A DNA stretch of 64,000 bases from an uncultured Alphaproteobacteria bacterium (GCA_902515745.1 CABXWB010000008.1:21171-85170); one strand, 5' to 3'; positions 1 through 64,000 are shown, counted from the stretch's first letter. Numbers and translations are program-made. Notes: generated from the letters alone by a model not told the origin.

Positions 1-654
1 AACTTTTATAATTTTTTCGTCATCTATAATTTTAATTAGATTTGTTGCAAAATTTGAAACAAATTCTGATCCTTGACTGCCACCAGAAATAAAAATTGTA
101 AAGTTACTCTTAGAATTTTTATTGCTTATGTTATTATTTTTTTGAAAATTATTTTCTGGAGAACCAACTACAAATATTTTATCTTTAAACTTTGAATTGA
201 TTTTAGATTTAATATCAAAATTTAAAAATAATTTATTTGAAAAATTCAAAAAAAATTTATTCGTTCTTCCTATTATTGAATTTTGTTCATGTATGTAAAG
301 TTTAACTTTATAAATTGGTTTAAATAAAATACATGTTAACATTGGAGAAAACGAAGCATAACTTCCAAAAGAAATAGAATGGGATGGTTTTAATAAAAAT
401 ATAATAATGAATGATTGAATTAATCCTAATAAAATTTGAAATATGCCAAAAATTTTAAATATTAGGTTTCCATTCAAATTTGACGAGCTAATTATATAAA
501 TTTTTCCATTATAATTATCAAAGTATTTATAGCCTCTTTTGTCAGTTATAATTGTGCAATTTATATTTTTATTAGATAAATAATTAGCAAAATTTTTTGC
601 TGGTATAACATGTCCACCTGTTCCTCCTGTAATTAGTAAAAAATTTTCTTTCAT
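1..654 (-). CDS. murG: MurG, lipid II synthase (N-acetylglucosaminyl transferase), partial
   Basis: This gene is absent from the ORF track because its 3' end runs off the window; 218 codons from the start are present. It transfers GlcNAc from UDP-GlcNAc to lipid I on the inner face of the cytoplasmic membrane, giving lipid II. I read MKENFLLITGGTGGH at the N-terminus, the glycine-rich loop typical of MurG, and GGSQG near the truncated end, a conserved MurG motif at the nucleotide-sugar side. The start codon overlaps the ftsW stop (ATGA), as expected for translational coupling in the dcw cluster, where murG normally follows ftsW. Confidence 0.93.
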   Translation of the reverse strand, partial: MKENFLLITGGTGGHVIPAKNFANYLSNKNINCTIITDKRGYKYFDNYNGKIYIISSSNLNGNLIFKIFGIFQILLGLIQSFIIIFLLKPSHSISFGSYASFSPMLTCILFKPIYKVKLYIHEQNSIIGRTNKFFLNFSNKLFLNFDIKSKINSKFKDKIFVVGSPENNFQKNNNISNKNSKSNFTIFISGGSQGSEFVSNFATNLIKIIDDEKIIKV

Positions 655-1712
655 AATTCTTCATTTTTTTTGTTTGTAAGAGATAATAAAAAACCAAATA
701 AAATTGCTATTGATATCATGGAGGAACCTCCATAACTTACAAATGGCAGTGTCATACCCTTTGTTGGTATAAGACCCAGCGAGCTAAAGATATTAATTAA
801 GCATTGTAATCCAAATGAGCAAATTAAACCACTAATTGCTATAATTTTATATGGATCTTCAAGTTGTAGAACTTTTAATAAGCTTCTTATTATAATAGAT
901 AGAATTATAAAAATAATTATTAAACAAAAAATAAATCCTAATTCTTCTCCAGCAACAGCAAAAATAAAATCAGTGTGAGCATCAGGAATTTTTTCTTTTA
1001 AAATTCCTTGCCCTGGACCCTTTCCAAGTAGCCCGCCATTTTTGAAAGCTTGAATACTTAAATCTATTTGGTATGTATCAGTCCCACCTAATCCTCCAAG
1101 AAATGAATTAATTCTTGATTGAACATGATCAAAAATAAAATAAGAAAAAATTGAAATTCCTAATATAAATAAAAATGCTACTATAACTAAAAAAATTGAT
1201 AAACCAGCAACGAATAACTGGCAAAAAAAAGTTGCTGACAGTAAAACTGTCATTCCCAAATCAGGCTGCATAAGTATTAAAGATAAAAGCAAGAAGAAAA
1301 AAACAAACAGTAAAGGTAAATAAAATTTTTTATCTTCTATAGATTTACTTATACACCATGCAGTCAATATGACAAAAATAGGCTTAATTATCTCTGAAGG
1401 TTGAAGTGTAAAGTTAAATATTTGAAACCATCTCTTAGCACCTTTAACTTCGTAATCTAAAAAAAGTATTAGCAGTATTATTATTAATAAAATAATAAAT
1501 AAAAATAATGAAATTCTTCTTATATTTTTACTATCTAAGTCTGATAACGCAATAAGTAAGAAAACTGAAAAAAGAAAAAAAATAGAGTGTCTATTTATGG
1601 ATAAATTTTCATCTATGGAAAATGAAAGTATTAATCCCGTAAAACCCAATGATAATATTAATATAATATTAATTCTATCAATTGAACTCCACCAATTCTT
1701 TAAATATTCCAT
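651..1712 (-). CDS. ftsW: FtsW, septal peptidoglycan glycosyltransferase (SEDS family)
   Basis: An integral membrane SEDS protein of 353 residues with about ten hydrophobic segments. It polymerises lipid II at the division septum together with FtsI. Signature stretches are visible: the loop ending in GGLLGKGPGQG, followed by PDAHTDFIFAVAGEELG, and the C-terminal LPFVSYGGSS. RodA belongs to the same family, but the location between murD and murG in a dcw cluster favours FtsW. It starts 2 nt after the murD stop and its stop overlaps the murG start. Confidence 0.95.
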   Translation of the reverse strand: MEYLKNWWSSIDRINIILILSLGFTGLILSFSIDENLSINRHSIFFLFSVFLLIALSDLDSKNIRRISLFLFIILLIIILLILFLDYEVKGAKRWFQIFNFTLQPSEIIKPIFVILTAWCISKSIEDKKFYLPLLFVFFFLLLSLILMQPDLGMTVLLSATFFCQLFVAGLSIFLVIVAFLFILGISIFSYFIFDHVQSRINSFLGGLGGTDTYQIDLSIQAFKNGGLLGKGPGQGILKEKIPDAHTDFIFAVAGEELGFIFCLIIIFIILSIIIRSLLKVLQLEDPYKIIAISGLICSFGLQCLINIFSSLGLIPTKGMTLPFVSYGGSSMISIAILFGFLLSLTNKKNEEL

Positions 1713-1714
1713 GG

Positions 1715-3031
1715 TTAATTTATATAATTTTTAATTAATTTATTAAAATGTATGCCTCTTTCTTCAAAATTTTTGTATTGATCATAAGAGGCACATGCAG
1801 GAGCGAATAGTATAGTTGATTGAGTAGAATTTTTTTTAATATCCCTGAAGGTTTCATTGATAACTGATTTTAAATTTGGCAATTTTTTTACAACCAATTC
1901 TTTTTTTAATTTTTTTTCAATGAAATTGCCTGATTTTCCGAAAGTATATACACAGCTAATTTTATTTTTATATTTTAGAAGAATTTCAAAATTTTTTTCT
2001 TTAGCTATGCCTCCTAAGATTAGGTAAATATTATTATAATTTACAACTGAATTTATTGTTGAATTTAAATTAGTAGATTTACTATTATTTACTATTTTTA
2101 ATTTATTATTTGTAAAAACTGTAGATGATCTAAATGGCAGACCCTTAAATGTTTTAATAACCTTAAGAAAATTAGATTCTGGAATTTTTAATATTTTGCT
2201 ACATATGTATGCTATTAAAATATTTTGAATATTAAAATTACCTTCTAAATCTTTTGAGATTTTTTTTATAAATAATTTTTTGTTTTTTTTGAAGTAATTA
2301 TCTAGAATATAATCATTGTTAGCGAAACAATCAGCTGATTTATCGACTAAAGAAAAACTAATTTTATTTTTAATTTTTTTTTGATTAAATATCTTTCTTG
2401 AATAAATATCATCAATTGATAACAAATTAATTCCATTTTTAGTAATAATATTTTTCTTCTGACTAACATAATCACTAATACCTTTGTACCTATCTAAATG
2501 ATCACCAGATAAATTTGTTATTACTGATATTCTACTATCAAGTGACTTAACTGTTTCTAATTGAAAAGAACTTAATTCGATAACATGGACTTTATATTTT
2601 TTTTTAAAAAGAAAAGCATTGCATAATGATTCTCCAATATTGCCCCCAACAAATGTTTTAATATTATTTTTTTTTAAAATGTCTCCTATTAATTTGGTTG
2701 TTGTTGATTTCCCATTTGTGCCAGTAATAGCTAAAATCTTTTGATTTGTTAAATTCGAAATATATAAATTTAAATCTCTATTTACTTTTTTAGATATATT
2801 TTTTCTTTTAAATTTTTTTTGTCTTAAAGATATTCCTGGGCTAACAAAAATTTTTTTAAAATCATTCAAATTATCTTTTTTTATATTAAAAAAATAATCT
2901 TTATTGTAATTTTTTTTTATAGCCTTTCTTACTATTGGATTATCATCCCACATCTTAAATTTTATTTTTTTATTTTCAAAATAATTTACTATAGAAAGTC
3001 CTGATTTTTGAATTCCATAAATTAAATACAT
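1715..3031 (-). CDS. murD: MurD, UDP-N-acetylmuramoyl-L-alanine--D-glutamate ligase
   Basis: A cytoplasmic Mur ligase that adds D-glutamate to UDP-MurNAc-L-Ala using ATP. The ATP-binding loop GTNGKSTTT and the downstream NLSGDHLDRY segment are clear. The ORF track begins 19 codons too early, inside mraY. I choose the ATG at 3031 (MYLIYGIQKSG), which shares its A with the mraY stop (TAATG) and matches the usual N-terminus with a Rossmann-like G-x-x-x-S/G turn. This gives 438 residues, normal for MurD. The protein is strongly enriched in Lys, Asn and Ile, as expected from the base composition. Confidence 0.94.
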   Translation of the reverse strand: MYLIYGIQKSGLSIVNYFENKKIKFKMWDDNPIVRKAIKKNYNKDYFFNIKKDNLNDFKKIFVSPGISLRQKKFKRKNISKKVNRDLNLYISNLTNQKILAITGTNGKSTTTKLIGDILKKNNIKTFVGGNIGESLCNAFLFKKKYKVHVIELSSFQLETVKSLDSRISVITNLSGDHLDRYKGISDYVSQKKNIITKNGINLLSIDDIYSRKIFNQKKIKNKISFSLVDKSADCFANNDYILDNYFKKNKKLFIKKISKDLEGNFNIQNILIAYICSKILKIPESNFLKVIKTFKGLPFRSSTVFTNNKLKIVNNSKSTNLNSTINSVVNYNNIYLILGGIAKEKNFEILLKYKNKISCVYTFGKSGNFIEKKLKKELVVKKLPNLKSVINETFRDIKKNSTQSTILFAPACASYDQYKNFEERGIHFNKLIKNYIN

Positions 3032-4119
3032 TATCTTATTCTTAAAGTTGCAAGACCTATCAAAGCTAATACAATAGTAATTATCCAAAAACGAATAACT
3101 ATTGTTGACTCAGGCCATCCCTTTTTTTCAAAATGATGATGTAGTGGAGCCATTAAAAAAACCCTTTTTCCTGTCATTTTAAAAATGAATACTTGGATTA
3201 CTACAGACAAGGTTTCTAGAACAAATAAACCTCCTATTATTGCAAGAAGAATTTCATGTTTGCATATTATTGCTACTGAGCCTAGAGAGCCGCCTAATGC
3301 TAAAGATCCTGTATCACCCATAAAAACTTTAGCAGGTGGTGCATTAAACCAAAGAAAACCTAAAGCGGCTCCAATTAAAGAACCACAAAAAACTGCTAAT
3401 TCACCGGTTCCAGGAATATATTGGATAAGTAAATAATTAGAAAAAACTATATTACCTGAAACATAAGCTATGAATCCAAAAGACATAGCAACTATCATTA
3501 CAGGGACAATTGCTAAACCATCAAGTCCATCAGTTAGATTTACTGCATTAGCCGATCCAATAATTATAAATATGGAAATTAGAAAATAAAATATTCCAAA
3601 ATCTATAATTAAATTTTTAAAGAAAGGAAATGTCATAGATTTGCTTATACTTGGATCTAAATTGACAAGAATTAAATATGTAATGAAAAATGAAAAAATG
3701 ATTTGCAATATAATTCTTATTTTTGATGAAATACCCTTACTGGTATTTGATTTGATTTTACTGTAGTCATCTGCAAAACCAATAGATCCAAAAATTAAAA
3801 TAGTTGAAAGTAAAATCCATATAAAAATATTTTGTAAATCAGCCCAAATAATTGTTGAAATAAAAACACTTAAAATAATCAACAGGCCACCCATTGTAGG
3901 AGTACCTTTTTTTGCAATTATATGTGACTCTGGACCATCATCTCTTATTGGCTGACCAGTTGGTTGAACATTTGATAATTTGTTAATAATATAATTTCCA
4001 AATATGAGAGAAAAAAATAATCCAGTAAGAATAGAGGCGCCAGCTCTAAATGTTATATAGCTAAAAATATTTAGAAAACTAAATAAAGATTGGTATTCAA
4101 AGGCCAAATATTTAATCAA
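3031..4119 (-). CDS. mraY: MraY, phospho-N-acetylmuramoyl-pentapeptide transferase
   Basis: An integral membrane enzyme of 362 residues that moves phospho-MurNAc-pentapeptide from UDP to undecaprenyl phosphate, forming lipid I. Diagnostic motifs are DDGPESHIIAKKGTPTMGG near residue 60, the aspartate-rich NLTDGLDGLA, FMGDTGSLALGG, and the APLHHHFEKKGWPE loop with its histidine cluster. The start codon is TTG, overlapping the murF stop (TTGA). The N-terminus aligns well with known MraY from this codon, so the unusual start is probably right. Confidence 0.96.
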   Translation of the reverse strand: MIKYLAFEYQSLFSFLNIFSYITFRAGASILTGLFFSLIFGNYIINKLSNVQPTGQPIRDDGPESHIIAKKGTPTMGGLLIILSVFISTIIWADLQNIFIWILLSTILIFGSIGFADDYSKIKSNTSKGISSKIRIILQIIFSFFITYLILVNLDPSISKSMTFPFFKNLIIDFGIFYFLISIFIIIGSANAVNLTDGLDGLAIVPVMIVAMSFGFIAYVSGNIVFSNYLLIQYIPGTGELAVFCGSLIGAALGFLWFNAPPAKVFMGDTGSLALGGSLGSVAIICKHEILLAIIGGLFVLETLSVVIQVFIFKMTGKRVFLMAPLHHHFEKKGWPESTIVIRFWIITIVLALIGLATLRIR

Positions 4120-5483
4120 ATCGATACCTGTTTTAATAATGTTTTTGCAAACTTATTTATTTTTGTCGAATTAGAACATTTAATTAAAATAATGTCATTA
4201 TGATGCACTTTCTTTTCTAGAAATTGCATGATTTTATTTGTATTTTTAAAATGGATAATTTCATTTTTTGGATTCAAAAAATTTTTTATAGATAATTCAA
4301 AGAATTCGCCACATAAAATTACAAATTTAAAAATAGTGGCATCTAATTGTTGAAGTAATTTATAATGAATTTTATAAGAATTATTTCCTAATTCATTCAT
4401 TGTACCTAGAATTATTATTTTTTTATTATTTTTTACTTTGATATTTTCTAAGTTTTTTATGCTTTGCAACATTGTATCAGGATTAGCATTATAAGATTCA
4501 TCAATAATATTTATTTTTTTTTTATTTAAAGAAATTTTATGAACCAATCCCCTACCTTCCACTGGTTTTAAAAACTTGAAACGATTTAGAACTGATTTAA
4601 TGTTCAGAGAATTTTCATTATAAAATGTAAGACAAAATAATAAGTTATTTAATCTATGCATTACTATTGCATCAGTAACAATGTTAACCTTTTTTTTATT
4701 AATTGATAAAGTTACTTTATGCAATTTTTTATAGGGAGAAATTTTTTTAATAAAATATTTTTTTGAGGAATTATCAATACGAATTATTTTAAGATTTTTT
4801 TCTTTTTTTGCTTTTGTGATTAAAATATTTTCAGATTTTGAAGAAACATTGAGATATAGCTTTTTCCTATTATTATTATATTTAGAAATAAATATATCAG
4901 CTTTTTCTCTGGCAATATTATTTTTAGTTTGGAAATTTTCAAGGTGAGTAGATTGTATATTTGTAATAAATACCTCTGATGGTTTGACTAAATTAGTAAG
5001 AAATTTTATCTCACCAAAATTATTTGTTCCAATTTCAAAAATTGCATAATTTGATTTTAAATTTAAATTTAGTAAAGAAATTAATACACCTAACTGATTA
5101 TTATAACTTTTCTTTGAGTAAGAAATGGTATGATCTTTTTTTAAGAAAAATGCTAAAGTTTCTTTTAAAGTAGTTTTACCAGCACTGCCAGTAATGCCTA
5201 TTACTTTACCTTTGTATAAATCTCGTTTCGTTTTTGCTATTTTTGAAAGATACTTATAAATATTATTTACATATAAAATTTTTTTATTTTTTTTGAAATT
5301 TTTATTATCAGTTACACAATATTTTGCACCTTTATCTATTGCTTCATTTAAAAACTTGTTTCCATGAAACCTTTTACCTTTTAAAGCAAGAAATATATCG
5401 CCACTTTTAATTTCTTTACTTGATATTTGAATTTTATCTTTTTTAGATATTATATATTTCTCTAATTGATTTAATTCGATCAT
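4116..5483 (-). CDS. murF: MurF, UDP-MurNAc-tripeptide--D-Ala-D-Ala ligase
   Basis: A cytoplasmic Mur ligase adding D-Ala-D-Ala to complete the pentapeptide precursor. The ATP loop reads GITGSAGKTTLKE, preceded by an N-terminal substrate-binding domain containing DIFLALKGKRFHGNKF, and the family motif DESYNANPDTM lies in the C-terminal half. Its 455 residues are normal. Start and stop overlap neighbours (TAATG with murE, TTGA with mraY), which supports one co-translated operon. Confidence 0.95.
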   Translation of the reverse strand: MIELNQLEKYIISKKDKIQISSKEIKSGDIFLALKGKRFHGNKFLNEAIDKGAKYCVTDNKNFKKNKKILYVNNIYKYLSKIAKTKRDLYKGKVIGITGSAGKTTLKETLAFFLKKDHTISYSKKSYNNQLGVLISLLNLNLKSNYAIFEIGTNNFGEIKFLTNLVKPSEVFITNIQSTHLENFQTKNNIAREKADIFISKYNNNRKKLYLNVSSKSENILITKAKKEKNLKIIRIDNSSKKYFIKKISPYKKLHKVTLSINKKKVNIVTDAIVMHRLNNLLFCLTFYNENSLNIKSVLNRFKFLKPVEGRGLVHKISLNKKKINIIDESYNANPDTMLQSIKNLENIKVKNNKKIIILGTMNELGNNSYKIHYKLLQQLDATIFKFVILCGEFFELSIKNFLNPKNEIIHFKNTNKIMQFLEKKVHHNDIILIKCSNSTKINKFAKTLLKQVSI

Positions 5484-6901
5484 TAATTTAATAATTGTTT
5501 AACAACTGTAAAATCATCAAACTTAATTGTTTTATTTTTTAAAACTTGAAATTTTTCGTGCCCTTTACCAGCTACTATTAAAATTTCATTCATTTTTAAT
5601 TCTTTAATAGCTAATTTAATTGCTTTTCTTCTATCAGATACTTCCATAGCTCTAGAACAATACTTTAGAATATTTTTCCTTATTTTAGATGGATTTTCGT
5701 TTCTAGGATTGTCATCCGTTATATAAATTTTATCAGCATATTTATTTGCAATTAATGCCATAGATTTTCGCTTACTTTTATCTCTATCACCGCCACAACC
5801 AAATAAAATTGATGGTTTCATTTTTTTTATTTTATAAGCAAGTAGAATTTTTTTCAAAGCATCTGGTGTATGCGCATAATCAATAATAATTTTTGATTTT
5901 TTTTTCTTATACTCAATTGTTTGCAAACGACCCGATGGATTTGTAACTTTTGATAATACTCTTATAATTTTACTTTGACTAATATTAAGTGCTAAGCAAC
6001 AAGTAATCGCGCATTCTAAATTTTCTAATTCTATATTTGTTTTAAGTTTTAGATTTTCTAGTTTATATTTTGTATTGTTAATATTCAAATATACAAAATC
6101 ATTGATTTTTATTAATTTTATATTTTTATTTCCAAAATATTTAAATTTTACGTTTTTTTTTATCAATGTTTTTTTTAATTCAGATAAGATTTTTAATCTT
6201 GAATTAATTATAGCTAATCCAGAATTTACTAAATGATTAGAGAAAAGTTTAATTTTAGATTTTTTATAATTTGAGAATGTTTTATGGTAATCAAGATGAT
6301 CTTTTGAAATGTTTGTAATAGCTGCAATATTTATTGGATAATTTCTTAACCTGTTTTGTTCTAGAGCGTGACTTGAAGCTTCAAAAATGAAAATATTTTT
6401 TTCTTTTTTATTCGAAGATCCATATCTAAATAATTCTTCATAGGCAGGTGTTGTTAAATTTATATCATTTATTTTTTTTCCATTTACAAAATGTCCTAAA
6501 GTACCAACCATTGTATTATTATATTTTAGTGAATTAAGAATTTTTGAAACATACCAAACAACTGATGTCTTTCCATTGGTACCAGTAACTGCTAGTGTTT
6601 TAAAGGGAAGATTGCTATGAAGCTTAGTTAATAAATAATGTATCTCAAAATTAATATTAGATACAACAAATTGAGGAATTTTTAAGTTTTTAATATATTT
6701 ATTTGAAATTATAGCAGGAGTTTTATTCTTAAGTACTTCATCTAAATAAATCTTTTTTACCTTTGAATTTTTGTCATAAACAAACAACGTTTTGTTATTA
6801 GTAAATTTTGAGTTAGAGGTAATTGAAGAGAAATATTTATTTTTATTAAAGTTGTACGTTTTATTTACTCTTATAACTTTTGATAAATTAGACAGTAGCA
6901 T
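5483..6901 (-). CDS. murE: MurE, UDP-MurNAc-dipeptide--meso-diaminopimelate ligase
   Basis: A cytoplasmic Mur ligase adding the third stem-peptide residue. The ATP loop is AVTGTNGKTSVVW. The C-terminal domain contains DDNPRNENP; the DNPR form is the established signature for meso-diaminopimelate rather than L-lysine, so the cell wall should be Gram-negative DAP-type. The ATG at 6901 lies inside the end of ftsI (14-nt overlap). Length 472 is usual. Confidence 0.95.
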   Translation of the reverse strand: MLLSNLSKVIRVNKTYNFNKNKYFSSITSNSKFTNNKTLFVYDKNSKVKKIYLDEVLKNKTPAIISNKYIKNLKIPQFVVSNINFEIHYLLTKLHSNLPFKTLAVTGTNGKTSVVWYVSKILNSLKYNNTMVGTLGHFVNGKKINDINLTTPAYEELFRYGSSNKKEKNIFIFEASSHALEQNRLRNYPINIAAITNISKDHLDYHKTFSNYKKSKIKLFSNHLVNSGLAIINSRLKILSELKKTLIKKNVKFKYFGNKNIKLIKINDFVYLNINNTKYKLENLKLKTNIELENLECAITCCLALNISQSKIIRVLSKVTNPSGRLQTIEYKKKKSKIIIDYAHTPDALKKILLAYKIKKMKPSILFGCGGDRDKSKRKSMALIANKYADKIYITDDNPRNENPSKIRKNILKYCSRAMEVSDRRKAIKLAIKELKMNEILIVAGKGHEKFQVLKNKTIKFDDFTVVKQLLN

Positions 6902-8537
6902 TTAATTTTCTATATAAAAAATTTGTGTCTACTTTTAGAAGATCATCATTTTTATCTTTTGAAATATTAAAGAGGCTTATAATATTAATAATAATATCTT
7001 TTACCAAGGGTGCATTTACTCTTGCTCCAGTCATTCTTTGTTTAGTGCCTGTTTCCTTTTTTGGATACTCAATAGCAGTGTAAACAACATATTTTGGATT
7101 ATTTGTTGGGAATATCCCAATAAAGGACGTTAAGTTTCTATCCTTATAATATCCACCATTTGGATTTAGTAATTCTGATGTTCCCGTTTTACCTCCTACA
7201 GAATAACCATCTACTTTTACTCTAGGACCAGTGTATTCGGTCTTGAGAACAACAGAATTTAATAAATTGATAAAGAATTTAGATGATTCTTTATTATTAA
7301 AAATTTGATTTTGTTTAAATTGTTTGTTTAATTGAAGTGTAGGAAAAACCTCATTCCCATTATTCGCTAATGAAGCATAAGCTTTAACTAAATGAAGAGG
7401 TGTAATTGCAAATCCATGACCAAATCCTATCGTTGCTGTTTCTAGCTTACCCCAATTATATTTATTTCCTAAAGGAGCTGAGCTTTCTTTATTTTCTATA
7501 TTTATTTTTTTATTGAAACCTATTTTTTCAAAAAATTCTATTTGGTTTTTTTTTCCAATCAAAGTAGCAATCTGAGCTGTACCAATATTGGATGATTCAA
7601 CAATTATTTTTTCAATATCATAAATACCATTATCTTTGTATTTATCATGATCACTTATATTTAAATATTTTTTTGTAACATCAAAAGTCATTTGAGGATT
7701 TATAATATCTAAATCAAAACCAATAGTGGCAGTTATTGGTTTGAAAGTTGATCCCATTTCATAATTAGACTGAAAAACTCTATTCATTAAATTATTGTTA
7801 TTATATGAGGATTTGTCCTCAGGATTATAATCAGGTAAGCTTACTGATGATAAGATTTGACCGTTAGTAATATCCATAACTATAGCTAAACCGGATTCAG
7901 CTTTATAATTATTTATTGTTTTTAACAGATTTTCTCTAACCAACTGCTGTAAATTAGTATCAATACTAATAATTATATCTTGTGATTTTGCGAGATCATT
8001 TTCAAAATACCTCTCAATTCCACTTTGACCAATTTGATCAATATCTACATATCCAAGAATATGTGACAACGTATTCTTATAAGGATATATTCTTTTAAAT
8101 TCCTTATGAGCTTTGATGTTTATTTCACCAAGATTAATTATTTCTTGATATTCAACTGGAGATATATTTCTTTTTATCCAAATAAATTTACTTGTTGATA
8201 ATAATTTTTTTTCTATTTTTTTTATATCTAAATCAAGAATTAATCCCAATTTATTGGCTAGTTCTTTTTTATTTTTTATCTTATTAGGGTTAATTGATAA
8301 AGAGATACTTTCAATTGAAGTAGCAATTATATTTCCATTCCTATCATAAATACTGCCCCTAATATCTTTTTTTATATAATTAGTGATATCATCATTCAGA
8401 TCAGGAAAGAGCATAATTGACGAGATTCTATAAATAGAAATAAAATATACAAAGATAAAAATTGTAATTGAAAAAAAAACTCTTCTATGAAGTAATTTTA
8501 AAGAATCACTATCAAATAATTTTAGTTTACTTAGCAT
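6888..8537 (-). CDS. ftsI: FtsI (PBP3), septal peptidoglycan transpeptidase
   Basis: A bitopic inner-membrane class B penicillin-binding protein of 549 residues that cross-links septal peptidoglycan. There is a short cytoplasmic N-terminus, one membrane segment at about residues 20-43, a pedestal domain starting IRGSIYDRNG, and the transpeptidase domain. The catalytic motifs are present: STFK with nucleophile Ser263, SSN at 315-317 and KTG at 450-452. It sits between ftsL and murE as in canonical dcw clusters. Confidence 0.95.
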   Translation of the reverse strand: MLSKLKLFDSDSLKLLHRRVFFSITIFIFVYFISIYRISSIMLFPDLNDDITNYIKKDIRGSIYDRNGNIIATSIESISLSINPNKIKNKKELANKLGLILDLDIKKIEKKLLSTSKFIWIKRNISPVEYQEIINLGEINIKAHKEFKRIYPYKNTLSHILGYVDIDQIGQSGIERYFENDLAKSQDIIISIDTNLQQLVRENLLKTINNYKAESGLAIVMDITNGQILSSVSLPDYNPEDKSSYNNNNLMNRVFQSNYEMGSTFKPITATIGFDLDIINPQMTFDVTKKYLNISDHDKYKDNGIYDIEKIIVESSNIGTAQIATLIGKKNQIEFFEKIGFNKKINIENKESSAPLGNKYNWGKLETATIGFGHGFAITPLHLVKAYASLANNGNEVFPTLQLNKQFKQNQIFNNKESSKFFINLLNSVVLKTEYTGPRVKVDGYSVGGKTGTSELLNPNGGYYKDRNLTSFIGIFPTNNPKYVVYTAIEYPKKETGTKQRMTGARVNAPLVKDIIINIISLFNISKDKNDDLLKVDTNFLYRKLNATV

Positions 8538-8540
8538 TAA

Positions 8541-8855
8541 TTAATTATTTGAACTAACAAGCTTAATATTTTTATCTTGATTTGAAAGTTCTTTCATTTT
8601 TACAATAAGAGGGACATTATTGTTTTGAGTTTTATAAAAATACAATTCATATAGTGTTTTTAAATATGAGCTATTTTGATGAGCAGCTAGTTCAATCTTA
8701 TTGATTTTTAAGTTTTCTGAAATCTTAGAAATATTCATTTTCATATTAAGATTATTTTTTTCGATTTCTCTTGTATTGTTAGCAATAAAAATCATTGAAA
8801 AAACCAGTATTAAATTAAGAATTAAAAAGAATATAATTGATTTAGTATACTTCAT
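8541..8855 (-). CDS. ftsL: FtsL-like division protein
   Basis: A 104-residue bitopic membrane protein with one N-terminal hydrophobic segment (about residues 6-26) followed by a polar, helix-prone region rich in Lys, Asn and Glu that could form a coiled coil. FtsL is poorly conserved in sequence, so the call rests on size, topology and its position between rsmH and ftsI with 2- to 3-nt gaps. In other bacteria it partners FtsB and FtsQ to activate FtsW-FtsI. Confidence 0.78.
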   Translation of the reverse strand: MKYTKSIIFFLILNLILVFSMIFIANNTREIEKNNLNMKMNISKISENLKINKIELAAHQNSSYLKTLYELYFYKTQNNNVPLIVKMKELSNQDKNIKLVSSNN

Positions 8856-8857
8856 TA

Positions 8858-9796
8858 TTAAATTTTCTGAGCTACCCGAAGTTTTGCTGATCTAGATCTG
8901 GGATTTTCTAAAATCTCAGAAGCTGATGGCAATATTGGTTTTTTGGTGATTATTTTAAGTTGAGTTGCCAGTTTATCAGGTAACTCCGGGTAGTGGCGGG
9001 AGGAACGCCATCGTTTACCACTATTGTGGTTAAAAAAATCTTTCACAATTCTATCTTCTAGACTTTGGAAAGAAACTACTAAAATTAAACCATCTTTATT
9101 TAAAATCTTTAAAGTTTTTTCTAGACTCGTCTTTAGTTCATTTAGCTCATCATTTACATAAATTCTAATTGCCTGAAATGTTTTTGTAGCTGGATGAATC
9201 TTGTTTTTTAATTGATTCTTTTTTGGTAAACATTTTTTTATAATGTTTGATAATTCTATCGTGTCATTAATAAATTTTATTTTTCTGTTTTTTACTATTT
9301 CCTTTGCAATAACTCTTGAGTATCGTTCTTCTCCATATTGATAAATTATATCAGCTAAATTTTTTTCTTCATAATTATTAATTATATCATAAGCTTTTTT
9401 ATCTGAAGCACCCATTCGCATGTCAAGTGGTCCAGATTTATTGAATGAAAAACCTCTTTGCGCATTGTCTATTTGATTTGAGCTTGTACCTATATCAAAA
9501 AGTATTATGTCAAATTTTTTGTCTTTAAACTTTGTATTATTTACTATTACTTCAATGTTACTAAATTTATCATTTATTAGAATAAAATTTGAAAATTTTG
9601 ATTCTAATTCTTTTGCAAATATTTTTGAAATTGGATCCCTATCTATTGCCAAAAACTGATTTACATTAAATTTTTCAAGAATAGTTTTTGAATAGCCACC
9701 ACCGCCAAAAGTTGCATCTATTACATTTATTGATTTTTTTAATGGTAGAAATGATATTATTTCATTAATCATTACTGAATTATGTAAATTTTCCAT
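8858..9796 (-). CDS. rsmH: RsmH (MraW), 16S rRNA C1402 N4-methyltransferase
   Basis: A SAM-dependent methyltransferase of 312 residues acting on 16S rRNA cytidine 1402. The N-terminus MENLHNSVMINEIISFLP is the typical HxxVL(M)-like start, the SAM loop is DATFGGGGYSKTIL, and further family blocks (DIGTSSNQID, RGFSFNKSGPLDMRM, VSFQSLEDRIVK, NPRSRSAKLRV) are present. It is second in the dcw operon, one nucleotide after mraZ. Confidence 0.96.
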   Translation of the reverse strand: MENLHNSVMINEIISFLPLKKSINVIDATFGGGGYSKTILEKFNVNQFLAIDRDPISKIFAKELESKFSNFILINDKFSNIEVIVNNTKFKDKKFDIILFDIGTSSNQIDNAQRGFSFNKSGPLDMRMGASDKKAYDIINNYEEKNLADIIYQYGEERYSRVIAKEIVKNRKIKFINDTIELSNIIKKCLPKKNQLKNKIHPATKTFQAIRIYVNDELNELKTSLEKTLKILNKDGLILVVSFQSLEDRIVKDFFNHNSGKRWRSSRHYPELPDKLATQLKIITKKPILPSASEILENPRSRSAKLRVAQKI

Positions 9797-9797
9797 A

Positions 9798-10259
9798 TTA
9801 TTTTTGTTGTGTTAACATCATTCGTAATGATTTTTTTTCTTTTAAAAGACGTCTTCTTGAGTCTTCAGTATTTTTTAAACCTTGTTTAGGCTCCCACATT
9901 TGAAAAAAATGTCCTTGACCAAAAAAAGCTGCCTCTGTTTTTATTCCTGCATATAATTTTAATTCTTCAGGTATTAAAAACCTTCCTTCTTTATCAACAT
10001 TAGTTGTGACTATTTCAGAAAAAATTGATGTTGAAAAATCATCATAATCTTCAGAAAAAAAATCTAAATTATTAATTCTTTTTGCTATTTCTTTTAATCT
10101 TCCAACACCGCAACCCTCAATTGAAGGTGTTTTTATAGATTTGTATAAAATAATTTCATTTTTATTAGCCTTAGGAAGTACATTTCTAAAGCTAGAAGGT
10201 AGAGAAACTCTTCCCTTCTTATCTATTTTGTTAAAATATTTAGATACAAATAAATCCAT
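9798..10259 (-). CDS. mraZ: MraZ, transcriptional regulator of the dcw cluster
   Basis: A 153-residue protein with two AbrB-like beta-barrel repeats: FNKIDKKGRVSLPSSFR near residue 10 and NVDKEGRFLIPEELK near residue 90. MraZ forms a ring-shaped oligomer that binds tandem TGGGN repeats upstream of its own gene and represses the dcw operon in Escherichia coli. Four such repeats lie immediately upstream here. It heads the cluster, 89 nt after the end of rnpB. Confidence 0.95.
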   Translation of the reverse strand: MDLFVSKYFNKIDKKGRVSLPSSFRNVLPKANKNEIILYKSIKTPSIEGCGVGRLKEIAKRINNLDFFSEDYDDFSTSIFSEIVTTNVDKEGRFLIPEELKLYAGIKTEAAFFGQGHFFQMWEPKQGLKNTEDSRRRLLKEKKSLRMMLTQQK

Positions 10260-10265
10260 TAATTA

Positions 10266-10300
10266 TGGGTTATCATGGGATTATATGGGCGTCAATGGGT
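10266..10300 (-). promoter_or_regulatory. Putative MraZ operator: four TGGGN repeats, 10-bp period
   Basis: On the plus strand TGGGT, TGGGA, TGGGC and TGGGT start at 10266, 10276, 10286 and 10296, each separated by exactly 5 nt. Repeats of TGGGN with 5-nt spacers are the established binding site of E. coli MraZ. Here they cover the candidate -10 box and end 6 nt before the mraZ start codon, a good position for autorepression. On the mraZ coding strand they read as NCCCA. Confidence 0.82.
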
Positions 10301-10307
10301 ATATGAA
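10280..10307 (-). promoter_or_regulatory. Candidate sigma-70 promoter of mraZ / dcw operon
   Basis: On the minus strand TTCATA (10307-10302), a 16-nt spacer and a perfect TATAAT (10285-10280) precede mraZ. The expected transcript start near 10273 leaves a leader of only about 13 nt with no Shine-Dalgarno sequence. The -10 box lies between two TGGGN repeats, so MraZ and RNA polymerase would compete. The -35 match is weak (4 of 6). Confidence 0.5.
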
Positions 10308-10348
10308 TTTATGGTAAATGTTCTTTGTATGTTCTCAAAAAAATATAA

Positions 10349-10684
10349 AGATGGTGCATAAGCCGGGTTCTGTAATTTAATTAAAAATTGATGATCATTA
10401 ATCTAGAACAAATGTCGCCATTTGCTTCTTGCAGTCTACCCAAATAGCTCAGCTGGAACTGATTGCTATTCCTATTTGACCTTGCTCCAAAAAGGGTTTG
10501 CCAAGCCTTCTTTGTTACCAAAAAAGCGGTAAGCTCTTACCTTACCATTTCACCCTTACCTTTTCAGGCGGTATACTTTCTGTTGCACTTTCCCTAAGCT
10601 TGCACTTGCCAGGTGTTACCTGGTTTTTTTTCCAGTGGAGCCCGGACTTTCCTCTTGATTACTCAAGCGATCATCGCACCATCT
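10349..10684 (-). ncRNA. rnpB: RNase P RNA (bacterial type A)
   Basis: The minus strand reads GAGGAAAGTCCGGGCTCC near the 5' end and ACAGAACCCGGCTTA near the 3' end, the two universally conserved RNase P RNA blocks. The ends form a perfect 9-bp P1 helix (AGATGGTGC with GCACCATCT), which sets the boundaries and a length of about 336 nt. It also contains GGTAAGGGTGAAATGGT-like and AGACTGCAAGAAGC-like conserved core segments. The RNA is the catalytic part of the enzyme that trims tRNA 5' leaders. The plus-strand ORF at 10498-10707 is only a shadow of it. Confidence 0.95.
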
Positions 10685-10690
10685 ATGTTT

Positions 10691-10718
10691 GTATTAAATT
10701 GATTTAATTTTTCGTCAA
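10691..10718 (-). promoter_or_regulatory. Candidate promoter of rnpB
   Basis: On the minus strand TTGACG (10718-10713), 16 nt, and TAATAC (10696-10691) are followed by 6 nt and then the first base of the P1 helix. The -35 box is 5 of 6; the -10 box is weak. The position relative to the mature RNA end is right. It overlaps the last codons of the upstream amidase gene. Confidence 0.45.
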
Positions 10719-11450
10719 CATAAAATTAAACAAGTGTTTAATCAAAGTATTATAAATGGATTTATTTTTATTTATATCTTCGTTGTTTAGATATCTAATT
10801 CCATATGCCCTTATTAGTTTATTATATAATTTAGCATTTTTATATATTTCACGCGTATCGTATCCAATCAATGACAAAGCTAAAATTATTTTCCTTTTTT
10901 TTGACTTTAAATTATAAATACTAAACCAATTTTCCATAATTTTTATTTCATTATTTTTTAAATTTTTTAAACGCATTACTAAGTTAGAAGAATAGAGTGA
11001 TTTCCATGGAAAGTGCTTACCAGGATCTTTTTTTCTAAATGGAGCAATATCTGAATGTGGTAAGATATTATTTTTATTAATTTTATATTTTTTTTGAAGT
11101 TTAAGAATAAGTTTTTTTAATGAATCTATCATTTGAGTTGAGAATTTATTATTTTTTCCTTTTGGATTATAATCAAGCTCTATCCCGATAGAAATTGAAT
11201 TAATGTCCGTGATTTCTTGCCAAAATGCATTACCTGCATGCCATGCTCTAAACTTATCTTCTACTAAGTTATATACAGTTCCATTTTGAGAAATTAGATA
11301 ATGAGAACTTACTTTTTTTTCCTTGTTACATAAATAAGAAACAGCATCTAAGGTATTTTTCAAGGCTGTATAATGAATTATAATCAGTTGTATTTTTGAA
11401 TTATTTCTTGAATTATAATTTGGAGACTTGTATTTCGTTATATATTTCAT
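10704..11450 (-). CDS. N-acetylmuramoyl-L-alanine amidase, AmpD/AmiD family
   Basis: A 248-residue amidase_2-type zinc hydrolase cutting the bond between MurNAc and L-Ala in muropeptides or peptidoglycan. The zinc and catalytic segments are visible: IIIHYTA near residue 26, SSHYLISQNGTVYNLV, the AWHAGNAFW loop, and ILPHSDIAPFRKKDPGKHFPW near residue 140. A C-terminal tail of about 75 residues resembles the extra domain of AmiD-type enzymes more than short AmpD. No signal peptide is apparent, so a cytoplasmic recycling role is possible; AmpD versus AmiD is unresolved. Confidence 0.85.
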   Translation of the reverse strand: MKYITKYKSPNYNSRNNSKIQLIIIHYTALKNTLDAVSYLCNKEKKVSSHYLISQNGTVYNLVEDKFRAWHAGNAFWQEITDINSISIGIELDYNPKGKNNKFSTQMIDSLKKLILKLQKKYKINKNNILPHSDIAPFRKKDPGKHFPWKSLYSSNLVMRLKNLKNNEIKIMENWFSIYNLKSKKRKIILALSLIGYDTREIYKNAKLYNKLIRAYGIRYLNNEDINKNKSIYNTLIKHLFNFMLTKN

Positions 11451-11483
11451 TCAAATTTTAAAATTTAAATATATAAATAAATT

Positions 11484-16510
<5,027 letters not shown>

Positions 16511-16589
16511 TTTTTTGCTATAATACACATATATATAATGTAATTTATAAACTATATTAAATAATAGTTTAGATATTAATAATTAGTCT

Positions 16590-17375
16590 ATGGGTAAAAA
16601 AATTATAATTGTATTGCTTATATTTTTAAGTTTTTTTTCTTTTAATATTTTTGCCAGTGATGCCGATCAAGTAAATACTAACTCAGAAGATTTTGAAACA
16701 ACAATTATAGATAATGAAATTTATGATCCATTTGAACCTGTTAATAGGGCAATATTTAGTTTTAATAATGTAGCTGATAGAGTGGTTCTTGAACCAATTG
16801 CAAATGGTTATAAAAAGCTACCTTCTCCAGTACAAAGTGGAATAAAGAATTTTCTAAGTAATTTAAGAACACCATTAGTTATTGTTAATCAATTGTTACA
16901 AGGACAAGGTGACAATGCTGTTCAATCATCAGGAAGGTTTATTGTAAATAGTACTGTTGGAGTATTTGGATTGTTTGATGTAGCAGAAAAAATTGGGCTA
17001 GAAGAAAAAGAGGAGGATTTTGGACAAACCCTAGCAACTTGGGGTGTGGGTGAAGGATTTTATATTGTACTTCCTCTTTTTGGCCCATCAAATACTAGAG
17101 ATGCAACAGGGATGGCACTTACAATGATAACAGATCCAATAAACGCTTATGCTGTAACTGAAGGAGAAGCATGGCTAGTTCCTACTAGAACAGCAATTAA
17201 TGCTATAGATCAAAGATCGCAAATAATTGATGAAGTAAACGCTCTTAGAGACAATTCTGTTGACTATTATGCAGCCGTAAGAAGTTCTTATTATCAAAAT
17301 AGGGAAGCTGCAATTAACAATGTTGATGATACAGAATTGACACCTATCCCATTAATTAGTATTGAATTTGAATAA
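16590..17375 (+). CDS. mlaA: MlaA (VacJ)-family phospholipid transport protein
   Basis: An outer-membrane-associated protein of the Mla pathway that removes mislocalised phospholipids from the outer leaflet. Family blocks are YDPFEPVNRAIFSFNN at about residue 46, NFLSNLRTPLVIVNQLLQG, and LPLFGPSNTRDATG. The N-terminus is a hydrophobic signal ending near FASDADQ, but no lipobox Cys is visible, unlike the E. coli lipoprotein, so it may be cleaved by signal peptidase I. 261 residues. Its stop overlaps the mlaC start (TAATG). Confidence 0.9.
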   Translation: MGKKIIIVLLIFLSFFSFNIFASDADQVNTNSEDFETTIIDNEIYDPFEPVNRAIFSFNNVADRVVLEPIANGYKKLPSPVQSGIKNFLSNLRTPLVIVNQLLQGQGDNAVQSSGRFIVNSTVGVFGLFDVAEKIGLEEKEEDFGQTLATWGVGEGFYIVLPLFGPSNTRDATGMALTMITDPINAYAVTEGEAWLVPTRTAINAIDQRSQIIDEVNALRDNSVDYYAAVRSSYYQNREAAINNVDDTELTPIPLISIEFE

Positions 17376-17977
17376 TGAAAAAATATTTTTTTATTTTTAT
17401 TTTAATATTTTTTAGTTTTAAAAGCTTATATGCAAATGAGATTTCAGAATGGTTAAAAAAAGAAATAGATATTATTCTTGAAGCTTATAAAAATCAAAGC
17501 CTCTCAAATGAAAATAGATTTCTTATAATCGAGAAGACAATAAATACCAATTTTGCAGGTACTGGTATTGCAAAATTTGTTGCAGGAGAAGCTTGGAAAA
17601 AATCAGATAAAAATACAAAAAAAATCTACATTGATAATTTTAAAAGACATTTAGCTCTAAATATTGCATCATTGATGCAGGGTTATTCAGACCAAACATA
17701 TGAATTAAGAAAATCAAAATATGACAATCAAAATCAGGTGAGTTTAATTGAAATGGAAATATTTTCAGATACTGGATCAGTTGTTTTAACGTGGCGAGTC
17801 AAGGAGTCTAAAGATCGATTTTTTGTTATTGATTTAATTGTTGCTGATATTTCTTTAGTTGTAACAAAAAGATCAGAATTTAATTCTATGTTAAAAAAGG
17901 TTGATAATGATCTTTCAAAATTTAATGAAGTTTTATTTGATCAAAACCTAGAAAGTTATCAGAAAATTACTGAATAA
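17375..17977 (+). CDS. mlaC: MlaC/Ttg2D-family periplasmic phospholipid-binding protein
   Basis: A 200-residue exported protein (signal peptide ending SLYANE) of the MlaC family, which ferries phospholipid between MlaA and the inner-membrane MlaFEDB complex. The FAGTGIAKFVAGEAWKKSDK segment and SLVVTKRSEFNSMLKK near the end are typical. Translationally coupled to mlaA. No mlaFEDB genes are in the window. Confidence 0.85.
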   Translation: MKKYFFIFILIFFSFKSLYANEISEWLKKEIDIILEAYKNQSLSNENRFLIIEKTINTNFAGTGIAKFVAGEAWKKSDKNTKKIYIDNFKRHLALNIASLMQGYSDQTYELRKSKYDNQNQVSLIEMEIFSDTGSVVLTWRVKESKDRFFVIDLIVADISLVVTKRSEFNSMLKKVDNDLSKFNEVLFDQNLESYQKITE

Positions 17978-17992
17978 TATCTAACAAAATTC

Positions 17993-19123
17993 TCAATAAT
18001 TAATTTTTAAATTTTTTATTTCTTCTTCAGTTAATATTTCAGGTTGATTAGGGTTGGTTGATAGTTGGTAAGATTTGTTTTCCTCAGCCGATTTTATTAT
18101 TCCATCCATAATCTCTAGAACATGGAGGGATAATTCAAGAGAACATCTTGCTTTTCGGTTACTAGATATGGAATCAATCATTTCTGAGAGACCTATTCCT
18201 CTATAATTTGCTTTTTTGTTACCCTCTCCGTCACTCTTATTGGGAATACCTAACAACATGTTATCATTATTAATAGTTTCCCATTCACTATCTTTTTGGG
18301 ATATTAATAAATCACCACTAAAAAAATTTGGATCAGGGACTATCATTGAGCCATCAAGTCCATAGAGTTCAATAGTTGAATGATTGTTTTTCCAGACATC
18401 CCAAGTACAAAAAAACTGAACTTTTGCTCCACTTTGAAACTCTAAAGAACCCATGAGGGTTGTTGGTGTTTCAACTTTAATTATATCTCCGTATCTTGGT
18501 TGGCTTGTTATTTTTCTCTCATTTGTAGCAGTTCCACTGATTGCATTTATTTGTTTAACTGGTCCAATTAAATTAACTAATTGAGTAATATAATAAACAC
18601 CAACATCAAAAACTGGTCCCGCACCAGGTTTAAAGAAAAAATCGGGATTAGGGTGCCAATGCTCCATCCCATGAGACATCAAATTAAATGTACCGAGAAC
18701 AATTTTACCTATCTTATTGTCCTCAATTAACTTTCTAGCTTTTTGCCCTGCTGCTCCTAAAAATGTATCTGGAGCACAACCAACATATAAATCCTTCTCG
18801 TTTGCTAATTTTTGTATTTCTAAACCTTCTTGAAAATTCATTGCTAATGGCTTTTCACTAAAACAGTGCTTTCCATTTTGTAGTGATTTTGCAATAATTT
18901 CTTTATGGGCAGATGGAATTGTTAAATTAATAATTAATTCAATTTCATTATTTTCTATAATTTCCTCAACTGATAGAGATTTAACATTATATTTAGATGC
19001 AGCATTAGATGCAGCTTCTTTGTTTATATCAGCACATGCAACTATTTTAAAATTATTATATATTTTTTGACACTCAAAATAAGTTTCAGAAATATTTCCA
19101 CAACCAACAATTCCAATGTTCAT
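17993..19123 (-). CDS. Gfo/Idh/MocA-family NAD(P)-dependent oxidoreductase (sugar operon 1)
   Basis: A two-domain oxidoreductase: Rossmann fold with GIVGCGNIS at the N-terminus, the EKP motif (CFSEKPLAMN) carrying the likely catalytic Lys near residue 96, and a C-terminal alpha/beta domain with the FDVGVYYITQLVNLIGP stretch. Members oxidise or epimerise sugars and inositols, and a few act as NAD-dependent glycosidases; the substrate cannot be told here. It is the last gene of the GtsABCD-like operon and overlaps the isomerase gene (TAATG), so it probably acts on the imported sugar. Confidence 0.85.
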   Translation of the reverse strand: MNIGIVGCGNISETYFECQKIYNNFKIVACADINKEAASNAASKYNVKSLSVEEIIENNEIELIINLTIPSAHKEIIAKSLQNGKHCFSEKPLAMNFQEGLEIQKLANEKDLYVGCAPDTFLGAAGQKARKLIEDNKIGKIVLGTFNLMSHGMEHWHPNPDFFFKPGAGPVFDVGVYYITQLVNLIGPVKQINAISGTATNERKITSQPRYGDIIKVETPTTLMGSLEFQSGAKVQFFCTWDVWKNNHSTIELYGLDGSMIVPDPNFFSGDLLISQKDSEWETINNDNMLLGIPNKSDGEGNKKANYRGIGLSEMIDSISSNRKARCSLELSLHVLEIMDGIIKSAEENKSYQLSTNPNQPEILTEEEIKNLKINY

Positions 19124-19896
19124 TAAATTGTTTCTAAATAATCTAAAGATTTAGTTGTGTATTCTTTATAATCTTTTGGATCATCATGTTCTAGTACAAA
19201 AACCTCACATGGTGTTTTTTTAACTTCTGCAAGAAGCTTAGGCCAATCTATGAAACCTTCTCCTACAGCAGATTGTTCACTATGGTCTAAAAGATTTTTT
19301 GTTTCATCAAAAAAATCTTTCAAGTGACAGCCAATAATTTTATTTTTATATTTTTCTATCCAATCAAGTGGATCTGCTTTTCCAGCAACTGCCCATCCAA
19401 GATCCAGTTCCATTTTTAGATTTTCATTGTGATCCATCATACATTCTATTGGAAGCTTACCACTAGGAAGAGGTCTAAATTCAAATGAATGATTATGATA
19501 ACCAAGAGTTAGACCATTATCTTCATACGTTTGTACATATGATGAGAGATCTTTACCAAAGTTATTCCAAGTGTCTTCATCAAGATCAAAATTTGAAGCA
19601 AAATCTTTACTAAATTTTTCTGGCACAGAAGGGACTATCGCATGGTTAATATTTAGATATTTCATTCTTCTAATTGTTTCTTCTGTATTTGTAATTGCTT
19701 GAAAACTTATGTGAGAAGATTTTATAGAAATACTATTTTCATCCATCATAGATTTAAAATTATCTAAATCAATTTTATCTAAATCAAATAATTCAATATT
19801 TTTAATTCCAGACTCAGATAGGAATTTAAATATTGGCTCATAAGGTTGAAATTTTCTTGTGGTGTACAACTGCATTGTTACTTCGTTTCTATTCAT
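19123..19896 (-). CDS. Sugar phosphate isomerase/epimerase-family TIM-barrel protein
   Basis: A 257-residue protein of the xylose isomerase-like (AP endonuclease 2) superfamily. Likely metal-ligand regions are visible: LGYHNHSFEF near residue 135, MELDLGWAVAGKADP, GCHLKDFF and VFVLEHDDP near the C-terminus. Such enzymes isomerise, epimerise or dehydrate keto-sugars and inositol derivatives. Coupled by TAATG overlaps to both the ATPase and the oxidoreductase genes. The substrate is unknown. Confidence 0.82.
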   Translation of the reverse strand: MNRNEVTMQLYTTRKFQPYEPIFKFLSESGIKNIELFDLDKIDLDNFKSMMDENSISIKSSHISFQAITNTEETIRRMKYLNINHAIVPSVPEKFSKDFASNFDLDEDTWNNFGKDLSSYVQTYEDNGLTLGYHNHSFEFRPLPSGKLPIECMMDHNENLKMELDLGWAVAGKADPLDWIEKYKNKIIGCHLKDFFDETKNLLDHSEQSAVGEGFIDWPKLLAEVKKTPCEVFVLEHDDPKDYKEYTTKSLDYLETI

Positions 19897-20969
19897 TAAA
19901 TTCTCTCCTCAGATTTACTATCAAATATTGAAGACTTTTTTATATCAAAAGAGATATTTATTTCATCATTTAAATTATAATTTGAGCTTCCCTCCAATCT
20001 AATAGATATTGGATTACCCTCAACACTAGTCCAAACAAGAGTATCTGCCCCCATAGGCTCCACTAATTCAACTTTACAATGAATAGAATGTTCATTTTTT
20101 TCTATATTTATATTTTCAGGTCTTATTCCAAACACAACCTCTTGATCACTCGTCAAATTATTTATGCTTTCGTATTTAGAAATATCAATTTGTTTTTTTC
20201 CAAAAATTATTTTTTGATTTGATTTATCAAATTTAGCATTTAAAAAATTCATGCTTGGAGATCCAATAAACCCAGCCACAAATAAATTAGCTGGTTTGTT
20301 ATAAATTTGTTTAGGTGTATCTAATTGCTGTATTAATCCATCTTTCATAACAGATATACGGTCCGCAAGAGTCATAGCTTCTATTTGATCATGAGTAACG
20401 TAGATCATAGTATTTGATAAATCTCTATGAAGTCTTTTAATCTCATAACGTAGTTCAGCCCTTAATTTTGCATCAAGATTACTTAAAGGTTCGTCAAATA
20501 AAAAAACTTTTGCATCTCTAACCAAAGCTCTACCAATAGCAACACGCTGCCTTTGGCCTCCAGATAGTTGAGAGGGTTTTCTTTTAAGTAATTCATTTAT
20601 TTGTAGGAGATTTGCAGCTTTTGCAATTTTTTCATTTATGATATTCTTTGGAGTATTCATCATTCTAAGTCCAAATGATAAATTTTTTTCTACCGTCATG
20701 CTTGGATATAATGCATAAGATTGAAATACCATTCCTATATGCCTGTCTTTTGGTTCTTTCCATGTAACATTGTCATCTTCAATCCAAATCTGTCCATCTG
20801 ATAAATCTAAAAGTCCTGCAATACAATTTAAAAGAGTTGTTTTTCCGCAACCTGAGGGACCAAGTAAAACCATAAATTCACCTTCTTTTATATCAAGACT
20901 TAAATCTTTTAAAATTTGAGTTTTACCATAACTGAATGAAATATTTTTAACTTCTACATTATTTTTCAT
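19896..20969 (-). CDS. Sugar ABC transporter ATP-binding protein (UgpC/MsmK/GtsD type)
   Basis: The ATPase of a carbohydrate importer, 357 residues. It has Walker A GPSGCGKTT, Q-loop FQSYALYPSMTV, signature LSGGQRQRVAIGRAL, Walker B/D-loop FLFDEPLSNLDAKLR, H-loop THDQ, and a C-terminal regulatory TOBE-like domain (IRPENINI onward) as in MalK-type proteins. It follows its two permease genes. As the only CUT1-type ATPase in the window it may also energise the fused permease encoded at 26119-27945. Confidence 0.93.
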   Translation of the reverse strand: MKNNVEVKNISFSYGKTQILKDLSLDIKEGEFMVLLGPSGCGKTTLLNCIAGLLDLSDGQIWIEDDNVTWKEPKDRHIGMVFQSYALYPSMTVEKNLSFGLRMMNTPKNIINEKIAKAANLLQINELLKRKPSQLSGGQRQRVAIGRALVRDAKVFLFDEPLSNLDAKLRAELRYEIKRLHRDLSNTMIYVTHDQIEAMTLADRISVMKDGLIQQLDTPKQIYNKPANLFVAGFIGSPSMNFLNAKFDKSNQKIIFGKKQIDISKYESINNLTSDQEVVFGIRPENINIEKNEHSIHCKVELVEPMGADTLVWTSVEGNPISIRLEGSSNYNLNDEINISFDIKKSSIFDSKSEERI

Positions 20970-20971
20970 CT

Positions 20972-21853
20972 TTACCCCTTAATTGCTCCAGCTGCGATTC
21001 CTCTTACGAACCACCTTCCTGAAATAAAATAAACAAAAAGTGGAACTAGTGATGTTAAAATGGTTGCAGACATATCGACATTATATTCAGCAACGCCGTA
21101 GTCTACTTGCACTATATTATTTAATTGTACTGTCATAGGTTGATTATCCCTACCGGCAAAAACTAAGCCTAAAAGAAAATCATTCCAAATACCAGTTACT
21201 TGTAAAATTACTGCTACAATGGTGATTGGCGTAGACATTGGAATAATAACATAAATAAATATTTTTACAAAATTACCTCCATCAATTCTTGCAGCTTTAA
21301 AAAGATCTATTGGTAAACTGGCATAAAAATTCCTAAAAATTAGTGTTAGTATAGGCATACCAAATATTGTATGAACTAAAATTATCCCAGGAAGAGTTGA
21401 ATAAATACCTAAAGCGTCTTCGATTTTTAGCAAAGGGTAAACCATTACCTGATATGGAATAAATGCACCAAACAAACAAAGTCCAAAAAATAAATAAGCG
21501 CCTTTAAAACGCCAAAAAGCAAGAGCATACCCATTTAGTGCACTTAGACCAACAGAAACAATAACACTAGGGACAGTAATTTTTACTGAATTAAAAAAAC
21601 CTGGTTTTAAACCTTCACAAACAAAGCCAGTACAGGCCTGGGACCATGCTTTAGGCCAAGAATAAAAACTTAGTTCTTTTGGTAGATTTAAAATATTAGC
21701 AGCTCTAATTTCATCCATATCTTTAAGTGAAGTTATAATCATTACATAAAGAGGCATTAAAAAAAATATCGCACATACAAAAATAAAACAATATAATCCA
21801 ATTCTTCCTATAGTTAGATGTTTTGGACGTGGGCCTGCAGGTATTGATCTCAT
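20972..21853 (-). CDS. Sugar ABC transporter permease, MalG/GtsC-like
   Basis: An inner-membrane CUT1 permease of 293 residues with about six membrane segments. The EAA loop reads FKAARIDGGNFVKIFIYVIIP and the C-terminus RGIAAGAIKG is typical of MalG-type subunits. The periplasmic CTGFVCEGLKPGFFNSVKIT segment closely resembles the glucose/mannose permease GtsC/GltG of Pseudomonas and Thermus as I remember them, so the substrate may be a hexose. Confidence 0.92.
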   Translation of the reverse strand: MRSIPAGPRPKHLTIGRIGLYCFIFVCAIFFLMPLYVMIITSLKDMDEIRAANILNLPKELSFYSWPKAWSQACTGFVCEGLKPGFFNSVKITVPSVIVSVGLSALNGYALAFWRFKGAYLFFGLCLFGAFIPYQVMVYPLLKIEDALGIYSTLPGIILVHTIFGMPILTLIFRNFYASLPIDLFKAARIDGGNFVKIFIYVIIPMSTPITIVAVILQVTGIWNDFLLGLVFAGRDNQPMTVQLNNIVQVDYGVAEYNVDMSATILTSLVPLFVYFISGRWFVRGIAAGAIKG

Positions 21854-22734
21854 TAATTGGCCGCGTTTTTATTTCTCAGATAAAACTCATAAAATGCCCA
21901 TGGAGCAAGTATGCAAACAACTGAAATGAACATTATAATTGATGCAGCAAAAGCTTGTCCCAAATTCGCTCGTTGGAAAAAATTTTCCATTACATACATT
22001 GCGGGTGTGGTTGTTGCATAACCTGGCCCACCAGATGTTAAAGCTAAAATTAAATCGTAAACTTTTACAACTCCTGCTGCTATCAAGACTATAGCGGTTA
22101 CAACCATTGGTCGTAACATTGGAAGAATAACAAATAAGTATGATTTCCATTTAGCAACGCCTTCGATACTAAGGGACTTCCAAATATCTTCATCAATTCC
22201 TCTTAATCCTGCTAACATTAATACCATCACAAAACCTGCACCTTGCCAAACAGCAGCAATACATACAGCATAAATAGCAAGGTCTCTATTTACTAACCAA
22301 TCAAGTTCAAACCAACCAAATCCCCACATATGCATTGAGTTTTCCAATCCAAATGTAGGATTCAACACCCATTTCCAAACTAAACCAGTCACAACAAAAG
22401 ACATTGCATATGGATAAAGGAAAATAGTTCTAAATAAACTTTCTCCTCTAATTTTTTGGTCTATTAAAACAGCAAGTAAAAAACCAATGATTAGACAACC
22501 AATTGTGAATACAAAACCGTAGATAAAAATATTTTCAACTGCAACATCCCATTTTCTTTGTTTAAATAATCTTTGATATTGATCGAAACCTACAAAATTT
22601 GTAACAGGTATTAATTTTGAATTAGTAAGGGAATAAATAAATGAGTAAATTATACATCCAATGAATACAGTTAATGATATTATTATCATTGGAAGTAATG
22701 CTATTATTGAAGCAATGTTTCTAAACTTAGACAT
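21853..22734 (-). CDS. Sugar ABC transporter permease, MalF/GtsB-like
   Basis: The partner CUT1 permease, 293 residues with about six membrane segments. The EAA loop is WKSLSIEGVAKWKSYLFVILP near residue 185. NPTFGLENSMHMWGF and YDLILALTSGGPGYAT are characteristic of this subunit type. It starts 50 nt after the binding-protein gene, with an intercistronic hairpin between them, and overlaps the next permease (TAATG). Confidence 0.92.
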   Translation of the reverse strand: MSKFRNIASIIALLPMIIISLTVFIGCIIYSFIYSLTNSKLIPVTNFVGFDQYQRLFKQRKWDVAVENIFIYGFVFTIGCLIIGFLLAVLIDQKIRGESLFRTIFLYPYAMSFVVTGLVWKWVLNPTFGLENSMHMWGFGWFELDWLVNRDLAIYAVCIAAVWQGAGFVMVLMLAGLRGIDEDIWKSLSIEGVAKWKSYLFVILPMLRPMVVTAIVLIAAGVVKVYDLILALTSGGPGYATTTPAMYVMENFFQRANLGQAFAASIIMFISVVCILAPWAFYEFYLRNKNAAN

Positions 22735-22750
22735 TTATTTAAGATAAAGA

Positions 22751-22772
22751 TAGGGCAGGATTTCCTGCCCTA
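22751..22772 (-). promoter_or_regulatory. Intercistronic hairpin between binding protein and permease (operon 1)
   Basis: TAGGGCAGG, loop ATTT, CCTGCCCTA: a perfect 9-bp stem just after the binding-protein stop and 17 nt before the permease start. It lacks a long U-tract, so it is more likely a 3' RNA stabiliser or partial terminator that keeps binding-protein mRNA in excess over permease mRNA. Confidence 0.75.
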
Positions 22773-22784
22773 ATTTATATATAA

Positions 22785-24029
22785 TTATAGACCGCTTGTT
22801 AAAACGCCTTCAAGGTCGTCCATTACTTGCGCAACTGTGTAATTAGGATCATTTCTAAATTCAGAAATAATATCATCCCAAGCATTAGTAAATGCTGGAG
22901 TGTTCCAGTCATCACTTTCTCTCATGATTGCATCAGGATTTTGGATCAAATCTAAACCCATTTGCATACATGCGTCAGCAGCTGAAGTATCAACGTCAAG
23001 TCTCATTGGAAGAGATCCCTTAGCATTGTTAAACTTAGCTTGCACAGTTGGATTTACCATCATACTAGCCATTGCAAGTTGAACATCTTTTACTTTTGGA
23101 TCATCATTTTTAGGGAAAACAAACACGTCACCACCAAGGGCTACATATTTTTCTTTTCCTGGAATTATACAAGAATAATCAACCATTGCCTCTTTTCCAG
23201 CAACAGCAAATTCACCTCTTGCCCAGTCACCCATAACTTGCATTGCAGCTTTACCTTCGATGACCATTGCAGTAGTATCATTCCACAATCTTCCTGGAGA
23301 ACCCTCATCAGTAAATGCATTAAGTTCTCTATAAGTATTTAACACATCTGCAAATCTTCCATCTCTTAGAGTATCAACATCTTTATCTCTAAATATTTTT
23401 TGCATGTGAGGGAAGCCTAGAATTGAAGATGATACAACTCCAAACATTCCAGACTCTTGCCATGTTTGTCCACCAAGAGCTAGAGGAATAATTCCTGCTT
23501 CTTGTATTTTTGGAGCACCAGCTAAAAATTCTTCAAATGTTTGAGGAACAGGAAGACCAACTTGTTTATACACATCGTTGTTAATCCACATCCATTGCCA
23601 ACTATGAATGTTCACTGGAACGCAATAAAACTCACCTTCAAATTCGCAAGTTTCGATTAGTTCAGGTGGATAAATAAAATCTCTCCATCCTTCAGCAGAT
23701 GCAACTTCTTCAAGTGATTGAAGTAAACCTTGCTCAACTAAATCAACAAATTGTTTTGAAATATTAAACTGCGCTGCAGTTGGTGGATTTCCACCAATAA
23801 TTCTGTTTACAGTTGTTCCTCTTGCATTGTCACCACCAGTAATAGCAGTATCAATCCAAGTATTACCCATCTCTTGCCAAGCTTCTGCAAATTGAGAGAT
23901 AGCAGCTTGTTCTCCACCAGATGTCCACCAGTGAATAACTTCAGCTTCCATATGCCCTGCAGCTTTAGAAACATTAGTAAATGATAGGGGTAAAAATAAA
24001 GTTAAAAATATAGAAAAAAATTTTTTCAT
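22785..24029 (-). CDS. Sugar ABC transporter substrate-binding protein, GtsA-like
   Basis: A periplasmic family-1 binding protein of 414 residues with signal peptide ending near SKAAGHMEA. The mature start AEVIHWWTSGGEQAA and GGNPPTAAQFN, CVPVNIHSWQWMWIN and PLALGGQTWQES closely resemble glucose-binding proteins GtsA/GltB of Pseudomonas as I remember them. The substrate is therefore probably glucose, mannose or a related sugar, by inference. It carries a strong extended Shine-Dalgarno AAGGGAGGA, expected for a highly expressed binding protein, and its own promoter. Confidence 0.92.
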   Translation of the reverse strand: MKKFFSIFLTLFLPLSFTNVSKAAGHMEAEVIHWWTSGGEQAAISQFAEAWQEMGNTWIDTAITGGDNARGTTVNRIIGGNPPTAAQFNISKQFVDLVEQGLLQSLEEVASAEGWRDFIYPPELIETCEFEGEFYCVPVNIHSWQWMWINNDVYKQVGLPVPQTFEEFLAGAPKIQEAGIIPLALGGQTWQESGMFGVVSSSILGFPHMQKIFRDKDVDTLRDGRFADVLNTYRELNAFTDEGSPGRLWNDTTAMVIEGKAAMQVMGDWARGEFAVAGKEAMVDYSCIIPGKEKYVALGGDVFVFPKNDDPKVKDVQLAMASMMVNPTVQAKFNNAKGSLPMRLDVDTSAADACMQMGLDLIQNPDAIMRESDDWNTPAFTNAWDDIISEFRNDPNYTVAQVMDDLEGVLTSGL

Positions 24030-24049
24030 TTTTCCTCCCTTTTGATTAA

Positions 24050-24079
24050 ATTATAAAAGGACAATCAATATCTTGACAA
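24050..24079 (-). promoter_or_regulatory. Sigma-70 promoter of GtsA-like operon, with overlapping inverted repeat
   Basis: On the minus strand TTGTCA (24079-24074, 5 of 6), an 18-nt spacer and a perfect TATAAT (24055-24050) lie upstream of the binding-protein gene. TTGAC-TTTATT-GTCAA, an inverted repeat with 5-nt arms and 6-nt spacer, overlaps the -35 box and could be a repressor site. No regulator gene is next to the operon. Confidence 0.6.
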
Positions 24080-24119
24080 TAAAGTCAACCAGTTAAATTA
24101 ACGCAATTTGATAGTAATA

Positions 24120-25076
24120 TTAGAGAAGGTTTAACCAATTAATTTCTTCTTGGCGCAATTCAATATCAAGACAAGGGAGGGTTGTATCTAACTCTTTTAC
24201 AGATCTAGGACCAATTAATGCAAAAGAAGGAAAAGACTGGTTTATCGTCCAGCTTGCTGCAATATTATGAGCAGAACAGCCTTTTTTATCAGCTAACTCC
24301 ATAGCTCTTTTTTTTCTTTCTCTATTATCTTCACTATCATAGCAACTAATAGGACCACTTGAATTCTCACCTGGTGCTCTGTATGTTTCTGCCTTAGTAA
24401 TTTTATCTTCAATCTCTTGTGTTATATTATCAGGTAAAAAGTACCCTCTTGCTTGACTAGACCATGACATATGGGATTTTTGTGAAGAATGTAGGTAAGC
24501 CAGTATATCTTCAGTATTGGATGATAAGCAACCATTCCAAAGAGGCTTAATCATTTTAGCTAGTGCTAAATTATTATTTAAAATTGACATTTCTTGTTTA
24601 TTATTTTTTTCTGCCCAATCATTTGCTTCTTTAAATCTTTGTATTGTCCAGTTTGATCCACCAAATATTTTAATTCTTCCTTTTTCTTTTTCTTGATTCA
24701 AAACATCCATGAATTCATCGATTGGATAATCAGTATTATCTCGGTGCATGATATAGATATCAACATAATCTGTATTCATTCGTTCAAGAGAGATAGTTAG
24801 TTGTTTTGAAATTGCTTCAGGATTGCATTCAGGTGTATGCGCACCTTTTCCGAGTATTAAAACATCTTGTCTATTATTATTATTTTTTAACCATTCGCCA
24901 AAAACTTTCTCATGATTACCACCGCCATAAATAAATGCAGTATCAAACATATTGCCACCAACTTCAATCCAATGATCCCATAACTTAGAAGCCTCATTAA
25001 TATCATCTTGGTTATCACATCCCATAACAAGTTTGGAAATGTCTTTATCTATTCCTTCTATTCTATCGTATTTCAT
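24120..25076 (-). CDS. Aldo/keto reductase-family oxidoreductase
   Basis: An NADPH-type aldo-keto reductase of 318 residues with a (beta/alpha)8 barrel. The catalytic tetrad is readable: Asp and Tyr in FDTAFIYGGG, Lys in ILGKGAH and His in YIMHRDNTD. This family reduces or oxidises aldehydes and ketoses, including sugars and dehydrogenation products. Last gene of the second sugar operon; its start overlaps the stop of the Gfo/Idh/MocA gene (ATGA), suggesting successive redox steps on the same substrate. Confidence 0.87.
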   Translation of the reverse strand: MKYDRIEGIDKDISKLVMGCDNQDDINEASKLWDHWIEVGGNMFDTAFIYGGGNHEKVFGEWLKNNNNRQDVLILGKGAHTPECNPEAISKQLTISLERMNTDYVDIYIMHRDNTDYPIDEFMDVLNQEKEKGRIKIFGGSNWTIQRFKEANDWAEKNNKQEMSILNNNLALAKMIKPLWNGCLSSNTEDILAYLHSSQKSHMSWSSQARGYFLPDNITQEIEDKITKAETYRAPGENSSGPISCYDSEDNRERKKRAMELADKKGCSAHNIAASWTINQSFPSFALIGPRSVKELDTTLPCLDIELRQEEINWLNLL

Positions 25077-26116
25077 ATTTCATCCTGTGGTAATTTATAA
25101 TTTACTTTTTCTCTCCATGTATCAAGAGCTTGAAGATTTCCTAATGTATCTTCCCAAGTCATTGCTGGATGAGGTGGTTGTGTTTTTTCCTTTGCGATGC
25201 ACTGGCTTGTAAGTTCTCCTTCAAAGAAAAATAAATGTTCTGGCCCCTTAACATCAGTTACTTCTTTATTACCATTTTTATTAATAATGATCTTTGCGTG
25301 ATAAGGACCTCCTTGTCTTCCTGGCATCCATGGATCGGGTAATTCGATCATACCTTCAGAGCCTTTAATAACAGCATTATTTTTCATGCTTTCCCTAATT
25401 GCAGTTGAAACTTTTGCTTTAATTCCATTTTTAAATTCTAAATTAGCATGAGCAACTTCATCAACACCTGTTTCCCCTATTCTTGCCTCAGCATCTATAA
25501 ATTTAGGTTCTAAAAATTTTTCACCAGTTGCAACGCCTGCAATTAACCTAGAAAAGGAAATAGGATATAAGCCAACATCAAGTATACCACCACCTGCAAG
25601 ACTTTTATTAAACAGTCTGTGTTCAGGAATTGTTTTACCCATATCAAAACCAAAAGAAGCTTCAATAGATGTTATATCCCCTATTGTTTTATTTTTAATT
25701 ACTTCTAATAGTTTTGGAATTTGAGGGTGGCAACGATACATAAAGCCTTCCATATAAAAAACTCCAGCTTCTTTTACTGCCTCTATTATTTTTTTACCTT
25801 CTTTTAAATTAACAGCGCCTGGTTTTTCACAAAGAACATGCTTTCCTTTACCTGCAGCTTTGATTGTCCATTCAGCATGCAAAGTATGTGGTGTGGAAAT
25901 ATAAATAGCGTCTATGTGTTCTGAATTTATAATATCATCATAATTATCAAATCTAAAATCAGGATGAATATCATATTTATCACCAAAGGTTTTTCGACGG
26001 TCTGCATTTTTACTTGCTATACTTACGAGTTGACCCGAATAAGAATCTTTTAATCCATCTGCAAAATTATTAGCTATATTGCCTGGTCCAATTATTCCCC
26101 ATTTAATTTTTTCCAT
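25073..26116 (-). CDS. Gfo/Idh/MocA-family oxidoreductase (sugar operon 2)
   Basis: An NAD(P)-dependent oxidoreductase of 347 residues. Rossmann motif GIIGPGNIA at the N-terminus, YISTPHTLHAEW, and the EKP motif HVLCEKPGAVN. GGGILDVGLYPISF in the C-terminal domain is typical of glucose-fructose-oxidoreductase and dimeric dihydrodiol-dehydrogenase-like members. Starts 2 nt after the fused permease gene, so it is co-transcribed and probably acts on its substrate. Confidence 0.86.
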   Translation of the reverse strand: MEKIKWGIIGPGNIANNFADGLKDSYSGQLVSIASKNADRRKTFGDKYDIHPDFRFDNYDDIINSEHIDAIYISTPHTLHAEWTIKAAGKGKHVLCEKPGAVNLKEGKKIIEAVKEAGVFYMEGFMYRCHPQIPKLLEVIKNKTIGDITSIEASFGFDMGKTIPEHRLFNKSLAGGGILDVGLYPISFSRLIAGVATGEKFLEPKFIDAEARIGETGVDEVAHANLEFKNGIKAKVSTAIRESMKNNAVIKGSEGMIELPDPWMPGRQGGPYHAKIIINKNGNKEVTDVKGPEHLFFFEGELTSQCIAKEKTQPPHPAMTWEDTLGNLQALDTWREKVNYKLPQDEI

Positions 26117-26118
26117 AA

Positions 26119-27945
26119 CTAACCCTTTACTGCACCAGCCGATAATCCAGCAATGTAATATTTTTGAACAAAAGAAAATAAAATAATTATTGGTATTGTT
26201 GTTACCGCTGCAAAAGTCATTGCAAGAGCGTATTGAGGTTCTTGTCCAACTTGAAGAGCAAATACTTCAGTCAGCCCTAAGGGGATTGTATAATTTTGAT
26301 CATCTCTTAATATTATAAGTGGCCATAAAAAACTATTCCATGAATTGATATATTGGATAATTGCTAAGGTTGCTATACCTGGCCAAACTAAAGGAACAAC
26401 AATCTGCCAAAAAATCCTAAACTCACCTGCTCCGTCAGCTCTAGCAGCTTGAATTAGTTCATCTGGTACTGCAATAATATATTGTCTCATTAAAAAAATA
26501 CCGATTGCTGGTGCAATAAAAGGAACAACTAGACCTGGCAAAGAATCATTCATTCCCATTCTTCCAACTAAGACATATAATGGTATCATTACTATTGGAA
26601 AAGGTATCATAGCAGTAGCAACCATTGTTATAAAAAGATTCTTTTTTCCTTTAAAATTATATTTTGCAAATCCATAGCCGGCTAGCGTACATAAAAAAAC
26701 TGAAGCAACAGTAACAGCGATTGCGACTATTGCAGAGTTAATCATCCATGCATCTACTGGCCATTTATCAAACAAAAGAGGAATATTTTCCCATTTAGGA
26801 TCACTCGACCAAATTACTGGTGGCCAAGCCATTATTTCGTATGTTGATTTTAGTGATGAGGAAATCATAAATAAATAAGGTATTAAACAAATTATCCCAA
26901 GAGTTCCTACAACTAAATTTAGCATAAACTTGCTAAAAAAAGGTGAAATAGGTTTTATATTTTTATCTGCAGAATGCGCAGGGAAAATGTTTGCAATAAA
27001 ATCAATGATTGGTCCTAGCATTCTCTCTAAAATACTTTTTTTTGCATCTTGATCTAAATTTGAAGCAAAAGATCTAAATTGGAATAAAGAAATAAATAAT
27101 ATACAAACAAACATAAAAACACCTATTGAAGAGCCAAAGCCTAATCTTAGCTGCATAAAACCTCTTTCTAAAATATAAACAACCATAGGTTTTGCATGAG
27201 TTGGCACATCATTTCCACTATACATTACAAAAACATCTTCAAAAATTTGGAAAGAATTTATTGAAAGAAGTATACACACAAAAAGAGTTACTGGAGCTAA
27301 CTGAGGTAATGTAACATACCAAAACTGATGCCATCCGGTAGCACCATCTATTCTAGATGCTTCATATAAAGTTTTATCTATAAATTGTAATCCAGCTAAG
27401 AAATAAATACATGTGAAACCTGTTTGTCTCCAGACAATAAGCATAATTACTGACCATTTTGAAGTAGCAGAAGACTCCACCCAATTGATTGGATCAATAC
27501 CTATAAAACTGATGGCATAATTTAATAGTCCAAAATCACTATTTAATATCATTTTAAAAGATAGAGCAGCAGCAACAAGAGATGTTACAATTGGTGAGAA
27601 AAAAATTAATCGCCAAACGGGTTTTAATTTTAAATAATTTGAATTCAAAGCAAGTGCCAGTAAAAGTGCAAGAGGAACAACAATAAGAACACTTGTTACT
27701 GTATAAAAAATTGTATTCTGAAAGATTTCCCAAAAAGCTTTATCTTTGAAGAACAAATATTCATAATTTCCCCAACCTCTAAATTTAGGTGCTTTAACTC
27801 CTTTCCATTTATAAAAAGCTAAAATAAATGAAGCTATAGTCGGCAATAGAAAAAAAATTGACCAAATAATATAAAACGGAGAAATGAAGATATATGGAGC
27901 AATTTTTTCTTGTTTAAATATTTTGCTCTTAATTATTGATGTCAT
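26119..27945 (-). CDS. Fused sugar ABC transporter permease (MalF-type plus MalG-type in one chain)
   Basis: One 608-residue protein holds two complete CUT1 permease halves. The first half (to about residue 300) ends with EAA loop YEASRIDGATGWHQFWYVTLP near residues 195-214; a polar linker of about 40 residues follows; the second half has EAA loop QAARADGAGEFRIFWQIVVP near 499-518 and ends in the MalG-like GLSAGAVKG. Each half has about six membrane segments. The track start is a GTG buried in a hairpin; the ATG at 27945 (MTSIIKSKIF) is preferred. No ATPase gene is in this operon. Confidence 0.9.
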   Translation of the reverse strand: MTSIIKSKIFKQEKIAPYIFISPFYIIWSIFFLLPTIASFILAFYKWKGVKAPKFRGWGNYEYLFFKDKAFWEIFQNTIFYTVTSVLIVVPLALLLALALNSNYLKLKPVWRLIFFSPIVTSLVAAALSFKMILNSDFGLLNYAISFIGIDPINWVESSATSKWSVIMLIVWRQTGFTCIYFLAGLQFIDKTLYEASRIDGATGWHQFWYVTLPQLAPVTLFVCILLSINSFQIFEDVFVMYSGNDVPTHAKPMVVYILERGFMQLRLGFGSSIGVFMFVCILFISLFQFRSFASNLDQDAKKSILERMLGPIIDFIANIFPAHSADKNIKPISPFFSKFMLNLVVGTLGIICLIPYLFMISSSLKSTYEIMAWPPVIWSSDPKWENIPLLFDKWPVDAWMINSAIVAIAVTVASVFLCTLAGYGFAKYNFKGKKNLFITMVATAMIPFPIVMIPLYVLVGRMGMNDSLPGLVVPFIAPAIGIFLMRQYIIAVPDELIQAARADGAGEFRIFWQIVVPLVWPGIATLAIIQYINSWNSFLWPLIILRDDQNYTIPLGLTEVFALQVGQEPQYALAMTFAAVTTIPIIILFSFVQKYYIAGLSAGAVKG

Positions 27946-27965
27946 TTTTATAAATTTTTTAGTGT

Positions 27966-27989
27966 AAAGCAGGGTTGACACCCTGCTTT
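27966..27989 (-). promoter_or_regulatory. Intercistronic hairpin between binding protein and fused permease (operon 2)
   Basis: AAAGCAGGGT, loop TGAC, ACCCTGCTTT: a perfect 10-bp stem between the binding-protein stop (28004) and the permease ATG (27945). It is placed as in operon 1 and probably separates expression levels of binding protein and permease, by RNA stabilisation or partial termination. Confidence 0.75.
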
Positions 27990-28003
27990 TTAAAATTTAG
28001 TTA

Positions 28004-29257
28004 TTATAAGAAATCAAGCTCATCTTGAACAGTTGTAATAAACCTTTCATGGGCTTCTTCAGCAGTGATTTCACCATTTGCAAGTAACGTAGTAAGATCT
28101 CTTGAAACAGTATCAATAATTGCTCTACCGACATGCTGATAGTCGTCAGCACTTGAATCAGCAACGGAAATAAATGGTTCAGCAAATTTTTGACCACCGT
28201 AAAAATCAAATGTTTTACCTGCTATTCGCTCATCTTCAAGAGCTGCTAATAAAGTAGGCATTCCTCCAAAGAAGTCGTATTTTGCAATCTGACCTTCGTA
28301 AGAAAAATATGCAAGTTCAAGTAGTTTCTTAGCCACATCTATACCTTCAGAGGATTTATGAATGGCAAATCCAGTACCACCCCAGTGAAAAGTCTTGAAC
28401 CCTTCATCACCCCAAGTTGGTAAAGGAGCAACTCTCCATTCACCACTTTGTGTTTCACCAACTGTTGGTTGTAAACAACAATTGTTGTACCAATCTGGAG
28501 CCATTGTTCCTACAGTTTGTTTTGAATTATAAAGAACTCCTGGAGTTTGTCCCCAGTAATCAGTTGTATAGTTTATAACACCAGACGCAAAAGCTTCTTC
28601 TTGATATTTTAGAATGTCCATGAAAAGATCTTCATCCATTTCAAATTCACCATCTTCATTAAAGAATTTACCACCAGCTTGTTGATACATACCAATGAAA
28701 CGTAATTCAGAAAGGACCATTGAAATACCATCTTTAGCTAAAATTTTTCCGGTTTCCATAAATTCTTCCCACGTTTTGGGAACTGACTTACCATAACTTT
28801 CAAGGATACTTGGGTTATAGTAATAAACCATATAACAACCTTCACTCTCGATACCATAAATTTCACCATTAGTGTGAGTCCAAGCAGCTACTTTACCAGG
28901 ATTCCACTGAGACATATCTCCATACATATCAGTTAGTGGTACAAAGTTATCAGATATAATATCATCGGCCATAAATAAACCGAAACCACTTATCTCTATT
29001 CCTAATAGATCAGTATGCTCTGAGCCTGACGCTATGGCAGTTAAACTATTTGTTGCCATGTCAGGAGTAACCTGAAAGTCAAAAGTTATGTTATCATCTG
29101 GAAATGCAGCCTGCACTTCTTCTAAATAAGTATTGAAATAATCAACGTAGAGTTGGTTATGAGTCCACATTGATAAAGTTACATCTCTAGCATTAGAAGC
29201 CGATGAAAAACCAACTAAAACTGCAAGAGATAAAATTAAGGATTTAATTAATTTCAT
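28004..29257 (-). CDS. Sugar ABC transporter substrate-binding protein (operon 2)
   Basis: A family-1 periplasmic binding protein of 417 residues. The signal peptide is MKLIKSLILSLAVLVGFSSA followed by SNA-R, a typical signal peptidase I site. The mature protein starts DVTLSMWTHNQL. Other visible features are GFGLFMADDII, CYMVYYYNPSILESYGKSVPKTWEEF and FHWGGTGFAIHKSS, all typical of carbohydrate-binding SBPs. The substrate is unknown; an oligosaccharide or sugar derivative is likely given the neighbouring oxidoreductases. It has the same extended Shine-Dalgarno (AAAGGGAGGAAAA) as the other two SBP genes here. Confidence 0.9.
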   Translation of the reverse strand: MKLIKSLILSLAVLVGFSSASNARDVTLSMWTHNQLYVDYFNTYLEEVQAAFPDDNITFDFQVTPDMATNSLTAIASGSEHTDLLGIEISGFGLFMADDIISDNFVPLTDMYGDMSQWNPGKVAAWTHTNGEIYGIESEGCYMVYYYNPSILESYGKSVPKTWEEFMETGKILAKDGISMVLSELRFIGMYQQAGGKFFNEDGEFEMDEDLFMDILKYQEEAFASGVINYTTDYWGQTPGVLYNSKQTVGTMAPDWYNNCCLQPTVGETQSGEWRVAPLPTWGDEGFKTFHWGGTGFAIHKSSEGIDVAKKLLELAYFSYEGQIAKYDFFGGMPTLLAALEDERIAGKTFDFYGGQKFAEPFISVADSSADDYQHVGRAIIDTVSRDLTTLLANGEITAEEAHERFITTVQDELDFL

Positions 29258-29349
29258 CTTTTCCTCCCTTTAATATATCTTATAGAAGTTATATTGATCA
29301 AAAAATCAAGCGAAAAAAAGGTTATTTAAAAATTAAATATTATTATTTT

Positions 29350-30177
29350 TTAATTATTTGGTGAGAGAACTTGCTCGTGGGGCATTACTATTTTTTTTTG
29401 AAATTCAGTAAGATTTGATAGTAATTTTTTTGAAGGTCTATATGGGTGTCTGAAAAAACCCCAAGAAGGTCCATATCTGTAAACAACAATTCTTCTTTCT
29501 CCCTTATTTGTTCTTTTTGCAGACCCATGACAGAGTGAATCAACGAATAATAGTCCATCACCAGCTTTTAAATAAATTTCTTTTGAAGCAGTCATATTAT
29601 CAGCAGATGTAACTTTACCTTTTTTCATAGAATGTTTTTCAAATTCGGGATGACGTATATTTGATTTATGAGATGAAGGTATAATTACAGTACCACCATC
29701 ACCAGGACCAATATCTTTTAACGCTAATAGTATATTTACTTGACCACAATGAAACTTTCCTTCTTGAAATCTATAATGATTTCTTTGAAGAGCTTCGTGA
29801 TGGCCAGAGTGAATTCCAATAGCTTCCCCCGGTCCTCTTATATTAGCAAAATTTTCATCTATAAATAATGGACCATGATGTTGATCAAAAGTATCTTTGC
29901 CACCAACAAAATGAAGCATGTGATTAATCCAAGATGGATGATCAATTAATTTTTCGAATGGCTTACCTGCTTCGTAAATTTGCTGAAGATTAAGACCTTC
30001 TTTCCCACCATAGTTGTGACCATGAACATGTCCTGCCCATTCATTATTTTTTATATTTTTTAATTTATCTAAAATATTGTTAAGATTTTTTAATTCACTT
30101 TTATTTAAAGCATTTTCAATTACTAAGTATCCATTTAGATCAAATAGATATTCATCAAGCTTAGAAACTTTTTTCAC
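29350..30177 (-). CDS. Phytanoyl-CoA dioxygenase (PhyH)-family protein with atypical HxG motif
   Basis: A 275-residue protein of the PhyH superfamily of Fe(II)/2-oxoglutarate enzymes. Family features are GPGDGGTVIIPSSHKSN, AGDGLLFVDSLCHGS with the probable distal His217, and a following Arg pair (ERRIVVYRYG) that could bind 2-oxoglutarate. Where HxD is expected I read GIHSGHHEALQRNHYRF, so His123 is followed by Ser-Gly and the usual carboxylate is missing. Chemistry is therefore uncertain. It lies 45 nt downstream of the aldolase gene, upstream of the second sugar operon. Confidence 0.82.
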   Translation of the reverse strand: MKKVSKLDEYLFDLNGYLVIENALNKSELKNLNNILDKLKNIKNNEWAGHVHGHNYGGKEGLNLQQIYEAGKPFEKLIDHPSWINHMLHFVGGKDTFDQHHGPLFIDENFANIRGPGEAIGIHSGHHEALQRNHYRFQEGKFHCGQVNILLALKDIGPGDGGTVIIPSSHKSNIRHPEFEKHSMKKGKVTSADNMTASKEIYLKAGDGLLFVDSLCHGSAKRTNKGERRIVVYRYGPSWGFFRHPYRPSKKLLSNLTEFQKKIVMPHEQVLSPNN

Positions 30178-30222
30178 AATTATATTTTGAAGTAAAAATT
30201 TATTCTTTTCAAGAATAAAAGT

Positions 30223-31287
30223 CTAATTTATGACTGCTTTAAACTCGCCAGATTTGTATTTTTTTGACATTTCGCCTAAAGAAATTGAGTTTATTGATGA
30301 AGCATTTCCTGCAGTTCCAAATTCTTGAAGTCTGCTTTTTACAACTTCTTTCATAGCGTCTTTTGAAAGTAATAAATATTTACGAGGATCAAATTGTGAT
30401 GGATTTTCATGAAAATATTTTCTCACTGCAGCTGTAGCTGCTAATCGTAAATCTGTATCAACATTAACTTTTCTAACACCATGTTTTATTCCTTCTTGAA
30501 TTTCAGAAACAGGCACACCATAAGTTTCTTTTATTTTTCCACCGTATTCATTAATAGTTTTTATTAAGTCTTGTGGCACTGATGATGATCCATGCATAAC
30601 CAAATGTGTATTTGGAAGTCTTGAATGTATTTCTTTAATTCTATTGATCGCTAAAATATCACCTGTAGGTGGTCTAGAAAATTTATATGCTCCATGACTT
30701 GTTCCTATAGCAATTGCTAGAGCATCAACATTTGTTGCTTTAACAAAGTCTGAAGCTTCATTTGGATCCGTTAACAATTGATCATGATCAAGTTTACCTT
30801 CTGCTCCAACACCATCTTCTTTTTCACCAGTCCCAGTTTCTAAAGAGCCTAAACATCCAATTTCACCTTCTACAGAAACTCCCAATGCATGTGCCATATC
30901 AGTAGTTTCTTTAGTAACTCTAACATTATAATCAAAATCTGAAGGTGTTTTTTGATCATCCAATAAAGAACCATCCATCATCACAGAAGTAAAACCAAGA
31001 TCGATACAATTTTTACAATCTGATGGAGAACCACCATGATCTTGATGTAAAACAGTTGGTATGTCTGAAAACTCGTCCATTGCTGCTTCAACTAATTTTT
31101 TAACAAAAATTGGTCCAGCATATCTTCTAGCAGCGCCAGATGCTTGCAGAATTACAGGACTATTTAATTCTTTAGCCCCTTCCATTATTGCTCTGATTGC
31201 TTCTAAGTTATTTACATTAAAAGCTGGTACGCCATAATCATTTTCAGCAGCATGATCTAAGAGTTGTCGAAGCGAAATTAATGACAT
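30223..31287 (-). CDS. fba: Class II fructose-1,6-bisphosphate aldolase
   Basis: A 354-residue Zn-dependent aldolase cleaving or forming fructose-1,6-bisphosphate. Visible elements: [12 protein letters not shown], the zinc and base region [13 protein letters not shown] near residue 82, [13 protein letters not shown] with a Zn-ligand Glu, [11 protein letters not shown], and [10 protein letters not shown] with another ligand His, then NVDTDLRLA. The pattern fits the Fba/CbbA subtype. It probably connects imported sugars with central glycolysis or gluconeogenesis. Confidence 0.93.
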
Positions 31288-31331
31288 AAGTGAACCCTAT
31301 TAAACATAATAATAATTTATTCAACTAAACA

Positions 31332-32450
31332 GTGAAAGAAATTTTAAAATATTCTTGTCTAATTTTTTTATATGCTTTGTCACATAGTTATTTAGCAACA
31401 TGTTTTGCAATTGATTTAAAAATAAAAGGTTATGAAGAGCGTTACATAGGTCTATCATTATCATTCTGGGGTATTGGAGTTATTTTAGGAGCATTATTAC
31501 ATAATTTAATAAGAAGAAAATTAAATTTGATTTCAACAATTTTGTATGGCTCATTAATTCAATTTACATTCTCATTAATTTTTTTATTTGATCAGAATAC
31601 TTTCCTTGTAGCTTTAATGCAATTTGTTATGGGTATAACAAGTGCAATTAATTCATTAACGCTTGAATCACACATCAGCTCTAAATTTAAAAAGACATCT
31701 GGTTTCTATATATCATTATTTTGGTCATCTGCTGGATTAGGAGCAATTACTGGAAGTCTATTTATAGCAATTAATGGTATAAATCATTTAACCTATTATA
31801 TAGCTGTTTTATTTTTTATTATGCATTTTATTCCAATTTATTTATTTCGTTTATCTATTAGTAAGATTGCCGTTGAAAACCTGAGTCTTAGATTATCTAA
31901 AAACGTTTTAAGTAAAATTAAATATTTACTTTTTTGTGTAATATTATTTGGTGCATGTGATGCTGGATTCAGTTCTTTATTTCCATCTTACTTATTAGAG
32001 CAAAATTATAGTGATAAGCAAATTGGAAGCATTAATTTTTTAGCAGGAGCAATAGCATTATTTTTTTACCCATTTATGGGTAAGCTAGTTGACAATTACA
32101 ATAAAACTATAATTTTTAATTTATTTTGCTTCATAAACTTAATTAACTTAGTACTACTTTATTCGATTAGTGATTTTTATATCTATGTACTTTGTGTTGC
32201 TTTTTACTATTATACAATTGGGACAGTTTTTTTAATTACATTTAATATTGTTGGAAAAAAACTTGAAGGAGGAGTTATAGTTTTTGGAATAGCAGGTCAC
32301 TATATAAGTGAGAATATCGGGAGTTTTCTTGGACCTAATCTTATTGGAAATATTATTAATATAAATATAAATTATTTCTTTTTAGTTTTTTTTGTTATCT
32401 ATATTTTAATTATTGGATTATTTAATTTTAATAATTTTAAAAGACTATAA
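31332..32450 (+). CDS. MFS-family transporter
   Basis: A 372-residue, very hydrophobic protein with about 12 membrane segments and the major-facilitator layout of two six-helix halves. Features include GLSLSFWGIGVILGALLHNLIRRK in the first half (loop 2-3 region) and YPFMGKLVDNYNK in the second. The start codon is GTG at 31332. Divergent from the aldolase gene and followed by an oxidoreductase gene 7 nt downstream, so the two may handle the same compound. Substrate unknown. Confidence 0.82.
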   Translation: MKEILKYSCLIFLYALSHSYLATCFAIDLKIKGYEERYIGLSLSFWGIGVILGALLHNLIRRKLNLISTILYGSLIQFTFSLIFLFDQNTFLVALMQFVMGITSAINSLTLESHISSKFKKTSGFYISLFWSSAGLGAITGSLFIAINGINHLTYYIAVLFFIMHFIPIYLFRLSISKIAVENLSLRLSKNVLSKIKYLLFCVILFGACDAGFSSLFPSYLLEQNYSDKQIGSINFLAGAIALFFYPFMGKLVDNYNKTIIFNLFCFINLINLVLLYSISDFYIYVLCVAFYYYTIGTVFLITFNIVGKKLEGGVIVFGIAGHYISENIGSFLGPNLIGNIINININYFFLVFFVIYILIIGLFNFNNFKRL

Positions 32451-32457
32451 AAAAACT

Positions 32458-33624
32458 ATGGAAAAAAATTTAAGTATAGCTCTCGTAGGTTTAGGTTTTG
32501 GAGCTGATTTTATTCCGATCTATATTAATCATCCATTAGTTAGAAAATTAACAATTTTTGATTCAAATATTCAAGTTTTAGAAGAGGTAGGAAATCGATT
32601 TGAACTGGCAAATAAAGCTAGAAGCTTTGAAGAAATACTTGATGATAAAAGTATTGATGCCGTACATTTAGTAACGCCAATACCTCTACATGCAAAACAA
32701 ACAATTGATGTCTTTGAATCTGGTAAACATTGTGCTTGTACTGTTCCAATGGCGACAAGTATTAAAGATCTATTAAAAATATTAAAAGCCCAAAAAAAAA
32801 GTAATAAAGTTTATATGGGAATGGAAACTGCAGTTTACACACGTCATTTCATATACGTACAAGAAATGTTAAAAAAAGACAAAATTGGTAGAATTCAATT
32901 GCTTCGAGGGGCGCATTATCAAGATATGGAAAAATGGCCTTCTTATTGGATGGGATTACCACCTATGCATTATGCTACGCACGCAATTTCTCCTGTTCTT
33001 GCTTTAGCCAATACATATGCAAAATCTGTTCACTGTTTTGGTTCAGGAGTTATGCGTAAAGAACTAATAAATCAATACAATAATCCTTACCCAGTTGAAA
33101 CTGCAATTTTTGAATTAGAATATGAGACACCTCTTGCAGCTGAAGTAACGCGAAGTTTATTTCATACAGCAAGAGATTATACTGAAAGTTTTAATATATA
33201 CGGAGAAAAAGGAACGTTTGAATGGCAGCAACTTGAAAACGATAATCCTGTAGTATTTGAAATGAACCCAGATGATAAATCTTCACATATTGCAAGCATG
33301 GGTAGAGGTAATAAAATTACTTTTGAGCATATCAATGTACCAGATCGCCAGGATTTGTTACCTAAAGAAATAGCTCGTTTTACTAAAGAAGAAATATTTA
33401 ATAAAGATAAAGAACATCTTAGTTTCATTCAAGGTGGTGGTCATCATGGATCTCATCCACATCTCGTTAATGAATTTATTTTAAGTATTCATGAGAATCG
33501 GCAACCATGGCCAAATGGATCTATTACTGCTAATTGGGTAGCAGCAGGAATTTGTGCACATGAATCCGCAATGGATGGTGGTCGCAAAATATTAATTCCA
33601 AATTTTCAAAAAGATTTTGAATAA
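32458..33624 (+). CDS. Gfo/Idh/MocA-family oxidoreductase (with MFS gene)
   Basis: An NAD(P)-dependent oxidoreductase of 388 residues from the ATG at 32458, which gives the normal start MEKNLSIALVGLGFGADF; the track start at 32413 lies inside the MFS gene. Rossmann motif VGLGFGA; HLVTPIPLHAKQT; the expected EKP segment reads CACTVPMATS, so the usual Glu-Lys-Pro is not conserved. HYATHAISPVLAL and GGHHGSHPHLVNEF are His-rich blocks in the C-terminal domain. The altered EKP suggests a distinct subfamily or reaction. Confidence 0.83.
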   Translation: MEKNLSIALVGLGFGADFIPIYINHPLVRKLTIFDSNIQVLEEVGNRFELANKARSFEEILDDKSIDAVHLVTPIPLHAKQTIDVFESGKHCACTVPMATSIKDLLKILKAQKKSNKVYMGMETAVYTRHFIYVQEMLKKDKIGRIQLLRGAHYQDMEKWPSYWMGLPPMHYATHAISPVLALANTYAKSVHCFGSGVMRKELINQYNNPYPVETAIFELEYETPLAAEVTRSLFHTARDYTESFNIYGEKGTFEWQQLENDNPVVFEMNPDDKSSHIASMGRGNKITFEHINVPDRQDLLPKEIARFTKEEIFNKDKEHLSFIQGGGHHGSHPHLVNEFILSIHENRQPWPNGSITANWVAAGICAHESAMDGGRKILIPNFQKDFE

Positions 33625-33635
33625 AATACTTTAAA

Positions 33636-33712
33636 TGGTGGGCCCTCAGGGACTTGAACCCCGGACCACCCCGTTATGAGCGGGGCGCTCTAACCAACTG
33701 AGCTAAGAGCCC
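33636..33712 (-). tRNA. tRNA with CAU anticodon, probably tRNA-Ile2(CAU)
   Basis: 77 nt, minus strand, with CCA encoded. The acceptor GGGCTCT pairs with AGGGCCC (one G-U), the D-arm has AGCTCAGTTGGTTAGAGC, the anticodon stem CCCCG/CGGGG encloses CTCATAA (anticodon CAU), and the T-arm has GTTCAAGTC. The TTAGCTCAG and GTTCAAGTCC context resembles E. coli ileX more than elongator tRNA-Met, so I favour the lysidine-modified isoleucine tRNA reading AUA; elongator Met remains possible. Confidence 0.9.
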
Positions 33713-33760
33713 TTATTTTTTACCTTATAGATTATTATAAATATTTTAATAATAGTTATT

Positions 33761-33961
33761 TTAGGAAATAAACATTTTTTTAACTGCATTGTAAAAATCT
33801 TCAGTTACAGTAAAATAAAAGCTATTTTCCTCATGTAATGAATTATTTCCATGACCATTTTCAGTATGAAAATCTGTAAGGTGCTTAAAAAAATTATTTA
33901 TATCTGGGATTTTATATTTTCTTCCATCATCACTTGTTACAAAATAGTTTTTACTATTCAC
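33761..33961 (-). CDS. Small conserved-looking protein of unknown function (66 aa)
   Basis: I do not recognise this protein. It is hydrophilic and acidic-to-neutral, with SDDGRKYKIPDINNFFKHL and ENSFYFTVTEDFYNAVKKM, and no membrane segment or signal. The start is a GTG that overlaps the upstream ATPase stop by 8 nt, so it reads as the last gene of the family-5 transporter operon. The balanced composition and tight coupling support a real gene; without homology data this is inference. Confidence 0.55.
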   Translation of the reverse strand: MNSKNYFVTSDDGRKYKIPDINNFFKHLTDFHTENGHGNNSLHEENSFYFTVTEDFYNAVKKMFIS

Positions 33962-35582
33962 CTATAACCTCAAAAGCTGATTGAACTAATTGTTTGGTAT
34001 AGGCGTTTACTGGATTATCGAGCACATTTTTAGTAATTCCTTCTTCAATTACTTTTCCATCTTTCATAACCAAAGTATAATGACACAGTGATCGAATTAC
34101 TTTCAAATTATGGCTAATAAAAATATATGACAAATTGTGATTTCTTCTTAAAGATCTCAACAAATCAATAATTTGTGCCTGAATAGATAAATCCAATGCA
34201 GAAGTTGGTTCATCAAGTAAAATAAATTCTGGATTTAAAATTATAGCTCTAGCAATCGCAATTCTTTGCCTTTGGCCACCTGAAAATTCATGAGGGAAAC
34301 GATGAAGGACAGCTTCATCAAGATTTACTTCATTTAGTGTTTTTTTTATTAAATCGTCTTTTTCTTCTTTTGATAAATCTTTTCTATTTATTTCTAATCC
34401 CTCGCCTATTATTTGTTTTATTGTATGTCTAGGATTTAAAGAGGAAAAAGGATCTTGAAAAACAATCTGCATATGTTCTCTTAAATCTTTTAATTGCTTA
34501 GTATTGTAATCTTGTATTTCTTCATCTTTAAAAAATATTTTTCCAGAATTTATATCTTGTAGTTTTATAAGTGACATTCCAAGTGTGCTTTTACCTGATC
34601 CACTTTCTCCAACAATGCCAATAGTTTCACCATAACGCGCTTTAATATCAACATTATTCACTGCAATTAATTCTGTTTTCTTTTGATTAAAAAAATTGCC
34701 TTTTCTCAATGTAAATTTAACAGTACATTGCTGTCCTTGTATTATATAATCTTTATTGCTTGCATCATAAGGATCGGGTTCACCACTAGGTTCAGAATTA
34801 ATTAAATGTTTTGTATATTCATGTTGAGGATTATTAAATACATCTTCTGTAATACCTCTCTCAACTATTTTTCCATATCGCATTACGCATATTCTATCAC
34901 TAGTTTTTCTTACAACAGTTAAATCATGTGTAATAAGCATAATTGCCATTCCATATTTTTTTTGTAGATCCTTTAGCAATTTTAATATTTGTGATTGTAT
35001 TGTAACATCTAAAGCAGTTGTGGGTTCATCAGCTATTAATAGGTCTGGTCTGTTTGCAATAGCCATTGCAATCATAACTCTTTGTCTTTGACCCCCCGAT
35101 AACTGATGCGGATATTGATTTAATCTTTCTTCTGGTTGAGGAATCTGAACTTCTTTTAATAATTCAAGGGCTCTTTCTTTTGCAACAATTTTATCAATTT
35201 TTTTGTGTTCTCGTAAAACCTCTATCAATTGACTACCAATTTTATGAAGAGGATTCAAACTTGTAAGAGGCTCTTGAAATATCATAGTAATAGTATCACC
35301 TCTAATTTGTCTCATCTGTTCCTGAGTTAAATTTGTAATATCTACATCCTTAAACTCAATCTTGAAATTTGAACCAATTGATGAATTCTTAGGTAGCATT
35401 TTCATAATAGTTCTAGCAGTGACTGATTTTCCTGAACCTGACTCACCAACAACAGCAAGGGTTTCACCTTTCATTATGTCAAAAGATATATCATTTACTG
35501 CATTGACAATTCCTCCCTCTACACTGAATTTTACTTCAGCATTTTTAAGATCTAATAATTTCTGATTATTTTGTGACTGCAT
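33954..35582 (-). CDS. Oligopeptide/oligosaccharide ABC transporter ATPase, fused DppD-DppF type
   Basis: A 542-residue protein with two complete ATPase domains in tandem, as in YejF. Domain 1 has Walker A GESGSGKSVT, signature LSGGQRQRVMIAMAI and Walker B LLIADEPTTALD; domain 2 has GESGSGKSTLG, FSGGQRQRIAIARAI and FILLDEPTSALD, each with its H-loop (LITHDL, FISHNL). It drives the DppB/DppC-like permeases encoded just upstream, overlapping the second by 17 nt. Confidence 0.93.
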   Translation of the reverse strand: MQSQNNQKLLDLKNAEVKFSVEGGIVNAVNDISFDIMKGETLAVVGESGSGKSVTARTIMKMLPKNSSIGSNFKIEFKDVDITNLTQEQMRQIRGDTITMIFQEPLTSLNPLHKIGSQLIEVLREHKKIDKIVAKERALELLKEVQIPQPEERLNQYPHQLSGGQRQRVMIAMAIANRPDLLIADEPTTALDVTIQSQILKLLKDLQKKYGMAIMLITHDLTVVRKTSDRICVMRYGKIVERGITEDVFNNPQHEYTKHLINSEPSGEPDPYDASNKDYIIQGQQCTVKFTLRKGNFFNQKKTELIAVNNVDIKARYGETIGIVGESGSGKSTLGMSLIKLQDINSGKIFFKDEEIQDYNTKQLKDLREHMQIVFQDPFSSLNPRHTIKQIIGEGLEINRKDLSKEEKDDLIKKTLNEVNLDEAVLHRFPHEFSGGQRQRIAIARAIILNPEFILLDEPTSALDLSIQAQIIDLLRSLRRNHNLSYIFISHNLKVIRSLCHYTLVMKDGKVIEEGITKNVLDNPVNAYTKQLVQSAFEVIGE

Positions 35583-36693
35583 ATGGATCTACTGCGTCCC
35601 TTATTCCGTCTCCAAAAGCATTAAAAGCTAAAACAGTTAGTATAATCATTCCAACTGGAGAAATCATCCAGGGAGCATATGCAAAGCTTTGTATATCTAG
35701 AGCCTGATTTAACATTACACCCCATGAAACCATAGGATGCTGAACACCTACTCCGATGAAACTTAAAAAAGTTTCAACCAAAATAATTAGAGGAATACAA
35801 AATGACGTCCAGACGATTACATGAGATAAAGTATTCGGAAATATATGTTGAATCATTATTCTTGATCTAGACGCACCTAAAGCTCTTGCTGCTCTAACAA
35901 ATTCTAGGTTTCTTACTAAAAAAGTTTTACCTCTAATCTCTCTTGCAATTGATGCCCAATTTAATAAAACAATTATTCCAGCAAATAGTACAAAAACTGT
36001 CGTCTCATCGGCTCTTCTTGGCAAGAGAGCCACCAACGCAAAATATAATGGATAGGATGGAAATGATAATGCAAATTCTGTCACTCTTTGCGCTATTAAA
36101 TCATAAGTTCCTCCAAAATATCCTGAGCTTATACCAACCATTAATCCAATAACCAATGATGCTGAAACTGCGATTAAAGCAAAGAGCATAGTAATTTGTG
36201 TTCCAACAAACATTCTTGAAAGAATATCTCTCCCCATATTGTCAGTACCCAATAAGTGAATATTACCATCATTATTACCAAATAACCGAAGTTTTGTTTT
36301 TAAACCAAAAAAGGAGTATTCATCACCCTGAATAAAAAAATAAATAGGTATCATTTCATCTGAATTAGAATATGAAAATTCAAAAGTTTCCATATCCATT
36401 TCTTCAACAAGTTTGTAAACAAATGGTCTTAAGTGAAAATTACCTTCAGAATCAATAAACCGAATTAATTGTGGTGGATTATATAATTCATCCTGAACAG
36501 TTTTCTTATAACTATGTGGTGATAAAAATTCTGCAAAAAAAGCAATAAAAAAAATAAATAACACACCATATAAACCAAACATTCCATAACGATTTTTTTT
36601 TAATCTTAAATATGAGAGGTGCCAATGGGAATTTATGTTTGAAAATTTTTGTGCCTCAGCATTAAGAGATCTATTTTCATTTTTGGAAGTCAT
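35566..36693 (-). CDS. Family-5 ABC transporter permease, DppC/YejE-like
   Basis: An inner-membrane permease of 375 residues. N-terminal YLRLKKNRYGMFGLYGVLF is the usual first helix; a long periplasmic insertion (about residues 70-145) follows; HLLGTDNMGRDILSRMFVG and the EAA loop VRAARALGASRSRIMIQHIFP are canonical. The insertion resembles the YejE-type and rhizobial galactoside subfamily rather than short DppC. Coupled to the upstream permease by TAATG. Confidence 0.92.
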   Translation of the reverse strand: MTSKNENRSLNAEAQKFSNINSHWHLSYLRLKKNRYGMFGLYGVLFIFFIAFFAEFLSPHSYKKTVQDELYNPPQLIRFIDSEGNFHLRPFVYKLVEEMDMETFEFSYSNSDEMIPIYFFIQGDEYSFFGLKTKLRLFGNNDGNIHLLGTDNMGRDILSRMFVGTQITMLFALIAVSASLVIGLMVGISSGYFGGTYDLIAQRVTEFALSFPSYPLYFALVALLPRRADETTVFVLFAGIIVLLNWASIAREIRGKTFLVRNLEFVRAARALGASRSRIMIQHIFPNTLSHVIVWTSFCIPLIILVETFLSFIGVGVQHPMVSWGVMLNQALDIQSFAYAPWMISPVGMIILTVLAFNAFGDGIRDAVDPYAVTK

Positions 36694-37718
36694 TAAGCCT
36701 CACCTCCAGACATATCTCTAATACGAGGATCAAGTAATGCCAATATTATATCTGCAATGAAATTACCAATTACTAAAACAAGAGACAAAATCAAAAAAAT
36801 TGAAGATGCAACATATATATCCATTGTGGTAACTGATGATAAAATCAATGGTCCAATAGTTGGTATTGCTAAAACAATTGCTACTTCAATCTCTCCTTCA
36901 ATTAAATAGCCGACGCTTCTGCCTTGATTCATGATTATTGGATGTAAAGCATTTGGAACACCGTGTTTCCATATAATCTTACTTTCCTTTAACCCTTTAG
37001 CTCTTGCGGTTTCTATAAATTGCATTTTTAAAACATCTAATAAATTACCTCGCATCATTCTCATTTGATATCCTGCTCCTACAAAACTCCCAACTGCAAT
37101 AATTGGCCAGGTATGGAGTAAGAAATCCCATGTTTTTGCAAGACTCCACCAACCTTCTTGTAATACATATTGTTGTGAGAATATTGAGCCGTAATATGGT
37201 GAATGAAATTTTATGGCCCAAAAATATAATATAACCAATGCTACAATAAACTTAGGAATTGAAAAAGCTAAAAATGTAAAAACCGTAGCAAGTTGATCGC
37301 CTAGTTGATATTGATGTGTAGCTGCATAGACTCCAGCTAATATCCCAATAGTTACAGCATTAAAGTAACATATAAAAGCTAATAATAATGTTCGTGGAAC
37401 TCTATCACCTATTGCTTCATTAACTGATCTCTGTTGAATAAATGATTCTCCTAAATCCCAATAGAGAGTTATGTTTTTAACCCAATTAAAATATTGAATG
37501 TAAAGCGGTTTATCTAAACCTAATCTAACTCTTAAAGCTTCAGCTTGAGCTTCAGCATCTTTTTCACTAACACCTCCCATTGACATTGTTTGAGCTTTCC
37601 ATTGAGATGCATAATCACCAGGCATTGCCTGAACAAGAAGAAAAGCAACAAGAGTTATAGCAATTAATAGAGGAATAGTTGCAATAATTCTTTTTAATAA
37701 AAAAAATAAAAAAGCCAT
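36693..37718 (-). CDS. Family-5 ABC transporter permease, DppB/YejB-like
   Basis: A 341-residue membrane permease. N-terminus LLKRIIATIPLLIAITLVAF, then the LGLDKPLYIQYFNWVKN block, six membrane segments, and EAA loop IETARAKGLKESKIIWKHGVP. It is the first permease after the binding-protein gene, separated from it by a hairpin. Confidence 0.92.
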   Translation of the reverse strand: MAFLFFLLKRIIATIPLLIAITLVAFLLVQAMPGDYASQWKAQTMSMGGVSEKDAEAQAEALRVRLGLDKPLYIQYFNWVKNITLYWDLGESFIQQRSVNEAIGDRVPRTLLLAFICYFNAVTIGILAGVYAATHQYQLGDQLATVFTFLAFSIPKFIVALVILYFWAIKFHSPYYGSIFSQQYVLQEGWWSLAKTWDFLLHTWPIIAVGSFVGAGYQMRMMRGNLLDVLKMQFIETARAKGLKESKIIWKHGVPNALHPIIMNQGRSVGYLIEGEIEVAIVLAIPTIGPLILSSVTTMDIYVASSIFLILSLVLVIGNFIADIILALLDPRIRDMSGGEA

Positions 37719-37730
37719 AAATTATAAAAC

Positions 37731-37752
37731 TGGCCCATTGAAAAATGGGCCA
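37731..37752 (-). promoter_or_regulatory. Intercistronic hairpin between binding protein and permease (operon 3)
   Basis: TGGCCCATT, loop GAAA on the plus strand, AATGGGCCA: a perfect 9-bp stem 13 nt before the permease start and 15 nt after the binding-protein stop. This is the third hairpin at the equivalent position in this window. Confidence 0.75.
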
Positions 37753-37767
37753 TTGTATTGATTTGAT

Positions 37768-39795
37768 TTATTTATATTCTGCCAAAACACCAGGTAAGAA
37801 CTCATCTATTTGATCAGCTTTAGGGGTATAAAGTCTTTCCCTAAATATTGCATCTTCACCCCATTCGTACATATATACTGGAGTGCCTGGATGATTATTC
37901 TTTATCCTCTTGTTAATTAAAAGCGCAGCAGGTGTTTGTATTAAACCTATTGCATATAGATTTTCGGTACTTACCTTTTGAATTTCGTAAGCTTTTTCAG
38001 CAACAACTTTCAAATCATTAGTAGCAAGAATGTCGTTACCTAAATCAGCTAAAGTATTTTCAAATGCAAGTAAATCACCTTCATTACTTTTATGTTGAAC
38101 AGGATTTTCAGGTGTTATCGGTAACTCATCAGCCATGTTTTTCGTAACAACAAGCCAATTATGTCTATTGATATATAAATTCCAGTTTCCTGCATCAGTA
38201 AGTGCTTCCGTATCATTTGAAGGTTTTAATATAGGTTTTAATCCTACCGCTTCAAACATTGGAACAATACTATCCCCAATTTTAATATCAGTGGATCTTT
38301 CATTACTGAAAAGGATGTCCAATGCTATATCTTCTCCTCCATTAGGAAAATTTCTAATACCATTTCCATCACTATCAATAAGACCTAATCCATCTAAGAT
38401 TGAATTGGCACCATCAACATTGTATCCATAATAAACAGAATCCTCAAAGCGATGAAACGGAGATCCTGCAGAAAATCCTCCAGAATGAGGATGGAAGAAA
38501 GGACCTCTTGCAACAGATTGACCCATAGTGTCTCTATCCATTGCATGAGATAGTGCTTTTCTAAACTCCAAATTTCTGAAAAGTTTTCTTAACTCCCTAT
38601 CATAATCATCTTGAACTCCAAATTCAGATGATAGATTTACATATAATTTCCATGTCAAAGATCTAGAACCAAAGACTGATCTAACAGGCGAGTTAGGATC
38701 TTTATTTTGCTTTAAGGCTTCAACGTAGTTACCAGGATTTTCCATATTAGAATAATCACCAGTTCCTGCTAGAGCTTGCGTAGTTCTATCATCCCATGAG
38801 GTTAATTTATAAATCGTTTCATGGTAATATGGAAGTTGATTACATTCTTCATCAACTTTCCAATAATAAGGATTTCTTTTCATCACCACCAGTTCATCAA
38901 TTTTATGAGCAACTGGAACATAAGCTCCAAGTGTTGCTATTGGCACTTCATCAGGTGGTAAAGCCATTGTATATGAATCGTAAGTTGCATCACTGTTATA
39001 ATCTGGGTGATGTTGTTTTAAAATGTGAGAAGGCCCTGGAGCACCTCCCATATGCGCAAGCTGTGATAGAACAGCATTACCTTTTGGAGAATCAAAATTA
39101 AACCTAAACGAATATGGTCCTAAAATATCCACTGTCGTTCCTGCACCAAGAGCATCCTTTGGAAGCCTTGAGTTTACATTTGCATTCTGAACATTATCGT
39201 TCCACCAAAAATCTATATCTTCAGTATCAAAAGGGTCTCCATCAGACCATTTTACACCTTCAACTAAATTCATAGTTAAAGTAGTACGATCACTATTAAA
39301 CTCCCAATCAGTTGCTAGGTTTGGAAGAGGTAAAGCTTCTTCAGGTTTAACTTGCCATAGTGGGCCAAGTCTTGTTAATGATTGCATTAACTGCATGCTA
39401 ATGCCACCCCAACCTTGATGTTGTCCAGCTAACCAGTTCCAACCTTCAGGTCTTCCTCCAATAACATGACGAAATGTTCCGCCATAATCACCAATTCCAT
39501 CAACCATTTGAGCTTTTGACATCATCATTGGTGTTGTTGGAAGTCTCTCAGCTACTGGTGGAAGCTTTCCAGCTTCAACATAAGCAGCGGTTAACGGAGC
39601 TTCATTATAGCTATCACAACTTTGATAAGAATATAAATCATCTCTTCCAACTAATTCAACATCTATACCTGACATACTTTTATCAGGTGGTAGAGTTTCA
39701 AGAGCACTAGCACCAGAAGTCATAGCAATCATGCTAACACCTACAAGTAAACTTGCTGCTTTACTCTTGAAAGTAAATTTGGTTTCAATACCCAT
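37768..39795 (-). CDS. Family-5 ABC transporter substrate-binding protein (peptide or oligosaccharide)
   Basis: A 675-residue periplasmic protein of the SBP_bac_5 family, longer than DppA (about 535). The signal peptide ends ASA-LE near residue 32. Typical features are WEFNSDRTTLTMNLVEGVKWSDGDPF and FRKALSHAMDRDTMG. Size and pairing with a fused ATPase match YejA-like and rhizobial AgpA-like proteins; AgpA binds melibiose and raffinose. With two GH4 glycosidases next door, an alpha-galactoside or similar glycoside is a reasonable inferred ligand, but peptides cannot be excluded. Extended Shine-Dalgarno AAAGGGAGGA is present. Confidence 0.9.
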   Translation of the reverse strand: MGIETKFTFKSKAASLLVGVSMIAMTSGASALETLPPDKSMSGIDVELVGRDDLYSYQSCDSYNEAPLTAAYVEAGKLPPVAERLPTTPMMMSKAQMVDGIGDYGGTFRHVIGGRPEGWNWLAGQHQGWGGISMQLMQSLTRLGPLWQVKPEEALPLPNLATDWEFNSDRTTLTMNLVEGVKWSDGDPFDTEDIDFWWNDNVQNANVNSRLPKDALGAGTTVDILGPYSFRFNFDSPKGNAVLSQLAHMGGAPGPSHILKQHHPDYNSDATYDSYTMALPPDEVPIATLGAYVPVAHKIDELVVMKRNPYYWKVDEECNQLPYYHETIYKLTSWDDRTTQALAGTGDYSNMENPGNYVEALKQNKDPNSPVRSVFGSRSLTWKLYVNLSSEFGVQDDYDRELRKLFRNLEFRKALSHAMDRDTMGQSVARGPFFHPHSGGFSAGSPFHRFEDSVYYGYNVDGANSILDGLGLIDSDGNGIRNFPNGGEDIALDILFSNERSTDIKIGDSIVPMFEAVGLKPILKPSNDTEALTDAGNWNLYINRHNWLVVTKNMADELPITPENPVQHKSNEGDLLAFENTLADLGNDILATNDLKVVAEKAYEIQKVSTENLYAIGLIQTPAALLINKRIKNNHPGTPVYMYEWGEDAIFRERLYTPKADQIDEFLPGVLAEYK

Positions 39796-39882
39796 TTTAT
39801 CCTCCCTTTGAATAATTTTAATGAAATTAAAATGTTTTTTTAATTCAAAATCAATAACTATTATAAGTGTTATTCAGTAAAT

Positions 39883-41412
39883 CTAAGAATTTACTGAAAG
39901 ATTAATATATTGGCTGTGAGTAAGGGAATCCTTGATTATTTCGTTAAATTTGTCTGAAAAATCATTGTAATATTTTCTAGATGTTGCTCGTAAATCATAT
40001 TTGCTCATTTGTTCTCTTGCGGATTCTTTACTTAGTAGACCCAGACCATCAACGACTGGGTAATATAATTGAGATTGTACATGAGGAAGGCCAGAGAGAT
40101 AATCATCAAAATGATCAAGACTTGGAAGTTCATCTTGCCATAAAGAAATATATTTTTTTGTTTCTTCGCTTATACATTCATCGGAAACGTATTGCCAAAA
40201 TTTTGAATCTCTTCTTTTTGAAACATAGTGCATATTTAAAAAAGTTTTAAAATCATCAAATTGTCGTCCAATTCGATTATTAAAATTAGATATTAATTCT
40301 TCATTATTAAAGTCCATTTCTTTCTTAAGATATTCAGTTGCAAATAAAATAATTTGAATCAAAGTACTATGAATAGAAGTAGCTTCTAAGGGTTCGAGGA
40401 AACCAGATGATAAACCGATAGCTAAACAATTTTTAACCCAATATTTTTCTAATCTACCACTATTAAACTTAATGTCTCGTCTTGGTTCAATTTTGTGTCC
40501 AAGAACTTTTTCTATTTCTTCTTGTGCTTGATCTGGTGAGATAAATTGATCACAATAAACATAACCAGCACCAATTCTTTCTTGTGTAGGAATTTGCCAC
40601 ATCCATCCATACTTTTGGGCCCAAGCTAAAGTATAATTAATGTAGTTTTCTTCTTTTATGTCTAAAAAAAATGGCATCGCTCTATTTACAGGAAGATTAT
40701 CTTGATAAGAGATCCATTTGGTTTTGAATACATCTCCAATAATCAATTTTTTAAAACCACTACAATCAATAACTAAATCAACATCCAATTCTAAACCACT
40801 TTCAAAACATAGAGATTTTATTGTTCCATCTACATTTTGCGTTGATGATGTGTAAATATCATCAATAATCTCAATATTTTTAGATCTTTTATTTAAATAG
40901 CTTGCAACTTGAGAATTATCAAAATGATATGCATAATAAAATGGGCTTATTAGTTCTAAATTATTATTTTTAAAAGTATAAGGTACTTTTTTATTTTGCA
41001 TAAGCATTGTATGCAAATGAATTTCAGAAACTGGTCTTCCAGCAGCGACAGCATATGCTTTTAAATATTCAAAATTTTCTGGTTTGTTTTTTGGAGCAAT
41101 TAATTGCGGGTCATCTATAGGTCCATAATACGTATATCCTAATTCTTTCCAGTCTTTATGTACTATTCCAAATTTTAATGTAGCTTTTGTTTCTTTCAAA
41201 AAATCAGATTCATCTAAATTATATTTTTTTAAAAATTCATAAAATATGCTGGTAGTCCCCTCTCCAACCCCAATTGTTGGTATTTTAGAAGACTCTATTA
41301 TTTTAACATTTGTATTAAGTTTATTAGAATAAAAAAAGTCACTTAATATATATGCAGCTAACCATCCAGCAGTGCCTCCACCTAAAATTACGACATTTTT
41401 TATTTCTTTCAT
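39883..41412 (-). CDS. Flavin-dependent halogenase (tryptophan-halogenase family)
   Basis: A 509-residue FADH2-dependent halogenase-family protein. FAD motif GGGTAGWLAA at residues 11-20; Lys80 in KATLKFGIVHKDW matches the catalytic Lys79 of PrnA; WMWQIP at 270-275 is the WxWxIP halogenase signature that blocks mono-oxygenation; Glu343 in LEPLEATS matches the second catalytic residue (Glu346 of PrnA). So the active site looks complete. It starts 3 nt after the GH4 gene, in the same operon. Substrate unknown; a free indole, a peptide residue or a glycoside aglycone are all possible. The flavin reductase partner is not adjacent. Confidence 0.9.
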   Translation of the reverse strand: MKEIKNVVILGGGTAGWLAAYILSDFFYSNKLNTNVKIIESSKIPTIGVGEGTTSIFYEFLKKYNLDESDFLKETKATLKFGIVHKDWKELGYTYYGPIDDPQLIAPKNKPENFEYLKAYAVAAGRPVSEIHLHTMLMQNKKVPYTFKNNNLELISPFYYAYHFDNSQVASYLNKRSKNIEIIDDIYTSSTQNVDGTIKSLCFESGLELDVDLVIDCSGFKKLIIGDVFKTKWISYQDNLPVNRAMPFFLDIKEENYINYTLAWAQKYGWMWQIPTQERIGAGYVYCDQFISPDQAQEEIEKVLGHKIEPRRDIKFNSGRLEKYWVKNCLAIGLSSGFLEPLEATSIHSTLIQIILFATEYLKKEMDFNNEELISNFNNRIGRQFDDFKTFLNMHYVSKRRDSKFWQYVSDECISEETKKYISLWQDELPSLDHFDDYLSGLPHVQSQLYYPVVDGLGLLSKESAREQMSKYDLRATSRKYYNDFSDKFNEIIKDSLTHSQYINLSVNS

Positions 41413-41415
41413 TGC

Positions 41416-42900
41416 TTAAGCATCAAATTCGAATGCTTGTGCTTCCACAAGTAAAGAAGATGCTTCATCATTTTTAAGTTCTTCAGGAGATCTAGTTTTC
41501 ATTCTTGCTGCACCTTTAAAATTTTTCTTTTTTACATTAGAATTTTTAATTCTCTCTAAAGCTAGCTCAATTTCATTTTGATATTGAGGAAGCCATTTAG
41601 ATTGGGCTACAATCATTTCATCAACCATAGACCAAACTTCATCAGGTGAACAAACTGCACTAACTAATGGATCTTGCAAAACAGCTAATTTTAATAAATT
41701 TAAATCTCCGTCTATTGCAGCTTTGACTGCCATTCTCTGAACATCTATCGATGTTCTACACAGTGATGCACACGCCATTGGCAGCTCAATGCCTTTAATC
41801 ATTTTAATTCCATCTTTATCAACTGTTCCAGTGCTTTCAATAACACAGTCATCTGGTAAATTTGTTATAGTGCCATTATTAACTACATTGAAATGGCCAC
41901 GATAAGGTCTATTTGTTTCAATTGACTCTATTATATAACTTCCGTGTTCCGAAGATCTTTTATGATTATTTAAATCGATCCCCGACTCACTTAAAAATTT
42001 TTCAAAGTCTTCTTCAAACCAATTTCTTTTCTCAGAAGTAACTCTTAAATATCCTCCAGTTTCACCATGTATCCAATTTGATAAATCTATCCATTTAGGA
42101 ATATCATCAACTCTTTTTCTATACCATGGAAGATACTCACTTAAATGACCATTACTCTCAGTAGAGAATAAACCAAATCTTTTCAGAATATCAATTCTTA
42201 CTTTTTCTTGTTTTGAAATTTCTGGATGTCTTTCTAATGCATCTACAAGTTCTTCTTTTGATACTTTTTTCCCTTTGAATTTAAGATCTATATACCAAGT
42301 CATATGATTAATTCCGCTACACATATATTCAAGATCTGTAGAGTTTTCTGAGCCTAATGCTTTAGAGATTAGTTTTGCACCACCTTGAACGCCGTGACAT
42401 AGTCCTACAGTGTTTACTTTTGCTTCTGATATTGCTGCCCAAGTATTCATGGCCATTGGATTAGAATAATTCAAAAACAAAGCATTTGAATCCGAATAAG
42501 ATTTTATATCTTTGCAAAAATTTAAGGTTTGGGGAATATTTCTTTGACCATATAAAATTCCTCCAGCGCAAATTGTGTCTCCTACACACTGATCTATACC
42601 ATATTGAAGAGGAATATTAATATCATGCTCAAATGCTTCTAATCCTCCAATGCGTGTACAATTAATTATATATTTTGCTCCTTCCAATGCTTTTTTTCTA
42701 TCGGTTGATTGTTCAATAGTTGCTGGAAGATTATTTGCATCAATATCTTTTTGGATAAGTTTTGAAACAAATTCTAAATTTTTTTCAGAAATATCGTGAA
42801 AAAAGAAATTTGTTTCATGAAATTCAGGAACCTTTAGCAAATCTCTTACTAATGTTTGAGTAAATCCTATACTTCCAGCTCCAATAAAACTAACTTTCAT
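41416..42900 (-). CDS. Glycoside hydrolase family 4 enzyme (alpha-galactosidase/alpha-glucosidase-like)
   Basis: A 494-residue NAD- and metal-dependent GH4 enzyme. The N-terminal MKVSFIGAGSIGFTQTLVRDLL is the NAD-binding motif; NYSNPMAMNTWA, the metal-ligand Cys in GLCHGVQGG and His in CSGINHMTWY are conserved. GH4 enzymes cleave glycosides by transient oxidation at C3 rather than direct hydrolysis. Family members include alpha-galactosidase, alpha-glucosidase and alpha-glucuronidase; the exact specificity is open. Co-transcribed with the halogenase. Confidence 0.9.
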   Translation of the reverse strand: MKVSFIGAGSIGFTQTLVRDLLKVPEFHETNFFFHDISEKNLEFVSKLIQKDIDANNLPATIEQSTDRKKALEGAKYIINCTRIGGLEAFEHDINIPLQYGIDQCVGDTICAGGILYGQRNIPQTLNFCKDIKSYSDSNALFLNYSNPMAMNTWAAISEAKVNTVGLCHGVQGGAKLISKALGSENSTDLEYMCSGINHMTWYIDLKFKGKKVSKEELVDALERHPEISKQEKVRIDILKRFGLFSTESNGHLSEYLPWYRKRVDDIPKWIDLSNWIHGETGGYLRVTSEKRNWFEEDFEKFLSESGIDLNNHKRSSEHGSYIIESIETNRPYRGHFNVVNNGTITNLPDDCVIESTGTVDKDGIKMIKGIELPMACASLCRTSIDVQRMAVKAAIDGDLNLLKLAVLQDPLVSAVCSPDEVWSMVDEMIVAQSKWLPQYQNEIELALERIKNSNVKKKNFKGAARMKTRSPEELKNDEASSLLVEAQAFEFDA

Positions 42901-42970
42901 ATTTATATCCTATACTCCCTGATATTTATTGACAATATTTAATTTATCAAAGAAATTAAAGTTTATTTAT

Positions 42971-43711
42971 ATGAGCGACATAAAGGAATTCATCTCAAAT
43001 GGCTTTGTCATAAAGAAAAAACTCTTTTCTAATGAAGAGATTGATAAATTAAATCAATATTTAGCCTTTAGAAAAGATAAAGAAGAAACTGCAAGAGAAA
43101 CTACTACTTCAACTGGGAAATTAACGATGACTATGTGGAATCATCCTTCAGAGGATTTGTTTGGAAAATTCTCTACTAATGAAAGAATAGTTAAACCAAT
43201 GGAAATGTTTTTAAATGATGAAGTATATCATTATCATTCTAAAATTATTTGGAAAAATCCTGGTGATGGTGGATTTGATTGGCACCAGGATTATGGTTAT
43301 TGGTATCATAATGCTTGTCTTTACCCTGATATGGCATCATGTTTTATAATGTTAGATAAAGCAAATAAAGAAAATGGTTGTCTTAAGGTATTAAAAGGAT
43401 CTCATCGAGTTGGAAGAATTAGCCATGCACGATCAGATACATCCGAACAAACTGCAGATAATGAAAGAATAAAAGAATTAGAAAAAAGACATGAATCTGT
43501 TTACATTGAAGCAGAACCAGGAGATGCATTATTCTTTCATGCAAATTTATTACACTCTTCTGATGCGAATAAATCACAAAATTCTAGAAGAACATTAATT
43601 GTATGTTTTAATACTAAATCCAATAATCCTTATAAAGAAATTGGACATGCTTCTTACAACCAGTTAAAAGTGGCAAAACATAATTCAATAATGGAGTATA
43701 AAATTGACTAA
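42971..43711 (+). CDS. Phytanoyl-CoA dioxygenase (PhyH)-family oxygenase with canonical HxD
   Basis: A 246-residue Fe(II)/2-oxoglutarate oxygenase. The ATG at 42971 (MSDIKEFISNGFVIKKK) is chosen over the track start. Metal-ligand motif WHQDYGYWYHN, CLKVLKGSHRVGR, distal His in GDALFFHANLLHSSDAN, and Arg in NSRRTLIV are all as expected. Marine PhyH proteins often hydroxylate or demethylate small metabolites. Divergent from the GH4 gene and coupled (8-nt overlap) to the MelA-like gene, so it may modify a glycoside or its aglycone. Confidence 0.88.
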   Translation: MSDIKEFISNGFVIKKKLFSNEEIDKLNQYLAFRKDKEETARETTTSTGKLTMTMWNHPSEDLFGKFSTNERIVKPMEMFLNDEVYHYHSKIIWKNPGDGGFDWHQDYGYWYHNACLYPDMASCFIMLDKANKENGCLKVLKGSHRVGRISHARSDTSEQTADNERIKELEKRHESVYIEAEPGDALFFHANLLHSSDANKSQNSRRTLIVCFNTKSNNPYKEIGHASYNQLKVAKHNSIMEYKID

Positions 43712-45065
43712 ACTTACAATCATTGGTGCTGGTAGCGCAGTATTTACAAAAAATATTTTTACCGATTTAATGTTTATAGATGATTTTAAAAAAATGGACA
43801 TTGCACTTGTAGATATTGATGAAAAAAGATTAAAAATTTCACATGAATTATTAGATGTAATAGCAAAAAAATTAAATGCTTCTCCAAATATAAAATCTTA
43901 TACTAATAGAAAAGAGGCGTTGGCAGGTTCTGATTTTGTACAATCAACTATCCAAGTGGGAGGATACAAACCATCAACAGTAATAGATTTTGATATTCCA
44001 AATCAATTTGGGTTAAAACAGACAATTGCTGATACCCTAGGCATTGGAGGAATTATGAGAGGCCTAAGAACAATTCCCGTTTTAGTTGATATTGGTAAAG
44101 ATATAATGGATCTTTGTCCAAATTCATTATGGCTTCAATATGTAAACCCTATGTGTTCAAATATGATAGCAATAAATAATGCTTGTCCAGGAATTAAATC
44201 AATAGGACTTTGTCATTCTGTGCAAGGAACTGCCGAAATGCTTGCTAGAGATTTAAATGAGAAAATTGAGGACATTGATTATCTGTGTGCTGGGATAAAT
44301 CACATGGCTTTCTATAAAAAGTTTTCAAAAAAAAATGGTAATGGGGGAGAAGATCTTTATCCAAGATTGAAAAAATTAGCTGATGATATTGTAACTGATA
44401 AAATAACATCAACTAGAAGTATAGGCAAAGATACCGAATCTGACAAAGTGCTACATGAAAAAGTAAGATACGAAATTTTAAGACGGTTTGGTTATTTTGT
44501 TACAGAGTCTAGTGAACATTTTGCTGAGTATGTTCCATGGTTCATTAAACAAAACAGACAGGATTTAATTGATCAATATAAAATTCCAATCGAAGAGTAT
44601 ATCGATAGATGTGAAAATAACATTAAGCTATGGGATGACTTAGAAAAAGATATGACACCTATTAATAATCAACCTCTTAAAAGAGGAAAAGAATATGCAT
44701 CATATATTATGGATGCTGTGGCTAACAATAATGAGGTAACTATAAACGGTAATGTGATGAATGATGGATATATAGATAATTTACCTTCAAACTGTTGCGT
44801 AGAAGTTCCATGTTTAATTAATTCAAATGGAAATCAGCCTCAAAATACTGGTCGCCTACCCGAACATTTGGCAGCTTTAATGAGAACAAATATAAACGTG
44901 CAAATATTGACGGCTGAAGCTGCACTAACCAATAAAAAAGAGCATATCTATCATGCTGCCATGCTTGATCCATTAACGGGAGCAAATTTATCAATTGATG
45001 AAATATATGCAATGGTTGATAAGTTAATTGAAGCACACGGGAATTACTTACCTGAATATCATTGA
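43704..45065 (+). CDS. melA: GH4 alpha-galactosidase, MelA-like
   Basis: A 453-residue GH4 enzyme that lines up along its length with E. coli MelA as I recall it: GAGSAVFTKNIFTDL, QTIADTLGIGGIMRGLRTIP, LCHSVQGTAEMLARDLN, CAGINHMAFY, FVTESSEHFAEYVPWFIK, and the C-terminal MVDKLIEAHGNYLPEY. It should need NAD, Mn2+ and release galactose from alpha-galactosides. The start is a TTG inside the PhyH gene end, and the stop overlaps the next gene (TGATG). Confidence 0.9.
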   Translation: MTKLTIIGAGSAVFTKNIFTDLMFIDDFKKMDIALVDIDEKRLKISHELLDVIAKKLNASPNIKSYTNRKEALAGSDFVQSTIQVGGYKPSTVIDFDIPNQFGLKQTIADTLGIGGIMRGLRTIPVLVDIGKDIMDLCPNSLWLQYVNPMCSNMIAINNACPGIKSIGLCHSVQGTAEMLARDLNEKIEDIDYLCAGINHMAFYKKFSKKNGNGGEDLYPRLKKLADDIVTDKITSTRSIGKDTESDKVLHEKVRYEILRRFGYFVTESSEHFAEYVPWFIKQNRQDLIDQYKIPIEEYIDRCENNIKLWDDLEKDMTPINNQPLKRGKEYASYIMDAVANNNEVTINGNVMNDGYIDNLPSNCCVEVPCLINSNGNQPQNTGRLPEHLAALMRTNINVQILTAEAALTNKKEHIYHAAMLDPLTGANLSIDEIYAMVDKLIEAHGNYLPEYH

Positions 45066-45892
45066 TGTCTAAACTTACTGTTAAAGATTTATTTGATAAA
45101 AAAGGGAAAGTTAAATTGACAGAACTGTATGTTACAAATGCTTTAGAAGCGTATGCAGCTGAACAAGCTGGCATAGATATCCAAATTGTTTCATTCAAAA
45201 AAGATACTTTAAGAACAGGTGTGCCTACAAACAAATGGTTTAGAGACGCTCATATTAAAGATATTCGAGAAGCCGCTCCAAATACTTTTATGATTTATGG
45301 TCTTGGTCAATTGTCTTCTCCAGAAAAAGCAATTGATGCTGCTCTTATTGCAAGAGAAAATGGAGCTGATGCAGTTTACTCTGGTAATAGCCCAAAATAT
45401 ATAGAAGCTCTTCGAAATGAAGGATTGCCAGCAGTTAGTCATATTGGTTTAATACCATATAAAAGTACATGGACGGGCGGTTTCAAAGCAGTTGGAAAAG
45501 ATGCTACATCTGCTTTTAATGTTTATCAAGATGCTTTAGCATACGATCAAGCAGGTGCAATTGGTCTTGAGGTAGAATGTGTGCCTGATAGAGTCGCAGA
45601 AATTATTACAAAAAAAGTTAATTTGTTAACGTTATCTATGGGAAGTGGTCCAAAATGTGATGTTGAGTTTTTATTTATTCAAGATGTTATTGGAACAAAT
45701 ACAGATAGAGTACCTCGTCATGCTAAAGTATTTAAAAATACAAATAAATCATACGAAAAGCTTATTGATGATACTATAGAAGGACTTAAAAATTTTATTA
45801 AGGATGTAAATAATAAACAATTTCCAACTCCATCAAATATAGTAGAAATAAAAGATGAAGAGTTTGAAAAATTTTTAAATAAGATTGGTTAG
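45065..45892 (+). CDS. PanB-like protein (ketopantoate hydroxymethyltransferase homologue) lacking metal ligands
   Basis: A 275-residue TIM-barrel protein of the PanB / PEP-mutase-like group. Retained blocks are SHIGLIPYKSTWTGGFKAVGK, LEVECVP (Glu171, matching E. coli Glu181), and SMGSGPKCDVEFLFIQDVIG. By eye alignment the Mg2+ and substrate residues are gone: GDS (Asp45) is SFK, DLP (Asp84) is GLG, and EGG (Glu114) is SGN. It is therefore unlikely to be a normal pantothenate enzyme. The ATG at 45065 (TGATG with melA) is preferred. The operon suggests a role in glycoside or aglycone catabolism. Confidence 0.75.
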   Translation: MSKLTVKDLFDKKGKVKLTELYVTNALEAYAAEQAGIDIQIVSFKKDTLRTGVPTNKWFRDAHIKDIREAAPNTFMIYGLGQLSSPEKAIDAALIARENGADAVYSGNSPKYIEALRNEGLPAVSHIGLIPYKSTWTGGFKAVGKDATSAFNVYQDALAYDQAGAIGLEVECVPDRVAEIITKKVNLLTLSMGSGPKCDVEFLFIQDVIGTNTDRVPRHAKVFKNTNKSYEKLIDDTIEGLKNFIKDVNNKQFPTPSNIVEIKDEEFEKFLNKIG

Positions 45893-46716
45893 ATATTTAT
45901 TGTTAATAAATCTACTCCAATTATTGGATCTTTACCAAAATCTTTTTTTACAATTTTCTTTAATTTTGAAACATTAAATCTTGTTGGGACAAAATGTGTT
46001 AAAACAAGTTTTTTACAGTTTGTTAATTTAGCTACTTTACCAACAAGATTACTAGGAGTATGATATTCTTTAACATTATGTAAAGTTTTTTTTGTTCTTA
46101 ATTTTGATGTTTTGTTCATTTCATATTCTATAAAAACTTCATGAAGTAAAACATCGGAGTTCTCTGCATTCTGCATCAAACTTTCACACGGTCTTGTATC
46201 GCCACTTATGGTTAATTTCTTTTTATTATTATAAAATGAAAAACCGTAAGCAAAAGGCACTGGCTTATGATCTACTTCGAAATAATTAATCTTTATATCA
46301 TTTATATTTATTGAACCTGTTTTATTAAATTCATAAACTTTATATTTAAGTGCGTTTATTGATTTTCTTTTTTCATAAGAAATTCTTAATTTTCGTTCAT
46401 TTTTCCATGCTAGAAAAATTTGATCAACAAATTTTTTTGTTCCTTTAGGACCATATATTTTCCAAATTGCATCTCTATCTGAGTGCCAAGATGATATAAT
46501 GAGTTGATATAAATCTATTACATGATCTGTATGCAAATGCGTAAGCAATAAAGCATCAATCTCTGCTGATGAATGTCCACTTTGATTTAATCTTTGTGTT
46601 ACACCAGAACCACAATCAATTAGGATTTTGGATTTTTTTGAACAAATTAAGTTTGCTGAACCACATCTTTTATAATCGATAGAAGGGCATCCAGTTCCAA
46701 GAAGCGTAAGCTTCAT
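45889..46716 (-). CDS. MBL-fold metallohydrolase (RNase Z / arylsulfatase-like)
   Basis: A 275-residue metallo-beta-lactamase-fold hydrolase with the two-metal motif LLTHLHTDHVIDL near residue 60, LGTGCPS at the N-terminus, an Asp ligand in TISGDTRPC, and C-terminal LVLTHFVPTR. It resembles the AtsA-like/RNase Z group, but it lacks an obvious long exosite arm, so tRNA processing is not assured. TAATG-coupled to rpoD and converging with the PanB-like gene by 4 nt. Confidence 0.82.
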   Translation of the reverse strand: MKLTLLGTGCPSIDYKRCGSANLICSKKSKILIDCGSGVTQRLNQSGHSSAEIDALLLTHLHTDHVIDLYQLIISSWHSDRDAIWKIYGPKGTKKFVDQIFLAWKNERKLRISYEKRKSINALKYKVYEFNKTGSININDIKINYFEVDHKPVPFAYGFSFYNNKKKLTISGDTRPCESLMQNAENSDVLLHEVFIEYEMNKTSKLRTKKTLHNVKEYHTPSNLVGKVAKLTNCKKLVLTHFVPTRFNVSKLKKIVKKDFGKDPIIGVDLLTINI

Positions 46717-48875
46717 TATTCGTCAAGAAATGTTTTTAACTTTCTTGCTCTAGTTGGGTGCTTTAATTTTCGTAAGGCCTTTGCCTCTATTTGTCTTATT
46801 CTTTCTCTTGTAACACTAAATTGCTGACCAACTTCTTCTAAAGTATGGTCACTATTCATGCCAATACCAAAACGCATTCTTAATACTCTCTCTTCTCTAG
46901 GTGTTAAAGAAGATAATATTCTTGTAGTAGTATCTCTAAGAGAGCTTTTAACTGCAGCATCTATTGGTATAAGCGCATTTTTATCTTCAATAAAATCTCC
47001 TAAAGAGCTATCTTCTTCATCTCCGACAGGTGTTTCTAAACTAATAGGTTCTTTTGCAATTTTAAGAACTTTTTTTACTTTATCTAAAGGCATGTGTAAT
47101 CTATCGGCTAATTCATTTGGTGTTGGCTCTCTGCCGATCTCTGACATGATTTGTCTTGTTGTTCTGACAATTTTATTTATTGTTTCAATCATATGAACTG
47201 GAATTCTAATTGTTCTAGCTTGATCAGCTATTGATCTTGTTATTGCTTGTCTAATCCACCAGGTAGCGTATGTAGAAAATTTATAACCTCTGCGATATTC
47301 AAATTTATCAACTGCTTTCATAAGACCAATATTTCCTTCTTGGATTAAATCTAAGAACTGTAAACCTCTATTTGTATATTTTTTTGCAATTGAAATAACT
47401 AATCTCAAATTTGATTCTATCATCTCTTTTTTTGCTCTATTAGCTGATCTTTCACCTTGTTGAACTGTTCCAACTATTCTTCTAAACTCTGGTAAAGGTA
47501 GCTCAGAAGCTGTTTGAATTTCTTTTATCTCTTCAATATTTTTATTAACTTCTATATGATTCCTATTTATGAACTTTTCCCAATTTTTATCTTTTGTTGC
47601 CAGAAGACTTTGTATCCAATTTTTTTCAAAATTAAAATTTAAATATTTGTCAATAAAATCATCTCTTTTAACTCCAGCGCTTGTAGCCATTCTTAACATT
47701 TTTCCTTCTCTTAAAAGTAGTTTTTTATTAAGTTCATAAAGAGCTTCCATGAGAGCTTCAATAGTTGTTGAGTTAAAATGAACAGCTTTCATTGCCGCAA
47801 CCATTTCTTTTTGTATTTTTAAATATTTTTTTTCTAAAGGTGTATAATTTTTTTCATTTTTTTTATCTGCATTGATTAATTCTTGACTATGTTTTTGAAG
47901 TTTTTTGAATAACTTTGTTATATCATTAAAATCATTTAATACTTTTGGTTTAAGTTTTTCTTCCATTGCTGCAAGTGAAACATTAAGACTGTCATCATCA
48001 TCGTCATCTTGTTGTTGCTCTTCTTCAGTATTTTCTTCAGTGCTTTCTTTATTGTCTTTCTTTTTTTTATCATCATCCTTATCATCTCCACCACTTTCAA
48101 TAAGCTTAAGTGTATCTTCTAGTTTTGAATCAGAAATATCGGACATATCGTAAGTAACCTCCAAATCTACTATATCTCTTAAAAGCATTGTCCCATCTTT
48201 AATTGCATCTTTCCAATTGATAATTGATCTTATAGTCATTGGACTTTCACAAATTGCACCAATCATTTTTTCTCTTCCAGCTTCTATTCTTTTAGCTATA
48301 GCTATTTCACCTTCTCTACTAAGAAGCTCAACCGCACCCATATCTCTTAGATATAATCTTACTGGGTCATCTGTTTTTCCAGTTTGTTTTTTTTCTTGTT
48401 CATCACTACCCTCTTCAGACTTTGCAGTTTGTTCTTTTACTAGATTTATTAATTCTTTTGCCTCTTCCTCAGAGTGAATTTTAATGTTATTAGAGGTAAT
48501 AAGATCTGTAAATTTTTTAATATTTTCATCAAGTCTAAATTTTTTGGGAATAGCTTTTTCAATTATTTTTTGAGTATATATTCCGTCAATTTTATGTTTA
48601 TTAATTAACTTTGCAAATATTTCTTTTATTTTTTCTTCAAAACCTGAGATTACTTTTGGTATTTTTTTTGGCTTATCCTTTTGTGCAGTTTTAATTAAAG
48701 ACTTCTTAGATACTTTTTTTGAAATAGTTTTCTTTGCTTTTTTTATAATTTTTGATTTAGATATTTGAGAAGACTTAGAAACTAATTTCTTCTTAGTTAA
48801 TTTTTTTTTAATAGTGGTTTTCTTTTTAGGTGCCTTTGTTTTTTTCTTTACTGTTTTTTTCTTTTTTTTTGCCAT
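46716..48875 (-). CDS. rpoD: RpoD, housekeeping sigma-70 factor
   Basis: The 719-residue primary sigma factor. Region 2 is clear ([45 protein letters not shown] is one long conserved block), as are region 3 ([10 protein letters not shown]), and region 4 with [42 protein letters not shown]. The first roughly 75 residues are an unusual Lys/Thr-rich low-complexity tail, and an acidic run near residue 290 lies in the nonconserved insert. The order yqeY-dnaG-rpoD is the classic macromolecular-synthesis arrangement. Confidence 0.96.
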
Positions 48876-48879
48876 AACT

Positions 48880-50628
48880 TTATTTTAATATCTCTTCATT
48901 GTTGTAAATATTAAAAGTAATATTTTTTAATTCATCCCATGTCATGGAAGACGAATTAGAATCTATACTATTTAGGCTTTTATTTATTTTTTTCAAATTT
49001 GAAAGTCTTGTCTTCAAATTATTTATGGATTCTTTTATTTCATTTATAACTTCCTCAGAACCATAATCTAAGCGTACATAAGGGAAAAGTTGAAATATAG
49101 TATTATCCTTGGTTTTTTTGTAAATTTCAGATACTTTTTTTGGCAAATTAACGGTATCAATATTATCTACATCAGTCTCAAAATAATCAGATTTATGAAT
49201 AAAATTTAAGAATTCAGTCTGTTCATCATTTAATAATTCAGAAGCTATCAATAGCGAATAGATCTCTTTTCGTAATTTCAAATGATTTAAATAGGCTGTA
49301 AGAAAAGAGTAAAGTTGTTTTTCTTTTAATGAAATCGTTTTTGGAATAATTTTTATAGATTGTTTTTTACTAGAAAATGATTTTAATTTTTGAAAAAATA
49401 AAGATTTAAACTCATTTTTGTAAAAGTATTTTATTTTACTATCTTTTATATTGCTGACTAATTCATCAATATAGTTATCAAATATAACTTTGTTATCAGA
49501 TTTTTTTAAATCAATTGATTTTGATGATTCTTGAAAAATAAAATCTACAATTGAAAGTGGATTTTTTAAATATGTTGCAAATTTACTTAAAGAATATTCA
49601 TTTATATAAGTATCAGGATCATATTCATTTGGCAAAATTACAAATTGTAATAATTTTGAAGGAGTTAAATAAGGCAATGACATTATAGCACTTTTAAAAG
49701 AAGCTTTTAAGCCTGATGCATCTCCATCGAACATCAATGTTGGTTTATTTACATATTTCCATGATAATAAAAGATGGCTATCAGTTAAAGAGGTTCCAAG
49801 TGGAGCTACAGCTGTTTTAATATTTTTGTCATACAAACTTATTACATCCATATAACCTTCACAAATCAACATATTTTTTTTTGATCTTACAGTCTGTTTA
49901 GCATTAAAAAGATTATACAAAATATTTCTCTTTTTAAAAAAATCACTTTCAGGTGAATTGATATATTTAGGATTTGAATTATCTAATACCCTTCCACCAA
50001 ATCCAACAATTTTTCCATATTCATTTATAATTGGAAAGATAAGTCTATTATAAAAAAAATCACGTATCTTATTATTTTTATCTAGCTTTACTACATTGCT
50101 TTCAAGAAGCTCTTTATCTTCAAAATCTTGTTCTTTTAGAAATTGATATAAAGTTTGCTGCGAATTAGAAGAAAATCCTAACTTAAAATATTTAATAGTC
50201 TCGTCTGATAAATTTCTTTTTTTTAAATATCTTTGACAATCTTTATTTGACTGTAGATTATCCTGAAACCATTTTGTCGAAATTTCTAAAATTTTATAAA
50301 TTTTATCATTTTTTTTATTAATATTTGTATCAAAGTTATCATGTATTCTAATACCAACTCTTTGAGCTAATTCTTTTACTGCTTCAGGGAATGAAAAATT
50401 ATAAAGTTCTGTGTATATTGTAAATATATCTCCTTTAGCCCCACATCCAAAACAGTAATATGAACCTAAATCATCATTTATTTTACAAGATGGAGTTTTT
50501 TCATCATGAAAAGGACAACAACACCAACTATCCTTTCCTTTTTTTATGACTTTTGTTTTTTTTTCAATTTCTTGTGAAAGAAGAATTTTTGATTTTATTA
50601 ATTCAAGATCATTTTTTGAAAATGACAT
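48880..50628 (-). CDS. dnaG: DnaG, DNA primase
   Basis: Makes RNA primers at the replication fork. The N-terminal CHC2 zinc-binding domain reads [11 protein letters not shown] and YYCFGCG; the RNA-polymerase core includes [21 protein letters not shown], and the TOPRIM acidic motif is [14 protein letters not shown] with the following [12 protein letters not shown]. The C-terminal helicase-binding region is poorly conserved, as usual. 582 residues. It overlaps yqeY by TAATG and precedes rpoD by 4 nt. Confidence 0.95.
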
Positions 50629-51083
50629 TAATTGCCCAGTAAAGATTTAGCTATTTTTCCAACTAAACCCATATCTATTTTTCCAGTATATTTTTCCTTA
50701 ATTATTTTCATAATAGCACCCATTTCTTTGATTGATGTATAATTATTCTCTTGGATGATATTCTTTATGATCAATTTTGTTTCATCTTCATCCATTTGTT
50801 TTGGTAAAAACATTTCTATTACTTTGATTTCATTTAGTTCCTTTTCAATAAGATCATTCCGATTCGCTTTTTCAAAAGCTTCTATTGAATCTTTTCTTTG
50901 TTTTACTAAACTTTGAAGTAAACTTATAATATCAGAATCGGTCAAAGAATCTTGCTTACCTCTAAGAGAAATTTCCTTATCTTTAATAGCGCTCTTTATT
51001 AATCTTAAAGTATTGATGGAATTACTATCTTTTTCTTTGATAGAACGGTTATAATCACTTTCAATTTTATCTTTTAGTCTCAT
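50628..51083 (-). CDS. yqeY: GatB/YqeY domain-containing protein
   Basis: A 151-residue protein, almost entirely helical, with the YqeY block: NTLRLIKSAIKDKEI, SDIISLLQSLVKQRKDSIEAFEKANR, FLPKQMDEDE, and MGAIMKIIKEKYTGKIDMG. It resembles the tail domain of GatB that contacts tRNA; free YqeY has an unclear role. It heads the dnaG-rpoD operon, a common arrangement in alphaproteobacteria, and is divergent from carA. Confidence 0.9.
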   Translation of the reverse strand: MRLKDKIESDYNRSIKEKDSNSINTLRLIKSAIKDKEISLRGKQDSLTDSDIISLLQSLVKQRKDSIEAFEKANRNDLIEKELNEIKVIEMFLPKQMDEDETKLIIKNIIQENNYTSIKEMGAIMKIIKEKYTGKIDMGLVGKIAKSLLGN

Positions 51084-51203
51084 ATTTTTTCACTTTTTAA
51101 TAAATTTAATTTAATAATATAATTCTTCTTTTTAAATTCAACTAATCCTTGACTACATTGTTATAAATGCCTACTAACTATCATTTTGCTTCATCTAAAT
51201 ATA

Positions 51204-52373
51204 ATGGAAGTTTTAAAAAAAGAACCACATATACACAATAAAACTGCAGCTCTTGTTTTAGAAAATGGTGAAATCTTATGGGGTTATGGATTAGGAGATA
51301 AAAAGGCTGCCGTTGGTGAACTTTGTTTTAATACCTCTCAAACAGGGTATCAAGAAGCATTATCTGATCCCTCATATACGAAGCAGATAATTACATTCAC
51401 TTTTCCACATGTTGGAATTGTAGGTACAAATCAAGAAGATCAAGAATCAAAAAAAATCTATGCTGATGGTTGTGTAATAAATCAACCATTATCAGAGTAT
51501 TCAAATTGGAGAGCAGAAAATGACTTAAATTCATATTTTTTAAAAAACAAAATTCCATGTATTTTTGGAATAGATACCAGATACTTAACTAAGAAATTAT
51601 CTGTTGAGGGGGCTAAGAAGGCAGCAATTATTCACTTTGGAGAAGGTGAGAATAAAATTGAAAAACTTAAAAATCAAATAAATGAGTGGAAAGGTCTGCA
51701 AAATTTAGATTTGGCGGGGATAGTATCTACAGAGCAAAACTATAATTGGAAAAAAGGAATATGGAAAAGTGATAAATCAATTAAAAGCCAATTTACATAT
51801 AATGTCACTTGCTTAGACTTTGGTATCAAAAATAACATTTTAAGAAATCTAAATGAATTTAATCTTAACCCAACTGTACTAAACTTATTTTCTAGCTACG
51901 AAGAAATAATAGAAACTAATCCTTCAGGTATTTTTTTATCAAACGGCCCTGGTGATCCTTATGCCACAGGTAGTAAAATAGTTGATGTGATTAAAAAATT
52001 AATTGATGATAATATTCCAATATTTGGAATATGTTTAGGTCATCAAATTTTAGGATTGGCATTAAATGCAAAGACTAAAAAAATGTTTCAGGGTCACAGA
52101 GGTTCAAACCATCCTGTCAAAAATCTTACAACAGGTATTGTTGAAATTACTTCACAAAATCATGGTTTTGAAGTTGATAGAGATAGTTTTGGCAAAAATA
52201 TAATTGAAACACATGTTTCGCTATTTGATGGGACTAATGAAGGTTTAAAACATAAGCATTTACCAGTATTTAGTGTTCAATATCATCCAGAGGCTTCGCC
52301 TGGTCCACATGATAGTCATTATTTGTTTGAAGAATTTTATAAACTTATTGAGAAAAATGCCAAAAAGAACTGA
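51204..52373 (+). CDS. carA: CarA, carbamoyl-phosphate synthase small (glutaminase) subunit
   Basis: Hydrolyses glutamine and channels ammonia to CarB for pyrimidine and arginine synthesis. The N-terminal domain has [19 protein letters not shown]; the class I amidotransferase domain has SNGPGDPYA, the nucleophile Cys in [20 protein letters not shown] and the catalytic His-Glu in [10 protein letters not shown]. The ATG at 51204 (MEVLKKEP) is preferred to the track TTG; 389 residues. The stop lies 17 nt inside carB. Confidence 0.95.
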
Positions 52374-55300
52374 CATAAATAAAATATTAATAGTAGGTGC
52401 AGGTCCTATAGTTATTGGTCAAGCTTGTGAATTTGATTACTCGGGTGCTCAGGCATGTAAATCTCTTAAAGATGAAGGTTACAAAATTGTATTAATTAAT
52501 TCAAATCCTGCAACAATAATGACTGATCCAGAATTAGCTGATCAAACTTATATTGAACCTATAACTAAAGAATTTGTAGAAAAAATAATCGAAACCGAAA
52601 AACCAGATGCTCTTCTACCAACTATGGGAGGGCAAACTGCTTTAAACGTTTCAATGGAACTTTTTAATAATCGTATACTTGAAAAACACGGAGTAAAAAT
52701 GATTGGAGCTAATCCCACAGCAATAGAATTAGCTGAAGATAGGCAAAAATTTAAAGATGCTATGAAAGAAATTGGTCTAAGCTGTCCTAAAAGTTACGTG
52801 GTTAACACTATTGAAGAGTCAAAAAGAGTAAAAAATGAATTAAATTTACCTCTTGTCATAAGACCAAGTTTTACACTAGGAGGTACCGGAGGTGGTGTTG
52901 CCTATGATAACGAAGGTTTTATTGATTTATGTAATAGGGGTTTAAATGCTAGCCCAACAAATCAAATACTTATTGAAAAATCTGTTTCAGGTTGGAAAGA
53001 ATTTGAGATGGAAGTTGTTAGAGATAATAAAGATAATTGTATTATTGTTTGCTCAATTGAAAATGTTGATCCAATGGGTGTTCATACTGGAGATAGCATT
53101 ACAGTAGCTCCATCCTTAACATTAACTGACAAAGAATATCAAATTTTAAGGAATGCTAGCATTAAAGTTCTCAGAAAAATAGGTGTGGATACTGGTGGGT
53201 CAAATGTACAATTTGCAATAAATCCTGAAGATGGAGAAATTAATGTAATTGAAATGAATCCAAGAGTTAGTAGATCTTCTGCGTTAGCATCAAAAGCTAC
53301 AGGCTTTCCAATAGCAAAAATTGCTGCAAAATTAGCCGTGGGTTATACTTTGGATGAACTTGAAAATGATATTACTACTACAACACCAGCAAGCTTTGAG
53401 CCATCTATTGATTATGTTGTTACTAAAATCCCAAGATTTACTTTTGAAAAATTTGTTGGTGCTAATTCTAATTTAACGACATCCATGAAATCAGTTGGTG
53501 AAGCAATGAGTATAGGTAGATCTTTTAATGAATCAATCCAAAAGGGGTTTAATTCTCTTGAGTACGGTCTAACGGGTTTTGATAAACCAAAACTTAGCTC
53601 AAATGATAAGAATACAATTTTAAATGAGCTTAAAATACAATCTTCTCAACGATTGTTAGTTGTAGGAGAAGCTCTAAGGATTGGATTATCAGTTGATGAA
53701 ATAAATCAAACTACAAAATATGATAAATGGTTTTTATATCAAATTAAAACTATAATTGATTTTGAAAAAATATTAAAAGTAAGAGGCCTCAACAAAGAAA
53801 TAATATTATATGCTAAGAAAATTGGCTTCTCGGATAGTAAAATATCATCAATATTAAGTATTAAAGAAAAAGAATTAAGAAAATTTAGAAATAAAAACGA
53901 TATTAAACCTGTCTTCAGACTAGTGGATACTTGTGCTGGTGAATTTAGTTCTAAAACTCCGTATCTTTATTCTACTTACGATTGGGATTTTGAAAATATT
54001 AAATTCTGTGAAGCAAATCCTACATCAAAAGACAAAGTAATAATTCTTGGAGGCGGTCCTAATAGAATAGGCCAAGGTATTGAATTTGATTATTGCTGTG
54101 TACATGCTGTCTATGCATTGAAAGAAAAGAGTATTGAAACAATAATGATAAATTGTAACCCAGAAACAGTTTCAACTGACTATGATACTGCTGATAGACT
54201 TTATTTTGAACCACTTTCAGCTGAAAGTGTTATTGAAATTTACAATAAAGAAAAAAGTAATGGAAATGTTCTTGGTGTCTTGGTTCAATTTGGAGGCCAG
54301 ACTCCTTTAAAAATTGCAAAAGAATTAGAAGAGGCTGGAATAAAAGTTATAGGAACTTCAACTGAAGCAATAGATTTAGCTGAAGATAGAGATAGATTCA
54401 GTGAAATATTAATGAAACTAAAAATTGCTCAACCAAAAAATGCTTTTGCAAACACTGTGTCTCAAACTTTAGAAAAAGCTGAAGAAATTGGATATCCTGT
54501 TTTAGTTAGACCCTCATATGTACTTGGAGGGAGAGCTATGCAAATCGCATATGATAAAGATAATTTAGAGTCATTTTCTAATGAAGCTCTTGAAGTTTCT
54601 TCAAATAATGTAATTTTAATTGATGAGTATCTTGAGAATGCCAAAGAAATAGATGTAGATATTATTAGAGATAAAAATGGAGAAATATTTGTAGCTGGGA
54701 TTATGGAACATATCGAAGAAGCAGGAATTCACTCTGGAGATAGTGCTTGTTCATTACCTCCATATTCAGTTAGTAAAGAAACTCAGAATCAAATAATTGA
54801 ATGGGTATCAAAAATCGCCAATGAAATTAATGTTATTGGATTAATGAATACTCAATTAGCAATTAAAGATAAAAAAATATATGTTTTAGAAGTAAACCCA
54901 AGAGCCAGCAGGACTGTACCATTTGTGGCCAAATCAAAAGGTATCCCAGTCGCAAAAATTGCAGCAAAAGTAATGGTCGGCGAAAATCTTAATTCAATTT
55001 TGAATGATTATAAAATTAATGAATTAAAAAACTTTAACGTAAAAGAATCTGTTTTTCCTTTCAATAAATTTGATGGGGTTGATCTAATATTAGGCCCTGA
55101 AATGAAATCTACAGGAGAAGTTATGGGAATAGATGAAACTTTTTTATCTTCCTATATAAAGAGTCAAATAGCCTGTGGTAATATTCTTCCATCTAAAGGG
55201 ACAGTATTTATCTCAATAGATAATGATAATAAAAAGTTCATTATTGAGATAGCACAAAAGTTAAAAGAATTAGATTTTAATTTACTTGCAACTAAAGGGA

Positions 55301-55587
55301 CTGCCGAATACTTAAATACAAACAACATCAAGACAAAAATAGTAAATAAAGTAAAAGAAGGTAATCCTCATGTAGTTGACTCATTAATTAATAATGAAAT
55401 TCAGCTAGTAATTAATACAACAAAAACTCAATCATCTATTAAAGATAGCTATAGTATTAGAAGGACATCATTAATGTACAATATTCCATATTACACAACA
55501 TTAGCTGGGGCAAAAGTCGCTGTAGATGCTATAGAACATATGAAAACTCAAGAATTCACAATAAAAAGTCTTCAAACCATAAATTAA
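52357..55587 (+). CDS. carB: CarB, carbamoyl-phosphate synthase large subunit
   Basis: The 1076-residue synthetase with two homologous ATP-grasp halves. Half 1 starts [22 protein letters not shown] and contains [12 protein letters not shown]; half 2 starts [20 protein letters not shown] and contains [11 protein letters not shown]. The C-terminal allosteric domain (MGF-like) covers the last about 140 residues. The track start at 52273 is inside carA; the ATG at 52357 (MPKRTDINK) gives the family N-terminus. Confidence 0.96.
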
Positions 55588-55627
55588 TTTTATTGACTAT
55601 AAAAAATAAATAAATCATCATGAATTT

Positions 55628-56101
55628 ATGAATAAAATTCCTATGACTGCTGAGGGTTATACAAAATTACAAGATGAATTAAAAAAATTAACATCTGAGG
55701 ATAGACCAAAAATAATTGAAGCAATTGCCGAGGCTAGAAGCCACGGTGATTTATCTGAAAATGCAGAATATCAATATGCTAAAGAACAACAAAGTTTAAT
55801 TGAAGGAAGAATTATAGATTTAGAGAGTGCTATTGGTAAAGCAGAGGTAATTGATGTTAAATCTGTTGAAGGTGACGATATTAAGTTTGGCGCAACAGTT
55901 GAGATAGAAGATGATGAAAGTGGAGAAAAACAACAATATCAAATTGTTGGGGAATATGAATCAGATATTGAAAATAAAAAACTTTCAATTACTAGTCCTT
56001 TAGCAAGAGGCTTGATTGGTAAAACAGAAGAAGATAATGTTGAAATCAATAGTCCAAAAGGTTTTAAAAGTTATACAATAATATCAGTAAAATACATTTG
56101 A
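55628..56101 (+). CDS. greA: GreA, transcript cleavage factor
   Basis: A 157-residue elongation factor that enters the RNA polymerase secondary channel and stimulates cleavage of backtracked transcripts. N-terminal MTAEGYTKLQDELKKL, the acidic coiled-coil tip in HGDLSENAEYQYAKEQQ, and a C-terminal domain with SPLARGLIGKTEED are diagnostic. Follows carB by 40 nt, an arrangement seen in many alphaproteobacteria. Confidence 0.95.
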   Translation: MNKIPMTAEGYTKLQDELKKLTSEDRPKIIEAIAEARSHGDLSENAEYQYAKEQQSLIEGRIIDLESAIGKAEVIDVKSVEGDDIKFGATVEIEDDESGEKQQYQIVGEYESDIENKKLSITSPLARGLIGKTEEDNVEINSPKGFKSYTIISVKYI

Positions 56102-57057
56102 ATATAGACAAACCTAAAATTTGGTCATTAACTGATGGTTCACAAGGAATGATAAGTCAGACTAAAGGTCTGGCAAATGAATTAAGTATAAATATAAAAG
56201 AAGTTAAAACTGAAATAATTTTTCCTTGGAATAGATTACAACCTGGGATACTTCCTATTTTTAGTTGGATATTTAAAAATAAGTTACCTATAAACGAAGT
56301 GCCTGATGTGGTTATTAGTTGTGGAAGAAAAAGTGTTTACTTATCAGTCTATCTTAAAAAAAAATATCCTAATATAATTAATATTCATATTCAAAACCCA
56401 AAAATTTCTTCAAAATACTTTTCGTTTGTTATTGCTCCAAATCATGATGCTTTATATGGTGAAAATATAATCAATTCAAAAGGTGCCATACATCATTTTA
56501 AAAAAACTAAGAATTTAAAAAATCATTATGAAATTAATACAAAAAATTTAATTACTTGTATTATTGGAGGTGAAAATAATCACTATAATTTCTCAAAAGA
56601 AAATACTTTGGATCTTTGCAAGAGAATAAAAAAAATGAAGAGCTATAATAATAATAAAGAAATTTTAGTTATTACCTCGAGAAGAACTAATCAAGAAATT
56701 AAATATATTTTAAAAAAAGAATTGAAATCCATATCTACATTATGGTTTGGAGAAGGAAAGAATCCATACGAATTTTCTCTTTATAATTCTAGTTATTTTA
56801 TTATTACTTCTGACTCAACCTCTATGATTTCTGAAGCAAGTATATCTGGCAAACCAATTTATGTTTATCAATTACCAATGAAGAGAAAAAGTAAAAGATT
56901 TATAAGATTTCATGAAGAATTTAAAAAAATGAATATAACAAGAGATTTTAATACTTTAGACAAATTAGAAAATTGGACATATACGAAACTAGAAGAAAGC
57001 AAAAGAATTGCTGGAATTATAAAAAAAAGAATTATAAAAAGGAAAAATGAATCTTGA
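56098..57057 (+). CDS. ELM1/DUF1022-family protein (putative GT-B-like)
   Basis: A 319-residue protein of the mitochondrial fission ELM1 family, widespread in alphaproteobacteria. Recognisable are WSLTDGSQGMISQTKGLA, VVISCGRKSV, NIHIQNPK, FVIAPNHDAL, ITSRRTN and the C-terminal ITSDSTSMISEASISGKPIYVY, which resembles a nucleotide-sugar-binding region of GT-B glycosyltransferases. The function in bacteria is unknown. The start is a TTG overlapping the greA stop (TTGA). Confidence 0.85.
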   Translation: MNIDKPKIWSLTDGSQGMISQTKGLANELSINIKEVKTEIIFPWNRLQPGILPIFSWIFKNKLPINEVPDVVISCGRKSVYLSVYLKKKYPNIINIHIQNPKISSKYFSFVIAPNHDALYGENIINSKGAIHHFKKTKNLKNHYEINTKNLITCIIGGENNHYNFSKENTLDLCKRIKKMKSYNNNKEILVITSRRTNQEIKYILKKELKSISTLWFGEGKNPYEFSLYNSSYFIITSDSTSMISEASISGKPIYVYQLPMKRKSKRFIRFHEEFKKMNITRDFNTLDKLENWTYTKLEESKRIAGIIKKRIIKRKNES

Positions 57058-57667
57058 GAATTTAGCTCATGCAGATTTTCCCTTTAATCATTGGGTATTT
57101 AGTAATTGCTTAAAAGAAGGCGCATTAGATGAAATTTCCTATAGTAATATTCCGTCAGGAGACAGAATGTATGATGGGACAAGAGCAGCCGATCATACAG
57201 GTCAAGGAGTTGATGGTAAATTAAGACTTTTTATAACAAAAAATAATTGTCAAAATTTTCCATATCTAACAAAATTAATTCAGTCTTTACAAAGTATAGA
57301 AATGGTTAACAAAATATCGAAAATAATTGATAAAGATTTATCAAATTCATATGTGAGATTAGAAGTAATTGGAGATAAAAAAGGATTTTGGTTAAAACCA
57401 CACAAAGATATCTCAGAAAAGTTAATGACGATGATGGTTTGGGCAAACCCATATAATGAAGCTTCAAATTTGGGTACAGACCTATATGATAAAAATTTTA
57501 AATTAGTTAAAACAATTGAATATATTCATAATAGTGGTTATTTTTTTTCTTCAGGGGATGATACTTGGCATGGACTTGAATTAAAAGAAATTCAAAAAGA
57601 GAGAAGATGTATTCAAATAAATTATGTTACTTTTAATACAGATTGGCCAGTTGAAAAAAGTGCTTAA
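57047..57667 (+). CDS. 2OG-Fe(II) oxygenase-like protein
   Basis: A 206-residue protein with a likely jelly-roll oxygenase fold. Metal ligands are plausible: His-x-Asp in WLKPHKDISEKL near residue 120 and the distal His in DDTWHGLELK, followed by Arg in KERRCIQINYV that could bind 2-oxoglutarate. The substrate is unknown; related proteins are common in pelagic alphaproteobacteria as I recall. Overlaps the ELM1-family gene by 11 nt, so the two are translated together. Confidence 0.75.
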   Translation: MNLENLAHADFPFNHWVFSNCLKEGALDEISYSNIPSGDRMYDGTRAADHTGQGVDGKLRLFITKNNCQNFPYLTKLIQSLQSIEMVNKISKIIDKDLSNSYVRLEVIGDKKGFWLKPHKDISEKLMTMMVWANPYNEASNLGTDLYDKNFKLVKTIEYIHNSGYFFSSGDDTWHGLELKEIQKERRCIQINYVTFNTDWPVEKSA

Positions 57668-57684
57668 ATTATTAATTTAATTAT

Positions 57685-58626
57685 ATGACTGAAAAAATAG
57701 AAAATGATGTCTTAATTATAGGTTCTGGACCAGCTGGCTACACAGCTGCAATCTATGCAGCAAGAGCAAATTTAAAACCACATTTAGTTTCGGGTTTAGA
57801 ACCAGGAGGTCAGCTAACTATTACCACCGACGTAGAAAACTATCCAGGATTTGAAAATGTTATTCAGGGACCTTGGCTTATGGAACAAATGAAAGAACAA
57901 GCTGTAAAAGTAGGAACTATTTTTCATAATGATATTGTAACGTCAGTTGATTTTGAAAAAAATCCATTTATTTGCAAAACTGAGTCAGGAAGAGAATTTG
58001 TATCCAAATCAATAATTATTGCAACAGGTGCTCAAGCTAGATGGCTAAATCTGGAAAGTGAAAAAAAATTTAAAGGATTTGGTATTTCTGCTTGTGCAAC
58101 TTGCGATGGATTTTTCTTTAAAGATCAGCAAGTAGCAGTGATAGGTGGAGGTAATAGTGCGGTAGAGGAGGCAATGTTTTTGACTAAATTTGCTTCAAAG
58201 GTATTGTTAATTCATAGAAGAGATAGTTTGCGAGCTGAAAAAATTTTACAAGAAAGACTGTTTAACAATAAAAAAATTGAAGTAATTTGGAATAGTAAGG
58301 TTTCAGAATTTGTTGGAGATGAAAATCCAAATACATTAAAAAAAATTATTTTAGAGAATACATTAGATAGCACCAAAACAACTATAGATGTAAATGGTGC
58401 ATTTATAGCTATAGGACATGATCCTGCTACTTCTCTTTTTATTGATAAGTTAAAAATGGATGAGGAAAATTATATAATTACTAAACCTGATAGTACTGAA
58501 ACAAGTATTAAAGGAGTTTTTGCAGCTGGTGATGTAAAAGATAAAATTTACAGACAGGCTGTTACTGCTGCTGGTATGGGTTGTATGGCTGCTTTAGAAG
58601 CTGAAAAATATATAGCGGAAAGTTAA
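57685..58626 (+). CDS. trxB: TrxB, thioredoxin reductase
   Basis: A 313-residue FAD/NADPH enzyme that reduces thioredoxin. FAD motif IIGSGPAGYTAAIYAARA, the redox disulfide CATCDGFF near residue 137, the NADPH motif VIGGGNSAVEEA, and the terminal FAD-binding GVFAAGDVKDKIYRQAVTAAGMG are all present. The stop abuts the convergent rpmJ gene with no gap. Confidence 0.96.
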   Translation: MTEKIENDVLIIGSGPAGYTAAIYAARANLKPHLVSGLEPGGQLTITTDVENYPGFENVIQGPWLMEQMKEQAVKVGTIFHNDIVTSVDFEKNPFICKTESGREFVSKSIIIATGAQARWLNLESEKKFKGFGISACATCDGFFFKDQQVAVIGGGNSAVEEAMFLTKFASKVLLIHRRDSLRAEKILQERLFNNKKIEVIWNSKVSEFVGDENPNTLKKIILENTLDSTKTTIDVNGAFIAIGHDPATSLFIDKLKMDEENYIITKPDSTETSIKGVFAAGDVKDKIYRQAVTAAGMGCMAALEAEKYIAES

Positions 58627-58752
58627 TTAACCCTGTCTTGCTTTCATTCTGGGATTTTTTTTGTTAATCACATAAATTCTACCTTTTCTACGAACAACTT
58701 TACAATCCTTATCCCTAGTTTTGGCAGTTTTTAATGAACATTTAACTTTCAT
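58627..58752 (-). CDS. rpmJ: Ribosomal protein L36 (bL36)
   Basis: A 41-codon gene too short for the ORF track. I read [17 protein letters not shown] then [23 protein letters not shown]. This is the longer, zinc-ligand-poor L36 form (YkgO-like) that is standard in alphaproteobacteria; only two Cys are present, not the Cys3-His zinc ribbon. It converges on trxB and is divergent from the GGT-like gene. Confidence 0.93.
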
Positions 58753-58809
58753 AAAAAGCGCTTTAAATTCTGGGATTTGTTTTGTCAAACATATATTGTC
58801 TGAATTAAT

Positions 58810-60396
58810 ATGAGAAAGCTATCTTACCCAGGAAGATCTAATGTTTTAGCACAAAATGGCATGGTGGCAACATCAAACCCATTAAGTTCTATGGTAGCAA
58901 TTAATATACTTCAAAAAGGTGGAAATGCCGTTGATGCTGCTATCGCGGCTTCAGCTGTTCAAGCCGTAGTATGTCCTAGCGCAACAGGAATTGGTGGAGA
59001 TTGCTTTGCAATTATTTCGATGAATGGGAAAAAACCAATTGCTGTAAATGGGTCTGGAATTGCTCCAAAAAAAGCAAATTTACAGTTTTATAAAGATACT
59101 AAAATAAAAAGTATTGGTTTAACAAGTCCACATTCAGTTACTATTCCTGGAGCAGTTCATGCATGGTGTTCTATGCATGAAAAATTCGGAAGAATTGATT
59201 TTAAAGAAGTTTTAAACGGTGCAGAAAACTTTGCTAGAAATGGATTTCCTATTCATGAAGTTGAAGCTATTGCATGGAAAGAGAATGAAACAAAACTTAA
59301 AAAAAATCCTAATTCTAAAAGATTATTTTTAAATAAAAATCTAAGTTATAGTTTTGGTGAAGTATTTAAAAATATTCCTTTAGCAAATACTTTAAGAGTC
59401 ATCTCAAAAAATAAAATTAAAGGTTTTTATCAAAGTGAAATAACTAAGGACATGGTCAAGACACTAAACACACTTGGAGGATTACATACAGAAGAAGATT
59501 TCTATAATCAAAAAACATTGTTTTCAAAAACAATTACAAATTCATATAGAAATTTAAAGATCCATCAATGCCCTCTGAATAGTCCTGGATTAGTAGTCTT
59601 GATGATGATGGCAATGACTGAGAAATTAAACATCAAAAAATATAATCCTTTAAGTTTTGAAAGATATCATCTTCAAGCTGAAATTTCAAAAATATGTTTT
59701 GAAGTTAAGGAAACAATATTTGGTGATCCTATTTTTAACAATATAAATATTAAAGATTATTTAAGTAATGAATACATAAGCTCTTTATGTTCTAGAATTA
59801 ATAAAAATAAAATTTACTCTTCAAAAAACGGCGATGTAACTTCTCACCCTGAAACAATATATTTAAGTGTTGTAGATAGAGATTTGAATTCAGTATCATT
59901 TATTAATTCAATATGTCATAGTTTTGGAAGTGGAATTACGAGCAATAAAACAGGAATTCTTTTTCAAAATAGAGGCGTAAATTTCAGATTAGAAGATGAT
60001 CACCCAAACTCAATTAATGGTCAAAAAAGACCACTTCATACAATAATCCCAGGTCTAATAACTAATAAGTATGATGAGACCTTGTATTCTTATGGGGTAA
60101 TGGGAGGGCAATATCAACCTATTGGTCAATCTCATTTGATTCAAAATATAATCGACTACAATATGTCAGTACAAGAAGGTTTAGACTTACCTAGAGCATT
60201 TGCTCTTAATGGCATATTAAATGTTGAAAATTCATTAGATGATAAAATTGTAAAAAAATTAGGGAATATTGGTCATAAAATTAAAATAAATAAAAATGCT
60301 ATTGGTGGTGGTCAATGTATAAAAATAGATAGAAAAAAAGGAGTATTTATTGGGGGATCAGATCCACGAAAGGATGGTATGGCAATTGGTTACTAA
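58810..60396 (+). CDS. Gamma-glutamyltransferase-family protein (YwrD-like)
   Basis: A 528-residue Ntn-hydrolase precursor that would self-cleave into two subunits. [27 protein letters not shown] and [10 protein letters not shown] are typical of the large subunit. The putative cleavage nucleophile Thr lies in [14 protein letters not shown], where classic GGT has TTHYSVVD; the altered flanking residues match the YwrD-like branch. [13 protein letters not shown] follows. No signal peptide is seen, so a cytoplasmic role in glutathione or gamma-glutamyl compound turnover is possible. Confidence 0.87.
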
Positions 60397-60397
60397 T

Positions 60398-61435
60398 CTA
60401 TACTTTCCCAAAAGTGTCATTATACTGACTATTTACTCTTACAAATGTGGTACACTTGCTAAGCTGTTTTAATGATGAGGCTCCAACATATGTACAACTA
60501 CTTCTTACTCCTCCTAGAATATCTCTGATTGTACTATCTAACGAATTCTTCATTTGTATTTTAACTTTTTTTCCTTCAGATGATCTATAATTTGCCAGAC
60601 CGCCATAATGTTTCTCATTAGCTTCTTCAGAGCTCGATCCATAAAATTCAATATATTTACTTCCTTTCTCTTCAATTATGTCACCTCCACCCTCTTTATG
60701 TCCTGCTAACATTCCACCAAGCATAACAAAATCTGCGCCAGCACCAAATCCCTTTGCAACATCTCCAGGACAAGTACACCCACCGTCAGCAATAATATGT
60801 GCTCCTAATCCATGTGCTGCATCAGCACATTCCATTACTGCACTTAGTTGTGGATACCCTACTCCTGTTTGTATTCTAGTGGTACAGACACTACCAGGAC
60901 CTATACCAACTTTAACAATGTCCGCTCCACTTAATACTAATTCCTGAGTCATATCTGCAGTTACAACATTACCTGCAATAATAGTTTTCTTTGGATATTT
61001 TTTTCTTACTTCAGAAACAAAATTACTAAAGTTTTCTGAATATCCATTTGCTACATCAATACAGATAAATTTAAATTTTGGATATTTTTTTAAAATTGAA
61101 TTTAATCTATTATAACTATCTTTACCTGTACCGCAACTAAGAGCAATTGAATCAAAGAAAATATTTTTTTTATAAATAGTTCCTATTTTATTAATATCAT
61201 GCTGTTTTGTTAGAGCAGTCATTAGTTTGTGAGAAGTTAGTTTTTTTGCAACATCTATTTCACCAACACCATCCATATTAGAAGCAATTATTGGAATTCC
61301 TTTCCACGATGATCTTGAATGTTTGAAGGTATATTGTCTATTCAAATCAACATCTTTCCTACTTTTTAAAGTACTTCTCTTTGGTCTAAAAAGGACATCT
61401 GAGTAGTCAAGTTTAATTTCTTCTTCTATTCTCAT
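60398..61435 (-). CDS. guaC: GuaC, GMP reductase
   Basis: A 345-residue enzyme that deaminates GMP to IMP with NADPH. The N-terminus [35 protein letters not shown], the active-site loop [21 protein letters not shown] with the catalytic Cys, and [17 protein letters not shown] identify GMP reductase rather than IMP dehydrogenase; no CBS domains are present. Convergent with the GGT-like gene. Confidence 0.94.
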
Positions 61436-61497
61436 AAATACATTCGCATATTTGTATTAAATAATTTAAAAATTAAAACAAATATAAATTGTTATCT

Positions 61498-62379
61498 ATG
61501 AACTTAAATACGTTAATAAATGTAAATAAAAGAAAATTTGATATTAAATTTAAAAAACTTTTAAAAAATAAACTAGAAAAATCTAGTTTATCAAATGCAA
61601 TGTTTTATGGCTCTATGAATGGAGGAAAAAGAATAAGACCATTTTTGGTAATGGAGTCTGCAAAAATAGCAAAAATTTCATCAAATGATGCCTTTATCAT
61701 AGCTTCATGTATTGAATGTATACATTCTTACTCTTTAATTCATGATGATTTGCCATCAATGGATAATGATGATTATAGAAGGGGCAAATTAAGTACACAT
61801 AAAAAATTTAATGAAGCAACTGCAATTTTAGCTGGAGATGCTTTACATGATTTAGCATTTGAATTGATCTCAGGAAATCTTAAAAATAAAAATGATATTT
61901 CTAGATTAATTTTAATAAATTATCTTTCTTTGTGTATTGGACATAAAGGATTAGCTCTTGGACAAGCTTTAGATTTAGAATTTGAAAATAAAAAGTTATC
62001 TAAAAAAAAAATTTTAGATATGTATTCAAGAAAAACTGGCAAGTTATTTGAATTTTCTTTTTCTGCACCTTTTATATTAAAAGATAAAAGTAAAAAAGAT
62101 ATTCAATTTGCCAAAGATTATGGAATGTTATTTGGTTTAATATTTCAAGTGATAGATGACTTAATTGATGAAATTGGAACTTTTAAAAAAATTGGGAAAA
62201 CACCAGGTAAAGATATTGCGCAAGGTAAAAGTACTTTGCTAGAATTGATTGGTGAAAAACAAGTTACTGATTTTTGTAAGAATGAGATTAATAATTTTAC
62301 AAAAAAACATAAAAAGAAACTAAACCAAAATCCAATACTTATAAAATTGCTTGAATTTGGAATGAAAAGAGTTCTTTAA
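61498..62379 (+). CDS. ispA: Polyprenyl diphosphate synthase, probably farnesyl diphosphate synthase
   Basis: A 293-residue all-helical prenyltransferase. The first aspartate-rich motif is HDDLPSMDNDDYRRGK, with the Asp-rich DDLPSMD of short-chain IspA-type enzymes; the second is QVIDDLIDEIG. NGGKRIRPFLV near residue 40 binds isopentenyl diphosphate. The ATG at 61498 is preferred over the track TTG at 61489. Product length (C15 versus C20) cannot be fixed by eye. Confidence 0.9.
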   Translation: MNLNTLINVNKRKFDIKFKKLLKNKLEKSSLSNAMFYGSMNGGKRIRPFLVMESAKIAKISSNDAFIIASCIECIHSYSLIHDDLPSMDNDDYRRGKLSTHKKFNEATAILAGDALHDLAFELISGNLKNKNDISRLILINYLSLCIGHKGLALGQALDLEFENKKLSKKKILDMYSRKTGKLFEFSFSAPFILKDKSKKDIQFAKDYGMLFGLIFQVIDDLIDEIGTFKKIGKTPGKDIAQGKSTLLELIGEKQVTDFCKNEINNFTKKHKKKLNQNPILIKLLEFGMKRVL

Positions 62380-62828
62380 TAATGAACAATTTTTTTTGCA
62401 ATATATAGACCTGAGGTAGCTGAAAGAGCTGTTAGTGAGCCTCCCCAAAACATGTCCACAAAAGTGACAGTTGGTGACCAACCTTTTACAACAGCCATAT
62501 TTGTCAAGTTGTACGTTCCGTATGCGACTAAGCCAAATATAAAACCCGTATAAACTGTTTTAAATATACTTTCAGAGTCGATACATGGCTGAATGACCAC
62601 TAAAGCCATCCCAAATACGTATAATATGTAAAAAAGAGCGGCTGCCCAAAGAACGGGTTTATCAGCGGGGCCAATAATCAAATCGCCGAGTAAGGGTCTA
62701 TAAAAGGATTTTGTTGCGAAACTAAGCCATATTACATCAATGATCAAAAAGATTATTGAGGCTAAAAGAGTAGCAACAAGAAAGCATTTAATCATATTAT
62801 TTAGATATATCATATTATTTAATTTCAA
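62376..62828 (-). CDS. DUF2177-family membrane protein
   Basis: A 150-residue protein with four predicted membrane segments and the family pattern IDVIWLSFATKSFYRPLLG, FGLVAYGTYNLTNMAVVKGW and DMFWGGSLTALSA. Function unknown; a small integral inner-membrane protein. The start could also be the internal Met in NNMIKCFLVATLL. Its GC content looks slightly higher than neighbours. Convergent with ispA by 4 nt. Confidence 0.82.
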   Translation of the reverse strand: MKLNNMIYLNNMIKCFLVATLLASIIFLIIDVIWLSFATKSFYRPLLGDLIIGPADKPVLWAAALFYILYVFGMALVVIQPCIDSESIFKTVYTGFIFGLVAYGTYNLTNMAVVKGWSPTVTFVDMFWGGSLTALSATSGLYIAKKIVHY

Positions 62829-62849
62829 GAATATTTATATAAATATCTA

Positions 62850-62924
62850 TGGTGGGTGTGACAGGGATTGAACCTGTGACCCCTGCCGTGTCGAGGCAGT
62901 GCTCTACCGCTGAGCTACACACCC
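62850..62924 (-). tRNA. tRNA-Val(GAC)
   Basis: 75 nt on the minus strand with encoded CCA. The acceptor GGGTGTG pairs perfectly with CACACCC, the D-arm has AGCTCAGCGGTAGAGC, the anticodon stem CTGCC/GGCAG holds TCGACAC (anticodon GAC, valine), and the T-arm reads GTTCAATCC. A cytoplasmic adaptor for GUC and GUU. Confidence 0.95.
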
Positions 62925-63147
62925 AAGTAATTTTATTTTTAAAATAAAGTAATTTCAAATATATAATGACTTTTAAAGCTAAAGCAATAAATGAAAGCTT
63001 GTATGATATTTTTAAATTTTACTTAATTTAACCTTTTTTGATCATTAATTAAGTAAATAAATTATAAACATATTGATCAATTTTTTATTAAATAATATTT
63101 AGAGTTTAGAATTATCCATACAATTGAATATTGACATTAGGAGATAA
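62925..63147 (+). other. Intergenic AT-rich region, upstream of broken acetyltransferase
   Basis: 223 nt between tRNA-Val and the GNAT gene with no credible ORF or RNA. A good Shine-Dalgarno (TTAGGAG) lies 5 nt before the ATG at 63148. I could not fix a single convincing promoter. Confidence 0.5.
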
Positions 63148-63638
63148 ATGAAGGTAAAAAAAAATAATTTTACAGAAAATGAAATCTCTAAAGCTCTAAA
63201 AATTTATAATTATTTTATTGAAAATTCATTCTCTAATTTTGAAGAAAAAAAATAACATTTAATTTATTATTAAAAAAAATTAAAAAAAATAAGTTACCAT
63301 TTATTTTAGCAATTGAAGAACATAAAGTTATTGGATTGGCCTTTGTAAATAAATTTAGAGAAAAAAGTGGATATAGATTTTCATATGAACATTCAATCTA
63401 TGTAGATCCAGATTACATTAATAATGGTTATGGTAATAAAATATTAAAGGAACTTATTAAAATATGTAAAAAAATTACAAAGATTAAAAATTTAATAGCA
63501 GTGATTGGTGGAAAAAATAATTTTGCATCTATAAAAATACATAAAAATAATGGATTTCAATATATTGGAACTATAAAAAAAGCTGGTTTTAAAAACAATA
63601 AGTGGGTTGATTCGATTTATATGCAAAAAAGATTATGA
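63148..63638 (+). pseudogene. GNAT acetyltransferase (phosphinothricin/MnaT-like), frameshifted in a poly-A run
   Basis: Frame 1 starts at an ATG with a strong SD (63148) and reads ...YNYFIENSFSNFEEKK then stops at 63253. Frame 2 continues immediately with ITFNLLLKKI... through EHSIYVDPDYINNGYGNKILKELI and KIHKNNGFQYIGTIKKAGFKNNKWVDSIYMQKR, all in family order for the PAT/MnaT type. The break is in A8 at 63245-63252; one additional A joins the two frames exactly. It may be a real lesion, a sequence error or slippage. The downstream gene overlaps its end by ATGA. Confidence 0.85.
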
Positions 63639-64000
63639 ACAAAGTAAACACAAAGAATTTTAAAAAAACACTTAGTAAGTTTTCGACAGGAATTACTGTT
63701 GTATGTGTTAAAGATAATAATTCAATATATGGTAAAACTGTTAATTCATTTAATTCTTTATCTCTTAATCCTCCCATGGTTCTGTTTTCTTTAGGTAATT
63801 ACTCGTCTTCAATAAAACAGTTTTCAAAAACTAAATTTTTATCAATAAACATTTTATCTAGTAAACAAAAAAAATTATCTGATAATTTTGCCTCAAGTAT
63901 GCCTAAATTTGAAAATATAAAATTTATTGAAGGGAAAAATAAAACAGTAATTATACCCAATTGCATAGCAAATCTTGAATGTGAGCTAACGGATAAAATC
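63635..64000 (+). CDS. Flavin reductase-like domain protein (FMN-binding split barrel), partial
   Basis: Starts at ATG 63635, overlapping the acetyltransferase stop, and runs off the right edge after 122 codons. I read FKKTLSKFSTGITVVCVKD, GKTVNSFNSLSLNPPMVLFSLG, LSINILSSKQKKLSDNFAS and NCIANLECELTD, the conserved pattern of HpaC-type flavin reductases and related FMN-binding enzymes. It could supply reduced flavin to a two-component oxygenase or halogenase, but no partner is adjacent. Confidence 0.82.
   Translation, partial: MNKVNTKNFKKTLSKFSTGITVVCVKDNNSIYGKTVNSFNSLSLNPPMVLFSLGNYSSSIKQFSKTKFLSINILSSKQKKLSDNFASSMPKFENIKFIEGKNKTVIIPNCIANLECELTDKI

Follow-up and report, generated by a model that had tools for sequence, protein, structure and literature searches.

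The gene of the flavin-dependent halogenase (FDH) family in a 64,000-nucleotide stretch of DNA from an uncultured alphaproteobacterium (the window) very probably belongs to an alpha-galactoside operon of the mel/agp type. Comparative genomics ties the halogenase genetically to the alpha-galactoside system. Both are of known kinds, and their combination is recurrent and apparently unreported; in the open-access literature searched, we came across no paper that links a halogenase to the genes of an alpha-galactoside operon. Judged from its sequence, the region between 33.7 and 45.1 kb reads as a mel/agp-like alpha-galactoside system together with a halogenase-family gene and a PhyH-type oxygenase gene. 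Its features are as follows.

33636-33712, minus strand: tRNA-Met(CAT), the edge of an exchangeable slot
33954-35582, minus strand: two-domain ABC ATPase of the OppDF/AgpD type, in operon position and kept in all cassette loci
35566-36693, minus strand: ABC permease of the OppC/AgpC type, in operon position and kept in all cassette loci
36693-37718, minus strand: ABC permease of the OppB/AgpB type, in operon position and kept in all cassette loci
37768-39795, minus strand: family-5 solute-binding protein (SBP), 675 aa, homologue of the periplasmic alpha-galactoside-binding protein
39883-41412, minus strand: halogenase (FDH family protein), 509 aa, second gene of the operon (PF04820, E=1.7e-105)
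41416-42900, minus strand: GH4a, NAD-dependent glycosidase with a CHGV motif, first gene of the operon (PF02056/PF11975)
42929-43711, plus strand: PhyH-family 2OG-Fe(II) dioxygenase (PF05721, 2.5e-33), between the two GH4 genes and divergent from GH4a
43704-45065, plus strand: GH4b, the second GH4, of the CHSV type (NCBIfam alpha-galactosidase subfamily, 597 bits)

Among solved structures, the best relative of the SBP was the periplasmic alpha-galactoside-binding protein PDB 6EPY (E=6.4e-165 over residues 23-659, with the runner-up at 5e-45), the MelB protein of Agrobacterium; an alpha-galactoside is strongly indicated as the ligand of the window SBP. GH4a scored above the cut-off of the NCBIfam alpha-galactosidase subfamily. 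It is the counterpart of the upstream GH4 (the melA/agaL1 position) of rhizobial mel/agp operons, with 59% identity to that of Ensifer and 56-60% to the Sulfitobacter and Qingshengfaniella GH4 proteins. GH4b was 48-50% identical to the corresponding second GH4 proteins in Sulfitobacter, Ensifer (50%) and Qingshengfaniella, and it also occurs in relatives that lack the cassette. Since the SBP resembles 6EPY and the two GH4 proteins resemble the rhizobial mel/agp pair, the halogenase would lie within an operon for alpha-galactoside uptake and hydrolysis. The first-pass annotation of this DNA had recognized the halogenase, one GH4 and an adjoining family-5 transporter, whose ABC genes indeed occupy 33954-39795 on the same strand; it had missed the second GH4 and the PhyH gene, and had not recognized the transporter as one for alpha-galactosides. 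Its treatment of the GH4 and the transporter as unrelated does not hold, both being parts of one mel/agp-type system. The PhyH gene at 42929-43711 keeps its position between the GH4 genes in the loci of relatives, and its ATG start, for MSDIKEF, lies inside a listed TTG ORF.

In Sinorhizobium meliloti, agpT, melA and the genes downstream are needed for the use of raffinose and melibiose, and AgpT is an AraC-type activator (PMC4254191). With S. meliloti mel/agp (agpT, melA, agpABCD) and 6EPY, the window system shares a family-5 SBP, two permeases, a two-domain ATPase and two GH4 types (CHGV and CHSV). The operon of Ensifer canadensis comprises an AraC gene and the series GH4, SBP, permease, permease, ATPase, GH4, without a halogenase. 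The mel/agp operons examined (Ensifer and Qingshengfaniella) thus differ from the window operon in having no halogenase, and the latter differs in having no AraC regulator nearby. No regulator ORF, AgpT-like (AraC) or other, was found at 31-47 kb of the window, and the system is therefore filed as mel/agp-like.

The halogenase gene begins 3 nt past the end of GH4a, the spacing originally reported. At its start in the window sequence, no separate ribosome site was clearly apparent, as if the translation of the two genes were coupled. Together with 4-bp overlaps in a Sulfitobacter relative, the 3-nt gap strongly indicates an operon, and the earlier proposal that halogenase and GH4 are co-transcribed is probably right. 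A scan for promoters and terminators performed no better than on shuffled sequence. The halogenase was the single PF04820 match in the whole assembly (1.62 Mb in 42 contigs, 89.7% complete), which contains two flavin reductase genes (PF01613), none of them in the operon and one near the right edge of the window. No biosynthetic genes were found among the nearby ORFs examined, and a natural-product cluster was dismissed on this ground. Neither a dehalogenase nor an aromatic-ring pathway was seen beside the halogenase.

An intact halogenase gene was present in 27 of 110 genomes of the family, all of them from one genus, at 65-100% identity; disrupted copies were found in none of the 27. GH4a was in the same fetched locus in 25 of them, and in the other two (G074 and G023) the contig ended first. 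The genus has two operon layouts, both in a slot upstream of PhyH_2/GH4b/rpoD. Type A, that of the window, has the order GH4a-HALO-SBP-B-C-DF, and type B the order GH4a-SBP-B-C-DF-HALO, with the halogenase after the ATPase. Relative to the window, the ABC proteins of type B are 42-57% identical, the halogenase and GH4a about 65%, and the flanks up to 98%. In three cassette-less loci (L134, L137 and L139), tRNA-Met is directly beside GH4b, which represents the empty site. The same loci have a different sugar ABC transporter, with a family-1 SBP, on the other side of tRNA-Met. Two genomes with GH4a and no halogenase (G012 and G009) were rejected as real losses because their contigs stop before the expected place. 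A class-wide search with the SBP gave matches in this genus only, an undercount in that the top three candidates per genome were scored. ABC transporters for raffinose, stachyose and melibiose have been reported for AEGEAN-169/HIMB59 (PMC10308909), a group to which the sugar transporters found here would be suited.

A phylum-wide draw recovered a 48%-identical halogenase in Rhodobacterales, where it was present in 9 of 249 genomes of the family concerned. Eight of the nine had the ABC genes, GH4 and halogenase together (split over two contigs in G1092); in the ninth, G1061, the halogenase was on a different contig from a complete mel/agp operon. One further genome from the genus of G915 provided an additional ABC/GH4/halogenase case. 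Related gene sets were those of G831, G934, G963, G1028, G948, G983, G915, G1092 and G1139. A binding protein of the 6EPY type was found in 10 of the 249 genomes, including all nine with the halogenase (Fisher p ~1e-15, phylogeny ignored). The exception, G991, had the operon and the binding protein without the halogenase.

On plasmid unnamed1 of Sulfitobacter mediterraneus M342, a divergent AraC-type gene adjoins the series SBP-permease-permease-ATPase-GH4-halogenase-GH4. Overlaps of 4 bp join its last four ORFs, the halogenase, K3753_RS19290, is situated between the two GH4 genes, and IS elements are close to the operon. A plasmid of Qingshengfaniella alkalisoli carries the operon in the form seen in G991, without the halogenase. 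The binding protein is common in plasmid records, mostly those of rhizobia (260 records at a coverage of at least 80%). The operon-type halogenase was seen among plasmid records in Sulfitobacter only, the other halogenase matches listed reaching at most about 36%. Given its recurrence in 26 more members of the genus, in 8 sampled genomes of Rhodobacterales and on the Sulfitobacter plasmid, the halogenase/GH4 arrangement is not a matter of chance, and pairing by accident or mis-assembly was rejected. The first-pass annotation had called the pair unexpected and had proposed a neighborhood search, with no recurrence counting against its reading; the pair recurs, in two orders, and is no oddity, since it belongs to a recurrent alpha-galactoside operon.

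The class and phylum searches also returned other FDHs, of 30-36% identity, in other contexts. The next closest cellular halogenase (L092, in genome G195; 33-36%) is beside an M81/MlrC-type metallopeptidase, a non-biosynthetic context. On a plasmid of Sinorhizobium garamanticum (L172), a divergent member of the halogenase family (28%), whose FAD motif is the atypical GGDLVG, adjoins nif genes.

In the phylogenetic tree, the operon-linked halogenases formed one clade (support 100/99) apart from other alphaproteobacterial FDHs. When IMG/VR sequences were included, this clade (99/98) was nested among virus-associated halogenases, with 100/98 for the whole group; the viral set consisted of the matches listed in a scan that chose sequences by the peptides EPLEATSI or GTAGW, and cellular relatives were thinly sampled. 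Virus-associated halogenases, those of cyanophages and other marine phages included, made up the closest clade among the matches listed, sharing EPLEATS and mostly the K and WxWxI motifs. They differ in being 31-42% identical and in lying amid phage and 2OG-oxygenase genes, not in sugar operons. The phage halogenase VirX1, which matched the window halogenase at 7.5e-45, was outside the sequence set of the tree. Several of the halogenase-bearing viral contigs carry phage-like genes (assigned by eye from the translations), among them ORFs resembling helicases and recombination nucleases and genes for tail-like proteins and GroEL, as well as many 2OG-oxygenase-like ORFs. Five IMG/VR loci (L182, L205, L212, L217 and L222) have one to three halogenase-family genes amid arrays of small 2OG-Fe(II) oxygenase-like ORFs. 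In Prochlorococcus phage P-SSM2 (L258), a 2OG-Fe(II) oxygenase gene (PF13759) is two genes after the halogenase, an echo of halogenase plus PhyH in the bacterial cassette. In G915 and G1139, the halogenase gene is followed by a PhyH gene 57-58% identical to that at 29350-30177 of the window, and a similar one neighbors the halogenase in several type B genomes.

Types A and B were united in the halogenase tree. In the SBP tree, which carries a long-branch warning, the type A proteins grouped with those of some Rhodobacterales, and the type B proteins stood apart. The plain reading of this discrepancy is that the transporter was exchanged and the halogenase kept. Within type A, the halogenase had a dN/dS ratio of 0.04-0.05; against type B the value was about 0.2, and in the more distant pairs the synonymous sites were nearly saturated. 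By these estimates, the operon-linked halogenases appear to be under strong purifying selection. A loss-of-function relic was rejected, as the motifs are intact and dN/dS is low. A phage-derived halogenase could also travel by chance, as a neutral passenger, with a mobile sugar operon, which would suit the nesting among virus-encoded halogenases, the exchangeable slot by tRNA-Met and the plasmid copy near IS elements in Sulfitobacter. We regard this as very improbable in view of the low dN/dS within type A, the lack of any disrupted copy in the 27 genomes and the same association, in different layouts, in two orders.

The halogenase has the FAD motif GGGTAG at residues 11-16 (some relatives have A or S at the middle position of GGG), GVGEG at 48-52 and GWMWQIP at 269-275. 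Lys80, WMWQIP (270-275) and Glu343, which the first reading had named, are all there, and K80 and E343 correspond to K79 and E346 of PrnA. Lys80, Glu343, the tryptophans of WxWxIP and EPLEATSI were invariant across 13 aligned sequences, outgroup included, and the predicted catalytic residues were kept in every operon-linked relative examined. The structure prediction that had been suggested gave a confident AF2 model (pLDDT 89.4, pTM 0.89) with what is predicted to be a standard FDH fold; all 50 Foldseek matches listed were FDHs (E ~1e-43, TM 0.88 to Thal). The protein resembles the tryptophan halogenases PrnA, RebH, Thal and PyrH in fold (TM ~0.87-0.88) and in having the Lys, Glu and WxWxIP, and differs from them at 24-29% identity. 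Their indole contacts His101 and Phe103 are replaced by Gly97 and Ile99 in pairwise alignments, making tryptophan an unlikely substrate, and identity as a tryptophan halogenase was rejected because these contacts (PrnA H101 and F103) are absent. GPID is conserved in the alignment of operon-linked halogenases. An NCBIfam LodB match was weak and restricted to residues 6-75.

The tunnel/halide motif Fx.Px.Sx.G is altered to FLEPLEATS, with A344 in place of the serine and S346 in place of the glycine. The EPLEATS variant occurs in all operon-linked halogenases, and the alanine is shared with the viral relatives. BrvH, an active brominase, has the same glycine-to-serine change at the halide site (PMC5945002, PMC7336383), and the active Xcc enzymes also lack the motif glycine (PMC7336383); the altered motif therefore lowers the likelihood of halogenase activity and does not exclude it. 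Like BrvH and Xcc4156, which are non-tryptophan two-component FDHs, the window halogenase has the FDH fold, the Lys/Glu pair and WxWxIP (PMC5945002; PMC7336383). It differs from them, in a comparison made without a joint tree, in Ala344 and in its operon context.

The replaced serine and glycine would suit the repurposed redox enzyme suggested in the first-pass annotation, an FDH fold kept without halogenation whose action on the galactoside or its aglycone would be hydroxylation, dehydrogenation or some other modification. LodB relatives with PF04820-like domains carry out non-halogenating chemistry. The presence of EPLEATS in every operon member and the purely catabolic context, with sugar-acid genes in G1092, point the same way. 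We nevertheless consider such an oxidase rather unlikely. The invariant Lys, Glu and WxWxIP are tied to the use of HOX and to the blocking of mono-oxygenation (PMC5945002), and the serine is also that of active BrvH.

The best explanation of these data, and in our view a probable one, is that the protein is a dedicated cytosolic flavoenzyme of the alpha-galactoside pathway, whose most likely action is to oxidize or halogenate either the galactoside taken up or its aglycone. For true halogenation of either molecule, we would put the chances at slightly below even. Judging by homology to 6EPY, the binding protein and ABC importer very likely carry an alpha-galactoside to the cytosol, where GH4a and GH4b, using NAD+ and a metal as is expected of their family, would free galactose. 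The halogenase-family enzyme, supplied with FADH2 by a reductase encoded elsewhere, might then act on the imported galactoside or the freed aglycone; the most likely chemistry would be the formation of hypohalous acid from O2 and halide, perhaps delivered via Lys80/Glu343 to an electron-rich ring. The same molecule may also be a substrate of the neighboring 2OG-Fe(II) oxygenase. That galactose is the sugar set free is supported by G1092, where the operon includes GH4, the halogenase, an IlvD/Edd-type dehydratase, an SDR, 2-keto-3-deoxygalactonokinase (DgoK) and a KDPG-type aldolase, a predicted gene set that matches the De Ley-Doudoroff galactose route.

The enzyme is probably dispensable for alpha-galactoside use as such, given the Ensifer and Qingshengfaniella operons without it and the separate contig in G1061. 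Being optional, it probably serves to widen or complete the utilization of some specific marine galactoside, as opposed to melibiose or raffinose. That mel/agp systems can do without it would also fit a true halogenase whose product is a halogenated signal or toxin, made when alpha-galactosides reveal that an alga is close by, with the operon as no more than the switch; the divergent AraC-type gene of Sulfitobacter, like agpT of S. meliloti (PMC4254191), could serve such a switch. A pathway role is suggested instead by the position of the halogenase in Sulfitobacter, flanked on each side by a GH4 gene that overlaps it by 4 bp, by the streamlined genome without biosynthetic genes beside it and by its retention through the change of transporter lineage. 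Signal or toxin production is thus improbable.

Returning to the dedicated pathway enzyme, we propose tentatively, as something less than likely, that nutrient catabolism can include a step of halogenation, or of oxidation by a halogenase fold, in which this dedicated FDH subfamily, a relative of the phage halogenases, modifies an imported alpha-galactoside or its aglycone for the use of widespread ocean bacteria. If true, this would add a redox step to the feeding of open-ocean alphaproteobacteria on algal galactosides. The association suggests an unexplored role of halogenase-type flavin enzymes in sugar feeding. For many FDH-family genes no natural substrate is known; the present subfamily brings a strong substrate clue, namely a transport and hydrolysis operon with a predictable sugar part, an alpha-galactoside. 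The operon is present in the strain of a public plasmid record (Sulfitobacter mediterraneus M342), so the role of a non-tryptophan halogenase in its host is testable.

Upstream of the operon, 17993-33624 is a large sugar-catabolic island whose content differs among relatives. It contains two more carbohydrate ABC transporters, three Gfo/Idh/MocA dehydrogenases, an IolE-like isomerase, an aldo-keto reductase, a class II FBP aldolase, an MFS transporter and a PhyH oxygenase. Directly after GH4b, 45062-45892 encodes a PanB-like protein of the ketopantoate hydroxymethyltransferase family; it scores far below the panB cut-offs and is probably a different aldol-type enzyme.
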